Assembly (NCBI RefSeq): GCF_014191775.1
Contig: NZ_JACHXA010000003.1
Location: forward strand, 1 to 64,000
Direction: 5' to 3'
Source: Limibacillus halophilus
GTDB taxonomy: Bacteria; Pseudomonadota; Alphaproteobacteria; Kiloniellales; CECT-8803
Length of the DNA stretch: 64,000 nucleotides
Shown here: in pieces, positions 1-64,000 of the stretch
Position numbering within the stretch: the first letter of the stretch is position 1
How the letters are laid out: each line of letters begins with the position of its first letter
Notes under the pieces: model-generated
Database searches by the model: none
Told to the model about the DNA's origin: nothing
Seen by the model: the letters and a program-made list of their open reading frames with translations, nothing else
Program-made: the position numbers and the translations under genes

Positions 1-95
1 ATCGCAGCCGTCAATGACGTCTTGCCATGGTCAACGTGACCGATCGTTCCCACGTTCACGTGCGGCTTGTTACGCTGAAACTTCTCTTTCGCCAT
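1..95 (-). CDS. tuf: Elongation factor Tu, N-terminal part
   Basis: Only the first 31 codons lie in the window; the gene runs off the left edge. The translation begins [20 protein letters not shown] and contains the P-loop GHVDHGKT of the translational GTPases, which identifies EF-Tu, the factor that delivers aminoacyl-tRNA to the ribosome. The ATG is at 93-95. It lies downstream of tRNA-Tyr and tRNA-Gly on the same strand, a common stable-RNA/tuf arrangement in proteobacteria, so it is probably transcribed with them. Confidence 0.97.
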
Positions 96-231
96 AGCTA
101 ACGTTCCCTTTTACGGCCACATGTTCCGGACGCCCTTGGGTCTGTCCTGGGCCTGCTCGCCAAACCAAATAGAGCCGCCGACCACTGTTGTCACCCACCT
201 GACAAACCTTGGCCGCTGCCTCCCATGTCTC

Positions 232-305
<74 letters not shown>

Positions 306-333
306 TCTTTCGTCGTCGCGCGTCCCAGGCGTC

Positions 334-418
334 TGGTGGAGGGGGTTGGATTCGAACCAACGTAGGCGAAGCCAACGGATTTACAGTCCGTCCCCTTTAG
401 CCACTCGGGCACCCCTCC
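334..418 (-). tRNA. tRNA-Tyr (anticodon GTA)
   Basis: On the minus strand this is an 85-nt class II tRNA. The acceptor GGAGGGG pairs with CCCCTCC, the anticodon loop TGTAAAT carries GTA, a long variable arm contains GGCTTCGCC, the T-arm contains GGTTCGAATCC, and CCA is encoded at 334-336. A long variable arm with a GTA anticodon is diagnostic of bacterial tRNA-Tyr. It is the first gene of the tRNA-Tyr/tRNA-Gly/tuf unit. Confidence 0.96.
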
Positions 419-455
419 ACGTCAACCTTACGGACGACGCGCAACGGCGTTGCGC

Positions 456-483
456 ACTATGGTGATTTCGTCTCGCGTGTCAA
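456..483 (-). promoter_or_regulatory. Probable sigma-70 promoter of the tRNA-Tyr/tRNA-Gly/tuf unit
   Basis: Read on the minus strand, TTGACA (478-483) is followed after 16 bp by CATAGT (456-461). Directly downstream is the GC-rich GCGCAAC...GTTGCGC inverted repeat (441-457), which gives the GC-rich discriminator typical of growth-rate-controlled stable RNA promoters. The tRNA-Tyr 5' end follows about 40 nt later. The start site is inferred. Confidence 0.55.
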
Positions 484-577
484 TGATGAACATGCGAAAA
501 AACGACCTCGACATTCCCGCTCTTGCCCATACAAGGCCGGTCGTGTGAAATCGTCTTGCAACAGATTAGGATTTTCG

Positions 578-1414
578 ATGACCACGCGCAAGCCCAGGGG
601 CGAATACAGAGGTGAATCAAGGAGCGGCTCGAAAGACCGGGGCTCCTTTCAAAGGAACTCCAGAGCTTTAGATAGTGCTGAGGAGGATCTCTGGATCTAT
701 GGCCAGCACGCGACCTTGCTGGCGCTGGCAAACGCCAGACGTCAGAAAAGACGGCTGCTGGCAACGCCGGAGGCCCGGCGGCGACTCGCCGAAGAGCTGG
801 AGCCCTTGACCCAAAGTGCATCCCTCCAGATTGAAGAGCTGCATCGGCGTGATATCGAGCGCCTGTTGCCTGAGGGCGCCGTACACCAAGGTATTGCGAT
901 GCTCAGTCAGCCGCTGGCCGATCTGCGCCTTTCCGACTGGCGGCCGCCTGAAACGGGGCGCTGCGTCGTCGTCGCTCTCGACCAGGTTACCGATCCGCAT
1001 AACGTCGGCGCGGTCATTCGTTCGGCCGCGGCCTTCGGCGCCTCGGCTCTGCTTTTCACCCGCCGCCACTCCCCCGGGGAAACCGGTGTCTTGGCCAAGA
1101 CAGCCTCCGGCGCCCTGGAATGCGTGCCGATCATCCGTGAGACCAATCTCTCGCAGGCGCTGGAGTCGCTTCACAAAATGGGGTTTCTAACGGTTGGCTT
1201 AGCAGGCGAAGGCGAGGAATCGCTGGAGGCCATTCCAAACGACGTCGAGAAGATTTGCGTGGTTCTGGGCGCCGAGGGTAAAGGGTTGCGGCAAAAGACG
1301 CGGGAAACCTGCAAGCAGCTCGTCCGTTTACCGACCCGTCCCCCGATCGATCAACTCAACGTTTCCAACGCGGCGGCCATTGCACTCTATGAGCTGTTGG
1401 GGCGATCAAGCTGA
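578..1414 (+). CDS. rlmB: 23S rRNA (guanosine-2'-O-)-methyltransferase RlmB
   Basis: Encodes 278 aa if started at the ATG at 578; an in-frame GTG at 545 would add 11 residues. The N-terminus has the substrate-binding domain of TrmH/RlmB enzymes (IYGQHATLLALANARRQKRR). The C-terminal SPOUT methyltransferase domain has the motifs DPHNVGAVIRSAAAFGASAL, VLGAEGKGL and LNVSNAAAIALYELL, which form the knotted SAM site. The family methylates G2251 of 23S rRNA (E. coli numbering) in the peptidyl-transferase P-loop. Length and motifs are normal. It is divergent from the tRNA/tuf unit. Confidence 0.93.
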   Translation: MTTRKPRGEYRGESRSGSKDRGSFQRNSRALDSAEEDLWIYGQHATLLALANARRQKRRLLATPEARRRLAEELEPLTQSASLQIEELHRRDIERLLPEGAVHQGIAMLSQPLADLRLSDWRPPETGRCVVVALDQVTDPHNVGAVIRSAAAFGASALLFTRRHSPGETGVLAKTASGALECVPIIRETNLSQALESLHKMGFLTVGLAGEGEESLEAIPNDVEKICVVLGAEGKGLRQKTRETCKQLVRLPTRPPIDQLNVSNAAAIALYELLGRSS

Positions 1415-1533
1415 GGCCTCCAAAAATTTAGAGAAGCATCTCCGGGGATGAACCAGACACCGTCCGCGTAAGTCTTTAGGACAGGCGATGAACGATTTTG
1501 CCTGCCCCCTGAGAAATCGAACGGAGAAGATAA

Positions 1534-1881
1534 ATGAAAAAGTATGCAGCCCTCCCCCTGGCGGCGATCCTGGTAGCAACTCTGGCTGTCATTTCGGGTG
1601 TAACCGACGTGAACGCCGGACCACGCCATGGGAAGATGTTCGAGAGAATGGACAGTAACGGTGACGGCGTTCTCTCCGCCGTCGAAGCGGAAGCTGCAGC
1701 GCTAAGCCGGTTTGAGAAAATGGACGAAAACGGCGATGGCGTAATCACCAAGGCCGACATCTCGGCCATGGCACTCGCCCGTTTTCAAAAGGCCGACTTA
1801 AACAGCGACGGTGAGATCACCCACGAGGAAGCCAAAGCCGCACGTGAGGCCTGGCGCAAGGAGCATCACGATCACAATTGA
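1534..1881 (+). CDS. Exported EF-hand calcium-binding protein
   Basis: A 115-aa protein with a signal peptide (hydrophobic core about residues 5-22, probable cleavage after VNA at 28). Three EF-hand loops follow at 40-51 (DSNGDGVLSAVE), 64-75 (DENGDGVITKAD) and 88-99 (DLNSDGEITHEE). All have acidic residues at the expected calcium-ligand positions; loop 2 ends in D rather than E. The C-terminus is His-rich (HHDH). Small periplasmic proteins of this kind are common in alphaproteobacteria, and a calcium-buffering or sensing role is inferred only. The start is preceded by ACGGAGAAGATAA, a good ribosome-binding site. Confidence 0.85.
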   Translation: MKKYAALPLAAILVATLAVISGVTDVNAGPRHGKMFERMDSNGDGVLSAVEAEAAALSRFEKMDENGDGVITKADISAMALARFQKADLNSDGEITHEEAKAAREAWRKEHHDHN

Positions 1882-1920
1882 TCGTGGCACTTTGAGGCCC
1901 TCCAGACTTTCCCGATAACA

Positions 1921-2481
1921 TTAGAAACTGGGCGGGGTGCAGGCAGATACAACCACTGTCTCCGCCCCGTCGAGGTTCTTGAAGCGATGCGGTAGACGAC
2001 TGTCGAAATAATAACCGTCACCCGCCTTCAAAATCCGCCTCTGATCACCAACGGTAACTTCCAAGCTTCCCGATACGACAACGCCTGCTTCCTCCGCCTC
2101 GTGTCGCAACAGGCTTTCGCCGGTATCGGCGCCCGGCGCATAGCGTTCCAACAGAACCTGCAGTGCCCGGCCGGTCAGGTCGCGACCAACCTGGCGATAG
2201 GAAATCTTACCCCGACCAAGTTCAACCATTTCCTCACTGGCAAAGAACACCTTCTCACGCGGCGTGTCCTGCCAGGCAAAGAAATCCGACAACGAGATGG
2301 GAATGCTATCCAAGACCCTTTTGAGCATTCCGACCGACGGGCTGGTTCGGTTTTGTTCAATGAGGGAAATTTGCGCATTCGAAACGCCGGCGCGTTTTGC
2401 AAGCTCACGCTGTGACAGTTTATTCATCTGCCGCAAGGAGCGCAAACGCTGCCCGAGATCAAAACCATCCTGGCTCGACAT
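1921..2481 (-). CDS. puuR: XRE-family regulator with cupin domain, PuuR-like
   Basis: A 186-aa protein with an N-terminal HTH_3 domain at about residues 10-64 (LSQRELAKRAGVSNAQISLI is the helix-turn-helix) and a C-terminal cupin at about 110-180 (HEAEEAGVVVSGSLEVTVGD, then GDGYYFDSRLPHRFKN). This is the architecture of PuuR, repressor of putrescine utilisation, and of related regulators of small-metabolite catabolism. It is divergent from the omega-aminotransferase and lies in the same block as puuA and puuB, which supports polyamine or amino-acid sensing. The exact ligand is not shown. The gene probably autoregulates through the palindrome at 2509-2526. Confidence 0.8.
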   Translation of the reverse strand: MSSQDGFDLGQRLRSLRQMNKLSQRELAKRAGVSNAQISLIEQNRTSPSVGMLKRVLDSIPISLSDFFAWQDTPREKVFFASEEMVELGRGKISYRQVGRDLTGRALQVLLERYAPGADTGESLLRHEAEEAGVVVSGSLEVTVGDQRRILKAGDGYYFDSRLPHRFKNLDGAETVVVSACTPPSF

Positions 2482-2508
2482 TCTTTACCTTCTGCTTAGT
2501 CGTTAATA

Positions 2509-2526
2509 TGTTAAATATATATAACA
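2509..2526. promoter_or_regulatory. AT-rich palindrome between puuR-like gene and aminotransferase
   Basis: TGTTAAATATATATAACA matches its own reverse complement in 8 of 9 paired positions. It lies 28 bp upstream of the regulator ATG and about 100 bp upstream of the aminotransferase ATG. A dyad here is the natural candidate operator for the divergent XRE-cupin regulator, though it does not match the E. coli PuuR box as I remember it. The role is inferred from position and symmetry. Confidence 0.5.
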
Positions 2527-2625
2527 TTTATGCTCATAATCAGCCATATTAGGTCGCTATTGTCAATTTTCTTTATCGATAGTATTTTCGGCCCGTTCAA
2601 CATACCAGTCATTAGGAGCAGCCCC

Positions 2626-3978
2626 ATGGAGATGCCAAGCGGCCTTGGCGATTTCGACCCGACGCCAAACAATCTCGAAGCTTTCTGGATGCCATTCACT
2701 TGGAACCGCGGGTTTAAGAAAGACCCAATGCTCCTCGCCGAAGCACAGGACATGCATTACACCACCACCGAGGGCAAGAAAGTTCTTGATGGCACGGCAG
2801 GTCTTTGGTGCTGCAATGCCGGGCACGGTCGCCGCAAAATTGTGGAAGCCGTTCAAGCCACGGTTGCCAAACTCGACTACGCACCGAGCTTTCAGGTCAG
2901 CCACCCTCTACCTTTTGAGCTGGCGAGCCGCATGACCAACATGCTCTCGGGCGATTACGACCATGTGTTCTTCTGCAATTCGGGTTCCGAGGCAGTCGAC
3001 AGCGCCCTGAAAATTGCGCTTGCCTATCACCGCGTCCGCGGCGATGCAGCCCGTACCCGATTGATCGGGCGTGAACGCGGTTATCACGGCACCGGCTTTG
3101 GTGGAATCTCCGTTGGCGGTATCGTCAAGAATCGCATGTTCTGGGGTCCGCTTATCAACGGCGTCGACCATTTGCCGCACACCTTCAACCTTGAGAAGCA
3201 GGCTTATTCCAAGGGGCAACCCGAATGGGGCGCCCATCTGGCCGACGAACTGGAGCGAATCGTCACTTTGCACGACGCTTCGACCATCGCCGCCGTGATC
3301 GTCGAGCCGGTCGCCGGGTCGACCGGCGTGCTGCTCCCGCCAAAAGGCTATCTCAAGCGCCTTCGGGAGATTTGCGACAAACACGGCATCCTCTTGATCT
3401 TCGATGAGGTGATTACCGGCTTCGGGCGTCTGGGTTCTTCTTTTGCTACAGAGCACTTCGATGTGCAGCCCGACCTCATCACCTGTGCTAAGGGCTTGAC
3501 CAACGGCACCATCCCCATGGGTGGCGTAATCTGCCGCAAGGGCATCTACGACGCCTTCATGGACTGGGCCGACAACACCGGCAACACGATTGAGTTGTTC
3601 CATGGCTACACGTACACGGCGCATCCAGTCGCGGCGGCGGCAGCCCTGGCAACGCTGGATGTCTACAAGGAAGAAGGTCTCTTTGAACGGGCGGCGGAAT
3701 TGGCTCCATACTGGGAAGACGCCGTTCACGGCTTGAAGGGGACAAGGCATGTCATCGACCTGCGCAACATTGGCCTAATCGCGGGAATCGAGTTGGAGTC
3801 CCGCCCCGGCAAACCGGGTGCTCGTGCCTACGAGGCCTTCCGAAAGGCCTTTGATGCAGGCGTGATGATCCGAACGACCGGCGACATCATCGCGCTGTCT
3901 CCGCCACTGATCATCGAAAAGAGCCATATCGATCAGATTTTCGAAACGATCCGCACAATTCTGACCGATCTGGATTGA
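2626..3978 (+). CDS. Omega-amino acid (beta-alanine):pyruvate aminotransferase
   Basis: A 450-aa class III PLP aminotransferase. The ATG at 2626 is chosen over an open frame extending to 2530 because TAGGAG sits just upstream and the family normally starts near MPFT. It has NSGSEAVDSALKIA (118-131), the PLP-binding FDEVITGFGR (D260) and the Schiff-base lysine in TCAKGLTNG (K289). These features and the length match beta-alanine/omega-amino acid:pyruvate aminotransferases, which make malonate semialdehyde and L-alanine. Alanine dehydrogenase follows 100 bp downstream and could turn the alanine back into pyruvate and ammonium. The exact amino donor (beta-alanine, GABA, taurine or a diamine) is not decided by sequence alone. 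Confidence 0.87.
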   Translation: MEMPSGLGDFDPTPNNLEAFWMPFTWNRGFKKDPMLLAEAQDMHYTTTEGKKVLDGTAGLWCCNAGHGRRKIVEAVQATVAKLDYAPSFQVSHPLPFELASRMTNMLSGDYDHVFFCNSGSEAVDSALKIALAYHRVRGDAARTRLIGRERGYHGTGFGGISVGGIVKNRMFWGPLINGVDHLPHTFNLEKQAYSKGQPEWGAHLADELERIVTLHDASTIAAVIVEPVAGSTGVLLPPKGYLKRLREICDKHGILLIFDEVITGFGRLGSSFATEHFDVQPDLITCAKGLTNGTIPMGGVICRKGIYDAFMDWADNTGNTIELFHGYTYTAHPVAAAAALATLDVYKEEGLFERAAELAPYWEDAVHGLKGTRHVIDLRNIGLIAGIELESRPGKPGARAYEAFRKAFDAGVMIRTTGDIIALSPPLIIEKSHIDQIFETIRTILTDLD

Positions 3979-4009
3979 CGCTAAGATAATGCCTCGTGAA
4001 AAGGCAGCA

Positions 4010-4036
4010 GCGGGCTATCGCGTCGTGGTAGCCCGC
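4010..4036 (+). other. Intercistronic hairpin before ald
   Basis: GCGGGCTA (4010-4017) pairs perfectly with TAGCCCGC (4029-4036) across an 11-nt loop in the 100-bp gap between the aminotransferase and ald. No U-tract follows, so it is not a standard terminator. It could be an RNA-processing or stability element, or chance. Confidence 0.35.
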
Positions 4037-4078
4037 CATTCGAACAGGACCAGGCCATAGCAAAAGGGACAATAAATC

Positions 4079-5203
4079 ATGCTCGTGGGCGTGCCAAAGG
4101 AAGTGAAAAATCACGAATACCGCGTTGGAATGACTCCAACTTCCGTACGTGAGCTGGTTCATAACGGCCATCAGGTCATGGTTGAGAGCCGTGCGGGCGC
4201 AGGTATCGGCTTTGACGATCATCACTATCAGGAAGTTGGTGCGTCAATCATTGGCACAGCTCAGGAGATCTTCGCGAAAGCGGATATGATCGTGAAGGTG
4301 AAGGAGCCTCTTCCTGCTGAGTATGCGATGTTAAAAGAAGGCCAAATATTATTTACCTATCTACACTTAGCGCCCGATCTTGAACAAACAGAAGGACTCG
4401 TAAAGTCAGGCGCCATCTGCATCGCCTATGAAACAGTGACGGACCGCCGGGGTCGCCTGCCTCTCCTTGGCCCGATGAGTGAAGTCGCGGGCCGCATGTC
4501 GATCCAGGCAGGCGCCCACTGTCTCGAGAAAGAACAAGGTGGTTCGGGAATGCTGCTGGGTGGTGTTCCGGGTGTACCAGCCGCCAAGGTCGTGGTCATC
4601 GGCGGCGGGGTCGCCGGCACAAATGCGGCTCGTATGGCCATGGGATTGGAAGCCCATGTGACGGTCATCGACCGAAACATTGAGCGTCTTTACGAACTGG
4701 ACATGCAGTTTGGCCCCATGCTGAACACGATCTATTCCACCGTGGACGCGATCGAGCAACGAGTCGTGGATGCGGATTTGGTTATTGGTTCAGTCCTGAT
4801 ACCGGGCGCCGCCGCTCCTAAGTTGGTTACGCGCGATATGGTCAAGGCCATGCGCCCCGGTTCAGTGCTGGTGGACATTGCTATTGATCAAGGCGGGTGC
4901 TTCGAGACCAGTCGTCCAACCACGCATGATCACCCGACCTATGTCGAGGAAGGCTGCGTACATTACTGCGTCACCAACATGCCGGGTGCGGTCGCGCGCA
5001 CGTCAACCTTCGCGCTGAACAACGCCACCCTGCCCTTCACGCTGGCGCTGGCTAACAAGGGAAGCCGTCAAGCATTGGCGGAAGACCCGCACCTGCGTCA
5101 GGGACTGAACGTCGCGGAAGGTAAGATAACCTACAAGGCAGTCGCCGATGCACATGGCATGGCCTTCACGCCGCCGGAAGAATACCTCGGCATATCCTAT
5201 TAG
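4079..5203 (+). CDS. ald: Alanine dehydrogenase
   Basis: A 374-aa protein of typical family length, catalysing L-alanine + NAD+ + H2O = pyruvate + NH4+ + NADH. The N-terminal catalytic region begins [21 protein letters not shown]73-V-K-E-P and the [11 protein letters not shown] segment belong to the AlaDH/PNT family, and the NAD-binding Rossmann motif is [19 protein letters not shown] with V-I-D after the next strand. It follows the omega-aminotransferase on the same strand, which fits recycling of transamination-derived alanine. The start is preceded by AAAAGGGACAATAAATC, a good ribosome-binding site. Confidence 0.96.
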
Positions 5204-5213
5204 GGTTTAGATA

Positions 5214-5633
5214 GTGCCCGGGCTGGCGACGCTTACCACCTGCGCGGATTTGAATGAAGCGAGAAGCCTGCGGGCTTTGCTGGAGGACGCGGGCTTTTTC
5301 GTTTTTCTGCCGGAGGAACACCATCTATCAACCGTCTGGTTCCACGAGGTCGCCACAGGCGTGCGCCTGCAAGTCGAAGCTGACTCGCTGCAGGCCGCCC
5401 AAGAATTTTTCCAAGCCGTTCAGGAAGAGATTTCACAGCCCGATCGAGGAACCCATCAATCCAACACAGGTTCGATTTGTCCGGCATGCGGTGGAGCCGA
5501 TATCCATCGCGGTCGCTCACTGCTGGCCGGTATAGCCGGGCTCGTTTTGGCGGGTCTACCCCTGGTCTTGGGGACAAGAAAGCGGCTGTGTCGCAGGTGC
5601 GGCCATACTTGGAAAAGCCAGGCCCGAGCCTAG
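5214..5633 (+). CDS. DUF2007-like protein with zinc ribbon and one membrane segment
   Basis: A 139-aa protein starting at GTG 5214, only 10 bp after ald. The N-terminal half (residues 1-72) resembles the DUF2007 'putative signal transducing' fold (LNEARSLRALLEDAGFFVFL, then GVRLQVEADSLQAAQEFFQA). The C-terminal half has two CxxC knuckles (C89/C92 and C126/C129) flanking a hydrophobic stretch at about 103-120. This suggests a membrane-attached zinc ribbon. The function is unknown. Its stop overlaps that of puuB, coming from the other strand, in the 4-bp palindrome CTAG. Confidence 0.7.
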   Translation: MPGLATLTTCADLNEARSLRALLEDAGFFVFLPEEHHLSTVWFHEVATGVRLQVEADSLQAAQEFFQAVQEEISQPDRGTHQSNTGSICPACGGADIHRGRSLLAGIAGLVLAGLPLVLGTRKRLCRRCGHTWKSQARA

Positions 5634-6922
5634 GGAAGCAGGTCGCGCAGACGGTACCAGGTCATTGCCAGAGCCAACACCGGAGCACGCAACCATTTGC
5701 CACCGGGGAACAGGGAATGCGGCAGCTTTCCAAAAGCATCGAAGCGTTCGGCCTGCCCGGCGATTGCCTCGGCGATAACCTTTCCTGCTATTCCGGTCAA
5801 GGCGACACCCTGACCCGAGTATCCCTGTGCAAAGTAGATATTCTTTTGCTGACCCGTCCGGCCTAGGTGTGGCGTTCGTTCCACTGTGATGCCGACATAA
5901 CCGCCCCAAACGTACTCGAATGTCTCGTCGCGGAGCTGCGGAAAGACCTTCACCATCTTGCGCCGCATGACGCCAGGCAAGTTCGGCGGCATCAATGTCG
6001 TGTAGCTGACGCCACCGCCGAAAAGCATACGGTCGTCACCGGAGCGCTGAAAATAATTGAGTACAAAATTATGATCCGCCACGGTCGCATTGGTTGGCAA
6101 ACAATCCTCGGCCAAGGCCTTGGGCAGGGGGCGAGTTGCGCCGATGTAGGTCCCGACCGGCATAATCCGCCGGCGCAGTTTTGGAATGAGGTCGCCGAGG
6201 TATGCGTTGCAGGCCATGACGACAAACGGTGCCGTGACGGCAGCGCCATTGTCGGTGTCTAGCGTTACCTTGCTGCCTTCCTCAATCCTGGTTACGCGGG
6301 TCCCCTCGAACAATTTGACGCCTGCGGCCTGGGCCGTGGCTGCGAGACCCAGGCAATAGTTCAAAGGATGCAACCAACCTGCCCCACCATCGACAAGCCC
6401 GCCGACATAAGCTGGTGAATTGCAGTAAGCCCGCACCTCAGCCCCGCGAACGACCTTCAATTCGGCTCGGTAGCCATAACGGCGCCAGGTTTCCAGGGTT
6501 TCATCCATATCTGCAAGATGGCGCCTTTTCTCGGCAGCATGGAGGTAACCCCAGCGTAGATCGCAGTCTATTGAATGCTTGGTCACCCGTTGCCGGATGA
6601 TGTCCTTGGCTTCCTCCGAAAGGTCCCAAAGCAACTGGGCGTTGGCCCTGCCAACCCACTGCTCGATCCTGTCGATCCCCGGGTTATATTCGGTCCCGAT
6701 ATGTCCACCGTTGCGCCCGGATGCCCCCCAGCCGATGCGCTCGGCCTCTAGCAACACAACGGAGAATCCCCGCTCGGCCAGATTCAACGCTGCGGAAAGG
6801 CCGGTGAATCCGCCCCCCACCACGCAGACATCGGCATTCACCGATTCCTGGAGCGCCGGCTGAACGGAAAAGGCGTTGGCACTCGCCGCGTAGTAAGACT
6901 CCACATGGTTGGCCGATGGCAT
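5630..6922 (-). CDS. puuB: Gamma-glutamylputrescine oxidase-like FAD oxidoreductase
   Basis: A 430-aa DAO-family flavoprotein. The dinucleotide-binding motif VCVVGGGFTGLSAALNLAER lies near residues 32-51, followed by GWGASGRNGGHIG, a signature of PuuB/OrdL-like oxidases, and a C-terminal FAQGYSGQGVALTGIAGKVI. PuuB oxidises gamma-glutamylputrescine to the aldehyde with release of ammonia and H2O2. Divergence from puuA and a nearby PuuR-like regulator support the assignment. The ATG at 6922 has GAGGGAG upstream. Close relatives oxidise other amines, so the substrate rests on context. Confidence 0.86.
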   Translation of the reverse strand: MPSANHVESYYAASANAFSVQPALQESVNADVCVVGGGFTGLSAALNLAERGFSVVLLEAERIGWGASGRNGGHIGTEYNPGIDRIEQWVGRANAQLLWDLSEEAKDIIRQRVTKHSIDCDLRWGYLHAAEKRRHLADMDETLETWRRYGYRAELKVVRGAEVRAYCNSPAYVGGLVDGGAGWLHPLNYCLGLAATAQAAGVKLFEGTRVTRIEEGSKVTLDTDNGAAVTAPFVVMACNAYLGDLIPKLRRRIMPVGTYIGATRPLPKALAEDCLPTNATVADHNFVLNYFQRSGDDRMLFGGGVSYTTLMPPNLPGVMRRKMVKVFPQLRDETFEYVWGGYVGITVERTPHLGRTGQQKNIYFAQGYSGQGVALTGIAGKVIAEAIAGQAERFDAFGKLPHSLFPGGKWLRAPVLALAMTWYRLRDLLP

Positions 6923-7149
6923 TACGGCTCCCTCGATTGCAATAGTGTGAAGGCCTCAAGTGCCCATATTCCGCTGATTCGCGGGCATCCGTTCATCAGT
7001 CTAGCTTGCCCAAATAAGCGTCTCGTGATAGCCATAGCGTAGTTTCATATGGGAGCCAACAGGCCTGAGATTCCTTACCGCCAGGTCCAACCCAGAATCG
7101 GCCCGGCGAATAATTCGAAACGAGATTTTATAGAGAAGCGAGACTCTGC

Positions 7150-8514
7150 ATGTCTTCCGAGAGCGGCGTTGCGGCCGTTAAGCGCTTTATCGAAGAACAT
7201 CATATAGAAGAGGTCGAATGTCTTGTCCCTGACATGGCCGGCATCGCCCGTGGGAAAATTCTTCCCGCCCAGAAATTCCTGCGTGGAATGACTGAGAATG
7301 GCCTGCGCATTCCGGAATCGGTTTTCATCCAGACAGTGACCGGCGATTATCCTGATAGCGATGGTGTGACCGACCCCGGTTCCAGCGATGTATATCTACG
7401 GCCGGACCCTGGCACCATCAGAGTGGTCCCTTGGTATGACGATCCTACCGCGCAGATCATTGCCGACGCTTATTATCTGGATGACGAAACGCCGGTCGAG
7501 ATAGCCTCGCGCCAAGTGCTCAGCCGTGTTTTGAGGCTCTATGAAGCGCGCGGCTGGCGCCCCGTCGTGGCTCCTGAGCTCGAATTCTATTTGGTCGAGG
7601 TCAATACCGACCCGGATTATCCTCTTTTACCTCCTATCGGGCGCTCGGGGAGACGGGAAACCTCACGCCAAGCTTATGGGGTGGACGCAGTCAATGAATT
7701 CGATCCCCTGTTCGAGGAAGTTTACGATTTCTGCGAAGCGCAAGGCATCGATATCGACACATTGACGCATGAAGCAGGTGCCGCTCAGATGGAGATGAAC
7801 TTCAATCACGGCGACCCGCTGGAGTTGGCTGATCAAACCTTCCTGTTCAAGCGCACCGTCCGCGAGGCAGCACACCGTCACAAGGTCTATGCGACCTTCA
7901 TGGCCAAGCCCATGGCAGACGAACCGGGTAGTTCAATGCATATCCACCAGTCCGTGGTGGACGCCAAGACGGGCAAGAACCTGTTCGGGAAGAAAGATAA
8001 TTCCAATAGCGATCTGTTCTTGTCCTACATCGCCGGATTGCAAAGGTATCTGCCGGCGGTAATGGCATTGCTGGCGCCCAACGTGAACTCCTACCGCCGT
8101 TTGCGCCCTGGCGCGGACGCGCCGATCAATACGCACTGGAGCCACGACAACCGTACCGTGGGCCTGCGGGTTCCCGTCTCCACGCCTGCCGCCCGCCGGA
8201 TCGAAAATCGAGTAGCCGGTGCGGACGCCAACCCCTACTTGGCAATTGCGGCCTCACTAGCCTGCGGCTACCTGGGCATGACGGAGGAGTTGGAGCCGAC
8301 CCGTCCTATCGAAGGGAGCGCCTACCGTTTGGCTCATACCCTTCCTCGCACACTCTATGATGCTGTCTCCAAGATGACTGGCAGCCGACCGATTAAGGAT
8401 GTGCTGGGTGAGGATTTCGTGACCGTCGTAAGCGCAGTGCGCGCCGAGGAATTGGACGCCTACCAGCGGGTTATTTCGTCCTGGGAACGGGAACATCTGC
8501 TTTTGAATGTCTGA
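7150..8514 (+). CDS. puuA: Gamma-glutamylputrescine synthetase (glutamine synthetase family)
   Basis: A 454-aa glutamine synthetase-fold enzyme. It has the GS beta-grasp region (VECLVPDMAGIARGKILP), the metal/ATP-site segments VAPELEFYLV and GAAQMEMNF, the ATP-site region MAKPMADEPGSSMHIHQS, and the C-terminal RIENRVAGADANPYLAIAA. The family includes PuuA, which ligates glutamate to putrescine using ATP. Adjacent divergent puuB makes PuuA more likely than a true glutamine synthetase, and the C-terminal adenylylation-site tyrosine region of GlnA is not evident. PuuC and PuuD, needed to finish the pathway, are not in the window. Confidence 0.88.
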   Translation: MSSESGVAAVKRFIEEHHIEEVECLVPDMAGIARGKILPAQKFLRGMTENGLRIPESVFIQTVTGDYPDSDGVTDPGSSDVYLRPDPGTIRVVPWYDDPTAQIIADAYYLDDETPVEIASRQVLSRVLRLYEARGWRPVVAPELEFYLVEVNTDPDYPLLPPIGRSGRRETSRQAYGVDAVNEFDPLFEEVYDFCEAQGIDIDTLTHEAGAAQMEMNFNHGDPLELADQTFLFKRTVREAAHRHKVYATFMAKPMADEPGSSMHIHQSVVDAKTGKNLFGKKDNSNSDLFLSYIAGLQRYLPAVMALLAPNVNSYRRLRPGADAPINTHWSHDNRTVGLRVPVSTPAARRIENRVAGADANPYLAIAASLACGYLGMTEELEPTRPIEGSAYRLAHTLPRTLYDAVSKMTGSRPIKDVLGEDFVTVVSAVRAEELDAYQRVISSWEREHLLLNV

Positions 8515-8591
8515 TGTGATCGGATGAAGAGCACACTCCTGCTTCACCCGTAGGCATTGGGCTAAGGTTGGTTTTCTGCTATAGGAGAACC

Positions 8592-8747
8592 ATGCGAAAT
8601 CGCTTCATCACTTTCTATGGCGACCTTCTTGGCAAAGCGCAGCCCTGCTCGTTGGAGTTGGAAGCGGCGCGGTTGACCGAGGGATCGCTGAGATCAAGGC
8701 GCCAGGACCTGATGATCCTCTGCGCCCGGATCGGCTATAACCCCTAG
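8592..8747 (+). CDS. Small ORF, 51 aa, unknown
   Basis: An open frame from ATG 8592 to TAG 8747, preceded by TAGGAGAACC, a strong ribosome-binding site at correct spacing. The product begins MRNRFITFYGDLLGKAQPCS and ends LMILCARIGYNP. It is mixed hydrophobic/basic with two cysteines and has no signal peptide or recognised domain. It sits alone between puuA and the SpuC-like gene. It could be a real small protein, a leader peptide for the downstream aminotransferase, or a remnant. Confidence 0.45.
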   Translation: MRNRFITFYGDLLGKAQPCSLELEAARLTEGSLRSRRQDLMILCARIGYNP

Positions 8748-8764
8748 AGGCCTGCGGAACGATT

Positions 8765-8798
8765 CCGTCTGCCTGCGCGAACAGCCGCGAGCAGACGG
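8765..8798 (+). other. Hairpin upstream of SpuC-like gene
   Basis: CCGTCTGC (8765-8772) pairs perfectly with GCAGACGG (8791-8798), with further CGCG/CGCG pairing possible inside the loop. It lies just after the 51-aa ORF and about 60 bp before the aminotransferase ATG. There is no U-tract, so factor-independent termination is doubtful. A leader structure or attenuator is possible. Confidence 0.4.
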
Positions 8799-8859
8799 CA
8801 GATTCGGTGCCGCCATATAGACGCCCGTCTTATCCGTTAGCCTCCAGGAGTATGAAATC

Positions 8860-10230
8860 ATGACGACCCAAGCTCTGCGCAATACCACGACGGTTTGGAA
8901 AGAACAGGACCGCCGCCACCATATACACCCCTTCACTGACAGTAAAGCACTGCACGCCGAAGGCGGCACACGCATCATTACCAAAGCCCAAGGCTGTTAC
9001 CTCACTGATTCCGAGGATCATCAGATTCTAGACGGCATGGCCGGATTGTGGTGCGTCAACGTCGGTTACGGCCGTCAAGAACTGGCGGAAGCCGCCTATA
9101 AGCAGATGCAGGAGCTGCCGTACTACAATACCTTTTTCAAAACGGCGACGCCGCCGCCGATCGAACTCGCCGAGAAACTCGCAGAACTGGCGCCAGAGGG
9201 CTTGAACCGGGTTTTCTACGGCTCCTCCGGATCGGAATCGAATGACACGGTCGTCCGTCTCGTACGGCATTTCTGGAACCTGATGGGCAAGCCCGACAAG
9301 AAGGTATTCATCAGCCGCGAGCACGCCTATCACGGTTCAACCTGTGCTTCCGCCAGTCTGGGCGGGATGACTGCCATGCATAAGCAGGCCGATCTGCCTT
9401 TGCCGGGTTTCGAGCACGTCATGCCGCCCTACTGGTACGATTTCGGCGCTGGCATGGACCCTGCGAGTTTTGGAAAGAAGGCCGCCAAGGCCGTCGAGGA
9501 CAAGATTCTGGAACTGGGTGCAGACAAGGTGGCGGCTTTCATCGGCGAACCCATCATGGGTGCCGGTGGCGTCATTGTGCCGCCTGAGACCTACTGGCCG
9601 GAAATTCAGCGTATTTGCAAGCAGTACGACGTTCTGTTGATCGCAGACGAGGTTATTAGCGGCTTCGGACGGGTCGGCACCTGGTTTGCCAGTCAGAAAC
9701 TTGGAATCAAGCCGGATATGATGACCATGGCCAAGGGCATCACATCCGGATATCTGCCGCTCTCTGGACTGATGGTAGGTGACCGGATCGCCGACGCGCT
9801 CAGCGAGGGTGGCGACTTCAATCACGGCTACACCTATTCAGGCCACCCGGTCGCCTGTGCTGTTGCCTTGAAAAACATCGAGATCATCGAGCGCGAAGGC
9901 TTGATAGAGAGGGTACGCGACGAAACCGGTCCCTATCTGCAGGAAGGCCTCGCCAGCCTGGTCGACCACCCCTTGGTCGGGGAGGTGCGGGGCATGGGAC
10001 TGCTTGGCGCGGTGGAGTTGGTAAAGGACAAGGACACCCACGAGCGTTACCCAAACAATCAGGCTTCGATCGCTTGCCGAGACCACTGCATCAAAAACGG
10101 CCTGATGTTGCGGCAGGTGCGCGACGGTATGATTATGTCGCCACCGCTGATTCTGACGAAAAGCGAGATCGACAAGTTGATCAGTATCCTGCGAAGCGGA
10201 CTGGACGCGGCCAAAGCTAAGCTCGGCTGA
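8860..10230 (+). CDS. spuC: Putrescine/polyamine:pyruvate aminotransferase, SpuC-like
   Basis: A 456-aa class III PLP aminotransferase of the same length class as SpuC. Motifs are the phosphate-binding GSSGSESNDTVVRL (121-134), HAYHGST (155-161), LIADEVISGFGRVGT (D263) and MTMAKGITSGYLPLSG (K292, the Schiff-base lysine). The N-terminal HPFTDSKALHAEGGTRII is typical of diamine/omega-amine aminotransferases. It likely converts putrescine or a related amine plus pyruvate to the aminoaldehyde and alanine. AGGAGTATGAAATC precedes the ATG. Position between puuA and an aguB-like gene supports polyamine catabolism. Confidence 0.85.
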   Translation: MTTQALRNTTTVWKEQDRRHHIHPFTDSKALHAEGGTRIITKAQGCYLTDSEDHQILDGMAGLWCVNVGYGRQELAEAAYKQMQELPYYNTFFKTATPPPIELAEKLAELAPEGLNRVFYGSSGSESNDTVVRLVRHFWNLMGKPDKKVFISREHAYHGSTCASASLGGMTAMHKQADLPLPGFEHVMPPYWYDFGAGMDPASFGKKAAKAVEDKILELGADKVAAFIGEPIMGAGGVIVPPETYWPEIQRICKQYDVLLIADEVISGFGRVGTWFASQKLGIKPDMMTMAKGITSGYLPLSGLMVGDRIADALSEGGDFNHGYTYSGHPVACAVALKNIEIIEREGLIERVRDETGPYLQEGLASLVDHPLVGEVRGMGLLGAVELVKDKDTHERYPNNQASIACRDHCIKNGLMLRQVRDGMIMSPPLILTKSEIDKLISILRSGLDAAKAKLG

Positions 10231-10303
10231 TATCATGCCTGAGGAACCCTCGGCGTCTAATGACGTCGGGGGCGCCTCGATAGGCAATGAAAGGAGCTAT
10301 GAA

Positions 10304-11179
10304 ATGCGCGAAGTGACGGTCGCAGCCACACAGATGGCCTGTTCCTGGGATAAGGACGCCAATGTCAGTAAAGCCGAGTCCCTCGTGCGCGAAGCAGCAG
10401 GACAAGGGGCGCAGATCGTCCTTATCCAAGAGCTCTTCGAGACACCCTATTTTTGCCAGGATCAGAAGCAGGAGTACTTCGCACTGGCTCATCCGCTGGA
10501 GGATCACCCAACCATCGCGCGGATGGCTGATCTTGCCGCCGAGCTAGAAGTCGTCCTGCCCGTCTCCTTTTTTGAAAAAGCCAACAATGCCTACTTCAAT
10601 TCGCTGGTGGTGATCGATGCCGACGGGAGCCTCGTGAACCTCTATCGCAAAAGCCACATTCCCGACGGCCCCGGTTACCAGGAGAAGTTCTACTTCAACC
10701 CAGGGGATACCGGTTTTGTCGCCAGCAAGACTCGTTATGCGACCATCGGCGCGGCAATTTGTTGGGATCAATGGTTCCCCGAGGCCGCACGTTCAATGGC
10801 CCTGCAGGGTGCGGAGATCTTGTTTTACCCCACTGCGATCGGCAGCGAACCCCAAGACGCCTCGCTCGACAGCAAGGACCACTGGCAACGTACGATGCAA
10901 GGGCATGCCGCAGCAAACCTCGTGCCCCTGGTGGCCTCCAATCGCATCGGCAAGGAAGAAGGCGCCGGCGGCGAGATTACCTTCTATGGTTCTTCCTTCA
11001 TTGCCGACCAGACCGGTGCCAAAGTCGCCGAAGCCGACCGCGACAGCCAAGGTATCCAGATTGCCACCTTTGATCTTGATGCCGCAGCCGCCAAGCGAGC
11101 CTCCTGGGGTCTGTTCCGCGACAGGAGACCCGACCTGTATGGGAATCTCCTGACGCTGGACGGCGAAGATGACTGGTAG
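10304..11179 (+). CDS. aguB: N-carbamoylputrescine amidase-like nitrilase-superfamily enzyme
   Basis: A 291-aa carbon-nitrogen hydrolase. The ATG at 10304 is preferred over an upstream in-frame start at 10235 because AAGGAG lies 7 nt before it and AguB proteins begin MRxVTVAATQM. The nitrilase catalytic triad is visible: E43 (IQELFETPYF), K116 (YRKSHIPDGPGY) and C153 (GAAICWDQWFPE). AguB hydrolyses N-carbamoylputrescine to putrescine, CO2 and ammonia, the last step of the agmatine route. The upstream partner, agmatine deiminase (AguA), is not in the window, so a related carbamoyl or omega-amide substrate remains possible. Confidence 0.85.
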   Translation: MREVTVAATQMACSWDKDANVSKAESLVREAAGQGAQIVLIQELFETPYFCQDQKQEYFALAHPLEDHPTIARMADLAAELEVVLPVSFFEKANNAYFNSLVVIDADGSLVNLYRKSHIPDGPGYQEKFYFNPGDTGFVASKTRYATIGAAICWDQWFPEAARSMALQGAEILFYPTAIGSEPQDASLDSKDHWQRTMQGHAAANLVPLVASNRIGKEEGAGGEITFYGSSFIADQTGAKVAEADRDSQGIQIATFDLDAAAAKRASWGLFRDRRPDLYGNLLTLDGEDDW

Positions 11180-11200
11180 CACCCCGCCTTCGTTTACCTC

Positions 11201-14200
11201 TTAACAGTTCGCATTATCGGTGGTGCAGACCGCAAAGGAGCTTGCACCGACGATAGCTCCGTCAGGGCGTTCCAGCCGCATGTAGAGGCGGTTTTGCAGA
11301 ATGTTGAGCGGGATCGACTGACCCTGACCCCGCAGACGGACGCGGAAGCTGCGGAGCGACTCATCCTCCGGCGTGGCCGGGTCGTCGGTCAGGTCGACGG
11401 TTTGACGATTGACATCCCGGTCCACCGCACAGTTCGTTGCGCCGATGGGAATGATGCAGGTATCGATCGCCACCGGCAGCGTCGGGCGCGGGTCGTCCAG
11501 CACCGATTCGATCACCAGGTCCACCACACCGCCGACATTGACGTTGCGGATCGCCCCGAAGCCGTTGGTGTTGCCGGTGTTTAACGGCACCTGGGCCCGG
11601 TTGCCGATGGGGCTGAAGAGGATCGTCGCCACCGCACGCGGTCCCGGCGCCGCCTCGGAGGTCAGCAGCAATGTGTTGAACTCCGACAGCACCTGGGATT
11701 CCCCGTTGTCGCAAACCACCTGCAGGTCCATCCGCGTCGGCGGGAAGGTCTCGTTGGGCTGCATCGAGAAGAACCACGTCTGACCGGACACACCCGAGGG
11801 CAGGTCCATCGGTTCGTTGGGCTGCAACAGATTGCGTCCCGCATCCCACCAAGAGAAAGGCTGCGCAAAGAACGTGCCGTTGAAGGGCGTCGCCAATTCA
11901 ACCCGGCAACCGGTCATCGCCGTATTCGGACGGTGGCCGATGTTGAAGAAGCCGGTCATGGGTGGGCTGCCCGGTGCGATATCGACCGCGAAAGCCGCCG
12001 GGAAGATGGCCGTGCCCGGCTTCTGGTCGGGCAAGAGGTTATCGCGATCGATATCCTCGCCGTAGACCATGATGCCCATGGCCGCCGTCCCGGTCGCACC
12101 GTCGCTGGAAGTCACCGCGACCTCGATGCGGCAGTCGCTGTTGGCGTCGGCCGGTGTACCGCCCGGCAGGTCATAGCTGTTGACCGGCGCGGTCCAGGTG
12201 AAGGTCGCCCCCGTCCCCGTGGCCGGCGTACCGTCGCTGTCCCTCAAATCCTGCGGGCGTGCACCAGGGAAACCATCTTCAGCCTGCGCGCAAGTCGCCG
12301 TCCAGGCGTAGTCGGTGATGCCATTCCCCACCAGATCGGTGACGTCGACATTGAAGCCCGTGGTGCCGCCGGAATCCACCGCCAGGGCATCTGGCAGAAC
12401 CGTGGCCGTCAAACGGTTCTCCTCATAGATCGTCACGCTCTCGCTGGGCGACTCATCGCCCGCACCCGTCTCGGCACCGCCACGCGCCGTCACCGAGGCG
12501 GACACATCCCCCGTCACCGCTGCCGGGTCGCCCGTGAAGACCAACCCACCCGCCGCCGTCACCGGCAGAACAAGGTTGGCGCTTTCGCCCGGTGCCAGCC
12601 CGGGTGTAAGTTGCCAAACAGCACCGGTCCAGCTGCCGTCACCCGTCGCTGCGCCGTCCAACTGGAACAGCCCGCCAAAATCAGGCGTAATCTCGATACC
12701 GCCGACGAAGTTGCCGCCAACCGAGTTGCTCACGGTCAAGGTCACCGTTGTATCGCTCTCTTGATCCAGCAGCGGATTCTTCCCAATCACCTGCGTCACC
12801 GTTAGATCGCTGTTCTGATTTTCCGGCAGCACATCAATCTCAATGTCCCGAACAGTGCCACCAGTCGCAGAGGATACGGCCGCGTTTAAGGTGCAGGACA
12901 CCAGCCCGGAGGTCGCGTTCACCGGAGCGGTCCATTGAGGATTAGACGCGCTGACGTCGCTGAAGCTCCCGCCGCAATCGCTGGTCCAATAGTAGGTCAG
13001 CCCAGTTGGATCAGAAGTCACGTCCAAACTAAGGTTTGAGATCTCCGCAGAAAGAACCGGATTTGGTGTCGCGGTAATAGCGGGGTCGCCGAAGGTGATT
13101 CCCGGATCGAAGCGCGGTGTGACCGTTACAAAAGATATATTGTTGGCGCTGACGAGGTCGAAAAGCAGTATCGGCGGCATTCCAGCGCTCAAAAATACCA
13201 GATCTGCAATAAAAACCTGCTCCGTCGAGGTCATTACCCGCGCAGCTACCTGCAAGGTCGCCACACTGGTCAATTCACTTATGGTCCATAGGCCTAGATC
13301 AAACACACCATCACCTGTGGCGCTCTCTATCTCGAAGCCATTAGGCAAGGCGACAACGACCAACGCCTCATCAGGCGCGATTGCTCCAAGTAGTTCAGCG
13401 GTAATGGTAAAAGTAACAAGACTGCCGGGTAGTGGGTTCGCTACATCGACACTTGCCTGAATGGCCACATCAGTTTCGTCACCTGCCGCAGGATCAGGCA
13501 GCAAATGCGCCTGAAGGCCTGCCGTCACATCTGTTGCAAAAGGCGCGGACATATCGACAGACATATTACAGGTCTGAAGCTGCGCAGTGTTGTTGATGCC
13601 GCTGGCCCAGATCGTGCTCCGGCTTAGCAGGTCCGCAAAGCTGTGGCCGCCAAGATCAGGCTGTGCCGGACAATCGGCAGACCAAAGATAGTCGATGCCT
13701 AGCTCCAAGGCGTCTTCAGCATGGGAAATTACACGGAAGTCGCCTTGCAAGACGCGGCTCTGCGGCACGATAGTCGCCGGAATCGTGCTGGTGATCGTGT
13801 TCGCCGCCAGCGAAGTCACCTGCGTCCGGCTGACGTCATTACCACTGTTTGCGTCGCCTTCGACCGTACCGTTCAGCGACGCTTCATTTTCAAGGAGCCC
13901 CAATTCATCCAGCGATACCAGGAATCGGGCAACCGCGGTCTCCCCTGCCGCAATCGCGGGAACCAGCAATTCGCTGCTGTCTGCGTCAAAGCTGCCGGCA
14001 CCTATCAATTGAAGGAAGGTAAAGCCGGTCGCACGCGGATCGGCGGAGAGATCGCCAAGCGGTTCGAGTTGGACACTGACTCCGGTCGCATCGATGATTG
14101 AATTGTTGGTCAGGGTCAGTGTGAAGAGTGCGGTGTCCCCCAAAAGAGCCATGTGGCGATCCACCTCCAACCGCAGGCTGATATCCGGCGTGGTGATATC

Positions 14201-17200
14201 TGTCGGCAAAAGAGTGACTTGCTTGGTGAGTTGCAATGGCTCGGCGCTGTCGGCGGTCAAATCCACGGTCAGGGTGCAACCGGCGTTAGCGCCCGCCAGA
14301 TTATTTGTCGGAGATGTCCAGTTGGTCTGTTGCCCAACGGCAGGATCGAACGCACCGACCCCCAAGCCGCCGCAGTCGCTACTCGACCACGTGGCTGTGA
14401 CGCCGCGCCCAAGCAGGCCCTCAGCTTCAACCGAAAGAGCGAACAACCCCTGCCCAACCAGAGAATCTGGGTTCGCGACAATATCCTGCAACACCTCAAT
14501 GGCATTGCCCGGAATGACAGTCACGGTCCTAAAGGCGCTATCATTGAGCGGGTTGACGTCAACGCCCGGCGCATCAAGACCAGCCAGCTCCGCAAGGTTT
14601 ACGAAGAACCCCTCGCGTACGGCCTGAGCTTGAAGCTGAATGCTGACCGTCTGCCCTACGGAAAGCAGCGGAATCGTCCAGGTATCCGTTGTGGTATCGA
14701 ATTCTGGCGGAAGGGTGCCCGTTTGCAGCAGCAGACCTGCGGGCAGGACATCGCGGATAGCTACATTACTGGCATCCGCACCGCCATTGTTGCTCGCCGA
14801 GAGCGTGAATGTGGCGATTTCCCCCTTGGCCAGAAGGTCGCGGTCAACAGTCATGGCCAGAGAGATATCCGGGTCGGCAAGTCCCTCAGGCAGAACGACG
14901 ATCTGGATGCTTTCCTGTAGGGCGCTTGCACCGTCAGCCGACAGGTTGACCGTTAAGGTGCAAAGAGCATTAGCGCCCGCGCCAGAGATATTCTCGGGCG
15001 CCGTCCAGATCGGGTCCTGGATGCTGGTGGAACTGAATGAACCGTTATCTGCTGCGTTGCCGTCGGCACAACTCGCCGTCCAAGCGTAGCTCAATCCGGC
15101 CCCAAGGTCGTCGAAAGCGGTCAGGTCGAGTTGCACCAGACGTTGCTCGCCGGCGGTCGCCATGCCGACAATCAATGACGTGGGCGTTGCTGTCAGATCG
15201 GAGACGTGAATCCGATTCTGCGCGCCGACCTCGATGATGGAAGTACGGCTGTCGTTGTTCGGATTCTGATCGCCATTGCCGTCGGCTGCCACGACCGAGG
15301 TCACGCTCGCGGTGTTGACTACACTCCCCGGGAAGAGAACGTCAGCGGTGATCAGCAGGGATTTCTCTTCTCCAAACGCCAAGGCGCCCACAGCCCATGT
15401 TCCGGTCCCATCGTCATAGGCTCCACCGGCGTCATCGGACACAAAGCCGAGTTTGCCTGGCAGCAAATCTGTAACCGTAACGTCGGTCGCCGCAACAGGG
15501 CCGTTATTCCGGATCGTGACCGTATAGGTGATCTGATCGCCAATGAAGGTAGAAGCCTTCGACGGCGTGTTAGCTTTGAGTGAGATATCCGCCCCCGCCG
15601 CTCCATCATGCAGAACGGTTGCCGTGACCAAACCCGTAACCGGTTGGCTGCCTTCAGCCGAGACAGTTATCTGGAAGTCACAACTTTGCGGCGTGCCGGT
15701 GGTGTTCACCGGCCCTTCCCAATCCGTCGTTGCTTCGCCCGGCGTGGCAAGAATGCCGCTGTCGATGCCACCAGTACAACCAAGCAGAGTCCACGCATGG
15801 GTAAGGGGGCGCCCGATCTCGTCGATCGCAGTCACACTCAGATTAAGCGTACGATCCTGCGGGGTTGAACCAACGGCGCCCAATATCGTGTCCGGATCTG
15901 CATTCGGGCCCGCTGTGATCTGGATAACGTTCTCGTCAACGATCGACAGACTTGTCGTCACGCTGTTGTCGTCCAGCAACGGATCGTTCTCGATCGCCGC
16001 AGCCGCTGCCTCGATGCTCACCAAACGCGGCGTTTGAACCGTCCCGCCAAGTGCATCGACCACCGCATTTATCGTGAAGTTCACTGTTGAGCCATCACCG
16101 GGAATTGGTGCGGGAACGCTCCAGGTCGTGCCGTCGAAGTTCGGATCGTCGCTGGTACCCGTGACCATGAACCCGGTCCCCGGCAACTGTAGTGTAATCT
16201 CGGCGCCGTTTGCATCACTCGGACCGAAATTGGTCAGGCTGAAATCTATGGTCAGCGTCTCCCCATCGATCAGCGTCGTGAAATTCGGGATACCCTGAAG
16301 AACCAGGAAGACATCATCCGGGTCGGTGCCATTGGGCAGAACCGGGATATCAACGGTTGCCAGCGACGGCAACGTGGACCCGTCGCTGGAAGTCGCATCT
16401 GCTGTCAGACTGCAAATCACAACCTGGCCGGTCTGATTGTCCGGTGGCATCCAATCAACGACAGCCTGATCGGTAACGTCAAACGCCCCGTGATTACCGC
16501 CAAACTCCGCTGGACAAGCCGCACTCCAGGTATAAGTTGCCGGGTCGCCCAGAGTGGTCGTTACCTCTACGCTGACCGTGGTGCTATTGATCCCATCACC
16601 CGCCAAGCTCGCAGGATTAGCCAGGATGCCGTCCAAAGTAACTTCATTGCGGTTGGCAACCGTCAGGGCGACTGCTGCCAGGTCATCCAGGGCATTAGTG
16701 TCGTTTTCACCCAAAAGATCAGTGCGGAAAGTGGCTTCGATGTTGATGGTCGTGCTGTTTCCCGGCGCTACAGCCGAGCCTTCGACAGTCAACTGCAGAA
16801 CTTGGCTCTCACCAGGCAGCAAGGTGCCAACGGCCCACTCACCAGTCCCGGCGGTGTAATTACCCGGTACCGGCGCGATCAAGGTCAGGCCTGCAGGGAT
16901 CGGAATATCGACCTGAACGCCGGTCGCATCGATCACCCCTTGGTTCATCACCTCAAAGTTCAGCAGCCCCCTGTCCTCGGCTGTTCCCAGGCCAGGAGCC
17001 ACGACGATGGCCGACGGAGTCACCTGGGCCGTCACGGCCACATTCGTATCGACCGTCGGGTTGACGGTGATATCCGCCATGGTCTCCGCTGTGCCCGAAA
17101 TACCGTTGGATCCCGGCGCATCCAGGTCAACCATCAAGGTGCAGATATCCTGGGCTCCGGTCGTGTTGGCGGGCGACGTCCAAACGACCTCTGCCGCCGT

Positions 17201-20200
17201 GCTTGAGGGCGCAAAGCTGCCATTGCCAGCAAACCCCGGACAAGCCGCCGTCCAACGGTACGACACACCCAACCCGTCAACATCGTGGGCGACGATTGAC
17301 AGTTGGCTCGTTTCGCCTCCGATCAAGACCGCCGGGTTCGCTGCGATTGGATTATCGATGACGATCTGGTTGTCCCCCAGAATGTCGAAAAGCAGCGATG
17401 TCGGGTCATTGGACCCCGGGCCGGTATTCGGGTCAGCCGGCGTCACCTGGGTCACGCTCGCGGTGATTGAACCTGTCCCAGGAACGGCACCGGCACCGCT
17501 GGCCGCGATCGGCAGTTCGAGCGTGAGCACTTCACCCACGCCAAGGCCTGCGACGCTCCAGTCGCCACTGTCATATGTTCCGCCCGACAAAGTGGGTGCA
17601 CCGGTCACAGCTAGCTCATCGCTAAGCGCAAGAGAGATCGTGACGTCCGTCGCGGCTTCGGGGCCGTTGTTCTCCAGCCGGACGATGGCTGATGACACCT
17701 CACCAACGAATAGCGCCGTATCCAGCGAGGTTACGCGCAGATCGATATCGGCACCGACCGCGCCGGCGGGGAGCAAGGTGACCGGTACTGTACGGGTTGA
17801 GACAATCTGGCCGAACAGCGCATCCGTCACAGTGACATCAACCCGCAATGAGCAGACTACCGTTTCGGCAGTGCCATTGAAGGGCGATTCCCAGGACGGT
17901 TCGCCTGCGGTCGCATCACTGAAGCTGCCGCTGCCGGGCAAAGACGGACAGATAGCCTGCCAGGCATAGCTCGTATTGCTATTGGAAACGGCGTCCTCAA
18001 CCGTCAACATCAAACGGCTTACACCCTCGCCGACATGGCTGTTAGGCGATGCAAAGGGACCGGCTATATCCAGCAGGTTCTCCGGAATGACCGACACCAC
18101 CACTTGCGCGGTCTCATTTCCTGGGTTCGGATCGGCTTGATCAACGGCACTGACAAAGGCCGTGTTTGGCAACTGACCATTTGCGCCGTCTCCCACACCG
18201 GGGGCGGATTCAGCGCGCGCAATTACATCGACAAACAGTTCCGCGCTGGCGCCCACCTCAAGATCGCCAACGGTCCAGATTCCCCCGTTATAGCTACCCT
18301 GCTCGGCTAATGCCGCGGTCTGGACAAACCCAGGATTGAGCACATCCGTGACTGCCAGGTTAGTCGCCTTTGCAGGTCCTTCATTGGTCACGCGAACCGA
18401 GAACCTCAGGCTTTCGCCGGGCAGCACCACCTGCTTGTCGCTTTGCTTGAGTACAACCAGCTCCGAACCCAAAGCATCGCTTGGCAATATTTCAATGGTC
18501 AGGCGTCCCTGCGCTTGTGCGCGTTCGGCCGGATCATCGCCGTCGTCGATATCGACGGTGAGGGTGCAAGTCTGCTTTAGCGCACCATCCGCCGCAGGGC
18601 CGATGTTCGGCGACGTCCAATTCGCTGTCGCCAGGGTTGGTGCAAGGAAAGCACCGCTGCCGCCGGATGGCAGACAGCTCTCCACCGCCCATTGATAATT
18701 TAGCGGATTGCCTCCTAACAGGTCATGCGCCACGACGGAAACCGAAATCGTGCCACCGCCAATAAGGCTGTTCGAGCTGGCAAAGATGCTGTCGATCGTG
18801 ATGATGTTTTCCGGCACAACCGACACTGTCGCCAAGGAAACATCATTGTCCGGCACCGGATCAGCTTGATCCGCGGCCGCCACGATGAGACTGATGTCCT
18901 GCGTTCCCTCGCCAATGGCCAACGCCGTCACAGTCAAGGTTTTCGTCGAAGATGCAAAGACATTGCCGACGGACCAGTTGTACACCCCATTACCCTGGGC
19001 GCTGAGGTTCGCCGGATCGTCGGAATCCAGGAACTGCAAGCCAGGCGGCAAGTCAAACGAGACCGCCACGCCTGATGCATTGTCGAGCAGGCTGTTGTTG
19101 GAGACCGGCACCGTCACCAGGACCGTATCGCCGAACTCGTAGGCTTGGCGATCTGTGGCCACTGCTGTCGAGAGATCGATACCGATAGTGTTCGGGTTTA
19201 ATACCGGCACAACCAAATCAACGGAGATAGGCAGCTGTGCTCCTTGAACGGATGCCTCGACGGATAGCAAACAGTCGTAGTCTATAGTCGGATCCGTGTT
19301 CTCCGCTGAACTCCAAATCGGCTCTCTAAGCGAAACATCGTCAAAAGAGCCATGGCCTCCCAACTCAACCGCGCACTCTGCGTTCCAAAGGTAGGTGATG
19401 GGCCGCTCCAGGCGATCGCGCACCTCGAAGTTCAACAGTGCGACATCGGTCATACCGATCACGCTCGCCGGCGATGCTACAGGTCGCCGCACAAGTTCGA
19501 GCGTGTTGTCATCGATCACTTCAAGGATTGACGCGAAGATATCGTTCGCGCTGTTGGGGTCTGGCACATCCGACGCAACACGCCGGACTTGCAGGGCCTT
19601 TGCGCCCAGCCGCTCAGGATTGGCGATAGGATCAACTGCCTCTACGTCGATCGTGAGGTCCAGCGTGGCGACGTCACCATTGCCCAGTGCATTGATCTGC
19701 CAGAGTCCGGTCGCGGGATCAAAGCTGCGGCTTGCATGATCGACAGCCCAGTTCCCCGGCGCAGCGGCAAAACCCGTCGGCAGCAGAACGCGTGCGACAA
19801 CGCCGTCAGACCCTATAATACCAAGGTTCTCAGCCACCGCTTGCAGCTGGAAGCTTTCTCCCAGGACCACGCCGTTGGGGGCGCCGACCAAGCTGACTTC
19901 GATGTCCGCAACTGGAAGAGTTTCCACGGTGACATTGGCGGTAGCGCTGGATTCCGCACTACCAGCCACACTACCGGTGATCGTCAGGCTGCACCCTTGA
20001 TTTACCCCAGTATGGTTTTCGGGCGCAGTCCAATCGACGGTGATCACGCGCGGATTTCCACCAGGCGCGATTTCACCGATGACGGGGTCGAAACTCCCCG
20101 CAACCGGCGAACCGGCACAGACCTCGGTCATTGTGAAGGGAATCGGGTCCGTGAAGTTCGTTGTTGTCGCTTCAACGGTGAGCGTCGTCATCCCACCAGA

Positions 20201-23200
20201 CACAATGCTTATCGGGTCCGCAATCAGAGTGAACGCCAGCGTTTGCGTTTCCTCAATGGTGATATCCGCGCCGTCGGAATCGTCCGCCCCGTTGTTGTCA
20301 ATGACTTCCGCCGCCGAGATGCTCGCAAGGTTCCCGGACCCGCTATAAACCCCAGCAGCAGTGGCCCGCAAAGACACGACCAGCGTTGCATTTCCGCCCG
20401 CCGGAATGTCACCGACCTGCCATGCGCCACCGGCCGTATCGAACACCCCTTGGCTGATGGCTTCAATCTGCCGGTCGTCGAAACCCGCGGCATGGAAGCT
20501 ATCCTGCACCACAACATCCTTGGCGATTTCGGTCGGGGAATTGTTTGTCACCACGATCGTGAACTCGGGACGCGAGAGCACAACGACCGGGCTCGCGTTG
20601 ACTGTCTTGGAAAGCGACAGATTCAATGTCGGGATGCTGTCGACCTCAACCCGCACCGTAGAACTTTCAGCCTGTCCCGCGGTCGGCGTAGCCAAAACTG
20701 TCAGGTCACAGAACTGCTGCGCGCCCGTATCGTTGCGCGGCGCGGTCCAAAGCGGCAATTGCGCGGTGTTGTTACCGTCAACAAAGAAACCGTTGCCCGC
20801 AAGGTTCCCGTTGCAAGAAGCGCTCCAACTGTAGCTGGCCACAGGGAAACCAAACGCATCAATCGCCGTGGCGCTCAGTTGCGTGGTGCCCTCGCTCTCC
20901 ACCGGGTCCGGTAGGGCCGATGCCGTTTGAGTGAAAGAGGCCTTGTTCTCTGCCAGCACATCGACGCTGACAACGCCGTTGTTGTTGCCCCCAAGCGGGT
21001 CGCTGGCCATGCCGTCGCTCACCGTCGAATCGATGGTAACCGTCCGAGCCTGTCCGGCAGAGCCGCCAACATCGCCACGGAACGTCATGGTAATCGTTCG
21101 CCGCCCAACCAAGGGATCAAGCGGATCAAAATCCAAGGCGCCCGGTAGCCAGCGGCCAAGGCCGATGTTTGAGTTATAGGAGAAGTCCTGATTGAGTGTA
21201 GCGCCTTCAACCGACACGAAGGACAAGCCATCGGCGGGCAACACATCAATATCTACTTGCGTTTGATTGACGTTGGCAGGTCCGCCGTTCCGCACCTCTA
21301 GAGTAACGGTCACATCCTCGCCACTGAAAACCGCCGCAGGCGTCCGCGTCACCAGTAATGACAGATCTGCCTCCGGTTCGGCGATAACACCCACATCGGT
21401 CCTGCGAGAGGCACTGCCCAAATTGGTGGCCGTCGCCAAGGAATAGAAAGCGCAGTCCTGTTGGATCGCCGTTGTATTGGCAGGCGCGGTCCAGGTTACG
21501 TCGCGCGAATTGTTGCCGAGGCCATCCTCGGGCGTTCCATCGGCAAAGGCGCCGTTACCACCCAAAGGTGCCGGGCAAAATGCGAACCACTCATATGAAA
21601 TGAAGCTCCCTTCAAGCGAGGCCATCACCGTTGCATTGGCATTCTGGCGCGGCCGCACCGGGTTCGGCAGCACGGACGGCAAGCTGTTGAAGAAGATACT
21701 GACCAGCCCGAAGCCCTCTACGGACTTAACGTCGCTATCATTATTGGGGTTCGGGTCGGCCTGGCTCGATGTGCCAAGGGATGCCGTTGTGAACGAAAGA
21801 ATGTCTTCCGCAATCATCCTGACCTTGACGGACAAGACGCGGCTTTGATCCCGATCCAGATTGTCGATGGTCCAGACCGCAGCGACAGGATCGAAGCTGT
21901 CCCCGCCCAGCCCGTCGAAAGTTATGCTGTCAGCCAAGGCCCCGGCGGGTAAAGATACCGATACCTGCACATTGTCCGCGCTGATGGCGTCGGGCCCGTT
22001 GTTCCTGGCCGTTACTATCAGATCGAAGAAGGAACCAACCTGCACCGCGGTATCGGACACACGCAAATCGATGCTGATGTCCGATCCAGTCGTCGAGGGG
22101 TGCAGCACCGTGACCGGCAAACTGCCAATGACCGGATCCGCACCGCCGGCACCGTCGTCAATCGTTACCTGGAGCGTGCAAAGCGCAGGGCCAAAGTCCG
22201 CAACGTTGTATTGAGGCGAGATCCAAATGGGGTCTTCGAGCGTGTTGTCCTCCACGCCACCGGCGGTGGTGAAACGACCACTATCGCCGAGCGCACAGGC
22301 GCTATCGTCCCAAAGATAGGTTAACGGCGCGCCCAGCAAGCTGCTGGCGGTCAAGGTTACGGCATAGTTCCCCTGGAAAAGTGCGCTGTCGGGTACCGCC
22401 AGCAGGTCCTCGATATTGATACGGTCCTGATCGATGATCGAAATGCGGATAGGACCGGAGAAGTTGTTGCCGTAGTCCGGCTCGACTAGCGCGGTTTCCA
22501 ACTGTCCGGCCAGCAGATAGTTGCCCAATCCCACTGGATCGCTTGTCGCGACTGCATCGATTTCCAGTGTCGTGGAGGCTCCTTCATTCAACGTACCGGT
22601 GGGGAACCACTCACCCGCCTGGGTGACAAATGCATCAACAGGCACGGCCGATTCCAAGTCCAGCTGCAATTCGTCAGGCAAGGACAGCCGGGCTGTGAGG
22701 GAACCAATGGATTCCAGGTTTACCAAACCGGGACCGTTGTTGCTAACGGTCAAGCGCAGCCGTGCGCGGCCGCCCAGAAGAACCGCTTTATCCAAGACCT
22801 CCAGCGATAAGGCCAGATCGACGTCCGGTTGCTCGGCAACACGGATTGAGTAAGACAAACTAACATCGTTCGCTGTGACGCCTGCGCCCACTGTCACGTC
22901 GAGTACGCAACTCAAAACCGCCGGAAACTCATCCGGGACAAAAAGCGGCGCTGTCCAGATCGGCTCAACGGCGCTGGCGTCGTCAAAGCTGCCAAGACTA
23001 ACACCGTCCGTACAGGATTGCGTCCACTGGAAGGTCATGGGACGCCCCAGGGAATTGCTCGCCTCCAGGCCCAGGAACCGTCCCTGGCCTTGTGACACAA
23101 GCGCCTGCACCGCAATGGGGATTGTATCCCAATCAATGAAAAGGGAGGGTTCCTGCAAGATCGAAACCCGGTTTACCAGATAACGCTCCAGCGTAGCGGA

Positions 23201-26200
23201 CGCTGGCATTGCGCCATCCGGGTCGGCCGGCGTCGCGCTCACCAGAGTGGCCGTCGCGGTCTGCAAATCGCTGCCTTCCGGATCAGGATTGCCGAAGTTG
23301 TTCGTATTGATGTCAACGGTGACGGTTAGAGTCGCGACAGCCGAAGGATTGAGCGAGGTTAACTGCCAAACCCCTGCTTCGCCGGGCGTCCCACCGGGCG
23401 TAAACGCGCCGTTCCCAACCAGCGTGTGTGCGGCGTAGTCCACGCCATCCGGGAGCACCACGTCGATCTGCAGATTGCTGCCGGGCGTTTGGCTCAAGTT
23501 GACGATGTTAAACTCATACTGCGCCTGCTCGCCGACGCCGCCCAGGACACGGTCGCTTCCGGCTTCGACAAGGGATTCGGCCAAAGCCGTCAAACCGTAG
23601 TTCGTAAAGGGCCCTGGATGTTCCAGGACTGTGAACGCCGAACCGTTCTGCTCGTCCGGCCACCAAAGCGACCGCGCATTGCCTTCAACGTTCATTTCAA
23701 CCCGAACGGAGCAGATTTGATCTGTGCCCGAAAGGTTATAAGGCGCGCGCCAGTCCCATTGCGCACTGGTTGGGTCCGAAAATTCAAAACTGCCGTCGAA
23801 CGGTACAAGCTCGTCAGAAAGATTCGGGCAATCCACAACCCAATTGTAGTTGATCGGACGGCTTAGTGCGTCCTGCGCGGTAACCTGTGTTCGCGCAAGG
23901 CCGTTCGACGGCACCGGCTGCGGGAACAGACCGAACAGCTCACCGGAATCGACCGTGATCGGATGCGTGGAGAGAACCGCCATATTGGCCGTGACACTAC
24001 TGTTGGCCGGGAACGGATCCGGCAATTCACCCACGACGCTGGCGGTCAAATCATGATCGCCCGCTTCCAATCCTTCGACCATGAAGGCCAGTGTCGCCTC
24101 CTCGCTGCTAACGGCGGGTGGCAGGCTCCAGGTCAAGGACGGCTCGTCGAAAGTACCAACCGACGGAGCGAACTCGCCGGGCATAAATCTGAACCCGGGA
24201 CCCGGCGGTACGATTGAAACCACGGCGTTTGCAATCGAACCGCTGTTGGCGCGCAGGGTCATCGTAACGGCTTCGGTTTCGGTCAGGAAAATCTGCTGAT
24301 CTCCCAACTCCAGCGCGAGGTCGGCACCAGCAGGAACGAGCAGATTGATCGCTGCGGTGTTATTGGCCGCGTTACTGTCGAACTCAGCCAAACGAAGCAG
24401 CGCTGCGTTTACCGCGATCTCCTGATCGGAGAAGGAGTTCCTAACCGTGATGATGTAGCTTTCGCTCGATCCGGCAGGCAGTTGGTCAAGCCGAAGCTGA
24501 CCACTGGCCACGTCATAACTCCAACCTGCCGAACCAGAGCCGGACTCGAAAACGAGACCCGCACCCTGTTGATCGCCAGGCAAAGGTACATTGATGACAA
24601 TATTGTTTGCTTGCGTGTTGGTGGTGGTGTTCGTGAGAGTGACAGTGAGATCGAACACTGCGCCCGGCTCTGGTTGGAATGTGCTCGCATCCAACTGAAC
24701 CGCCACATCTGTCGTGACGTTCAAGCGACGGAAACCTGCCTGGTGCCACTCACCATAGCTCTTGCCCCTAGCCAGCGGACGCCGCATGGCCAGGCCAATC
24801 AGGCCATCGTCCACGACCGCAAGATCATTGCCGCGATCGAACCCATCGATCACGCCTTGCCCATCCTCAATCGGGAAGTTGCCGAGAACACGAAGTGCAT
24901 AACCGCGGTCGAATAGGCCATCCTTGTTTATGTCCGTATGCAGGCCGCTGGCAGCGTCGATCTGATCGATGTTAACGCCCGGCGTGCAGTGCCGGCCGCC
25001 AGGTATGCTTTCAATCTCGAAATGCCCACAAACGTCATAGCTGACCAGGAAGGTACCGGGGCCCGGATAAAAAACCACATGCGGGTTGTCGGCATTGTGC
25101 AACGGCGAGGCCGCACCGGGTCCAGGCGTATAGACAATATCCCCTTCGTAAGGTCGAGATATCCTTCGGATTGGCGTTGTAAAAACGCCGCTGGTGGAGA
25201 GAATACGACCATAGATTTCCGTTTGACCGTTATCCGGCGCAAAGTTCTTACCAGCCCGGCGGCCTGCCCAAACCAGTAGATAGCGGTCTCCTGCACTGTC
25301 GTATGCGAGATCCGGCTCAAAAGCAGTACGCGTGCTTACCTCGCCAACCGGGGCAATGAAGGCATTTGGGAAAGATCCTTCCTTTGGGCGCTTCGTCAGA
25401 ATGATCGACGTTTCGTCTGGCTCTTCGTCAATAATAGCGAGATGGCCGCGGCCATCAGCGCCGCCGGCAAGAGGCAACAGGCTCGCGGCGTCTGCTTTGC
25501 TGAAGTGAACGCGGCTGTGCAGCGTTTCGGAACCGTCGTAGTCAAACTGCCCCGGCACCGGCTCGCCAATGTCCCAAGCCAGTCCCAGTTCTGCATCACC
25601 GGCCCCGGGAACAATCGTGACGCGGCCAACGCGTTGGTCCTCGGCACCGGCACCGCCGGCCAATACGACTCCGTATTGATGGTCGGAAATCAGCGAAGCT
25701 ACACCGCCGTTAACCCCAAAGCGCCCGGCAAAGACCTCATCAACCGGTAGCGCAATGGGATCACCTGCCGTGGGCCGTCCGGCCAAGGCGAAGGCAAAAT
25801 CGTTGAATGCACTCAAGTAAGCAACCGACGGGCGGAAGGTACTGCTGTAGGCCGTGGTGTCCAATCCTTGCGGGTTCGCGCCCGCCGCAACCTGAAAGGC
25901 TGCGCCGCTTCTGTTTGCCGGGTCGTAAGTCGCATCGCCCGCGAGCTCCCGATAGCGCGCGGTCTTGGGGACCATGGGGTCCAACGTGTCCCCTTCCACC
26001 GCCGCAATCTCGGTCCAGGCCAAAAGATATGTATCATCCTGCGGATTGTAGGCTATGGCCGGATGCCGGGCGCTGAGATTAAGACTGTCGTCCAGCGTCC
26101 AGGTCAAACGAGTCAGATCGGCGAAGCCATCCGCATCTCGGTCCAAGGGTTGGCCGGTAAAGGCGTCAATCCGCGCCGCGTAGAGTTCATAAACATCAGG

Positions 26201-29200
26201 CGCATCAGCCGTACTGGTCGCTGGGTCCTTGGCCTTGAATCGGATTTCCAGTACCTCCAGAAATTCGTGGCGGACCGAGTTGTAGGCGATGGCGATATCG
26301 CTGATCTCATCGCTGACCAATTGCAGCTGCGGATTGAGCGGCGAGAGGAAAACGATCGATTCCGGCGCAAAAAACGGGCTGGGATTCCCACTGCCGTCGA
26401 TATTGTCCGGAATGGCTTTCACATACCCGTAGCTGACCGGCGGTATTTCACCAATCTTGCGGTCGAACAGTCGCTGTGTCGATCCGCTGGCCGGACCGAA
26501 GGTTAAGTTCAGCGAAGCGCTGTCGTTGGCCGGGTCGTTGTCGTCACTGTCGGCACTGCTTGCCGCGGCGCTAAAACTCGCCGCCCCGCTATTGCTGCGG
26601 CCAAAAATCGAGAGCCTCATGGTCGCCGATTGCCCGGCTTCTAGGGCATTAATCTGCCATCTCGTGGAACTGGGTAACGCGCCGAGTGAAAACCCTCCCA
26701 GTTCCGTCCCTTGAACACTTCCGCTCGAGATCTCCAGATCGTGCAGGAGTACATTCTGGTCCAATGACAGATCGAGGTTGATGCCGAACATCGGCTCTGT
26801 GCCCAGGTTCGTGACGGTCAGAACCGGCTCAACCCATTCACCCTGCGCCAGGCTTACTGACGGGTTATCCCAGGAAACGGCAAGATCCCCGAGCGACCGC
26901 TGAGCATTCAAGGTTACCGAGAAGCGGTTGCTGCCTGCCGAAACGTCTGGATCAACAGCTTGTCCGTAGAGGCCGCGACTGTTCCCGAGAGCCCATACGG
27001 AAATGCTATGTGACGTCACCGCAGTGGTGGGCTTGATAGTGATTGCGGCGCTGGATACTCCGCCGTTGAAGTTGTCGGTTCTGAAAAATTCCGGGTCCGA
27101 TTGGACAGTCAAGAAAGCGTCGGGCGGTGGAAACGCTCCGGTCGGGTAATGCGGGAACAAGACATCATCGCCAAATAGAGCGACGACCGTCAGCGAATCA
27201 TCATTCAACCCGTCCTGCCCCACTCCGGGATCATCTGGCCCGCTGCTTGTGATGGTCCGGCGCAAAACCAGGTGTTCACCGACGAACACCTGCTGCCCGT
27301 CTAGCACCGGTGTTCCATTCGAAGCACGAACCAAAGAAGAGGCCTCAACACCTGGCGGTAGGCTGACTGCTGGCGTGTTGACGTTTATGTCTGCGATCAA
27401 GGTCGGCGGCGCGGTAAGCGTAATGGACACAGCCGCCTGATCGTTGCTTGGGTCGGGATCGGAAAGGGACTTACCCTCAACGTCAGTAGCATCGGCGAGA
27501 CTGGCGACGAGATCCAGTAGGCCCGATTGGTCGGATTTCAGGCGAATTCGTTGCGAGGCGACAAATGTATAAACGGCACCGCCGCCGCCATCGTCGATCG
27601 CCCCCAGCTGGAAGTTCTCCAGGCTCCAGATGTTGGTCGCAGGATCATAATTTGGCGAGGCATCCTGCCCAAAAGGTAGGGAGACACCTGGCGGCAAGGG
27701 TAAATTTACGCGTGCGCTCGCCGGCATGGACGTTTGTGAAACGAGAACTGCTGTCAGCAGCACTGTAAATTCTTGATCTTGTTCCAGCGAGCCGGCAAAG
27801 GTTAACGGCTCGACGATTTCCAGCCCAATGGCAAGGTCTGCCTGCCTCTCGACAATGCTTATCGATCGGCTGGCGAAGTCATTTGCCGCATTGGGGTCCG
27901 CGGGCGTGCTGGCGTTGCGCGTAATATCGAAAATCTGATCTGCCGCTGGAGTTGAACCAGCCGTAAGCGTGATCTGTAGAGTCGCTCTACCACCAGCAGC
28001 TATAGAGGGAACACTCCATTGTCCGTTGCCAAAGGTCCCCACGCCCAGTCCCGTGGTAGGATTGGTAAAGGTTGGCGGAATCGTTACGTCAAAAACTGCA
28101 TTGCTTGCCGCTTCAATCGACGAAAGGTTGTCGGCGATCAAGGTCACGCTCACCTGCCCCTCAGTCGGGATTTGCGTCGTATTACTTGAAAGGCTCACGC
28201 TTAAATCAGCGCTAGCGGAAGTCGTCACTGCCGCACTGGCGCTGTTATTCGTTCCGTTGGGATCGGCTTGCCCGCCGGCGTTGGCGCCGTTGTAGGTCGC
28301 AATGAGGGTTTGTTCACCCAAAGGCGATTCCTCGGCCCTGAACCGCGCAGTGATGGAGCGGTTAACGCCCGCTGGCCAGGTGTTGATCTTCCAGCGCAGT
28401 CCGTTCGCGGGCTGATCCACAATGGTTCCGTTGCCGCCCGGTTCGAACTGGACGAAGGTCAGACCCGGCGGCACGGTGAGGTCTGTATAAACGGTGGTAA
28501 GCTCCAGGTTTCCGTGATTCTTGCCGGCAATCGTGAAAAGCACCTCCTGCCCTGCCAACACCGTACTTTGATCTGGTATGACCGAAATGATCTCTATGTC
28601 CCCGGGTTGCGCGACTGTATTGACGGTTCTCTGGAACCTGTTGCTGGCATCGCTCAAATCAGGATCGGAGACGGGCAGCGACGCAAACTCGGCGGAAACG
28701 GTGGTGTTCGACACAGCAGAAGTTGCCCGCATGCGCAATTCGAACTGAACCACCTCGTCGACGGCGATATCGCGCTCAATGCGAAACTGGTTCGTCGCGG
28801 CGTCGTAGAAGAAGTTGGGCTGACCGAAGACGAGGCCTTGCTCAATGGTGAACCCCGCCGGAACGGTGGGGGCGACGACCAGCGGAAACTCCGCCGACGC
28901 CGTTGCCACTTCGGGCCCGAGGTTATGAACCTTCATGAAGAGGGTAACTTCATCACCCAGGTTCACTGAATTGCCATCAAACAAGAAGGGCTGACCGGCT
29001 GCCGTCAGGTTACGCAAAAAGGTCTTCGAGCCATTATTCGGCGACGTGAAGGTTAAGTCGGCAATAGGTCCCACCGTGTTGACGGTTCGCTGGAACGTGT
29101 TGCTGGCATCGCTCAAATCGGGATCGGAAACGGGCAGGGCCGCAAAGACAGTTGAGACAGTGGTGTTTGCCACGACCGAAGTTGCCCGGATTCGAACTTC

Positions 29201-30079
29201 CACCTGCACCTTCTCGTCGACGGCGATATCGCGCTCAATGCGAAACTGGTTCGTCGCGGCGTCGTAGAAGAAGTTGGGCTGACCGAAGACGAGGCCTTGC
29301 TCAATGGTGAACCCCGCCGGAATGGTTGGCGCGATAACCAGCGGAAACGCCGCCGAGGCCGCTGCAATCTCAGGTCCGAGGTTGTGAATCTTGATGAAGA
29401 GGCTGAGCTCATCCCCAAGGTTTACCGAAGCGCCATCGGTCAGGAAGGGTTGGCCCGGCGCTGTCAGATTGCGCAGGAAGGTCTTTGAGCCGGAGATTGG
29501 AGAGTTGAAGGTCAGATCGGCAGAGGGCCCAACGATGTTGACCGATCGGCTGAAGCTGTCGTTATCCGACCTACTGTCGGGCACGGGTGCGCTGCTGATT
29601 TGCGCCGTGAAGTTTGTCCCCGTCGAGACCGCCGAAGCGTAGAAGCGATACTGAAACTGCACCACTTCATTGAAGGCCACCGTCCGTTCAATCCGGAACT
29701 GCTTGTTCGCCGCGTCATAGACAACGCCGGGATCGCCGTTATTGCTGGCGGTTTTGAGCGTAAAGTTCGCGGGATGAGGTGCCTGGATGATGATGGGGCT
29801 GGAAGGCGTTGCCGCGACGGCATCGGGACCTTGGTTATGCACCTTGATCAGGAATTGGACCTCGTCGCCGGCATTGACCGTATCGTTGGCATCGTTGATG
29901 AAAGCGCCGGTCGTAAAATTTCGAACGAAGGTAACTTTCGTATTGTCATCCGAAACAAGCGCGAGATCCGCCGACTGCGCCCGCGCATCAGGAACCCCTG
30001 TTGCGGCATAGAGTACGGCCGCCAGCCCCAACAGCAACAATAGTGTTCGTGACATTGCAGATGAAAGAAGTGCTTGCAT
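11201..30079 (-). CDS. Giant exported multidomain DUF11/Ig-like repeat protein
   Basis: A single uninterrupted frame of 6292 codons from ATG 30079 (GGGGG about 10 nt upstream; other starts are TTG 30082 and ATG 30055). The N-terminus has a Sec signal peptide (hydrophobic core SRTLLLLLGLAAVLYAATG, probable cleavage at ARA-QS). By eye the order is eight DUF11-like modules (residues about 36-1200), a block with recurring AYNPxxDxYLLxW motifs resembling a beta-propeller (about 1205-1785), two more DUF11 modules, then a regular array of 17 cysteine-paired Ig-like modules alternating with 16 DUF11 modules (period about 240 aa), and a unique C-terminal domain of about 290 residues. DUF11 modules carry NNGP and SADLxV signatures. 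I see no RTX repeats, autotransporter barrel, LPXTG or C-terminal membrane anchor. It is probably a very long surface or extracellular fibre; adhesion is only an inference. The downstream neighbour aguB is convergent. Confidence 0.9.
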   Translation of the reverse strand: MQALLSSAMSRTLLLLLGLAAVLYAATGVPDARAQSADLALVSDDNTKVTFVRNFTTGAFINDANDTVNAGDEVQFLIKVHNQGPDAVAATPSSPIIIQAPHPANFTLKTASNNGDPGVVYDAANKQFRIERTVAFNEVVQFQYRFYASAVSTGTNFTAQISSAPVPDSRSDNDSFSRSVNIVGPSADLTFNSPISGSKTFLRNLTAPGQPFLTDGASVNLGDELSLFIKIHNLGPEIAAASAAFPLVIAPTIPAGFTIEQGLVFGQPNFFYDAATNQFRIERDIAVDEKVQVEVRIRATSVVANTTVSTVFAALPVSDPDLSDASNTFQRTVNTVGPIADLTFTSPNNGSKTFLRNLTAAGQPFLFDGNSVNLGDEVTLFMKVHNLGPEVATASAEFPLVVAPTVPAGFTIEQGLVFGQPNFFYDAATNQFRIERDIAVDEVVQFELRMRATSAVSNTTVSAEFASLPVSDPDLSDASNRFQRTVNTVAQPGDIEIISVIPDQSTVLAGQEVLFTIAGKNHGNLELTTVYTDLTVPPGLTFVQFEPGGNGTIVDQPANGLRWKINTWPAGVNRSITARFRAEESPLGEQTLIATYNGANAGGQADPNGTNNSASAAVTTSASADLSVSLSSNTTQIPTEGQVSVTLIADNLSSIEAASNAVFDVTIPPTFTNPTTGLGVGTFGNGQWSVPSIAAGGRATLQITLTAGSTPAADQIFDITRNASTPADPNAANDFASRSISIVERQADLAIGLEIVEPLTFAGSLEQDQEFTVLLTAVLVSQTSMPASARVNLPLPPGVSLPFGQDASPNYDPATNIWSLENFQLGAIDDGGGGAVYTFVASQRIRLKSDQSGLLDLVASLADATDVEGKSLSDPDPSNDQAAVSITLTAPPTLIADINVNTPAVSLPPGVEASSLVRASNGTPVLDGQQVFVGEHLVLRRTITSSGPDDPGVGQDGLNDDSLTVVALFGDDVLFPHYPTGAFPPPDAFLTVQSDPEFFRTDNFNGGVSSAAITIKPTTAVTSHSISVWALGNSRGLYGQAVDPDVSAGSNRFSVTLNAQRSLGDLAVSWDNPSVSLAQGEWVEPVLTVTNLGTEPMFGINLDLSLDQNVLLHDLEISSGSVQGTELGGFSLGALPSSTRWQINALEAGQSATMRLSIFGRSNSGAASFSAAASSADSDDNDPANDSASLNLTFGPASGSTQRLFDRKIGEIPPVSYGYVKAIPDNIDGSGNPSPFFAPESIVFLSPLNPQLQLVSDEISDIAIAYNSVRHEFLEVLEIRFKAKDPATSTADAPDVYELYAARIDAFTGQPLDRDADGFADLTRLTWTLDDSLNLSARHPAIAYNPQDDTYLLAWTEIAAVEGDTLDPMVPKTARYRELAGDATYDPANRSGAAFQVAAGANPQGLDTTAYSSTFRPSVAYLSAFNDFAFALAGRPTAGDPIALPVDEVFAGRFGVNGGVASLISDHQYGVVLAGGAGAEDQRVGRVTIVPGAGDAELGLAWDIGEPVPGQFDYDGSETLHSRVHFSKADAASLLPLAGGADGRGHLAIIDEEPDETSIILTKRPKEGSFPNAFIAPVGEVSTRTAFEPDLAYDSAGDRYLLVWAGRRAGKNFAPDNGQTEIYGRILSTSGVFTTPIRRISRPYEGDIVYTPGPGAASPLHNADNPHVVFYPGPGTFLVSYDVCGHFEIESIPGGRHCTPGVNIDQIDAASGLHTDINKDGLFDRGYALRVLGNFPIEDGQGVIDGFDRGNDLAVVDDGLIGLAMRRPLARGKSYGEWHQAGFRRLNVTTDVAVQLDASTFQPEPGAVFDLTVTLTNTTTNTQANNIVINVPLPGDQQGAGLVFESGSGSAGWSYDVASGQLRLDQLPAGSSESYIITVRNSFSDQEIAVNAALLRLAEFDSNAANNTAAINLLVPAGADLALELGDQQIFLTETEAVTMTLRANSGSIANAVVSIVPPGPGFRFMPGEFAPSVGTFDEPSLTWSLPPAVSSEEATLAFMVEGLEAGDHDLTASVVGELPDPFPANSSVTANMAVLSTHPITVDSGELFGLFPQPVPSNGLARTQVTAQDALSRPINYNWVVDCPNLSDELVPFDGSFEFSDPTSAQWDWRAPYNLSGTDQICSVRVEMNVEGNARSLWWPDEQNGSAFTVLEHPGPFTNYGLTALAESLVEAGSDRVLGGVGEQAQYEFNIVNLSQTPGSNLQIDVVLPDGVDYAAHTLVGNGAFTPGGTPGEAGVWQLTSLNPSAVATLTVTVDINTNNFGNPDPEGSDLQTATATLVSATPADPDGAMPASATLERYLVNRVSILQEPSLFIDWDTIPIAVQALVSQGQGRFLGLEASNSLGRPMTFQWTQSCTDGVSLGSFDDASAVEPIWTAPLFVPDEFPAVLSCVLDVTVGAGVTANDVSLSYSIRVAEQPDVDLALSLEVLDKAVLLGGRARLRLTVSNNGPGLVNLESIGSLTARLSLPDELQLDLESAVPVDAFVTQAGEWFPTGTLNEGASTTLEIDAVATSDPVGLGNYLLAGQLETALVEPDYGNNFSGPIRISIIDQDRINIEDLLAVPDSALFQGNYAVTLTASSLLGAPLTYLWDDSACALGDSGRFTTAGGVEDNTLEDPIWISPQYNVADFGPALCTLQVTIDDGAGGADPVIGSLPVTVLHPSTTGSDISIDLRVSDTAVQVGSFFDLIVTARNNGPDAISADNVQVSVSLPAGALADSITFDGLGGDSFDPVAAVWTIDNLDRDQSRVLSVKVRMIAEDILSFTTASLGTSSQADPNPNNDSDVKSVEGFGLVSIFFNSLPSVLPNPVRPRQNANATVMASLEGSFISYEWFAFCPAPLGGNGAFADGTPEDGLGNNSRDVTWTAPANTTAIQQDCAFYSLATATNLGSASRRTDVGVIAEPEADLSLLVTRTPAAVFSGEDVTVTLEVRNGGPANVNQTQVDIDVLPADGLSFVSVEGATLNQDFSYNSNIGLGRWLPGALDFDPLDPLVGRRTITMTFRGDVGGSAGQARTVTIDSTVSDGMASDPLGGNNNGVVSVDVLAENKASFTQTASALPDPVESEGTTQLSATAIDAFGFPVASYSWSASCNGNLAGNGFFVDGNNTAQLPLWTAPRNDTGAQQFCDLTVLATPTAGQAESSTVRVEVDSIPTLNLSLSKTVNASPVVVLSRPEFTIVVTNNSPTEIAKDVVVQDSFHAAGFDDRQIEAISQGVFDTAGGAWQVGDIPAGGNATLVVSLRATAAGVYSGSGNLASISAAEVIDNNGADDSDGADITIEETQTLAFTLIADPISIVSGGMTTLTVEATTTNFTDPIPFTMTEVCAGSPVAGSFDPVIGEIAPGGNPRVITVDWTAPENHTGVNQGCSLTITGSVAGSAESSATANVTVETLPVADIEVSLVGAPNGVVLGESFQLQAVAENLGIIGSDGVVARVLLPTGFAAAPGNWAVDHASRSFDPATGLWQINALGNGDVATLDLTIDVEAVDPIANPERLGAKALQVRRVASDVPDPNSANDIFASILEVIDDNTLELVRRPVASPASVIGMTDVALLNFEVRDRLERPITYLWNAECAVELGGHGSFDDVSLREPIWSSAENTDPTIDYDCLLSVEASVQGAQLPISVDLVVPVLNPNTIGIDLSTAVATDRQAYEFGDTVLVTVPVSNNSLLDNASGVAVSFDLPPGLQFLDSDDPANLSAQGNGVYNWSVGNVFASSTKTLTVTALAIGEGTQDISLIVAAADQADPVPDNDVSLATVSVVPENIITIDSIFASSNSLIGGGTISVSVVAHDLLGGNPLNYQWAVESCLPSGGSGAFLAPTLATANWTSPNIGPAADGALKQTCTLTVDIDDGDDPAERAQAQGRLTIEILPSDALGSELVVLKQSDKQVVLPGESLRFSVRVTNEGPAKATNLAVTDVLNPGFVQTAALAEQGSYNGGIWTVGDLEVGASAELFVDVIARAESAPGVGDGANGQLPNTAFVSAVDQADPNPGNETAQVVVSVIPENLLDIAGPFASPNSHVGEGVSRLMLTVEDAVSNSNTSYAWQAICPSLPGSGSFSDATAGEPSWESPFNGTAETVVCSLRVDVTVTDALFGQIVSTRTVPVTLLPAGAVGADIDLRVTSLDTALFVGEVSSAIVRLENNGPEAATDVTISLALSDELAVTGAPTLSGGTYDSGDWSVAGLGVGEVLTLELPIAASGAGAVPGTGSITASVTQVTPADPNTGPGSNDPTSLLFDILGDNQIVIDNPIAANPAVLIGGETSQLSIVAHDVDGLGVSYRWTAACPGFAGNGSFAPSSTAAEVVWTSPANTTGAQDICTLMVDLDAPGSNGISGTAETMADITVNPTVDTNVAVTAQVTPSAIVVAPGLGTAEDRGLLNFEVMNQGVIDATGVQVDIPIPAGLTLIAPVPGNYTAGTGEWAVGTLLPGESQVLQLTVEGSAVAPGNSTTINIEATFRTDLLGENDTNALDDLAAVALTVANRNEVTLDGILANPASLAGDGINSTTVSVEVTTTLGDPATYTWSAACPAEFGGNHGAFDVTDQAVVDWMPPDNQTGQVVICSLTADATSSDGSTLPSLATVDIPVLPNGTDPDDVFLVLQGIPNFTTLIDGETLTIDFSLTNFGPSDANGAEITLQLPGTGFMVTGTSDDPNFDGTTWSVPAPIPGDGSTVNFTINAVVDALGGTVQTPRLVSIEAAAAAIENDPLLDDNSVTTSLSIVDENVIQITAGPNADPDTILGAVGSTPQDRTLNLSVTAIDEIGRPLTHAWTLLGCTGGIDSGILATPGEATTDWEGPVNTTGTPQSCDFQITVSAEGSQPVTGLVTATVLHDGAAGADISLKANTPSKASTFIGDQITYTVTIRNNGPVAATDVTVTDLLPGKLGFVSDDAGGAYDDGTGTWAVGALAFGEEKSLLITADVLFPGSVVNTASVTSVVAADGNGDQNPNNDSRTSIIEVGAQNRIHVSDLTATPTSLIVGMATAGEQRLVQLDLTAFDDLGAGLSYAWTASCADGNAADNGSFSSTSIQDPIWTAPENISGAGANALCTLTVNLSADGASALQESIQIVVLPEGLADPDISLAMTVDRDLLAKGEIATFTLSASNNGGADASNVAIRDVLPAGLLLQTGTLPPEFDTTTDTWTIPLLSVGQTVSIQLQAQAVREGFFVNLAELAGLDAPGVDVNPLNDSAFRTVTVIPGNAIEVLQDIVANPDSLVGQGLFALSVEAEGLLGRGVTATWSSSDCGGLGVGAFDPAVGQQTNWTSPTNNLAGANAGCTLTVDLTADSAEPLQLTKQVTLLPTDITTPDISLRLEVDRHMALLGDTALFTLTLTNNSIIDATGVSVQLEPLGDLSADPRATGFTFLQLIGAGSFDADSSELLVPAIAAGETAVARFLVSLDELGLLENEASLNGTVEGDANSGNDVSRTQVTSLAANTITSTIPATIVPQSRVLQGDFRVISHAEDALELGIDYLWSADCPAQPDLGGHSFADLLSRSTIWASGINNTAQLQTCNMSVDMSAPFATDVTAGLQAHLLPDPAAGDETDVAIQASVDVANPLPGSLVTFTITAELLGAIAPDEALVVVALPNGFEIESATGDGVFDLGLWTISELTSVATLQVAARVMTSTEQVFIADLVFLSAGMPPILLFDLVSANNISFVTVTPRFDPGITFGDPAITATPNPVLSAEISNLSLDVTSDPTGLTYYWTSDCGGSFSDVSASNPQWTAPVNATSGLVSCTLNAAVSSATGGTVRDIEIDVLPENQNSDLTVTQVIGKNPLLDQESDTTVTLTVSNSVGGNFVGGIEITPDFGGLFQLDGAATGDGSWTGAVWQLTPGLAPGESANLVLPVTAAGGLVFTGDPAAVTGDVSASVTARGGAETGAGDESPSESVTIYEENRLTATVLPDALAVDSGGTTGFNVDVTDLVGNGITDYAWTATCAQAEDGFPGARPQDLRDSDGTPATGTGATFTWTAPVNSYDLPGGTPADANSDCRIEVAVTSSDGATGTAAMGIMVYGEDIDRDNLLPDQKPGTAIFPAAFAVDIAPGSPPMTGFFNIGHRPNTAMTGCRVELATPFNGTFFAQPFSWWDAGRNLLQPNEPMDLPSGVSGQTWFFSMQPNETFPPTRMDLQVVCDNGESQVLSEFNTLLLTSEAAPGPRAVATILFSPIGNRAQVPLNTGNTNGFGAIRNVNVGGVVDLVIESVLDDPRPTLPVAIDTCIIPIGATNCAVDRDVNRQTVDLTDDPATPEDESLRSFRVRLRGQGQSIPLNILQNRLYMRLERPDGAIVGASSFAVCTTDNANC
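12090..23900 (-). repeat. Array of 17 Ig-like modules alternating with DUF11 modules inside the giant gene
   Basis: Each Ig-like unit follows the pattern xYxWxxxCP...GSF...PxWTAPxNxTGxxxxCTLTVxV. I counted 17, from YNWVVDCPNL/QICSVRV (near 23830) to YAWTATCAQ/DCRIEV (near 12300). One cysteine lies near the first YxW and a second in the final CxLxV strand of every unit, which suggests one disulfide per module. Between successive units lies one DUF11-like module (DxSLxxxV...NNGPxxA...VxVxxxLPxG...W.VG.L..G...L). The repeat is at protein level; DNA copies are well diverged, so the array is old and maintained. Confidence 0.8.
24730..26480 (-). other. Beta-propeller-like insert in the giant protein
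   Basis: Residues about 1205-1785 break the DUF11 pattern. They carry repeated blade-like motifs: DIAIAYNSVRHEFLEVLEI, PAIAYNPQDDTYLLAWTE, PSVAYLSAFNDFAFALAG, PDLAYDSAGDRYLLVWAG and PHVVFYPGPGTFLVSYDV. Hydrophobic strands ending in W/Y at regular intervals fit a beta-propeller. Calcium-friendly Asp-rich turns (DRDADGFAD, DINKDGLFDRG) lie between blades. The fold assignment is inference; ligand and function are unknown. Confidence 0.55.
28617..29535 (-). repeat. Tandem duplicated DUF11 modules, 459-bp period
   Basis: Two neighbouring modules near the N-terminus of the giant protein are close copies. The stretches 28754-28863 and 29213-29322 are identical over 110 bp at an offset of exactly 459 bp (153 codons), and the flanks (for example around 28617-28674 and 29076-29133) differ by only scattered substitutions. 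The encoded copies share FTIEQGLVFGQPNFFYDAAT and FRIERDIAVDE. This is a recent in-frame duplication or gene-conversion product. Confidence 0.92.
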
Positions 30080-30582
30080 CAAACTGGCCCCCAGTTATCG
30101 TCAGTCGCCCATCAGTTCTGTCCATGCCGATGTAGGCGGATTTGCCGACCGATTCTTCTTCCGGAATGCGTAGTCGCGCACTAACCTTGCTAGAGCTATT
30201 TTCTCCCTATTAACGGCAAAACGATATGAGGTGTTTGTCGTATTTTGTACAACAACTGGATTGCGATAATGGTCGCGAAGGCCCGTGAATGACCTAATTC
30301 CAAAGCACTAAGCTATTGAGCTAAGAAGCCCCGGCAAATAGCCTTGTTTACGCCTGCAATTGATGAAGTTGGGACCATCGACGCACGAGGCAACGGCTAG
30401 GAAATCAGGGTCCAGACCCCCAGCTCTTTGATTGAAAACTGCGAAAATGCTGCTGAATCAAAAGGCAAGCCAAAATTCGTCATTGGCGCGTAATTTGACA
30501 ACGATTAAAATATCAGTGGTTGTTTGTTCGATCTGGTTAATTTGCCGTAAATTGTTGTTTGAGACATAAATCGACGCTGAAT
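30080..30582. other. AT-richer intergenic region upstream of the giant gene
   Basis: A stretch of about 500 bp without a supported gene. It is visibly AT-richer than its surroundings and holds the promoter region of the giant gene (minus strand) plus the downstream end of the DksA-like gene. I see no clear promoter pair, operator or terminator. A short TTTTGTACAACAA stretch near 30244-30256 is the only local symmetry. Confidence 0.6.
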
Positions 30583-30951
30583 TTAGTGCTGATTGTCGTC
30601 CCGGCGGATACTGGCGCAATCGATGCAGAGCGGCGTCGCCGGATCAAGATCCAAGCGTTCCGGTGCAATTCCCTCACCGCAGCGCAGACAATAACCATAA
30701 TCCCCATCGGCTATACGGTCGAGAGCCGCGTCGATCTTGCGAAGCTCTATTGAGCGGCGATTCGCGGTCGCTTGCGCCATCGCTTGCTGCTGCAAAGCGT
30801 CCATCCGGGACAAGCGGCCAACGCGACTTTGATCCAGTTCCACCGGCTCGCGTGATTCTTGACTGGAAACGTCAAGATTTCGCAGTTCCTCCTGCTGAGC
30901 GCGCAAGCGTGCAACCAACTGTTCAAGCTGCCGTCCAAGGCTTTCGGTCAT
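30583..30951 (-). CDS. DksA/TraR-family zinc-finger protein
   Basis: A 122-aa protein from ATG 30951, chosen over GTG 30975 because GAGGAAG lies about 9 nt upstream. The N-terminal half is a predicted coiled coil rich in Q, R and E. The C-terminal half has the DksA/TraR zinc finger: YGYCLRCGEGI (CxxC), then LCIDCA (CxxC). Members bind RNA polymerase through the secondary channel or are uncharacterised relatives. It is shorter than canonical DksA (about 150 aa) and lacks the DxxDxA tip motif in recognisable form, so a full DksA role is unlikely. It is the last gene of a minus-strand run with the PhnD-like and XRE genes. Confidence 0.82.
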   Translation of the reverse strand: MTESLGRQLEQLVARLRAQQEELRNLDVSSQESREPVELDQSRVGRLSRMDALQQQAMAQATANRRSIELRKIDAALDRIADGDYGYCLRCGEGIAPERLDLDPATPLCIDCASIRRDDNQH

Positions 30952-31038
30952 GAAGCCACTCTTCCTCTCTCCCACAAAGCGGAGATCAGAAAGTATGACG
31001 TAAGATTACACGATCGGCTAGAGAACTGGGGGTGACCC

Positions 31039-31848
31039 TCAGGAAAGCCTGGAATAGCCCAAGGATTCTGCGCTCTTCACCATGGCGTCTATCGCCATAT
31101 ACTCTGTCTGGCATTCTACATCAAACCCACAGAGGCCAAGGGCTGCCCGCGGCTCAGCAAGGCTAGGATCATCGACGGCACCCAGCAAAGCCTCCCGCAA
31201 GGCTGTGATCCTGCCCTGGTCCGCCGCCGGGCAGGTGATATAGGGCAAACCTGGAACCAAGGGACTGGTTGTCAGCACTCTGATCCCCGCAACCGACTGG
31301 GGAGCATGGCGGGCCAATAGGCCAAAAGTGATACAGTCGATGGCGGCAACATCCGCCTCACCCCTCTGCAGGCTAGCCAAGCTGTTCCTGTGGCTCCCCG
31401 TCTCTATGGCCTTGGTGAAAAACCTTCCTTCGGCGGCAAGCGGCGCCACCACAGCGCGTAGCGCGTTGTAACCGGAATGGGAGCCTTCCATATTGTAGGC
31501 CGCTCGGGTCCCCCTGAGGTCGGCCAACGTCCTGCTACGCGCATCCTCAGGCACGACAATCACGCTGCAGTATCGCGGCCCATCGCAGTAAGGAAAATCG
31601 TAACAAGGCGTGGCAACGAAGGTTGGCCGCGGCAATGCACCCAACTGCAGGTCGTACCCGCAGCACTGCGCCAGCAGCAAGTCCGGAAGACGCCACAGCA
31701 CATGGGGTTCCAGGTCACGCGAAAGCCGTTCGGGCGGATTGCTGAAGCCAGCGCTTCTCAGATGCCGCGAGAGCCCCTGCCACCAATGGTCCGTCGCGGC
31801 GGCGATCTCGGGAAGGTCATACATAGTTAGACCGGCGACCGCGTTCAT
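31039..31848 (-). CDS. PhnD-like periplasmic-binding-fold protein lacking a signal peptide
   Basis: A 269-aa protein of the phosphate/phosphonate (PhnD) substrate-binding family. The sequence goes straight into the mature fold (YDLPEIAAATDHWWQGLSRH). Family features are the SVIVVPEDARSRTLADLRGT strand, the SHSGYNALRAVVAPLA ligand-loop region and GEADVAAIDCITFGLL. No signal peptide or lipobox is present and no permease or ATPase is adjacent, so it may act in the cytoplasm. Its ATG overlaps the XRE regulator stop by 4 bp, implying translational coupling. A role as ligand-sensing partner of the regulator is inference. Confidence 0.75.
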   Translation of the reverse strand: MNAVAGLTMYDLPEIAAATDHWWQGLSRHLRSAGFSNPPERLSRDLEPHVLWRLPDLLLAQCCGYDLQLGALPRPTFVATPCYDFPYCDGPRYCSVIVVPEDARSRTLADLRGTRAAYNMEGSHSGYNALRAVVAPLAAEGRFFTKAIETGSHRNSLASLQRGEADVAAIDCITFGLLARHAPQSVAGIRVLTTSPLVPGLPYITCPAADQGRITALREALLGAVDDPSLAEPRAALGLCGFDVECQTEYMAIDAMVKSAESLGYSRLS

Positions 31849-32759
31849 TTCTTTGCCATTCCCTTAGCCCGCTTGGCAGCCGTCTTGCCAGAAGTCGCAT
31901 TTGCCGGCTTTGGTGGCAGATCGCGCAGCAATCCGAGGATGAAGTTAGGCACGTCGGGCGGCTGCATTCGCGCGCCGCGGATCAGATCGTCGAAGTGCCG
32001 TGTCAAAGCGCGAATTTGTTCGCCGCCATTGAAGACGAAATACATGTTGCCGAGATAGACAGCCGCGCGCTTGGCTCCAAAAATCGTGTAAGGCGCTGAA
32101 TAACGCCACAAACCATCGAAGAGGAACCAACGGAACGTTGGGTAAAGCTCCTCCGTCAGCTCTGCCATGGATTCAAGCTGTTTTACACGGGCCTCTCGGT
32201 CGAGACGGTCCCAGATGCCACGCCCTTCGGCAAAGTCGCGCAACGACTGGCTGGACGTACAGACCTCGATATCTGTTTCCGGGCGCCGTGTGTAGGCCAA
32301 CCGCGCTTCGGCCTGCTCGATCCGCGCTTGTGGCACCAAGGCGCCGTACGCTTCATACTCATAGCGAATGATCGCCGGCGATTTCAGCAGGTCGGGTAGC
32401 GTTGAGGGAACGTAGCGAACCTTGGCGCCCACGGCTTCCTTGTGCCAACGCTCCAGCCTCTCGTCCATTGGCAGACCGGCGCCTGGTTCGATCTCCAGGG
32501 CATTCGCCACCAGTTGGGTGCCCGCCCGCCCCTGCTCGATGACACCAAGCAACCAATCGACTGAAACCTGTGCTACACGGGCGATCGCGACAATGGTCTC
32601 GGAGCGCGGCAAGCGCTCGTTTCCTGGAGATAGAAGCTGGGACAATGTCGAACGATCGAGCCCGATTTCCGTCGCAAATGCCGAACGTGTTACGCCGCGC
32701 TCCTCGATCACCTGGCTCAATCTTTCACGGAACTTCTCAACCGTCTCGCTTCGTTCCAT
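31845..32759 (-). CDS. XRE-family transcriptional regulator
   Basis: A 304-aa protein from ATG 32759; the frame stays open to 32990, but the extension overlaps the divergent desaturase. The N-terminal HTH_3 domain covers about residues 1-65 (ERGVTRSAFATEIGLDRSTL is the helix-turn-helix). The C-terminal ~220 residues form a conserved-looking domain I cannot name (WHKEAVGAKVRYVPSTLPDL, and YSAPYTIFGAKRAAVYLGNM). The tail is Lys/Ala-rich. It is translationally coupled to the PhnD-like gene and divergent from the desaturase, which is its most obvious regulatory target along with itself. Confidence 0.78.
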   Translation of the reverse strand: MERSETVEKFRERLSQVIEERGVTRSAFATEIGLDRSTLSQLLSPGNERLPRSETIVAIARVAQVSVDWLLGVIEQGRAGTQLVANALEIEPGAGLPMDERLERWHKEAVGAKVRYVPSTLPDLLKSPAIIRYEYEAYGALVPQARIEQAEARLAYTRRPETDIEVCTSSQSLRDFAEGRGIWDRLDREARVKQLESMAELTEELYPTFRWFLFDGLWRYSAPYTIFGAKRAAVYLGNMYFVFNGGEQIRALTRHFDDLIRGARMQPPDVPNFILGLLRDLPPKPANATSGKTAAKRAKGMAKK

Positions 32760-32883
32760 CACAGGATCGGCCCCACTTATCAATTGACCCGAATAGGATT
32801 TTGATGCATTTATGTCATCAATGTTGTGTTTCTGCAACAATCGTTGTGCAAAATCACTTCTACTTTCATTGACGCGAGGGGTA

Positions 32884-33936
32884 ATGGGGACGGCTCCGGT
32901 TTCACAAGCGGCTACACCATCGAACCGGTCGAACCCGGCAAGCCAGGCACACGAAGCTCTTGCAGCGCAAGCGCGCCGCATCAGGCCCATAGAAATTCCT
33001 ACCTTGGTCGTGGCTGTTGCGATTTACTGCGGGTTTGCGCTGGTCACCTACCATCACGCCGCATTGCCCAACTGGCTTTTGTTGATCCTGGGAGGATACC
33101 TCGTCGCTTGGCATGGGTCGTTGCAGCACGAGGTCATTCACGGACACCCGACGCCATGGAACTGGCTGAACGAGATCATCGTTTTTCCAAGCTTATGGCT
33201 GGTCATTCCATTCGACAGCTACCGCGAAAGCCATTTAGCCCACCACCGGGATGAGAACCTGACCGATCCGGCGCTGGACCCAGAGTCATTCTATGTAACC
33301 GCTCGGGAATGGCGTCGCGCCGGGCCTTTAGGCCGCGCGTTCCTTACACTGCACAACTGTCTCCTCGGACGATTGATCCTCGGACCGCTTTGGATACTGC
33401 TGCTGCAAAGCAGGGCGATATTCAAAGCCATCATTTCCGGAGATTTGAAAGCTCTTTTCGGGTGGGCAAAGCATGGACTAGCGATATGCCTCGTGCTTGT
33501 GTGGGTGCTGGAAGTCAGTGGTCTTCCCTTGTGGAAGTATCTGCTGTTTTTCGTCTATCCCGGATTGGCTTTGACTTTGCTTCGCTCCTTCGCCGAGCAC
33601 AGAGCCGTTCCGTCGGTAAGTGCGAGAACGGCTATACAGCAAGCCGAATGGCCTTTTGCGCTGCTGTTCCTTAACAACAATCTGCACGCACTACATCATT
33701 TGCAACCGGGCCTTGCTTGGTATCGGCTCCCCGCCGTGTGGCGTGCGCTCCGTCCCGATCTTAACGCGGCAAGTGGTCGTGAATCCGGTGAGTTGTTTCG
33801 GGGTTACTGGGAGATTGTGCTGCGTTACCTCCTCTGGCCCAAGGAGCCGCCACTTCATCCCGCGGAGCGTTGGCGGTTGGCTGGTAAACCCGATGACATC
33901 AGTGGCAGTATGCTGCAAAATCCAGGCGAGGCCTGA
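32884..33936 (+). CDS. Fatty acid desaturase-family membrane protein
   Basis: A 350-aa protein from ATG 32884 (GCGAGGGGTA upstream; an in-frame ATG at 32812 would add 24 residues). Three histidine clusters that bind the di-iron centre are present: HEVIHGH (82-88), HLAHH (117-121) and HALHH (268-272). Hydrophobic segments at about 40-55, 63-78, 95-110 and 185-230 fit a membrane-embedded desaturase/hydroxylase. The substrate cannot be read from sequence. It is convergent with the MttB-family gene (9-bp gap) and divergent from the XRE regulator. Link to methylamine or lipid metabolism is contextual only. Confidence 0.85.
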   Translation: MGTAPVSQAATPSNRSNPASQAHEALAAQARRIRPIEIPTLVVAVAIYCGFALVTYHHAALPNWLLLILGGYLVAWHGSLQHEVIHGHPTPWNWLNEIIVFPSLWLVIPFDSYRESHLAHHRDENLTDPALDPESFYVTAREWRRAGPLGRAFLTLHNCLLGRLILGPLWILLLQSRAIFKAIISGDLKALFGWAKHGLAICLVLVWVLEVSGLPLWKYLLFFVYPGLALTLLRSFAEHRAVPSVSARTAIQQAEWPFALLFLNNNLHALHHLQPGLAWYRLPAVWRALRPDLNAASGRESGELFRGYWEIVLRYLLWPKEPPLHPAERWRLAGKPDDISGSMLQNPGEA

Positions 33937-33945
33937 TCCCGCTCT

Positions 33946-35520
33946 TTAGTCGGCCTTAGCCCCGCCTTCTTCCTTACGCTTGGCGATGAAGGCTTCGAGC
34001 TCGTCGGCGATGGCCGCATCCAATGCCGGCGGCTCGTACTCTGTGAGCAATTGCTTGTAAATCTGGTGTGCACGTTCTGTAGCGGTAAGAGCCCCTGCCT
34101 CCTCCCAGCTTTGGAAGTTCCGCCAGTCGGAGAGGATCGGACTATAGAAGGCATTCTCGTAGCGGGCCAAGGTGTGCTGCGCGCCGAAATAATGCCCGCC
34201 GGGACCCACCTCCCGCACGGCTTCCATGGCCAGGCTGTCGGCGTTCACTTCGATGGGCTGCAGGAACTCCGCCATGCCTTGCAGCATTTCAGCATCCAAA
34301 ATCACCTTCTCGAAAGAGGCCGTCAGACCGCCCTCCATCCAGCCGGCACCGTGCATCATCATATTGCCGTGTCCCATAACCGCAGCCCAGATGGACATCT
34401 GCGATTCGTAAGCCGCTTGAGCATCGACGACGTTGGCCGCGTTCACGTTCGACGACCGGTACGGCAATCCGTAACGACGCGCCAATTGCCCACCCGCCAA
34501 AGCAGCGCGCGAATATTCAGGCGTCCCGAAAGCGGGCGCGCCTGACTTCATATCCACGTTCGACGTAAACCCGCCATAAAGTACCGGTGCGCCTGGATTG
34601 ACCAGTTGAACGAAGGCGATAGCCGCCAAGGCTTCCGCATTCTGTTGAGCCAAGGCGCCGGCGATCGTGGCTGGCGCCATGGCACCGGACAAGGTGAATG
34701 GCGTGATTGCGGCCGGCTGATTCAGCTTCGCCATCTCTATCAGGCCTTCGATCATCGGCCCGTCCAGACGCAAGGGAGATGACGTGTTGACCACGGTGAA
34801 TATGGAGGGCTCGCGCAACAGCCGGTCATGGCTGATTCCCCGGCCGATCCGGGCGATCTCGATGGCATCGACGATTCTTTGGCGACCCAGCGAATAGCCG
34901 TGGAAGGCCTTGTCCGTTAGCGTCACGAAGGCCGCCACCGCATCAAGGTGACGCGTCGCAGGCGGCAGGTCCACCGGCTCCACCGGATACCCGCCAAAGA
35001 GATGAATAATGTTCAACTGCTGGCCCAAGCGCAGCAGATCACAGTAATCCTTGAAGTTACCGACCCGGCGACCGCCCGAAATATCCGAGACATTGGGAGC
35101 GCTGGCAACTTCGCAAAAGGCAATATTGTTGCCGCCGAAGGTCAGGTCATGCTTGGGGTTACGTGCATGCAACTTAAAATCCGAAGGTGCCTTTCCAACC
35201 GCCGTCTCGATCAGGCCACGGTCAAAGCGCACGCGCTCACTCCCTGGCGTCACTTCGGCACCGGCCGCCTTGAGAATTTCCAGAGCCTCCGGGTGCAGGA
35301 AATCCATGCCGATTTCCTCAAGTATCTCAAGAGACGTCTGATGTATTGCTTCCAGACCGTCCGCACTGACGACCTCGATAGGACTGTAGGGGTTGGCAAG
35401 ATTGCGCCAGGGGAGTTGCTGAAAGCCGCCACGCGCACGACTGCGTTCCAGAGTCCCTGCATCTCCGTCGGCACCACCGCGGCGGCGGCGGTTTCGGCGG
35501 CTATCCCTGTCTTGCTCCAT
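33946..35520 (-). CDS. MttB-family (trimethylamine/glycine betaine) methyltransferase, non-pyrrolysine type
   Basis: A 524-aa member of the COG5598 MttB superfamily. Family regions include LEILEEIGMDFLHPEALEIL, GTPEYSRAALAGGQLARRYG, and GHGNMMMHGAGWMEGGLTAS with EVGPGGHYFGAQHTL near the C-terminus. The frame has no in-frame TAG, so it is of the type lacking pyrrolysine, like MtgB, which transfers a methyl group from glycine betaine to a corrinoid protein. No corrinoid protein is in the window. The N-terminus carries an arginine-rich extension (RRNRRRRGGADGDAG). The ATG at 35520 has GGAGAG upstream. The neighbouring betaine transporter, BHMT and dimethylglycine dehydrogenase-like genes favour a quaternary amine substrate. 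Confidence 0.85.
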   Translation of the reverse strand: MEQDRDSRRNRRRRGGADGDAGTLERSRARGGFQQLPWRNLANPYSPIEVVSADGLEAIHQTSLEILEEIGMDFLHPEALEILKAAGAEVTPGSERVRFDRGLIETAVGKAPSDFKLHARNPKHDLTFGGNNIAFCEVASAPNVSDISGGRRVGNFKDYCDLLRLGQQLNIIHLFGGYPVEPVDLPPATRHLDAVAAFVTLTDKAFHGYSLGRQRIVDAIEIARIGRGISHDRLLREPSIFTVVNTSSPLRLDGPMIEGLIEMAKLNQPAAITPFTLSGAMAPATIAGALAQQNAEALAAIAFVQLVNPGAPVLYGGFTSNVDMKSGAPAFGTPEYSRAALAGGQLARRYGLPYRSSNVNAANVVDAQAAYESQMSIWAAVMGHGNMMMHGAGWMEGGLTASFEKVILDAEMLQGMAEFLQPIEVNADSLAMEAVREVGPGGHYFGAQHTLARYENAFYSPILSDWRNFQSWEEAGALTATERAHQIYKQLLTEYEPPALDAAIADELEAFIAKRKEEGGAKAD

Positions 35521-35584
35521 AGATACTCTCCAGCCCGGTGAATTGCCCTATGCCCCAAACTCACTCGACTGTAATCCTTGCTGG

Positions 35585-35601
35585 AAAATCTGTATAGACA
35601 A
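35585..35601 (-). promoter_or_regulatory. Putative GntR/HutC-type operator upstream of the MttB-family gene
   Basis: On the minus strand this reads TTGTCTATACAGATTTT, with the near-palindromic core TTGTCTATACAG (GT-N-TA-N-AC pattern of GntR/HutC sites). It lies 65 bp upstream of the mttB ATG. The identical 17-mer occurs at 41086-41102 between hutG and hutC, in the same orientation relative to its downstream gene. HutC encoded at 41148 is the obvious candidate binder. Confidence 0.65.
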
Positions 35602-35811
35602 CTTTGTGTCGCAATGAGTTTTTCCTGTTTTCGCGTCAGGACGACAAAAAACGACGAACGATGGGAGAACGTCTCGCCTCAGGATTGTTCTATCCGAATC
35701 ATTTCGCCTGCAGGTCTGTTGATCGGCCGCACGACCCGATCAAACCTAACTGTACCGGCAAGAGCGGCAGGAACGTCGTTTCTTGTGTCGGCAGTAAAGG
35801 GGAAGCAAAAA

Positions 35812-35913
35812 ATGAGAACGATAATTGGCTCTTTACTGATCGTTGCCGCCCTGGCGGCGGTCGCAGCGACTGCCTGGGCCGGGAACCCATGGCTCGATCA
35901 CTTCGGCCGTTAG
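35812..35913 (+). CDS. 33-aa secreted micropeptide candidate
   Basis: ATG 35812 is preceded by AAAGGGGAAGC. The product is almost entirely a signal peptide: MRTIIGSLLIVAALAAVAAT, then AWA as a signal-peptidase site, leaving a mature GNPWLDHFGR of 10 residues. A hairpin terminator follows at 35947-35987. It lies alone between mttB (divergent) and a LysE exporter (convergent). A secreted peptide, a membrane micropeptide or a decayed export gene are all possible; no homologue is recognised. Confidence 0.5.
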   Translation: MRTIIGSLLIVAALAAVAATAWAGNPWLDHFGR

Positions 35914-35946
35914 TTTGGTAGAACGATCGAAGTGAACAACAATAGC

Positions 35947-35987
35947 GTGAGGCCGCCCGTAAACGCGTCGTTTCCGCGCGGCCTCAC
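35947..35987. terminator. Hairpin terminator between micropeptide and lysE-like gene
   Basis: GTGAGGCCGC (35947-35956) pairs perfectly with GCGGCCTCAC (35978-35987); the loop has minor pairing. It sits between two convergent genes, so it may end both transcripts. A T-rich stretch follows on the minus-strand side (CGCTATTGTTGTT); the plus side lacks one. Confidence 0.65.
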
Positions 35988-36008
35988 CCCAATACAGTCA
36001 AGCTGAAC

Positions 36009-36626
36009 CTATCTCCGCTGCAACGCCAGCCAAGCGCCGCCAGCAATCAACATCGAGCCGGAAATTCGGTTGACCCAGTTCATCCGCGTGGGACGAGCCA
36101 ACCAGTGCCGAATGCGGCCGGCAGCCATGACGTACCCGCTATCGCCAAGCAACGCCACAAACCAATAGGTAACGCAGAGCAACAAAACCTGGGGCCCTGC
36201 CGCTGCTGTGGGATCGACAAACTGCGGCAGAAAAACCGCCAGGAAGGCGAGCGATTTCGGATTGGTGAGGGAGATGATACAGCCCTCTGCAAACACGTGA
36301 GTGAAAGGCTTACGCCGTTCCGCCGACGCCGCCGACAGGTTAGATGCTTCCCGCCAACGTTGGACCCCCATCCAAATGAGATAAGCCGCGCCGATCCAGC
36401 GGACCCAGTCGAACCACTCGGCCATGAAGGCAATCAAGGTCGCCAATCCGAAGCCCACCAGCAGCAACTGCATTGCGTTGCCTGCCTGTGTCCCGGCAAT
36501 GCTACATAACCCGTAAGCTGGCCCATGCCGCAACGAATTAGCGACAACCAGCGAAACAACAGGACCCGGAAGTAGAATGAGTAAAGTCGTCGCTACCACA
36601 AAAGATAAATAAAGTTCCCAAGACAT
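36009..36626 (-). CDS. LysE/RhtB-family amino-acid exporter
   Basis: A 205-aa inner-membrane protein with about six hydrophobic segments. The N-terminus FVVATTLLILLPGPVVSLVV contains the LPGP motif of LysE/RhtB transporters, followed by GLCSIAGTQAGNAMQLLLVG. LTNPKSLAFLAVFLPQFV is another family signature. The family exports amino acids or homoserine-like metabolites; the cargo here is unknown. It is third in a minus-strand run hutF - methyltransferase - lysE with gaps of about 60 bp, so export of excess glutamate-family amino acids or an N-methylated compound is conceivable. GAGGAGCC lies before the ATG. Confidence 0.88.
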   Translation of the reverse strand: MSWELYLSFVVATTLLILLPGPVVSLVVANSLRHGPAYGLCSIAGTQAGNAMQLLLVGFGLATLIAFMAEWFDWVRWIGAAYLIWMGVQRWREASNLSAASAERRKPFTHVFAEGCIISLTNPKSLAFLAVFLPQFVDPTAAAGPQVLLLCVTYWFVALLGDSGYVMAAGRIRHWLARPTRMNWVNRISGSMLIAGGAWLALQRR

Positions 36627-36688
36627 GACATGGGCTCCTCAACCTGCCGACAGCATTTTTTACGCTTTTACCTTTCGAAGCGGAAGCC

Positions 36689-37480
36689 TCAAGCTTTGCG
36701 CCGCGCAATTATCGCAGGTTGATAGAATTGACTCTCGGATTTTTCAAGCCAAGAAACAGCCTGAAAACCAGCCACAGTCAGCGCGCGCTCCAACTCTTCG
36801 CGGCGCAAAGCATGATAATGAGACGTGAACGACAGTGTTTCCTGCAACAAGCCACGCTCGATGATCAGATACTGAGTCAGCGCATAGCCATCGCCTTTCT
36901 TGTCCCAGTCCCAGACCTGAAAAAGGATACGCCGACCGCCCTCGTCCTCTTCATAAACGCGCGGTTTGGTGGCGCGCGGTCTCTCGACGACAAGTCGATC
37001 ATAATCACGCAGGGTCGCAATAAAAATACCGCCCGGCGCAAGCACTGACGCAACCTCGTGTAAGGCCGTTTCCAGGTCTTCGCGGGTTTCAAGGTGCGGT
37101 AACGCATTATCGGCCGCCAGCACCACATCGAACGGTCCGGGCAGATAGCCAGAAAGACTGCGTAAATCGGCGACGCCGAACTTTGCGTCTATTCCCCAAG
37201 CATCGGCTTCGCGACGGGCCCGCATGATGGAACCCGGCGAAAGGTCGGTCCCGCGCACTTGATGCCCCTCAAGCGCCAAGCCCAGCGCCTGCGTGCCAAT
37301 GCCACAGGCCGCATCGAGAACCCGCTTCGGCCCCTCGCCCAGTTCTTTTTCTATCAGCTTCGAGAACAGTCGGCCCTGGTTGCGCACGGCAGCCGACCAA
37401 TCCGCGAACAGCAGATGGTAGTGCGCTGCAAGGTCGTCATAGAACCGCTCAACATTGGGCAGAGGCTGTAGTTGTGTCAT
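36689..37480 (-). CDS. SAM-dependent class I methyltransferase
   Basis: A 263-aa protein. Motif I is VLDAACGIGTQALGLALEGH (about 53-72), with the acidic loop RGTDLSPGSI and the motif FDVVLAADNALPHL following. The N-terminal FYDDLAAHYHLLFADWSAAV resembles the glycine/sarcosine N-methyltransferase group, which would fit the surrounding methylamine genes, but this is not proven. It lies between hutF and a LysE-type exporter in the same orientation. A role in small-molecule N-methylation is inferred. Confidence 0.8.
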   Translation of the reverse strand: MTQLQPLPNVERFYDDLAAHYHLLFADWSAAVRNQGRLFSKLIEKELGEGPKRVLDAACGIGTQALGLALEGHQVRGTDLSPGSIMRARREADAWGIDAKFGVADLRSLSGYLPGPFDVVLAADNALPHLETREDLETALHEVASVLAPGGIFIATLRDYDRLVVERPRATKPRVYEEDEGGRRILFQVWDWDKKGDGYALTQYLIIERGLLQETLSFTSHYHALRREELERALTVAGFQAVSWLEKSESQFYQPAIIARRKA

Positions 37481-37538
37481 ACAGCCATGGCTAACGCGTC
37501 TGCCGGCAGGTTGTCCAGTCCGCTGGAGACACCGGCGG

Positions 37539-38921
37539 TCACATCTGCGCCATGAGGGCGCCCATGGCCGCCTTGTAGTCAGCGAAGATCGCTTCTTCCT
37601 TTTCGTGCCGCCGCTCGCGCACGACCCAGCGGCCGCCGACCATTACGTCACGGACGGGATTCTCATTGCCCGCGAAGACCATAGCGTCGAGCAGTGCCAT
37701 TCCGGCCTTTCCCCATAACGTTGGCGTTTCCGGGTCTATCACCAGGAAATCGGCACGTGCGCCTACTGCAAGTCGGCCGATCGGCCGCCCCAATGCTTGC
37801 GCACCACCGTCTAGGGCGCCCAGGAACAGTCCTGCCCCAACATTCGGGCGATTGGCCGCGACCAGCAAATTCCGGCGCATATGACCGAGCCGCTGGCCAT
37901 ACTCCAACCAGCGCAGCTCTTCCCAAGGACTTACGGAGATGTGGCTATCCGAGCCGAGCCCAAACCGTCCACCCTCCTCCAGGTAAGTGATTGCCGGGAA
38001 CAGACCGTCCCCCAGGTTTGCCTCGGTTGTGGGGCAGAGCCCGGCAACAGCACCACTATCCGCCAATCCGGTTGTTTCCTCGGCGGTCATATGGGTTGCA
38101 TGGACCAAACACCAGCGGGGATCGAGAGGTTGATTTTCCAACAGCCAAGCCACGGGACGCTTGCCGGACCAAGCCAGGCAAGCCTCGACCTCGGCGGTCT
38201 GTTCGGCCACGTGGATATGGATCGGCGCAGTGGCGTCGAGGCTGTCCAGAGCGGTGCGTACGGCGTTCAACCCCTCCGGCGTCACGGCCCGCAGTGAATG
38301 CGGCGCGACGCCTAAACGCCGGTCATTGCGCCCGGAAAAGGCCGGTGCCAAGGCTTGCAGCAACGCACCAAAACTCTCGGCATCATGGAGAAAGCGACGC
38401 TGTCCAGCGGTCGCCGGCTTACCACCGAAATCGCTGTGCGCGTAAAACACTGGCAAAAGCGTCATACCAATTCCGGCACGGTCTGCAGCCGCCATGACCC
38501 GGTGAGCATTCTCCGCCGGGGTTGCGTATTTCTTGCCCTTCGGATCGTGGTGCAAATAGTGAAACTCGCCAACCGCCGTATAACCCGCCTTGAGCATCTC
38601 GACGTATAGCTGTCCGGCGATGGCCTCCACCTGGCGCGGCGTCATGTGAGTCACGAATCCGTACATGACCTGACGCCAACTCCAAAAGGAGTCCTTCGGA
38701 TCCCCGCGGCTTTCCGCCAACCCGGCCATGGCGCGCTGAAAGGCATGCGAGTGAAGGTTGGGCATACCCGGCACGACGGGGCCGCCCATGACCTCGCAGT
38801 CCTTAGTGCTTCCACCCGGCGTGACCGCTGTCAGTGTGCCCGTATCATCCACTTCAAGAACCACATCCTCGACCCAACCTTTGGGCAAGAGCGCGCTCGG
38901 GGCGAATAACTTAGCAGGCAT
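37539..38921 (-). CDS. hutF: Formimidoylglutamate deiminase HutF
   Basis: A 460-aa amidohydrolase from ATG 38921 (AGGAAGG upstream; an earlier in-frame start at 38945 is less likely). Metal and active-site motifs are NLHSHAFQRAMAGL, the HVAEQTAEVEACLAW histidine/glutamate region, LVHATHM and GLGSDSHISVSPWEELR. HutF converts N-formimino-L-glutamate to N-formyl-L-glutamate and ammonia, the first step of the five-step histidine route. hutG, needed next, lies nearby, so the pair is consistent. It is divergent from hutI and probably cotranscribed with the methyltransferase and lysE-like genes downstream. Confidence 0.93.
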   Translation of the reverse strand: MPAKLFAPSALLPKGWVEDVVLEVDDTGTLTAVTPGGSTKDCEVMGGPVVPGMPNLHSHAFQRAMAGLAESRGDPKDSFWSWRQVMYGFVTHMTPRQVEAIAGQLYVEMLKAGYTAVGEFHYLHHDPKGKKYATPAENAHRVMAAADRAGIGMTLLPVFYAHSDFGGKPATAGQRRFLHDAESFGALLQALAPAFSGRNDRRLGVAPHSLRAVTPEGLNAVRTALDSLDATAPIHIHVAEQTAEVEACLAWSGKRPVAWLLENQPLDPRWCLVHATHMTAEETTGLADSGAVAGLCPTTEANLGDGLFPAITYLEEGGRFGLGSDSHISVSPWEELRWLEYGQRLGHMRRNLLVAANRPNVGAGLFLGALDGGAQALGRPIGRLAVGARADFLVIDPETPTLWGKAGMALLDAMVFAGNENPVRDVMVGGRWVVRERRHEKEEAIFADYKAAMGALMAQM

Positions 38922-39027
38922 GCCTTCCTGTCCCTCTGCTTGCACGTTCCGATTGTTGCGGCCACTCTAGGGAGCAGGACGGGCGCTGACAAGAATAGCT
39001 GCCAGAACAACAACAAACGGATCGACT

Positions 39028-40239
39028 ATGTGGGATCAACTGCTCATCAACGCCCGACTCGCGACAATGGTCGGCGCCGCTCCCTACGGGGCGATCGACC
39101 AGGGGTGCCTGGCGATAGCGGAAGGTAAAATCGCCTGGTGCGGCGAGCGCGGCGATCTGCCCGGTGCGCCAGACAGTCTGGCGCGGGAAGTCACGGACCT
39201 TGATGGCCGTTGGATCACTCCCGGTCTAGTCGATTGCCATACTCATCTGGTCTATGGCGGCGATCGGGCCGGTGAGTTCGAACAGCGTCTGGAAGGCGCA
39301 AGCTACGCAGAGATATCTCGCGCAGGTGGCGGCATCCGAGCAACCGTCACAGCAACTCGTGACGCCAGCGAAGAAGAACTTTTCAAGCAGTCACGACCCA
39401 GGATGGCCGCCTTGGTGGCCGAGGGCGCCACGACGATTGAAATCAAAAGCGGTTATGGATTGGCGTTGGATCAAGAACTCAAACAGCTGCGGGTCGCCCG
39501 TTGGCTGGGTGAGTTTGGTGAAATCGGAGTCCGCACGACATTCTTGGGTGCCCATTCCCTGCCCCCCGATTGGGAGGGATCGAGCGACGATTACATCGCC
39601 GCCATCATCGCCATGCTGCCGCATGTCAAGGAAAGCGGCCTTGCCGATGCGGTCGATGCATTCTGCGAAACAATCGCGTTCTCGCCCGAACAGACCGAGA
39701 AGGTTTTCGCCGCCGCTCGCGCGCTCGGTTTGCCGGTCAAACTGCATGCCGATCAGTTATCCGATTTGGGCGGCGCAGCGCTTGCCGCTCGCTACCAAGC
39801 GCTTTCCGCAGACCACTTGGAGTTTACCAGCCGCGAAGGTGTTGAGGCTATGGCCGCCGCAGGAACCGTGGCTGTCCTGCTGCCTGGCGCGTTCTATACA
39901 CTGCGGGAAACACAGCAGCCCCCGTTGGCCGACCTGCGCGACACAGGCACGGCGATCGCCTTGGCGAGCGACTGCAATCCGGGCTCGTCGCCTCTCACAT
40001 CCCTGCTGCTGACGATGAACATGGCCTGCACGCTGTTTCGCATGACACCGGAAGAAGCCCTAAGAGGCGTCACGATCAACGGCGCCAAGGCACTGGGTCT
40101 GCAAGACCAAATCGGCAGCCTAGAGGTCGGTAAACGCGCCGATCTGGCGATCTGGGAAATCGAACGCCCGGCCGCACTCTGCTATCGCATCGGCTTCAAT
40201 CCGCTTGCCTTCAGCATGAAGGATGGCCGCACGCTGTAA
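39028..40239 (+). CDS. hutI: Imidazolonepropionase HutI
   Basis: A 403-aa amidohydrolase that hydrolyses 4-imidazolone-5-propanoate to N-formimino-L-glutamate. It has [20 protein letters not shown] (metal-binding HxH and substrate loop), EIKSGYGL, the metal histidine in [16 protein letters not shown] and the aspartate in [13 protein letters not shown]. Length is normal for HutI. It is divergent from hutF (106-bp gap) and ends 4 bp from the convergent hutG stop. Confidence 0.96.
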
Positions 40240-40243
40240 CCGG

Positions 40244-41050
40244 TTACTTTTCTATCCACTCAAGCGCACGATCCAGCAGGCTGGCGATGACCGGTTTAAT
40301 TCCTGCCGCCTTTTCGTCCAGGAAACTGAAGGGGGCGGCCTCATCCATGTAGGTTGCCTGGGAAAGCTCCAGTTGGATCGCATGAATCTCACCGGCAGGG
40401 TTGCCATAGCCCCGTGTGATCGCGCCTCCCTTGAAGCGACCATTGGCAACCCAACTGTGACCGCTTTCCCGGCATTGGTCTTCCGCCTCTGCCGTCATCG
40501 CCTCCAGCAATTCGCTATCTGCCGAGGCCCCGCCCGCGGTCCCAAAATTGAGATCAGGCAGGCGCCCCTCAAAGAAGCGTGGCACTTCGCTTCGGATCGA
40601 ATGGGCATCCCATAGCAGTACCTTGTGATGTCGTTTCCGTAGCCGCTCTAGCTCCTCGGCAAGCTTGTCATGGTAAGGTTTCCAATACAGCGCGATACGC
40701 GCCGCCACTTCACGCGCATCGGGCTCTTCTCCAGGCCGGTAGATCGCTTCACGGTCAAACGTGGTAAGGGGGCAGATCTCAGTGTTGTCCGCCCCGCCGT
40801 AAAGCGCCCTACCATCCGAACGCCGGTTCAAATCGACGACATAGCGGGATTTACGGGCGACCAAAAGCGACGCACCCTTGTCCCGGGCGGCTTCATAGAG
40901 ACGCGGCACATGCCAGTCGGTATCAGCAATCAGCCTTCCAGCTTCCGTGAAGCGCTCGCTGATCTCGTTGGGTACCTCCGTACCGGCGTGGGGCACTGAT
41001 ATCAGAAGCGGCCGATCGCCCGCATGAAAATCAAAAAGCGCCTGCGTCAT
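40244..41050 (-). CDS. hutG: N-formylglutamate amidohydrolase HutG
   Basis: A 268-aa member of the N-formylglutamate deformylase family. The ATG at 41050 has AGGAAGG about 8 nt upstream; a TTG at 41056 is less likely. Conserved segments are ISVPHAGTEVPNEI, ADTDWHVPRLYEAA, SRYVVDLNR and LWDAHSIRSEVPRFF, with IQLELSQATYMDE near the C-terminus. It hydrolyses N-formyl-L-glutamate to glutamate and formate, completing the HutF branch. It is divergent from hutC, with the shared operator between them. Confidence 0.93.
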   Translation of the reverse strand: MTQALFDFHAGDRPLLISVPHAGTEVPNEISERFTEAGRLIADTDWHVPRLYEAARDKGASLLVARKSRYVVDLNRRSDGRALYGGADNTEICPLTTFDREAIYRPGEEPDAREVAARIALYWKPYHDKLAEELERLRKRHHKVLLWDAHSIRSEVPRFFEGRLPDLNFGTAGGASADSELLEAMTAEAEDQCRESGHSWVANGRFKGGAITRGYGNPAGEIHAIQLELSQATYMDEAAPFSFLDEKAAGIKPVIASLLDRALEWIEK

Positions 41051-41085
41051 AAACAATACCTTCCTGCTGGTCAGTCACGATAAAC

Positions 41086-41102
41086 TTGTCTATACAGATT
41101 TT
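41086..41102 (+). promoter_or_regulatory. Putative HutC operator between hutG and hutC
   Basis: TTGTCTATACAGATTTT contains the near-palindrome TTGTCTATACAG (GT-N-TA-N-AC, GntR/HutC class). It lies 35 bp from the hutG ATG and 45 bp from the hutC GTG, well placed to control both. An identical 17-mer is upstream of the MttB-family gene at 35585-35601. HutC normally responds to urocanate; the effector here is inferred. Confidence 0.68.
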
Positions 41103-41147
41103 AATGACTCATTGAAAAGATAGCCGTAATGGGAAAAGGTCGCCGCA

Positions 41148-41885
41148 GTGGCTAAGAAAGGCAAGCGTCAAAGCAATGATACGGACCCGCCGCTTTACCG
41201 GCGCGTAAAGGAGTACATTGCCGAACGCATCCTCGACGCCAGCTGGGCTGTCGGCACGCGTATCCCCTCCGAGAATGACCTGACCGAGCAGTTTTCCGTC
41301 AGCCGCATGACGGTCAACCGGGCACTCCGCGAATTGACCGACGAAGGTCTGCTACATCGTATTAAGGGCGCGGGGACCTACGTGGCGGAACCGAAGCCGC
41401 AATCCGCGCTTTTGGAAATCCGAAATCTGCGCGAGGAGATCATCGAGCGCGGTCATAAATACTCCTGCGAAGTCCTTATTATGGAGACAGTAATGGCTGA
41501 CCGCCAAACTGCGCGAGCGCTCGACTTGGCGGAAGGCAGCACCGTCTTTCATTCTCTTGTTCTGCAGATGGAGGACGATGTCCCCGTCGAACTGGAGGAC
41601 CGCCATGTGAATCCGGCCTTCGCCCCGGACTACTTCGTGCAGGACTTCACCCGGATCACGACTTTCGAGTACCTCGACGCCCTCGGCCCCATGACCAAGG
41701 CAGAACGTTCCGTCGATGCCGTGCTGCCCGACCGGCGCCAACAGAAGCATCTCCGGATAGGCCCAAGAGAACCTTGCTTGTTGGTCAAGAGAAGAACCTG
41801 GTGCGGTGATTTGGTGGTAGGGCGTACCAGCAGCTTGCTGCCCGGAAGCCGTTACCGGCTTTTCGGTGTCCAGACCTATAGTTAG
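41148..41885 (+). CDS. hutC: HutC-type GntR-family regulator
   Basis: A 245-aa protein from GTG 41148. The N-terminal winged helix (LYRRVKEYIAERILDASWAV, then LTEQFSVSRMTVNRALREL) is the GntR DNA-binding domain. The C-terminal UTRA domain contains TFEYLDALGPMTKAERSVDA, then EPCLLVKRRTW and LLPGSRYRLFGVQ, the usual HutC end. HutC represses histidine-utilisation genes and is released by urocanate. It is followed 62 bp later by the dimethylglycine dehydrogenase-like gene, so its operon may include methylamine genes. The operator candidate lies just upstream. Confidence 0.9.
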   Translation: MAKKGKRQSNDTDPPLYRRVKEYIAERILDASWAVGTRIPSENDLTEQFSVSRMTVNRALRELTDEGLLHRIKGAGTYVAEPKPQSALLEIRNLREEIIERGHKYSCEVLIMETVMADRQTARALDLAEGSTVFHSLVLQMEDDVPVELEDRHVNPAFAPDYFVQDFTRITTFEYLDALGPMTKAERSVDAVLPDRRQQKHLRIGPREPCLLVKRRTWCGDLVVGRTSSLLPGSRYRLFGVQTYS

Positions 41886-41947
41886 AAGCAGATCGATAGG
41901 CCCGTGAATTAAAGTTATGTGTCAGTTTAAAGAAGGTATGTAACTAT

Positions 41948-44368
41948 ATGAAAACGCATGTTGAAGTAGCGGTCATTGGCGGTGGCGTTGTTGGGTGCTC
42001 TGTGCTCTATCACCTGACCAAGCTTGGGTGCAGAGATGTGGTGCTGATTGAGCGGTCCGAACTGACGTCGGGTTCAACGTGGCACGCGGCTGGTGGCTTT
42101 CACACCCTCAATGCGGACACCAACATGGCAGCCCTTCAGGGCTACACGATCCGCCTCTACAAAGAATTGGAGGAAATATCCGGCCAGTCTTGCGGCCTGC
42201 ACCATGTGGGCGGCCTGACGCTTGCCACCACTCCGGAACGCCTGGACTATCTCGTTTCCGAGCGGGCGAAGCACCGCTATATGGGCCTGGATACAGAAAT
42301 TGTCGGGCCGGACGAAATTAGGAAGCTTTCACCGATCATCAATACCGACGGAGTAATCGGTGCGCTCTACGATCCCTTGGATGGCCACTTGGACCCCTCC
42401 GGCACAACCCACGCTTATGCTCGAGCCGCACGCCTTCAGGGTGCTGAAATATATCTGCGGAACAAAGTGTTGGAGCTGATTCCTCAGACGGACGGTTCTT
42501 GGGAGGTCGTGACCGAGCAAGGGACGATCCGCGCCGAGCATGTGGTAAACGCGGCTGGCTTGTGGGCCCGTGAGGTCGGCGCCATGGCTGGCGTCTTCCT
42601 GCCACTGCACCCCATGGAGCATCAGTATCTCGTTACCGAAGATATTCCTGAGGTTTATGAGCGCGCGCACGAACTGCCCCACGCCATGGATCCAACCGGC
42701 GAGAGTTATCTGCGCCAGGAGGGCCGCGGCCTTGTCATCGGTATCTACGAACAGGCCTGTGATCCCTGGGCAGTAGATGGCACGCCATGGGATTTCGGTC
42801 ATGAGCTACTGCCCGACAAGCTGGACCGGATCGCCGAGCCACTGGAGTATGCGTTCATGCGTTATCCCTGTCTGGCGACGGCCGGCATCAAGCGGGTCAT
42901 CAACGGCCCCTTTACCTTTGCACCCGACGGGAACCCGCTTGTTGGCCCGGTACCGGGCTTGCGAAACTTCTGGTCCGCCTGCGGCGTAATGGCAGGTTTC
43001 AGCCAGGGCGGTGGCGTCGGCCTGACGCTGGCTGAGTGGCTGGTCGAAGGTGAGCCGTCGCGCGATGTCTTTGCCATGGATGTCGCACGCTTCGGATCTT
43101 ACTGCACCCGCGCCTATACCCGGGAGAAGGTGCGCGAGAACTACCAGCGGCGCTTCGCGGTCTCCTACCCAAACGAGGAGCTGCCGGTTGGGCGACCGCT
43201 CAACACCACACCCGCCTATCCGATCTGGCGCGACCAGAACGCCGTGTTCGGCCAGGGTTTTGGACTGGAGCACGTCAACTACTTCGCACCCGAAGGGCAA
43301 GAGCCTTTCGAAGTGCCCAGCTTTAGACGGTCCAATGCCTTCGACACTGTCGGCGAGGAGTGCCGTGCGGTTCGCACGGCGGTTGGGATCAACGAGATTC
43401 ATAACTTCGGCAAGTACCTCGTCTCCGGCCCTGGCGCGCAGGCTTGGCTGGACCGGATCATGGCCGGGCGCCTTCCCAAAACCGGGCGCATCTCTCTTTC
43501 GCCAATGCTCAGTCCAAGGGGAAAGCTGATTGGCGACTTCACCATTTCCAAGCTTGGCGAAGGTCGGTTCCAACTCACCGCATCCTATGCCGCCCAGGCC
43601 TACCACATGCGTTGGTTCGAGCAGCACCTGCCCGCTGACGGATCGGTGCGCATTGAGAATGTTTCGTTGAACCGCATTGGCTTTCAGATAGCCGGGCCCA
43701 ACTCCCGAGAGTTGCTGTCACGCGCAACAAGAGCCGACGTGTCAAACAGCGCCCTTCCCTTCATGTCCCTGGCGGAGATCGAGGTCGGTATCTGCGATGC
43801 ATTGGTGCAACGTGTTACCTACACCGGGGATTTGGGGTACGAGATCTATGTTCCCGCCGCCCAGCAACAGGCGCTCTACGAGGCATTGATTGCCGCCGGC
43901 GAAGGACTTGGATTACGGCCTTTCGGAATGCGGGCGATGATGAGCCTGCGCCTGGAGAAGTCCTTCGGGTCCTGGATGAACGAATTCAAGCCGGACTACA
44001 CACCGTTGGAAACCGGCCTTGACCGCTTCATTTCTTACAACAAGGAAGCCGATTTCATAGGCAAGGCAGCTGCCTTGGCGGAGAAAGCGAGCGGCACGGC
44101 CCGTAGGCTTTGCAGCTTCGTTGTAGAGGCATCTGATGCCGACGTTTGGGGATACGAGCCCATCTGGAAGGACGATACGGTGGTGGGATTCGTCACCTCC
44201 GGAGGCTTTGCGCATTTCGTTGGAAAATCCGTCGCCTTTGGATTTTTGCCTAATGAACTGATCAGCGAAGGCCAAACGGTCGAGATTGAGATCCTGGGCG
44301 CGCGTTGCCCCGCTCGCCTTTACAGTCAGCCGCTTTTCGACCCGAAAGCCGAGCGCATGCGGGGGTAG
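41948..44368 (+). CDS. Dimethylglycine/sarcosine dehydrogenase-like flavoprotein with GcvT domain
   Basis: An 806-aa protein with three parts. The N-terminal FAD-binding DAO domain (about 1-370) has VAVIGGGVVGCSVLYHLTKL and GSTWHAAGGFHTLN, where the His of WHAAG is the covalent-flavin histidine in mammalian DMGDH. A linker follows, then a GcvT/aminomethyltransferase fold (about 430-800) with LVSGPGAQAWLDRIMAGRLP and GYEIYVPAAQQQALYEAL. These enzymes demethylate dimethylglycine or sarcosine and pass the one-carbon unit to tetrahydrofolate. It is upstream of BHMT, which makes dimethylglycine, so dimethylglycine is the best guess at substrate. Confidence 0.9.
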   Translation: MKTHVEVAVIGGGVVGCSVLYHLTKLGCRDVVLIERSELTSGSTWHAAGGFHTLNADTNMAALQGYTIRLYKELEEISGQSCGLHHVGGLTLATTPERLDYLVSERAKHRYMGLDTEIVGPDEIRKLSPIINTDGVIGALYDPLDGHLDPSGTTHAYARAARLQGAEIYLRNKVLELIPQTDGSWEVVTEQGTIRAEHVVNAAGLWAREVGAMAGVFLPLHPMEHQYLVTEDIPEVYERAHELPHAMDPTGESYLRQEGRGLVIGIYEQACDPWAVDGTPWDFGHELLPDKLDRIAEPLEYAFMRYPCLATAGIKRVINGPFTFAPDGNPLVGPVPGLRNFWSACGVMAGFSQGGGVGLTLAEWLVEGEPSRDVFAMDVARFGSYCTRAYTREKVRENYQRRFAVSYPNEELPVGRPLNTTPAYPIWRDQNAVFGQGFGLEHVNYFAPEGQEPFEVPSFRRSNAFDTVGEECRAVRTAVGINEIHNFGKYLVSGPGAQAWLDRIMAGRLPKTGRISLSPMLSPRGKLIGDFTISKLGEGRFQLTASYAAQAYHMRWFEQHLPADGSVRIENVSLNRIGFQIAGPNSRELLSRATRADVSNSALPFMSLAEIEVGICDALVQRVTYTGDLGYEIYVPAAQQQALYEALIAAGEGLGLRPFGMRAMMSLRLEKSFGSWMNEFKPDYTPLETGLDRFISYNKEADFIGKAAALAEKASGTARRLCSFVVEASDADVWGYEPIWKDDTVVGFVTSGGFAHFVGKSVAFGFLPNELISEGQTVEIEILGARCPARLYSQPLFDPKAERMRG

Positions 44369-44468
44369 CCTTTCCAAAGACGATACCAGGAGGTCACTTT
44401 ACACAAATGCGCTCAGGGCGATAGCTTGAGCAAACCGACCCCGAATATTTCCTAACACCCAGGCGCTG

Positions 44469-45560
44469 ATGACAAACCTTTTAAAGCAACTCCTTGACAC
44501 TCGCCCTTGGCTTCTGGCCGACGGCGCGACCGGCACAAATCTATTCGCTGCGGGACTGCAAAGCGGCGATGCGCCGGAAATGTGGAACATCGATCCAGCG
44601 CAAAGCGAGAAGGTCCATGATCTAAACCGCAGTTTCGTCGATGCCGGGTCGGATATCATCCTGACCAATACCTTCGGCGGAAACCGCTATCGCTTGAAGC
44701 TGCACAATGCCCAAGATCGCGTTGAAGAATTGAATGTTGCCGCTGCAAGGCTTGCCCGCAAGGCAGCGGATTCGGTCGACCGACCCGTGATTGTTGCCGG
44801 CTCAATGGGCCCGACCGGTGAAATATTCGAACCGATAGGCCCCTTGTCTATCGACGCCGGCACAAAGGCCTTCGCCGAGCAGGCGCAGGCTTTGGCGGCA
44901 GGTGGAGCAGACGTCCTTTGGATCGAAACCATCTCCTCCATCGAGGAATTGACAGCGGCCATAACTGGCGCCGGCACGACCGGTCTACCCATCGTTTGTA
45001 CGCTGTCCTTCGATACCAATGGCCGCACCATGATGGGGATCACGCCTGGGCAAATCGCGGCCCTGATGCAAAGCATGGAACCTCATCCGGTGGGCTACGG
45101 CGCCAACTGTGGCACCGGCGCTGCCGAGTTGGTCATGGCGATCCTGCACATGCGCACCGCCAAGGGTGAGACCGATGTCCTTGTCGCCAAGAGCAACTGC
45201 GGGATTCCCCAGTTCAAGGACGGCGAGATCGTTTACAGCGGAACGCCTGAGTTGATGGCTGACTACGCCGGTTTGGTTTTCGACGCCGGTGCGCGAATTA
45301 TCGGCGGTTGTTGCGGCACCACTCCCGAGCATGTCAGGGCGATGCGTCAGGCACTGGAAGCGCACCTGCCGGGACCGGTTCCAAGTGTGGATTTGGTGAC
45401 CGAACGGCTCGGCAAAATCTCCGCAGGCGCAGGTCAACTCGATTCCGGCGCGCCTCTGGGCGAGCGTCAGCGGGAAAGACGGCGCGGACGTGATCGACGC
45501 CGTGGATCCGGCCCGGATGCCGACGGTGGTGCGAACGGCGACGACACACCTCGCTTTTAA
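44469..45560 (+). CDS. bmt: Betaine-homocysteine S-methyltransferase
   Basis: A 363-aa zinc-dependent homocysteine methyltransferase. The fold begins WLLADGATGTNLFAAGLQSG. Zinc cysteines are C214 (GANCGTG) and C281-C282 (GGCCGTTPEHV). It transfers a methyl from glycine betaine to homocysteine, giving methionine and dimethylglycine, which the upstream flavoprotein could use. The C-terminus (about 325-363) is an unusual Arg/Gly/Asp-rich tail (RERRRGRDRRRGSGPDADGG) resembling the N-terminal tail of the MttB-family protein. The stop overlaps the convergent HAD gene by 4 bp. Confidence 0.88.
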   Translation: MTNLLKQLLDTRPWLLADGATGTNLFAAGLQSGDAPEMWNIDPAQSEKVHDLNRSFVDAGSDIILTNTFGGNRYRLKLHNAQDRVEELNVAAARLARKAADSVDRPVIVAGSMGPTGEIFEPIGPLSIDAGTKAFAEQAQALAAGGADVLWIETISSIEELTAAITGAGTTGLPIVCTLSFDTNGRTMMGITPGQIAALMQSMEPHPVGYGANCGTGAAELVMAILHMRTAKGETDVLVAKSNCGIPQFKDGEIVYSGTPELMADYAGLVFDAGARIIGGCCGTTPEHVRAMRQALEAHLPGPVPSVDLVTERLGKISAGAGQLDSGAPLGERQRERRRGRDRRRGSGPDADGGANGDDTPRF

Positions 45561-46267
45561 CAGAAAGAATTCAACAGTTCCGGAAGATGGGAAACATCCG
45601 GCAAGACGTGGTCGGCGGATTGCCTCAACGCCTCGATTTCTCCTGTACCACTGAGCACTGCGATACGAAGTCCGGCGCCGGCTGCCTGCGCCATTTCCAT
45701 GTCATGCAGATTGTCGCCGACCACGGCGATCTCCGACGGCGCGAGCCCGCAAGCTCGGCTGAAGCCCAGCGCCATCCCGGGTCCAGGCTTGATTCCATGA
45801 CCACTGTCATAACCAGCAACAAAATCGACAAGATCTGAACAGCCGAAATAGGCGAGCGTGGCCTTCGCACCTGCTTCCGAGTCGCTTGTCGCTACGCCGA
45901 TTACCAAGCCGCTTCGACGCAAAAACGCCAAAAGCGCAGGTAAGTCGGTGAGTGCTACCGCTCCATTGCTAGCGTGCCGCACGAAGCGATCATCCATCCA
46001 ATCCACCAGTTCGTCCAAGGTCATACCCTTGGAAACTCGCGGCAACCAAGCCTCCGCAATCTCTCGGGTCGTGGAGGCAGCGCCCAAGCTTCCCGCTCGA
46101 AAGCGCCCCGACACCACATCGTAGCCGGTTATCGCCATCAATTCGGCTACCAGTGTCAGATCGGCACCGACCAGGTCCTCCAACGCACATTGATAGGCAT
46201 GGTTCCAAGTCGCGTGGAAATCGATAAGCGTCCCATCCTTATCGAAGAGAATGCCTTTGATCTTCAT
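45557..46267 (-). CDS. HAD-superfamily phosphatase, phosphoglycolate phosphatase-like
   Basis: A 236-aa protein with all four HAD motifs: DKDGTLIDF (I), VATSDS (II), the lysine in GHGIKPGPG (III) and VVGDNLHDMEMAQAAG (IV). An alpha-helical cap lies between motifs I and II. The closest described type is the Gph-like phosphatases; the substrate is not defined. It is convergent with bmt and divergent from the PhyH gene, so no operon partner is evident. Confidence 0.85.
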   Translation of the reverse strand: MKIKGILFDKDGTLIDFHATWNHAYQCALEDLVGADLTLVAELMAITGYDVVSGRFRAGSLGAASTTREIAEAWLPRVSKGMTLDELVDWMDDRFVRHASNGAVALTDLPALLAFLRRSGLVIGVATSDSEAGAKATLAYFGCSDLVDFVAGYDSGHGIKPGPGMALGFSRACGLAPSEIAVVGDNLHDMEMAQAAGAGLRIAVLSGTGEIEALRQSADHVLPDVSHLPELLNSFC

Positions 46268-46499
46268 TTGAGCGCCTTCATCTTGAGCCGGGCGGTTTCC
46301 GGCGGTTCCGATGGTCGTGAAGATAGCGCCGCTTTAACCCTCGGGAAACCGCTATGATCGTCTCTTGCGCTCGTCGGTTTCGAAACCTGTGATTGCCAAA
46401 CCCCGGACCACCTCCTAGATTCCCATGCAACAAGGCCGCGCTGTCATGTGCAAGCGCGCCGCGTGGACGAAAATCGTCCGCAATCGGGGGGGCAGTCCA

Positions 46500-47666
46500 A
46501 TGAATAGCAGCAGAAGCAGGCCACACAACATTGCGCTCAAACCGAAGGGCAAGGTGTTGCATCTGGCGTACGACGCGATTACCGGTTGGGCTCTTGATGG
46601 AGGTGGATCGCAAAGCACCCTCGAAATAGGGCTTTTCCTCGAGGGTCGCTTCCTACACAGCGTCCAGGCTTCCGGGCCAACCGACGCTCGTCTGGACCAA
46701 GACGCGCCTCCCGGCGCCAAGATTTTTCGCCTGCCAATACCGATGGAGAAACAGACGGAGAAGCGGCGCGCGCTATCCGTGCGCTTCATGATCAATGGCC
46801 AACCCTTGGAGAACAGCCCGGCGGAGACCACGCCGGACAATTGGGTGCCACCGCAGGTCGACTTCGAGCAGATCACTATCCAACGCAACGACACGGAAGC
46901 CCCCGTCCTCGACCAGGCCACAATCGACGAAGAGGGATTAACCCCCACCCAAATACATTGGCGAGAGGCTGGCTATGTCATTCTACCGAAGTTCATGCCC
47001 TCGAATATGATTAGCGCCTATTGCCACGCTTGGCAGCAGCGGTGCGGCCAATTGGCCGGCTGGACCTGCCCGGTACCCTACATGCATGTGCCCGAGGCAA
47101 TGGCGCTCTCCACCTATGGTCCACTCGCCCAGGTGCTGGAGAGTCTGATCGGGAAGACCATGGCGGTGCAGTTGAACCTGACCGGGTGGCTATCGACACG
47201 GCGCGACTGGCACCAGGATTCTTACCTCAGCCGCAAAGGCGCAAGCTGGCGCTTGGCTATCTGGATCGCGCTGGAAGATATCCACCCCGATTCCGGACCG
47301 TTTGAATTCGTGCCCGGCTCGCACCGCTGGCCGACCCTGGATAATGAAAAGGTGCGCGATTTGCTGCCGCAGCACTTGCGAAATGCAGACTGGCCGCGCT
47401 GGGCGGACCGCTTTGTGGTTCCGGCCTGCAAGGCGGAAATCTGCAAACGACGAGCCCGGGTCGAGAAGTTCATCGCAAGAAAGGGGGATGTTTTGATCTG
47501 GCATGGCTCCCTGCTACACCGCGGGGCCGTTCCGGTGGATCCGCAGCGACCGCGTAAATCCTTCATTGCCCATTATAGCGCTCTGGATTGTCGGCCCGAT
47601 TTCCCCGTCGCGCTGCAAAGCAGCCACGGCGGCTACTACTTTCCGATCCATCGACCTTTGGATTGA
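46500..47666 (+). CDS. PhyH-family Fe(II)/2-oxoglutarate dioxygenase with N-terminal GWA-type module
   Basis: A 388-aa protein from ATG 46500 (GGGGGGG upstream; an in-frame start at 46425 is possible). Residues about 15-95 form a small beta-rich module with GKVLHLAYDAITGWALDGG that resembles the xVxGWAxD module I recall on alphaproteobacterial glycan-related proteins. The C-terminal ~250 residues are a phytanoyl-CoA dioxygenase fold with the iron ligands H and D in DWHQDSYL, a distal His in LLHRG and the 2-oxoglutarate arginine in RKSFIAHYS. The substrate is unknown. A close paralogue lies at 55438-56610 and is broken by a stop codon. Confidence 0.85.
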   Translation: MNSSRSRPHNIALKPKGKVLHLAYDAITGWALDGGGSQSTLEIGLFLEGRFLHSVQASGPTDARLDQDAPPGAKIFRLPIPMEKQTEKRRALSVRFMINGQPLENSPAETTPDNWVPPQVDFEQITIQRNDTEAPVLDQATIDEEGLTPTQIHWREAGYVILPKFMPSNMISAYCHAWQQRCGQLAGWTCPVPYMHVPEAMALSTYGPLAQVLESLIGKTMAVQLNLTGWLSTRRDWHQDSYLSRKGASWRLAIWIALEDIHPDSGPFEFVPGSHRWPTLDNEKVRDLLPQHLRNADWPRWADRFVVPACKAEICKRRARVEKFIARKGDVLIWHGSLLHRGAVPVDPQRPRKSFIAHYSALDCRPDFPVALQSSHGGYYFPIHRPLD

Positions 47667-47678
47667 GGGCAGCCGGTA

Positions 47679-48854
47679 TCAGGCAACCTCGGCGCTTCCC
47701 TGCTTGAGAATGCCGCCGTAAATCGCTTCGTCGTCGCACACGCCGACACAACGCCCCTGCTCGACCATCACGACCGGAAAACCGCTACAATGGCGCAAGT
47801 TGATGATGCTGGTCATGTCCTCGTCCGGTGACGCGCTGCATAGATTGCCCGGCTGTGCCCCGGCACCGTCCTTCGACAAGACGATCTCGCGCCCGTCGAT
47901 CCGCGCTGAAAGCGGCGCTCCATCCGGCCCCAATGATAGGCGCAAGCGCCCATCCGCCCCCAACAGCACATCGTCCGCATCGCGCGGCAGGCTATCGAGC
48001 GCCTTCATCAACGTACCGCCCCGCATCACTTTCAAGGGGTTCATATGGGCGACAAACTCGGCGACGTAGGCATTTGCGGGATTCAGCACAATCTCCTCGG
48101 GTTCGCCGTGCTGAATAATCCTCCCACCTTCCATGATCGCAATGGAGTTGCCGAGCTTGAGCGCTTCATCCAGATCATGACTAACGAAAATGATGGTTTT
48201 CTTGAGGCTGCGCTGAAGCTCCAGCAGTTCCTCTTGGAGATGGTCCCGGATCAGCGGATCGAGTGCTGAAAAGGGCTCGTCCATCAACAATATATCAGCA
48301 TCGGTAGCAAAGGCCCTCGCAAGGCCTACGCGCTGCTGCATGCCACCAGATAGCTCGTGCGCGAACTTGGCGCCCCATTGATCCAGTCCAACGAGTTCGA
48401 GCTTTTCCTCCACCAGCGCTTCACGCTCGGCCCGCGGCAATCCACGCAACTCCAGCCCCAAGCCCACGTTCTCCGCGACGGTCCGCCAGGGTAGCAATGC
48501 GAACTGCTGAAAGACCATCGCAATCCGGCTCATGCGTAAACGCCGTAAGGTTGCGGCATCGCAACTCGCGACATCGATCTGCTGATCGCCATCCCGAACC
48601 AACACACGGCCGCGCGTCACCTTGTTAAGCCCATTGACCGCCCGCAGCAGGGTGGATTTTCCGGAACCCGACAACCCCATCAGGACACAAATTTGACCTT
48701 CCTCGACAGCAAGGCTAGCTTCTGCAACACCCAGAACCTGGTTTGTCTCCTGCAAAATTTCATCCCGGGTTTTTCCCGCATCGAGCAGCTTCAGCGCACT
48801 CTCAGGTTTTTCGCCGAAGATGATGTCGACCTTGTCGAATTCCACTGCTGACAT
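47679..48854 (-). CDS. choV: Choline/glycine betaine ABC transporter ATP-binding protein
   Basis: A 391-aa ProV/ChoV-type ATPase. It has Walker A GLSGSGKST, Q-loop FQQFALLPWRTV, signature LSGGMQQRVGLARAF, Walker B ILLMDEPFSALD and the switch His in VSHDLDEALKLG. The C-terminal ~120 residues hold a degenerate CBS-like regulatory region. The protein energises uptake of choline or betaine with the adjacent ChoW and ChoX. It starts 2 bp after the choW stop, so the two are translationally linked. Uptake supplies the demethylation genes upstream of it in the map. Confidence 0.93.
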   Translation of the reverse strand: MSAVEFDKVDIIFGEKPESALKLLDAGKTRDEILQETNQVLGVAEASLAVEEGQICVLMGLSGSGKSTLLRAVNGLNKVTRGRVLVRDGDQQIDVASCDAATLRRLRMSRIAMVFQQFALLPWRTVAENVGLGLELRGLPRAEREALVEEKLELVGLDQWGAKFAHELSGGMQQRVGLARAFATDADILLMDEPFSALDPLIRDHLQEELLELQRSLKKTIIFVSHDLDEALKLGNSIAIMEGGRIIQHGEPEEIVLNPANAYVAEFVAHMNPLKVMRGGTLMKALDSLPRDADDVLLGADGRLRLSLGPDGAPLSARIDGREIVLSKDGAGAQPGNLCSASPDEDMTSIINLRHCSGFPVVMVEQGRCVGVCDDEAIYGGILKQGSAEVA

Positions 48855-48856
48855 GG

Positions 48857-49708
48857 TTACTTCTTCCCCCTGCCTGGCTCACGCTGCTTGCAGATACGAT
48901 CCAGAAGAATAGCCAGAATGACGATAGCCAGACCGGCTTCGAATCCCTGAGCGATGTTGACCGTATTGAGCGCGCGAACCACTGGTTTACCCAGACCATC
49001 CGCGCCAACCAACGCGGCGATGACCACCATCGAAAGGGATAACATGATGCACTGGGTCAGCCCGGCCATGATGGTCGGCAGGGCATGCGGCAGTTCCACT
49101 TTCCACAAAAGCTGCCGTTTAGTCGCGCCAAAGGCCTCACCGGCCTCTATCAGTTGCTTAGGCACCGAGGAAACCCCTAGATGGGTGAGGCGGATCGGCG
49201 CCGGTAGCGCAAAGATGATGGTTGAGATCAAACCCGGTACAACGCCCAAACCAAAGAGTATCAGGGTCGGTATCAGATAAACGAAAGTCGGGATGGTCTG
49301 CATGAGGTCGAGAACCGGGCGCATGGCTGTAAAGAGCCAGGGCCGGTGCGCGGCCGCAATTCCCAACGGTACGCCCACCGCCATACACAGACTTGCTGCG
49401 ACGAGCACCAGCGCCAAAGTCTCGAGTGTGGCCTGCCAATAACCCAGGTTGATGATCAACAACAACGACAGACCAATCATTGTCGATAGCTTCCACGATC
49501 GATGCAGCCAGAAGGCTCCAACGACAATGAGGGCCAACAGCACCAATGGCGGACACCATTCGAGTATCTCGATGAAGCCTTCGATAACGAATTTAAGACC
49601 TTCTGTGACCAGATCGAAGAACCAGGCCGCATTGTCCTGGATCAGTCCGATGAAGCTATCGATCCATCGCCCGAGCGGGATCTTATTGCTGGTGATCCAC
49701 TCTTCCAT
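48857..49708 (-). CDS. choW: Choline/glycine betaine ABC transporter permease
   Basis: A 283-aa inner-membrane permease. Hydrophobic helices and the binding-protein-dependent permease loop (EAGEAFGATKRQLLWKVELP, with ALPTIMAGLTQCIMLSLSMV) match ProW/ChoW. The N-terminal extension WIDSFIGLIQDNAAWFFDLV is typical of the family. It lies second in a choX-choW-choV order, 123 bp downstream of choX. CGGAGGCTTTTC precedes the ATG. Confidence 0.93.
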   Translation of the reverse strand: MEEWITSNKIPLGRWIDSFIGLIQDNAAWFFDLVTEGLKFVIEGFIEILEWCPPLVLLALIVVGAFWLHRSWKLSTMIGLSLLLIINLGYWQATLETLALVLVAASLCMAVGVPLGIAAAHRPWLFTAMRPVLDLMQTIPTFVYLIPTLILFGLGVVPGLISTIIFALPAPIRLTHLGVSSVPKQLIEAGEAFGATKRQLLWKVELPHALPTIMAGLTQCIMLSLSMVVIAALVGADGLGKPVVRALNTVNIAQGFEAGLAIVILAILLDRICKQREPGRGKK

Positions 49709-49831
49709 GAAAAGCCTCCGACTGCGGCGGCGAGGGCGGCATCACGACGCCACCCTCGCCTGCCCGGTTCTTGCGCTGGCCCGCCAATCACTTCCATGCT
49801 CACGGCGCACGGGAAGCAGCCGGCATTGGCA

Positions 49832-50785
49832 TCAGAGCCCGAGAGACGCCTTGACGGCCGCCAAGCCATCCTTGCCGTCAAAAGTGGTGACGCCCTGAAG
49901 CCAAGCATCGAGTCCGCCGGGGTTGGCCTTCAGCCATGCTGCGGCTGCCTCGTTCGGATCTTTCCCGTCGTCCAGGATCGCACCCATGATCTCGTTTTCC
50001 ATCGCCAGCGTGAACTGGAGGTTCTTGAGCAGTTGGCCGACGTTGCCGCACTCATCGACATAGCCTGCCCGGGTATTGGTATGAACGGTCGCGCCGCCGA
50101 AATCCGGGCCGAACCAATCATCGCCACCCGCCAAGTAGGTCATATCGATGTTCGCATTCATCGGGTGCGGTTCCCAACCGAGGAAGACGATCCATTCGTT
50201 CCGGCGAGACGCGCGATTGACCTGCGCCAGCATTCCCTGCTCGGAGGACTCAACGACTTCAAAACCTTTCAGCCCGAAAGCGTCCTTGTCGATCATTTCC
50301 TGGATCAAGCGATTGCCGTCGTTCCCAGGTTCGATTCCATAGATCTTGCCGTCGAACTTATCCTTATGCGCAGCGATATCGGCAAAGCTCTTCACCCCGC
50401 CTTCCGCGACGTAAGTCGGCACAGCCAGGGTGTACTTCGCGCCTTCCAGGTTGACCCGGACGGTGTCCACGGAGCCATCGTCGCGATAGGGCGCGATGTC
50501 GGCCTCCATGGTCGGCATCCAGTTGCCCAAGAAGACGTCGATGTCACCGTTTTTCATGGACGCGTAAGTGACCGGCACCGAAAGAACCTGAGCCGTCGGT
50601 TCATAACCGAGACCCTCCAGAATCACGGAAGTGGCGGCCGTTGTCGCAGTGATGTCCGTCCAACCGACATCGGAAAACCGCACCGTCTTGCAGGCGTCGG
50701 CTTCAGCCGCATGACTGTTGGGAACGGCGAGCAACGTGCCTGCCGCCAGCAGTGATGCAAAAATGATCTGTCGCTGCATGGTCAT
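49832..50785 (-). CDS. choX: Choline/glycine betaine-binding periplasmic protein
   Basis: A 317-aa substrate-binding protein. ATG 50785 has AGGGAG just upstream. It has a signal peptide (core IIFASLLAAGTLLAVPNSHA, cleavage at HAA). Tryptophan and tyrosine residues placed as in the choline-binding aromatic box occur in VGWTDI, LGNWMP, AVPTY and FLGWEPHPMN. The C-terminus ends LDAWLQGVTTFDGKDGLAA, typical of ChoX. Choline is favoured by overall resemblance, but glycine betaine fits the catabolic neighbours equally well. Confidence 0.9.
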   Translation of the reverse strand: MTMQRQIIFASLLAAGTLLAVPNSHAAEADACKTVRFSDVGWTDITATTAATSVILEGLGYEPTAQVLSVPVTYASMKNGDIDVFLGNWMPTMEADIAPYRDDGSVDTVRVNLEGAKYTLAVPTYVAEGGVKSFADIAAHKDKFDGKIYGIEPGNDGNRLIQEMIDKDAFGLKGFEVVESSEQGMLAQVNRASRRNEWIVFLGWEPHPMNANIDMTYLAGGDDWFGPDFGGATVHTNTRAGYVDECGNVGQLLKNLQFTLAMENEIMGAILDDGKDPNEAAAAWLKANPGGLDAWLQGVTTFDGKDGLAAVKASLGL

Positions 50786-50821
50786 TAATCTCCCTGTTCT
50801 ATCGCTTTTTATCACCTGAGC

Positions 50822-50845
50822 ACGAACCCGAATTCACCGGTTCGT
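50822..50845. promoter_or_regulatory. Inverted repeat in the choX promoter region
   Basis: ACGAACC (50822-50828) is the exact inverse of GGTTCGT (50839-50845) across a 10-bp spacer, 36 bp upstream of the choX ATG. Its position suits an operator for the transporter or a 5'-leader hairpin. No binding protein is suggested by sequence. Confidence 0.35.
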
Positions 50846-51040
50846 CACACGCGGTTGTTCCGCTCGGCATTTCATACGCGGTTGCCGCGACGCGACCCCC
50901 ATCGCAATCCTTGCCAAATTTGACCCCAAAAACACACTGTTCGGCAAGCTTCAGACAGCCGCGTCACAGCCGAGGCGATGATATCTTCTTTGATTGAACG
51001 TGCAATTAAAAACCAGCTCTCACCGGCAACCTGATTAAAA

Positions 51041-52351
51041 TCAGGGTGTTACATCCCGTTCCTTGGCTCCGCTGCCTGAACGATCACTGGGCATGGGAAC
51101 AAGCTCGCTAACAACCGGTGAGAGGCGTAGCGGCATGGCGACCATAGAACCCTGCTCCGCCACCGGTTTGGCCTCGCGCACTTTGATTCGATACATAACA
51201 AAGGCTGCGAGTAACAAGGCGACCGCGGCGACGAACCCGAAGAAGGCGGCAACCCCCAGAGAATCCATCAACAGCGCGGCCATCAACGGCCCGCCCGTTG
51301 CGCCTACAGAGTAGGCCAGCAAGAGTCCGCTGGAAGCCGCCACAAATTTCTCTTTTGGAAGATAGTCGAAGGCCTGGGCCATTGCGGTCGGATAGACCGC
51401 TGCCACCGCGCCGCCCATGATGCCTGCGACAATGAACAAAGAGAACTGAGGCAGTGTCGCGCTGTGCAATGAAATCGGCATTCCAAGAGCGCAAGCTGCG
51501 GCCGTTATCAACAAGATGACCAGCAGGATGCTGCGACGGTCGTACCGATCGGAAAAGCGGCCGATAGGGTATTGCAGCACCAAGCCACCGATCAACATCG
51601 ACCCCATGAAGAGCGAAACCTCGAAGGTGTCGAAGCCAATCCGCTTGGCGAAAACTGCTCCCATACCCCAGTAGGCACCTTGCATGACTCCAGAAGTCGC
51701 CGAGGCTATGACCGACAAGGGCGACGCACGGTAAAGCTCAAGCGGAGACATCGGATGGATGGCTTCCAAGCTGGGTGGCGATACCTTGCTTAGGGCGGTT
51801 GGAACCAAACAAACGGCCATCAGAATACCGCCGACCAGGAACACTTCCAGCCCATTGATATCCCAAAAATTGATCAGGAACTGCCCGCAAATCATGGCGA
51901 TGTAGCTCACCATCACGTAGAAGGCCAGAACCTGACCGCGCGTGCGGTTGTCGGCACGTTCGTTGAGCCAGCTCTCCATGGTCGAGAACAGTCCGGCGAT
52001 GCAAACACCGGCCAAGAAACGCAGCAGAAACCATGTTACAGGGTGGAAGAAGAGCGGCAGCGCCAACACGCTGGCGGTCATGATCGCTGCCAATCCGGCG
52101 AATGCGCGGATATGGCCGACCGCGATGATGACCTTCTGCCCGAGAATAGCGCCGACCAGCAAGCCACCGAAGTAAGCGGACATCACAACGCCTGTTACTA
52201 GCGTAGAGGACGCCGCTTCCTCCAGGCGCAATGGCACGACAATGCCCAGAAGACTGTGCCCCACCAGCATCAGATAGGCTCCCAGCATCAAGCTGGCGAC
52301 GCTCTTAATGACAGCAAACATCAGGGCCTTCCAATTCTTCTGCGGCAGCAT
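51041..52351 (-). CDS. MFS transporter
   Basis: A 436-aa inner-membrane protein with 12 predicted hydrophobic helices. The first cytoplasmic loop holds GLLVGAILGQKVIIAVGHIR and the sixth-to-seventh loop region holds GRFSDRYDRRSILL, a clear MFS motif A (GRxSDRxxRR). It resembles the YcaD-type subgroup by overall impression. The C-terminal tail is Pro/Ser-rich. The substrate is unknown. It stands alone between choX and the divergent HIT gene. Confidence 0.85.
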   Translation of the reverse strand: MLPQKNWKALMFAVIKSVASLMLGAYLMLVGHSLLGIVVPLRLEEAASSTLVTGVVMSAYFGGLLVGAILGQKVIIAVGHIRAFAGLAAIMTASVLALPLFFHPVTWFLLRFLAGVCIAGLFSTMESWLNERADNRTRGQVLAFYVMVSYIAMICGQFLINFWDINGLEVFLVGGILMAVCLVPTALSKVSPPSLEAIHPMSPLELYRASPLSVIASATSGVMQGAYWGMGAVFAKRIGFDTFEVSLFMGSMLIGGLVLQYPIGRFSDRYDRRSILLVILLITAAACALGMPISLHSATLPQFSLFIVAGIMGGAVAAVYPTAMAQAFDYLPKEKFVAASSGLLLAYSVGATGGPLMAALLMDSLGVAAFFGFVAAVALLLAAFVMYRIKVREAKPVAEQGSMVAMPLRLSPVVSELVPMPSDRSGSGAKERDVTP

Positions 52352-52508
52352 TCTGCAATGAATAGACTTTAGGTGTCCGACCCTAACGAAGTCAGCTCAG
52401 CAACGCCATGTCCCTATTCTTTCTGCGACAGGATTGTTTCTGGGCCGAATCTCTTCGCGCATACAGCCAGATATGGCATGCGCGGTAACGCTACAGTAAG
52501 CTTCCTCC

Positions 52509-52922
52509 ATGACCGACGATTTTGCCCTGCACGAGCGCCTTGAGGCCGACACGGCCTTCATCTCCGACCTACCTCTGACGCGGGTTCTCCTGATGCGAGA
52601 TGTCCGCTATCCCTGGTTGATCCTGGTGCCAAGGCGCCCCGGCGCGGTGGACCTTGATAGCTTGGCCCAGGACGACCTCCGGGACCTGTTCCTTGAAGCG
52701 CGATTAGCGTCCTTAGCGCTGAAGCGGTTGTTTACGCCTGACCGGATCAACGTCGGCGCGCTGGGTAACATGGTCACGCAACTCCATCTTCATGTTATTG
52801 CTCGTTTCGAGGACGATGACGCCTGGCCCGGCCCTGTTTGGGGCGCTCACCCCGCTCTCCCCTATGACGCGGCGACGCTTGAGGAGCGGTTGCACCAACT
52901 GCGCGCCGCGCTGACACACTGA
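52509..52922 (+). CDS. HIT-family nucleotide-binding protein
   Basis: A 137-aa protein with the histidine-triad region MVTQLHLHVIARFEDDDAWP near residues 80-99. HxHxx appears as HLHVIAR, and RYPWLILVPRR lies earlier. HIT proteins hydrolyse or transfer nucleoside monophosphates. The same variant (HVIARFEDDxAWPxPVWG) is common in alphaproteobacterial members I recall. It is followed 17 bp later by the DEXH helicase, so it may be cotranscribed. Confidence 0.88.
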   Translation: MTDDFALHERLEADTAFISDLPLTRVLLMRDVRYPWLILVPRRPGAVDLDSLAQDDLRDLFLEARLASLALKRLFTPDRINVGALGNMVTQLHLHVIARFEDDDAWPGPVWGAHPALPYDAATLEERLHQLRAALTH

Positions 52923-52939
52923 GCCGTCGGGCCGAATCG

Positions 52940-55372
52940 GTGGCACAGCCGGACCCACTGCTGCCGCGCCGGTTCCATGACTGGTTCCGGGCAAAGGGCT
53001 GGAAAGCCCGCGATCATCAGATTGATATGTTACAGGCTGCGCGCGACGCTCGTTCGGCTCTGCTCATCGCGCCGACCGGCGGCGGCAAAACGCTGGCTGG
53101 CTTCCTGCCAACGCTTATTGATCTAGCCGAAAACCCGCGTCCGGGCCTTCACAGTCTCTACATATCGCCTCTTAAGGCGCTCGCTGTCGACATTCACAGG
53201 AACTTACTGTCGCCCATCGCCGAAATGGGCTTGCCGATCACCTGCGAAACCAGAACCGGCGATACACCGCAAGCAAAACGCCAGCGGCAACGCCGCCACC
53301 CCCCCCAGATACTTTTGACAACCCCGGAATCGCTCGCCTTGATGCTGTCTTATCATGACGCAGAAGCGGTCTTTGCAACATTGTCCTGCGTCATTCTGGA
53401 TGAGCTACATGCGCTGGCCGGAAGTAAAAGAGGCGACCAACTCGCGCTTGCTTTGTCACGGCTGCAAAGCATCAACCCCACACTGCGCCGTGTCGGCCTA
53501 TCCGCCACTGTGCATGATCCGCGCGCCCTGCAAGCATGGGTATCGCCGAGCGGAAGCCCCGATGATGATCGGGTTAGACGAATAGAAGGCAAAGCGGGCG
53601 CCGCGCCTGATATTCAAATTCTCTCAACAGGGCCTCAACTGCCTTGGTCCGGTCATATGGCGATGCATGCCTTGCCGGAAATCTATGAGCGCATTCGCAA
53701 ACATGGCACGACGCTGGTTTTCGTGAACACACGCGCTCAAGCAGAGCTTACATTCCAGGGGTTGTGGCATCTAAACGAGGAAAACCTTCCCATTGCTCTC
53801 CATCATGGCAGCCTGGCGGTCGAGCAACGACGCAAGGTGGAAGCCGCCATGGGGCGAAACGCGCTGCGGGCCATCGTCGCCACCTCATCTCTAGATCTGG
53901 GTATCGACTGGGGTGCGGTCGACCTGGTTATACAGGTCGGGGCACCCAAGGGTGTATCGCGGCTTCTGCAAAGGGTTGGTCGCGCAAATCATCGCTTGGA
54001 ATCGCCTTCCAAAGCGCTGCTGGTGCCCGGCAACCGCTTCGAGGTTCTGGAATGCCGGGCAGCCATCGAGGGTGTGATGGCGCACGAACTGGACGGCGAC
54101 CTACCGAAGCCGGGCGGCCTGGATGTTCTAGCACAGCATATCTGGTGCATGGCTTGCAGCGGCCCACTTGATGCGGATTTGTTGTTTGACGAAATTACAA
54201 CTGCAGCGCCTTACCGCCGGCTATCCAGGGACGACTTCGACGCCGTGTTGGACTTCGTGGCTACCGGCGGTTACGCACTCAAAACCTACGACCGCTATCA
54301 AAGACTCCGTTTAGGACCGGATAATCTCTGGCGCTTGACCCATCCCCGCCACGCACAACGCTTGCGAATGAACATCGGCACAATTGTCGAATCCCCTTTG
54401 GTCAAGGTCCGCCTGCACCGCGGGCGCGTATTGGGTGAAGTCGAGGAGTACTTCATTCAGGGATTGCGCGCGGGTGATACCTTTCTTTTTGCAGGACAGC
54501 TCCTCCGCTTTTTGGGCATGAAGGAAAATACGGCACTTTGTTCAGCCGACGGACAGGGAGACCCGAAGATTCCGGCTTATGCGGGTGGGCGCCTGCCGCT
54601 ATCCACCTATCTGGCTGATCGGGTTCGATCGCTGTTGCAAGATGCGCACCGTTGGCACGACCTGCCGGACGCTGTGCGAGAGTGGCTACGGCTTCAGCAA
54701 CATCGTTCTCTCTTGCCGGATCGGAACGGCTTGCTGGTCGAAACATTCCCCCGCGCAGAGCGAGAGTATCTGGTTGCCTACTCCTTCGAGGGCCGAAATG
54801 CGCATCAGACCTTGGGGATGCTGCTAACCCGACGCATGGAGCGCATGGGCCTCTCCCCCCTCGGCTTCGTGGCCACAGACTACGTAATCGCCGTGTGGAG
54901 CCTGAAGCCGGCGATCGATCTTGATGCGCTGTTTGACGAGGATATGCTGGGTGATGATTTGGAGGCCTGGATGGCCGAGTCTTCTTTGTTGCGCCGAAGT
55001 TTTCGTAACGTCGCCGTCATCGCCGGGCTGATCGAGCGCAAACTGCCGGGCGCAGAGAAGAGCGGCAGACAGGTCACTATCAGTTCAGACCTGATTTATG
55101 ACGTTCTCCGAAAATACCAGCCCGACCACGTGTTGCTGCGAGCCACCTGGGCCGATAGCGCGGGCGGTCTGACCGATATCGGGCGATTAGGTGGTATGCT
55201 GGCGCGCATCAAGGGGCGTATTCGGCACCGACGCTTGGACCGAATTTCCCCGCTGGCTCTGCCTGTCCTATTGGAGATAGGCCGGGAACAGGTTTATGGA
55301 GCGGCCTTGGACGAGCTTTTCGATGAAGGTGCGAGAGCATTGATTGCCGAGGCTATAAGCGATACTGATTAA
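52940..55372 (+). CDS. Ligase-associated DEXH-box DNA helicase (Lhr-like)
   Basis: An 810-aa protein from GTG 52940. It has Walker A APTGGGKTLAGF, the motif II DELH in VILDELHALAGSKRGD, SAT in VGLSATVHDPRAL, and motifs V and VI (DWGAVDLVIQVGAPKGVSRL, then QRVGRANHR). The Lhr-type winged helix and C-terminal region follow. These 'ligase-associated' helicases act in DNA repair alongside an ATP-dependent ligase, an exonuclease and PdeM. PdeM is present downstream, but a PhyH gene separates them; ligase and exonuclease genes are not in the window. Confidence 0.93.
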   Translation: MAQPDPLLPRRFHDWFRAKGWKARDHQIDMLQAARDARSALLIAPTGGGKTLAGFLPTLIDLAENPRPGLHSLYISPLKALAVDIHRNLLSPIAEMGLPITCETRTGDTPQAKRQRQRRHPPQILLTTPESLALMLSYHDAEAVFATLSCVILDELHALAGSKRGDQLALALSRLQSINPTLRRVGLSATVHDPRALQAWVSPSGSPDDDRVRRIEGKAGAAPDIQILSTGPQLPWSGHMAMHALPEIYERIRKHGTTLVFVNTRAQAELTFQGLWHLNEENLPIALHHGSLAVEQRRKVEAAMGRNALRAIVATSSLDLGIDWGAVDLVIQVGAPKGVSRLLQRVGRANHRLESPSKALLVPGNRFEVLECRAAIEGVMAHELDGDLPKPGGLDVLAQHIWCMACSGPLDADLLFDEITTAAPYRRLSRDDFDAVLDFVATGGYALKTYDRYQRLRLGPDNLWRLTHPRHAQRLRMNIGTIVESPLVKVRLHRGRVLGEVEEYFIQGLRAGDTFLFAGQLLRFLGMKENTALCSADGQGDPKIPAYAGGRLPLSTYLADRVRSLLQDAHRWHDLPDAVREWLRLQQHRSLLPDRNGLLVETFPRAEREYLVAYSFEGRNAHQTLGMLLTRRMERMGLSPLGFVATDYVIAVWSLKPAIDLDALFDEDMLGDDLEAWMAESSLLRRSFRNVAVIAGLIERKLPGAEKSGRQVTISSDLIYDVLRKYQPDHVLLRATWADSAGGLTDIGRLGGMLARIKGRIRHRRLDRISPLALPVLLEIGREQVYGAALDELFDEGARALIAEAISDTD

Positions 55373-55437
55373 TCTGTGCAACAGCGCGAACAAACAGCGC
55401 AGGCACGTAAAAAGAACAAGGAAACCGGGGGGCGGTG

Positions 55438-56610
55438 ATGTTCAATTTCCTGAAGCTGAAGGCTCACACCACGGCGTCGGTGACGCCTCATGGCATGGTC
55501 ACCGAGGTCACCCCGAAACGGATCAGAGGTTGGGCCGTCGGTCGATCATCCGATGGCACGCCACTAGAGGTCGTGGTTAAAGCGGGCGAAATCGAGCTTG
55601 GACGTGCGCGAGCCAATTCCGAGCTTAACCAAGAGCAGTTTGAGGAATCGGAAGCCTAGGAGTCGGCAAAGGCTTTCGAAATCATCTGGCCCGAACCGAG
55701 GTCGCATCTAACTTTAGAGGTCGTGTTTGCCGAATCCGGCATTCCGCTTTTGGGTAGTCCACGCCACCTGGGCGCGTCGCCCTGGAATCCACCCGATAGC
55801 GACTTCGCCGATTTAAGCGAAATTCCAGACGATGATGTGGTTCCGCCCTTGGATAGAACGGAATGTGATGAAAGCGCGCTGACCCAAGATCAACTGCTGT
55901 GGCGAAGACAGGGTTACCTCATTCTAGATAGTTTCATGCCGAGTGATCTGGTGGAGAGTTACGCCGAGGCCCGCTGGCGACTGCTGCCGAAGGTGCATGG
56001 ATGGAACTCAGCAGTCCCTTACATGCACGTTCCGGAGGCCTTGGCACTTTGCACCTGCGCGCCCCTTGCAGCGAAGCTCGAGGAACTCATAAGCGAGCCA
56101 ATGGGCCTCCACTTGAACCTGACACACTGGGTATCCACACAACGCAATTGGCATCAAGACGATTATCTGAACCCAGAAACCCTCAATAGCTACTACGCTG
56201 CGGTTTGGATTGCCTTGGACGATATTCACCCGGATTCAGGGCCGTTCGAGTACGTTCCCGGCTCCCACCGCTGGCCGGTCATGCGTCGCGAGAAAGTTCG
56301 CAGCTTGATGCCACCCTATCTGAGGCATGGAGGGTGGCCGAAGTACTCGGAGCCCTTGGTGGTCGCCGCCTGTGAAAGGGAGATCGCCAGGCGGCGAGCC
56401 GAAACCAGACAGTTCATTGCCAAGAAGGGTGACGTCCTGATTTGGCATGGCAGACTGTTACACCGCGGCACGGCCCCGAGAAATCCCACGTTGCAGCGGC
56501 GCGCCATGATCGCTCATTATAGTGCTATCGATCGCCGCCCTCGTTTTCCGGCAGCCAAGCAGGCAGACGGCGGAGGGTGGTACTTTCCAGTCAACCAGCA
56601 GCTTTTCTAA
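55438..56610 (+). pseudogene. PhyH-family dioxygenase interrupted by an in-frame TAG
   Basis: The frame from ATG 55438 encodes a GWA-type N-terminal module (MVTEVTPKRIRGWAVG), reaches TAG at 55657-55659, and continues in the same frame without any other stop to 56610. Residues directly after the TAG (ESAKAFEIIW, then LTLEVVFAESG) align with the intact paralogue at 46500-47666, so the stop lies inside a conserved domain and no frameshift is involved. The catalytic part retains NWHQDDYL, the distal His in LLHRG and the Arg region RRAMIAHYSA. A GTG at 55723 with AGAGG upstream could restart translation. Annotated as a pseudogene, but readthrough or reinitiation is possible. Confidence 0.82.
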
Positions 56611-56615
56611 CGCCT

Positions 56616-57305
56616 TTGACCGCACAGGAACATTCCATCCAGCTAAACGGCGCCAACTTGGTGTTGAGGGTTAGCGGCGCACTTTTTTGGCCTGCGCGCG
56701 CCACCTTGGTAGTAGCCGACCTGCACCTGGAAAAGGCGAGCAGTTTCTGGCGGCAGGGGCAACTGCTTCCACCTTACGATAGCCAGGAAACTTTGGCGCG
56801 CTTGACCGACGAGTTGCGAAACATCAAGCCGGTCAAGCGGGTCATCTGTCTGGGCGATTCCTTCCACGATTCAGAAGCCGGAAACCGTCTGCAACCCGAT
56901 TCCCGTCGCTGGCTGGAGGCCTGGACATCCCATCTGGAATGGATTTGGATCGCAGGAAACCACGATCCCGACCCGCGCGGTAGCTGGGGTGGGTACGTTA
57001 TGGAAGAACTGCGCGATGGGCCCCTTGTTTTTCGCCACCAGGCGCAAGCCGGCGGTGTCCTGAATGGAGGAGAGGTTTCGGGGCATTTTCATCCTAAAGC
57101 CGCGATTAGGGTCCGCGGCAAGCGCCTGACCGGCCCAGCTTTCATTGAGGATGGGAAACGCCTTATCTTACCTGCCTTTGGGGCTTTGACAGGCGGCCTG
57201 GATGTATCCGATCCGGCGATTGCCGGTTTGTTTGAATCAGGGGTCAGGACCCATCTGCTCGGGCGACGCAGCATCGCAACCCTGTCCTCCGGTATTGTTG
57301 GGTGA
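56616..57305 (+). CDS. pdeM: Ligase-associated metallophosphoesterase PdeM
   Basis: A 229-aa calcineurin-like phosphoesterase if started at TTG 56616; a GTG at 56577 gives 13 more residues overlapping the PhyH end, and no start has a good ribosome-binding site. Metal motifs are VVADLHLEKASSF, ICLGDSFHD, AGNHDPDPRG and SGHFHPKAAI. The SGALFWP and LLPPYDSQETLARL segments are typical of PdeM, which accompanies the ligase-associated helicase and ATP-dependent ligase in DNA repair. It ends before the bidirectional terminator at 57330. Confidence 0.9.
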   Translation: MTAQEHSIQLNGANLVLRVSGALFWPARATLVVADLHLEKASSFWRQGQLLPPYDSQETLARLTDELRNIKPVKRVICLGDSFHDSEAGNRLQPDSRRWLEAWTSHLEWIWIAGNHDPDPRGSWGGYVMEELRDGPLVFRHQAQAGGVLNGGEVSGHFHPKAAIRVRGKRLTGPAFIEDGKRLILPAFGALTGGLDVSDPAIAGLFESGVRTHLLGRRSIATLSSGIVG

Positions 57306-57329
57306 ATCCAACCGTCAGGTGCAAAGAAA

Positions 57330-57360
57330 ATGGAGTCCGCTGAACGATAGCGGACTCCAT
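57330..57360. terminator. Bidirectional rho-independent terminator
   Basis: ATGGAGTCCGCT (57330-57341) pairs perfectly with AGCGGACTCCAT (57349-57360) around a 7-nt loop. It lies between convergent pdeM and the fasciclin gene. On the minus strand a T-rich run (TTTTCTTTG) follows, and on the plus strand TT follows, so it serves the fasciclin gene best. Confidence 0.85.
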
Positions 57361-57384
57361 TTAAGGCAACCTTGCGAAGCAGCG

Positions 57385-57921
57385 TTACATGACCGGTGGC
57401 ATGATCACTTCATCAACCACATGGATAACGCCATTGTCTGCCCAAACGTTTGCCTGAACCACCATTGGCAGGTTGCCAGCACCGGGGCCAGAGCCGACAA
57501 AAACTTGATTACCTAGGCCATTAATATAGAGCTTCTCGCCGTTTGCGGTATCGGCCCAGGTCGTCTTGTTCATGACGGCCTTGGCAGGAACGCGGCCGGG
57601 GACGACGTGATAGGTTAGGATTGCTACCAACTTATCCTTGTTCTCAGGCTTAAGCAGCATCTCCACAGTGCCTGCCGGAAGTTTAGCGAAGGCATCGTCG
57701 CTCGGCGCAAAGACCGTGAAAGGTCCGTCGCCCTGAAGCGTTTCAACTAGGCCTGCAGCCTGGACTGCGGTAACCAACGTCTTAAAAGATCCGGCTGCGA
57801 CCGCTGTCTCGACAATATCTTTTCCGGTCATCCGCGGGTCCGACGCTTGCGCCGCGAAACCGCTAAGTAAGAACAGGGCGGCGGCAAGGGCCGCCTTCGA
57901 ACGAGTCATCGTCTTGATCAA
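57385..57921 (-). CDS. Exported fasciclin-domain protein
   Basis: A 178-aa protein starting at TTG 57921, chosen because GGGAGAG lies 4-5 nt upstream; an ATG at 57909 lacks a site. It has a signal peptide (core [17 protein letters not shown]). The FAS1 domain covers about residues 35-175: [39 protein letters not shown], then [11 protein letters not shown] and [14 protein letters not shown], which match the FAS1 H1/H2 regions. FAS1 proteins are extracytoplasmic adhesion-like factors. It is divergent from the photolyase gene. Confidence 0.93.
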
Positions 57922-58113
57922 TTTTCTCTCCCTTCGTATGGCTACTGTTTAGTGATCGACAGGCTCCCACTGCCGGAAGCGTGTCTGGTCTGGGAACTAA
58001 CTCGGGAGAGTCGAAGAACAAGCACGGCACTCATAAAACAAACGTGATGAAATAAAGATGATCCAAGGCTCACTTTATTTCGTAGACAGCTGTTTGGCGC
58101 GATAGGAGCGGCC

Positions 58114-59592
58114 ATGGTTACGTCCATCATTTGGTTTCGCCGGGACCTTCGCCTTTCCGACAACCCGGCCCTGACTGCCGCAGTGGCTGCGGGCGGGCCT
58201 GTCGTCCCACTCTTCATTCTCGAAGACGCAACCAAAGGGGACAACACCTGCAGGGATTATGATTCAGGAACGGGAACCGCCTGTGATTGGTGGCTGCACC
58301 ATAGCCTCAACGCTCTCGAAGGAGCTCTGAGTGCTCAAGGGATGTCCTTGGTTCTGCGGCGTGGTGACCCGGAACAAATTCTCCGGCAGGTCGTCGAGGA
58401 AACACAGGCAGCGGCGATTTTCTGGAACCGCCGTTATGAGCCTGGAGGGATAGAGCATGATCGCAAGATCAAACAGGACTTGCGTCTTCAAGGTCTGACC
58501 GTTGAAAGCTTTAACGGCTCGCTTTTGGCCGAACCCTGGTCGGTGAAAACCAAGGCTGATGGCCCATTCAAGGTCTTCACGCCCTTTTGGAACGCACTCC
58601 AGCGGAACCGCGGGCAGGTTCCTGTCCAGGCAGCGCCGCGGATCCCACAGCACCCTGCCGTTCGCTGCTTCAGCGAGCGTCTAGATGATTGGCGGTTACT
58701 GCCACGCAATCCGGATTGGGCCAACGGCTTTTCCGACGTCTGGCAGCCGGGAGAAGCTGGCGCTCTAGATCAGCTTGTGACCTTTCTGGAGAAAAGCCTT
58801 TGTCATTATAAGGAGGGTCGCGACAGGCCCGACCGAGAACAGGTTTCGCGCCTGTCGCCACACCTGCGTTGGGGCGAGATATCACCAAACCAAATCTGGC
58901 AGGCAACTTTAATGGCCAGCGAGAAAACCGGGAAAAGCGATGGCTTGCGAGCCGCTGCTTGGGCGTTCCTTCGTGAACTGGGATGGCGGGATTTTTCCTA
59001 TCATCTGCTCTATCACTGGCCAAGCCTGCCCGCGCGCAACTGGCGACCCGAGTTCGATAAATTTTCCTGGAATCAAGACAGTCGGGCCTTTCAGGCTTGG
59101 AGCAAAGGCAACACGGGCTATCCCATCGTTGACGCAGGCATGCGCCAACTATGGGTCAGTGGTTGGATGCACAATCGCGTGCGGATGATCACGGCGTCCT
59201 TCCTGATAAAAGACCTGCTGATTGACTGGCGCCAGGGTGCCGCTTGGTTCGCGCAGACGCTCGTAGATGCTGATATTGCAAATAACAGCGCCTCTTGGCA
59301 GTGGGTAGCCGGAAGTGGCGCCGACGCCTCTCCGTTCTTCCGGGTGTTCAATCCAATCACGCAAGGGGCGAAGTTCGATCCTGACGGCAGCTATGTCCGA
59401 ACCTGGGTTCCGGAGCTGTCAGCATTGCCAAAACAATGGATTCACAAGCCCTGGGAAGCGCCCGCCGCTGCGCTCGAGGAAGCGAACGTCCAGCTAGGGA
59501 AAAACTATCCTCACCCCATTGTCGATCATGCGACGGCCCGGCAAAGAGCACTTGCGACCTTCGAAGCAATACGCGGGGATCAGCCAGGTTAA
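58114..59592 (+). CDS. phrB: Deoxyribodipyrimidine photolyase
   Basis: A 492-aa cryptochrome/photolyase-family protein. The N-terminal antenna-binding domain starts IIWFRRDLRLSDNPALTAAV. The FAD-binding C-terminal region has LSPHLRWGEISPNQIW, FLRELGWRDFSYHLL, GNTGYPIVDAGMRQLW, GWMHNRVRM and DADIANNSASWQWVAGSGAD. These match class I CPD photolyases, which use light to split cyclobutane pyrimidine dimers. TAGGAGCGGCC precedes the ATG. Confidence 0.95.
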   Translation: MVTSIIWFRRDLRLSDNPALTAAVAAGGPVVPLFILEDATKGDNTCRDYDSGTGTACDWWLHHSLNALEGALSAQGMSLVLRRGDPEQILRQVVEETQAAAIFWNRRYEPGGIEHDRKIKQDLRLQGLTVESFNGSLLAEPWSVKTKADGPFKVFTPFWNALQRNRGQVPVQAAPRIPQHPAVRCFSERLDDWRLLPRNPDWANGFSDVWQPGEAGALDQLVTFLEKSLCHYKEGRDRPDREQVSRLSPHLRWGEISPNQIWQATLMASEKTGKSDGLRAAAWAFLRELGWRDFSYHLLYHWPSLPARNWRPEFDKFSWNQDSRAFQAWSKGNTGYPIVDAGMRQLWVSGWMHNRVRMITASFLIKDLLIDWRQGAAWFAQTLVDADIANNSASWQWVAGSGADASPFFRVFNPITQGAKFDPDGSYVRTWVPELSALPKQWIHKPWEAPAAALEEANVQLGKNYPHPIVDHATARQRALATFEAIRGDQPG

Positions 59593-59629
59593 TCGTGGCC
59601 TCACTTGTGTCGGCTTGCTCGGCATACCA

Positions 59630-59649
59630 TTGATGTTATAACATATCAA
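59630..59649. promoter_or_regulatory. Zur-type operator upstream of zur-znuCB
   Basis: TTGATGTTATAACATATCAA has the perfect 12-bp palindrome ATGTTATAACAT at 59633-59644, resembling zinc-uptake-regulator boxes (TGTTATAACA core). It ends about 29 bp before the zur GTG, placing it over or near the promoter of the zur-znuC-znuB operon. Binding by the Zur encoded just downstream is inferred. Confidence 0.78.
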
Positions 59650-59677
59650 TCAATGCCAACAGGTGAGGATAAAGCCC

Positions 59678-60196
59678 GTGACTCGGTTCAACACCACTGC
59701 TGCAGCCTTCGGCACAACGGAGCACGACCATCAGCGTTGCCAGGAACGGGCTCTGGGTGAAGCCGAAGCGCTCTGTGAAAAACGAGGACTCCGGCTGACC
59801 GAGATTAGGCGCGCGGTCTTGGAGATCGTCTGGAACCGCCATGCACCGGTCGGCGCTTATGATATCCTCGACACCTTATCGAATGACCGCGGCAGAATCG
59901 CCCCGCCTACTGTTTATCGCGCCCTCGACTTCCTCTTGGTACAGGGTTTGATCCATCGTATCGAGAGCCTGAACGCTTACGTCGGCTGCCCGGTCCCCGG
60001 CGAGAAGCATATTAGCCAGTTCCTGATTTGCCGCGACTGTGGTTCTGCCGCGGAGGTAAGCGATCCTGCTATAGATCAGGCAATCGACAGTGTCCTCGCC
60101 CACCTCAAGTTCGAGGCAGGACGCCGGACACTCGAGATTGAAGGCCTATGTGGACGATGTCAGGGGCCGCATTCGGAAAAGGCCCGCGGTCAATGA
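59678..60196 (+). CDS. zur: Fur-family zinc uptake regulator Zur
   Basis: A 172-aa protein from GTG 59678, preceded by GGTGAGGA; an upstream in-frame GTG at 59663 is the ribosome-binding region. The winged-helix region has IAPPTVYRALDFLLVQGLIH (about 74-93). Two CxxC pairs form the structural zinc site (C118/C121 and C158/C161). Direct linkage with znuC and znuB identifies it as Zur rather than Fur. Zinc-loaded Zur represses zinc uptake genes and probably its own operon through the box at 59630-59649. Its stop overlaps the znuC ATG. Confidence 0.93.
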   Translation: MTRFNTTAAAFGTTEHDHQRCQERALGEAEALCEKRGLRLTEIRRAVLEIVWNRHAPVGAYDILDTLSNDRGRIAPPTVYRALDFLLVQGLIHRIESLNAYVGCPVPGEKHISQFLICRDCGSAAEVSDPAIDQAIDSVLAHLKFEAGRRTLEIEGLCGRCQGPHSEKARGQ

Positions 60197-61005
60197 CAAG
60201 CCCAACCGATGAGGGCCCGGTTCTCGTCACGCTAGAAGGTGTCGGCCTCAGCCTCTCAGGCAACGGAATCCTGAAAGGTTTGGACCTAACGATCGAGCGG
60301 CGCGAAATACTGACGGTCGTCGGGCCCAATGGCGCTGGCAAGACATCACTTGCCCGTCTTGTATTGGGATTGGTGAAGCCGACGAGCGGTCGAATAACCA
60401 AGCGTAAGGATCTGAAAATCGGTTACGTACCACAGCGGTTTTCCATCGATCCGGTGATTCCCATCACTGTTGCCAGGTTCTTGGCGCTGCCTCGCCCTGC
60501 ACCGGCCGAAACATTACGCGCCTGCTTGAGTGAAGTTGGCATAGAACGCCTTGTCGATCGCCCGATACAGTCCTTGTCAGGCGGCGAGTTTCAACGCGTC
60601 TTGCTTGCCCGCGCGCTACTGCGCGAACCCGACTTGCTGGTCCTCGACGAGCCGGTTCAACAGGTCGATTTCTCCGGTCAAGTCGAGCTTTACGAACGCA
60701 TTGCGAACCTGCGTGACCGCCACGGCTGCGGCATCCTGCTCATATCGCACGATCTGCATCTGGTCATGGCGCGGACAGACCGCGTGATCTGCCTTAATCA
60801 TCACATTTGCTGCTCTGGCGCGCCGGAGGCTGTTAGTCAGCACCCGGAATACCTCAGCCTTTTCGGAAAACGCGCCGCCAGCGTCATGGCCTTCTACAGT
60901 CACGAACACGATCATCGGCACGGCTTGGCGGGGGAGGTTCTGCCAAAAGATACGCGATCCCATCAGAAAGCCGATCACGGCAACTCGGAAGGGGAGCAGG
61001 CCTGA
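60193..61005 (+). CDS. znuC: Zinc ABC transporter ATP-binding protein ZnuC
   Basis: A 270-aa ATPase from ATG 60193 (ATGA overlap with zur; an earlier in-frame start at 60148 would lie inside zur). It has Walker A GPNGAGKTS, signature LSGGEFQRVLLARALL, Walker B LLVLDEPVQQVD and the switch His in LISHDLHLVMARTD. The C-terminal His-rich stretch HEHDHRHG is typical of ZnuC. It powers zinc import with ZnuB; znuA is not in the window. Confidence 0.95.
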   Translation: MTSPTDEGPVLVTLEGVGLSLSGNGILKGLDLTIERREILTVVGPNGAGKTSLARLVLGLVKPTSGRITKRKDLKIGYVPQRFSIDPVIPITVARFLALPRPAPAETLRACLSEVGIERLVDRPIQSLSGGEFQRVLLARALLREPDLLVLDEPVQQVDFSGQVELYERIANLRDRHGCGILLISHDLHLVMARTDRVICLNHHICCSGAPEAVSQHPEYLSLFGKRAASVMAFYSHEHDHRHGLAGEVLPKDTRSHQKADHGNSEGEQA

Positions 61006-61802
61006 TGCTGGACGATTTCATGGTCCGAGCGCTTCTGGCCGGTTCGGGCGTTGCTTTGATGGCCGGCCCCCTGGGGTGCTTCGTCGTCTGGCGGCGCATG
61101 GCTTACTTTGGCGACAGCCTCGCGCATAATGCGTTGCTCGGCGTGGCGCTTGGCCTGCTGCTGGGTATCGATCCGTTGATCGGCGTGACGGTCGGCAGCT
61201 TGATGCTGGCCGGGTTGCTTTGGCTCATGCAGCGCCAGTCACAACTAGCCGGCGATACAATTCTGGGAATCCTGGCGCACGCCGGTTTAGCATTCGGCGT
61301 CATCACACTCGGATTTCTCCCAAACGCGCGCATAGACCTGTTCGGATACCTTTTCGGCGATATTCTTGCCGTTCGGGCAGGTGACATCTATTGGATATAC
61401 GGGATCGCAGCAGTCGTGTTGTTGCTCGTTCTGCGCTTCTGGCGCTCCTTGCTGCTGGTCACCCTGCATGAAGAGATGGCGGCTGCAGAAGGGCTGCACG
61501 TCGGTCGGTTGAAACTGGGGTTTGTTTTGCTGATCGCCATGACCATCGCCGTCGCCATGAAAGTCGTCGGGGTCCTGCTGATTACGTCCCTGTTAATCAT
61601 TCCGGCAGCCACTGCACGACGCCTGGCGTCAAGTCCGGAGCAGATGGCGGTCCTGGCCACGGCGTGTGCCGCGGCGGCGGTGCTGATGGGGCTCACGGCG
61701 TCCTTGTACTTTGACACACCAAGCGGGCCGTCCGTTGTGGCCGCTGCCGCTAGTCTTTTTGCCCTTAGTCTACCGCTTGGCCGTTTTCGCGGCATGACCT
61801 AA
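61005..61802 (+). CDS. znuB: Zinc ABC transporter permease ZnuB
   Basis: A 265-aa inner-membrane permease of the ABC-3 family. Hydrophobic helices and motifs GPLGCFVVWRRMAYFGDSLA and VVGVLLITSLLIIPAATARR are standard for ZnuB. Its ATG overlaps the znuC stop by one base. The periplasmic binding protein ZnuA must be encoded elsewhere. Confidence 0.95.
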   Translation: MLDDFMVRALLAGSGVALMAGPLGCFVVWRRMAYFGDSLAHNALLGVALGLLLGIDPLIGVTVGSLMLAGLLWLMQRQSQLAGDTILGILAHAGLAFGVITLGFLPNARIDLFGYLFGDILAVRAGDIYWIYGIAAVVLLLVLRFWRSLLLVTLHEEMAAAEGLHVGRLKLGFVLLIAMTIAVAMKVVGVLLITSLLIIPAATARRLASSPEQMAVLATACAAAAVLMGLTASLYFDTPSGPSVVAAAASLFALSLPLGRFRGMT

Positions 61803-61823
61803 TCAGAGGCGCGGACCGGCCGT

Positions 61824-62363
61824 TTACTTCTTGAGAGAAGCCTTCTCGGCGGCGATAGCCTTTTCGATGAAGCGTGACGCTTCTTCGGCCTCACCCCAGT
61901 GCTGGACCTTAACCCACTTCCCGGATTCCAGATCCTTGTAGTGCTCGAAAAAGTGCGTGATCTGGTCCAAAACAATCTTCGGCAAGCTGCGGTAAGAGCT
62001 GACGTTCGTATACCAGGGATGCAAGGCATCCACCGGAACAGCCAAGATTTTCTCATCGAGCCCCTTCTCGTCTTCCATTACGAGAACGCCAACCGGACGG
62101 GCCCGTAACACAGCACCAGGCACAACGGGTACGGGCCCAGCGACTAGAACGTCCACCGGATCCCCATCGTCGGCCAAAGTGTGGGGAATGAAGCCGTAGT
62201 TACAGGGATAGAACATTGCCGTGTGCAAGAAGCGATCAACGATCATGGCGCCGGAGTCTTTATCCAGTTCGTATTTGACCGGCGCGGCGCCAATCGGCAC
62301 CTCGATGATGACGTTCACATCCCAGGGAGGGTTTATACCAACAGGGATCTTGCTGACATCCAT
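61824..62363 (-). CDS. ppa: Inorganic pyrophosphatase
   Basis: A 179-aa soluble family I pyrophosphatase. ATG 62363 is chosen over longer in-frame starts because AAGGAG lies at good spacing and the family begins MDVSKIPVG. Conserved features are EVPIGAAPVKYELDKDSG, FYPCNYGFIPHT and the catalytic aspartates in DDGDPVDVLV (DxDPxD) with EDEKGLDEKILAV. It hydrolyses PPi to two phosphates. It is convergent with znuB and divergent from the rhomboid gene. Confidence 0.97.
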   Translation of the reverse strand: MDVSKIPVGINPPWDVNVIIEVPIGAAPVKYELDKDSGAMIVDRFLHTAMFYPCNYGFIPHTLADDGDPVDVLVAGPVPVVPGAVLRARPVGVLVMEDEKGLDEKILAVPVDALHPWYTNVSSYRSLPKIVLDQITHFFEHYKDLESGKWVKVQHWGEAEEASRFIEKAIAAEKASLKK

Positions 62364-62513
62364 TGTACTCAGGCTCCTTAAAATACGGCGGCGGTGGCGA
62401 TCGCGGCGGACAATGCCGCACTGCAACATAGGCCGCAAGAAAAAATCTCTTGAACAGCGGCGGCGGTGACGAAAGGCTGGACACCCTGCTCCCACGCCCT
62501 TGGAAAGTACCCG

Positions 62514-63173
62514 ATGACAGAACAAAGCAATGAATTCCAACGCCAACCGATACTACTGGCGCCACCGGCGGTGACTTTTCTGGCGGCGGGAATGATCGCG
62601 TTACACGCCTTGTTACAGGTCCTCGGCCCGGCGGCCCAATCGTGGACCTTTCGTAATTTTGCCTTCGTACCTTACGAGTTTTTTGCCCTCTTTGGCGACC
62701 GCCAACTCGTTTCCCCGGTGCAAACCACCCTGACTTTGGTGACGCATGCTTTCCTCCACGGCGATTGGGCGCATTTATTGATCAACATGGGTATGTTCAT
62801 GGCGTTCGGCAGTTTGGTGGAGCGCGCCTACCGGATTCCGGCATTTCTTGCTTTTTTTGTGATTGGCGCCGCTTCCGGCGCACTGACCCAAACTGTATTC
62901 GAGGGCGGACAGGCCTTTGTGATGATCGGTGCTTCCGGTGCAGTCTACTGCATGATGGGTGTGGTGGTCCGGTTGCTCTTCCAATCCAAGAACCCGGCCG
63001 GACGCAGGCGCGCGGTCGTCCTTGCTGCCGTTCTCATGGCGCTCAATCTGTTCGGCGGGCTGATGGGTGTCGGCGACTTGCTGGCAGGCGCGCAGATTGC
63101 CTGGCAGGCTCATTTAGGCGGTTTCGTCACCGGGTTCCTGGTAACCTTCCTGATTCGGCCGAAGGCGCGTTGA
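62514..63173 (+). CDS. Rhomboid-family intramembrane serine protease
   Basis: A 219-aa membrane protein from ATG 62514 (an in-frame start at 62466 adds 16 residues). It has HAFLHGDWAHLLINMGMFMA (the HxxxHxxxN helix), the catalytic Ser in GASGAVYCMMG and the catalytic His in AHLGGFVTGF. About six hydrophobic segments are visible. Rhomboids cleave transmembrane substrates; the target here is unknown. The next gene follows after 15 bp. Confidence 0.92.
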   Translation: MTEQSNEFQRQPILLAPPAVTFLAAGMIALHALLQVLGPAAQSWTFRNFAFVPYEFFALFGDRQLVSPVQTTLTLVTHAFLHGDWAHLLINMGMFMAFGSLVERAYRIPAFLAFFVIGAASGALTQTVFEGGQAFVMIGASGAVYCMMGVVVRLLFQSKNPAGRRRAVVLAAVLMALNLFGGLMGVGDLLAGAQIAWQAHLGGFVTGFLVTFLIRPKAR

Positions 63174-63188
63174 GGATCGGGTGAAGCC

Positions 63189-63611
63189 ATGTCAGGAAGA
63201 TCAGCCCTGTATCGCTTGGCCGTGGCTTTTGCGTTCACTTTCGTCGTGGCAATGGCAGCGCAGCCAAGCTCGGCCAAAGCGGAACGCTATCTGCTAGAGC
63301 TATCCGGCGGCACCCTAGCCAACTTCAGCATGACATGTTTTGCGGAGAACGCTGGCCGGCAGACCAGGATACGGCGTCGCGGGTACCTGCCGCAAAGCTA
63401 CATCATTCATGCGCAATCCCTTCATTGCACCATCGCCTTGCTTGAAAGCCATGATCGTCTGCGTGTCCGCTTGCTCGACGAGAAAGAGCGGGTTATCGCG
63501 GAGATGGAACAGCATGCGATCTTTCCCAGAATTACGATCCGCAGTGCCGGGTCGTGGGGGCCCTCCGGCGCCAGCAGGGGTGCCGCGCCGTTTGGCCAGA
63601 ATGACCCCTGA
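63189..63611 (+). CDS. Small exported protein of unknown function
   Basis: A 140-aa protein. The N-terminus has a hydrophobic stretch LYRLAVAFAFTFVVAMAA, with cleavage probably after AKA near residue 31. The mature part has two cysteines (FSMTCFAENAG and LHCTIAL) that could form a disulfide, then a Gly/Ser-rich tail. No family is recognised. It follows the rhomboid gene by 15 bp and may be cotranscribed. Confidence 0.72.
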   Translation: MSGRSALYRLAVAFAFTFVVAMAAQPSSAKAERYLLELSGGTLANFSMTCFAENAGRQTRIRRRGYLPQSYIIHAQSLHCTIALLESHDRLRVRLLDEKERVIAEMEQHAIFPRITIRSAGSWGPSGASRGAAPFGQNDP

Positions 63612-63724
63612 CCGCAGGCATTTTACGACACAGATTAATTTTCGATTGGGTTTTAGCTAATTGTTAAGCAAAGCCCTGTAATGATCTTCGCTGACTTAGA
63701 AAACGAAATGGCTTTGAGTTCACC

Positions 63725-64000
63725 ATGATGTCCACCGCACGCCAGGATTTGGCAAGAGATCTTATGACGCCACAAGAAGCTAACGTTCTGATTGTAGACG
63801 ATAATCCACTCCTGCGGCGGGCAATCTCCACCTGCTTGCGCAAGGCTGGGTTCTCGGCAATCGAACAAGCGGAGAATGGTGCGACAGCAGCCGACAAACT
63901 TGGTCATTGTCCCGTCGATGTCATCATCTGTGACATCAACATGCCGGAGATGGACGGCATCGAATTTATCAGGCACCTGGCGGAGATCGACTTTCCAGGC
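63725..64000 (+). CDS. Response regulator, N-terminal part
   Basis: The gene runs off the right edge after 92 codons. The receiver domain shows the acidic pocket ANVLIVDDNPLLRRAIS, the phosphoacceptor Asp in VDVIICDINMPEMDG, and family-typical spacing. ATG 63725 or 63728 may be the start; a later ATG at 63764 is also possible. The output domain is not visible, so the regulated process is unknown. Confidence 0.9.
   Translation, partial: MMSTARQDLARDLMTPQEANVLIVDDNPLLRRAISTCLRKAGFSAIEQAENGATAADKLGHCPVDVIICDINMPEMDGIEFIRHLAEIDFPG

Follow-up and report, generated by a model that had tools for sequence, protein, structure and literature searches.

An in-frame amber codon, probably a recent nonsense mutation, interrupts one of two sister PhyH-family oxygenase genes of Limibacillus halophilus

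Introduction

When a long, conserved reading frame continues beyond a stop codon, is the gene broken, misread, or expressed by other means? This question is raised by a PhyH-family Fe(II)/2-oxoglutarate oxygenase gene with a single in-frame TAG (hereafter the amber gene or amber copy), which lies on the forward strand of a 64,000-nucleotide stretch of Limibacillus halophilus DNA (the window). A preliminary description of the DNA listed four causes, a recent nonsense mutation, a sequencing error, readthrough, or reinitiation at a GTG further downstream, and chose none of them. Here we ask whether the interruption is genuine, which part of the protein it strikes and whether the genome holds any means of decoding TAG, and we weigh the explanations against one another.

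Results

The interruption of the PhyH gene by TAG is genuine (Table 1). The window is GC-rich, and stops flanked by open frame are not in themselves rare in it (29 over the six frames); we count the interruption as real because homology spans the TAG. A search of the organism's own genome (3.48 Mb, 18 contigs) returned exactly two copies of the gene, one at 46500-47663 without a stop and one at 55462-56604 with '1 TAG', which are 45% identical overall and 51% identical in the catalytic part. When the N-terminal parts of both copies were compared directly, they were 25% identical (E 5e-5), an independent figure. A profile of the two-copy module matches the piece before the TAG at positions 1-69 and the piece after it at positions 71-118, with E-values of 5e-33 and 4e-20 that are not independent, since the profile includes the amber gene. 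The frame opened by ATG 55438 runs on past the TAG for 316 sense codons before the terminal TAA, GC content by codon position is alike before (0.63/0.45/0.64) and after it (0.62/0.47/0.64), and no frameshift was seen in 55438-56610, the TAG being the sole lesion. The preliminary description was thus accurate in reporting 317 further codons (the TAA included), an intact paralogue that aligns across the TAG and a frame free of further decay. A stop that truncates a conserved gene in frame is one of the two marks of a nonsense pseudogene, the other being loss of function or relaxed selection. A codon log-odds screen for further interrupted genes was dropped, as shadow frames also score well and the screen is not selective.

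Table 1. Positions of the amber gene, its parts and its neighbours in the window.
Feature	Position	Strand	Remarks
Intact sister copy	46500..47666	+	45% identity overall; 51% in catalytic part
Ligase-associated DEXH box helicase, upstream neighbour	52940..55372	+	TIGR04121
Shine-Dalgarno-like GGGGGGCGG, strong	55427..55435	+	5' of ATG 55438; duplex -9.5 kcal/mol
PhyH-family gene, TAG-interrupted	55438..56610	+	ATG 55438, final TAA 56608-56610; Pfam PF05721 E 3e-20, TAG read as Q
N-terminal beta-domain, aa ~13-107	55438..55759	+	common to sister copy 46500-47666; from module profile and predicted model
In-frame amber codon, residue 74	55657..55659	+	context GCC TAG GAG; loop between predicted strands 52-58 and 77-83
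GTG, residue 96, last strand of module	55723..55725	+	first in-frame ATG/GTG/TTG past TAG; SD-like AGAGGTC, 0 nt spacing
PhyH double-stranded beta-helix catalytic domain, aa ~121-390	55798..56607	+	complete, 3' of TAG
Ligase-associated endonuclease PdeM	56616..57305	+	TIGR04123; proposed start TTG 56616; listed ORF begins at GTG 56577

If the TAG is taken as Q, the product belongs to the PhyH family (PF05721, 73.8 bits against a gathering cut-off of 22). In the predicted model of this product (pLDDT 82, pTM 0.73), the strands of the N-terminal beta-domain span residues 13-99, the catalytic domain begins at about residue 121, and residue 74, the TAG, is part of a loop in the N-terminal domain that was modelled with lower confidence. 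In a Foldseek search the model, a predicted double-stranded beta-helix, matched SnoN and proline hydroxylase H11 with E-values of about 1e-11, and EctD and human PhyH as well. With these oxygenases and MysH the amber gene shares the HxD...H motif and the predicted fold, but it is only 12-21% identical to the solved family members in the fold search and has an extra N-terminal domain. The catalytic motifs are retained after the TAG, as had been claimed: H239 and D241 of the HxD motif do not vary across 12 family rows, and at least 90% of these rows also have the distal H342 and R354. From knowledge of the family, we take H239, D241 and H342 to be the iron ligands and R354 to be the arginine that binds 2-oxoglutarate.

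The N-terminal beta-domain is missing from the closest relatives in other genomes, whose catalytic parts are about 50% identical. In its place, a short leader is found in two Acetobacteraceae-labelled MAGs (L005, L006), a Chroococcus sp. FPU101 relative (L007) has nothing in front of the catalytic domain, and a genome of the same class (L061) has a methyltransferase-like domain, identified by reading the sequence only. No orthologue with the module was found beyond the window's two copies in 61 genomes of the order, 385 of the class and 398 of the phylum; in L088, another genome of the class, a polysaccharide pyruvyl transferase is preceded by a weak match to the beta-domain (E 1e-7). Since the TAG sits in a domain that the closest outside relatives lack, it appears to strike a swappable accessory domain and not the catalytic one. 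The preliminary description would have given up its reading if orthologues all lacked the N-terminal module; its four nearest relatives in other genomes do lack it, but the same-genome sister copy carries it, so a module truly is interrupted, though a swappable one. In the tree, the window's two copies are sisters (support 97/98), so the module was probably acquired once, before they split. The PhyH gene is patchily distributed, being absent from 60 other genomes of the order, and the orthologue search found only remote PhyH on plasmids and none on viral contigs. The searches yielded no close orthologue that would reveal an ancestral sense codon at the TAG position, and every other family member compared is free of a stop there. 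As a separate observation, the L061 gene (L061:1450-3099, reverse strand) is an apparent fusion of a SAM-methyltransferase-like domain with a PhyH domain of the amber gene's type.

The Chroococcus sp. FPU101 relative (L007:9986-10929; core about 51% identical) also carries an in-frame TAG. Unlike that of the amber gene, this TAG (10484-10486) lies in the catalytic domain, where it replaces the conserved Trp codon of SHRWP, and is followed by a frameshift near 10738; the gene is without the N-terminal module and stands among glycosyltransferase and methyltransferase genes. This is an independent decay, further advanced than that of the amber gene. Members of this gene family therefore do decay.

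The amber copy itself shows no visible relaxation of selection: its branch in the tree is shorter than that of the intact sister (0.31 and 0.78), and it keeps 71 of the 77 columns that are invariant in the other five members, compared with 71 of 89 for the sister. As the amber copy is better conserved than the intact one, either the stop arose lately or its product is still of use; this pattern suggests that the copy was under selection until recently, or still is.

The amber gene is inserted in a DNA-repair operon, with the DEXH helicase on one side and pdeM on the other. None of 18 relatives that have the helicase carries a PhyH gene at this site; 12 of them have pdeM downstream of it, 11 overlapping or close behind and one about 740 nt away. 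Judged from an alignment of relatives, pdeM of the window probably starts at TTG 56616, five bases past the PhyH stop, so its translation may depend on that of the inserted gene. Helicase and PdeM are present (window 52940-57305), and no match to the ATP-dependent ligase model TIGR04120 was found in the genome at E <= 0.001.

The genome was also examined for means of decoding TAG. RF1 is present (prfA, 500.6 bits), and TAG is an ordinary terminator, ending 5 of the 27 window genes on which stop-codon usage was assessed. None of the 46 tRNA places of the genome has a CUA anticodon, a negative limited by the capacity of the tRNA model to miss a divergent tRNA, and no pylS lies above cut-off (TIGR02367, 28 bits against 178); a tRNA-Gln(CUG) was found. 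The search proposed earlier for a suppressor tRNA or pylS/pylT was thus negative. The combination of pylS and tRNA-Pyl(CUA) that marks a pyrrolysine protein was not found in the genome, and the stop is not conserved in relatives together with a stimulating context, as would be expected of programmed amber readthrough. Folding of the RNA around the TAG is no better than that of shuffled sequences (z -0.84), and an RNA recoding element was dropped, as this fold is not unusual and the sole Rfam match is a sub-threshold chance hit. Also rejected as a suppressor was the one low-scoring tRNA-like match, at C4:276-366 (28.6 bits; L058:127-217), which has no CUA anticodon and appears to have arisen by partial duplication of the tRNA-Met(CAU) beside it, with a shared 5' half and a divergent 3' half.

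Discussion

We consider it probable that a recent nonsense mutation has struck one of two sister oxygenase genes and that the full-length protein is essentially lost, with trace leakage possible. The gene has two domains, an N-terminal beta-domain and a Fe(II)/2-oxoglutarate PhyH oxygenase, is one of two sister copies and lies inside a DNA-repair operon where relatives have none. According to this model, one base change would have produced the TAG in a loop of its N-terminal part. Ribosomes that begin at ATG 55438, behind a strong Shine-Dalgarno sequence, would halt after 73 residues, so the full-length protein would essentially be lost, and a trace of enzyme might remain through low-level error readthrough or weak internal starts. 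In support of this, the stop is single and accompanied by no other lesion, no well-placed Shine-Dalgarno sequence follows the TAG, no dedicated suppressor was found in the genome, the gene is patchily distributed and the Chroococcus relative shows that the family does decay; against it stand the absence of any sign of relaxed selection in the amber copy and the failure to find a close orthologue with a sense codon at the TAG position. The recency of the mutation and the loss of expression are both what we infer, and the sister copy could buffer the loss. Nonsense-interrupted genes of bacteria, that is young pseudogenes, are alike in having one in-frame stop, a frame otherwise kept and a duplicate copy; here, in contrast, the lesion lies in an accessory N-terminal domain and leaves a complete catalytic domain downstream.

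That complete domain might still be made alone, by reinitiation or internal initiation at GTG 55723 or TTG 55750, as an enzyme of about 286-295 residues like the relatives without the module, an explanation that we regard as rather unlikely. The conservation of the catalytic part and the architecture of the closest outside relatives speak for it, as does the location of GTG 55723 ahead of the entire predicted catalytic domain, and reinitiation is common among bacteria in general (PMC5972666). The starts themselves appear weak, as the GTG lies 63 nt beyond the TAG with its AGAGGTC immediately adjacent, and the TTG has almost no Shine-Dalgarno sequence. Moreover, the string AGAGGTCGTG recurs 150 nt upstream at another in-frame GTG, so the match looks like a coincidence of codon composition. 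Among the causes listed earlier, reinitiation at GTG 55723 is thus a possible one with poor support, given this spacing of 0 nt, and readthrough in the form of recoding by a suppressor tRNA or pyrrolysine is disfavoured.

A base-call or assembly error, with the gene intact in the organism, is unlikely. An isolated lesion in an otherwise well conserved gene of a draft genome in 18 contigs is what such an error would leave, but the change is a substitution and not a homopolymer indel, the contig is 458 kb long, and the listed completeness and contamination of the genome are 100% and 0.6%.

It is improbable, too, that selection favoured the TAG as a means of shedding the swappable beta-domain, with the oxygenase now made alone from an internal start, so that domain loss would be seen under way. 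If the catalytic domain is still made, the locus would provide a small example of domain loss through nonsense mutation.

We give still less credence to leaky but useful readthrough, in which a near-cognate tRNA would decode UAG-G at a low level and yield some full-length enzyme. The base after the TAG is G, which makes termination less accurate in E. coli, where TAG reporters averaged 0.01-0.8% of control and varied with temperature (PMC11126739), and tRNA-Gln(CUG) is a candidate decoder; such levels are very low, though, no stimulating RNA structure accompanies the TAG, and the TAG is conserved in no other member. Dedicated recoding of UAG, by pyrrolysine, a suppressor tRNA or a change of code, is very unlikely indeed, for the locus resembles known pyrrolysine and suppressor-tRNA genes only in the long conserved frame after its TAG, and RF1, the lack of a CUA tRNA and of PylS above cut-off, TAG terminators, a plain fold and an unconserved stop all argue against it.

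For annotation, the gene is best called an interrupted two-domain oxygenase and not an intact 295-aa gene from GTG 55723. The stop may also have a polar effect on pdeM, as the repair nuclease may now rely on translation reaching the end of the inserted gene.

Two other features of the window deserve mention. Choline ABC transporter genes (choV, choW and an OpuAC-type binding protein; 47679-50815, reverse strand) directly adjoin the intact PhyH copy, and a single ORF of 6293 aa (11201-30082, reverse strand), in which at least 16 stretches match DUF11, probably encodes a giant surface or adhesin-like protein.
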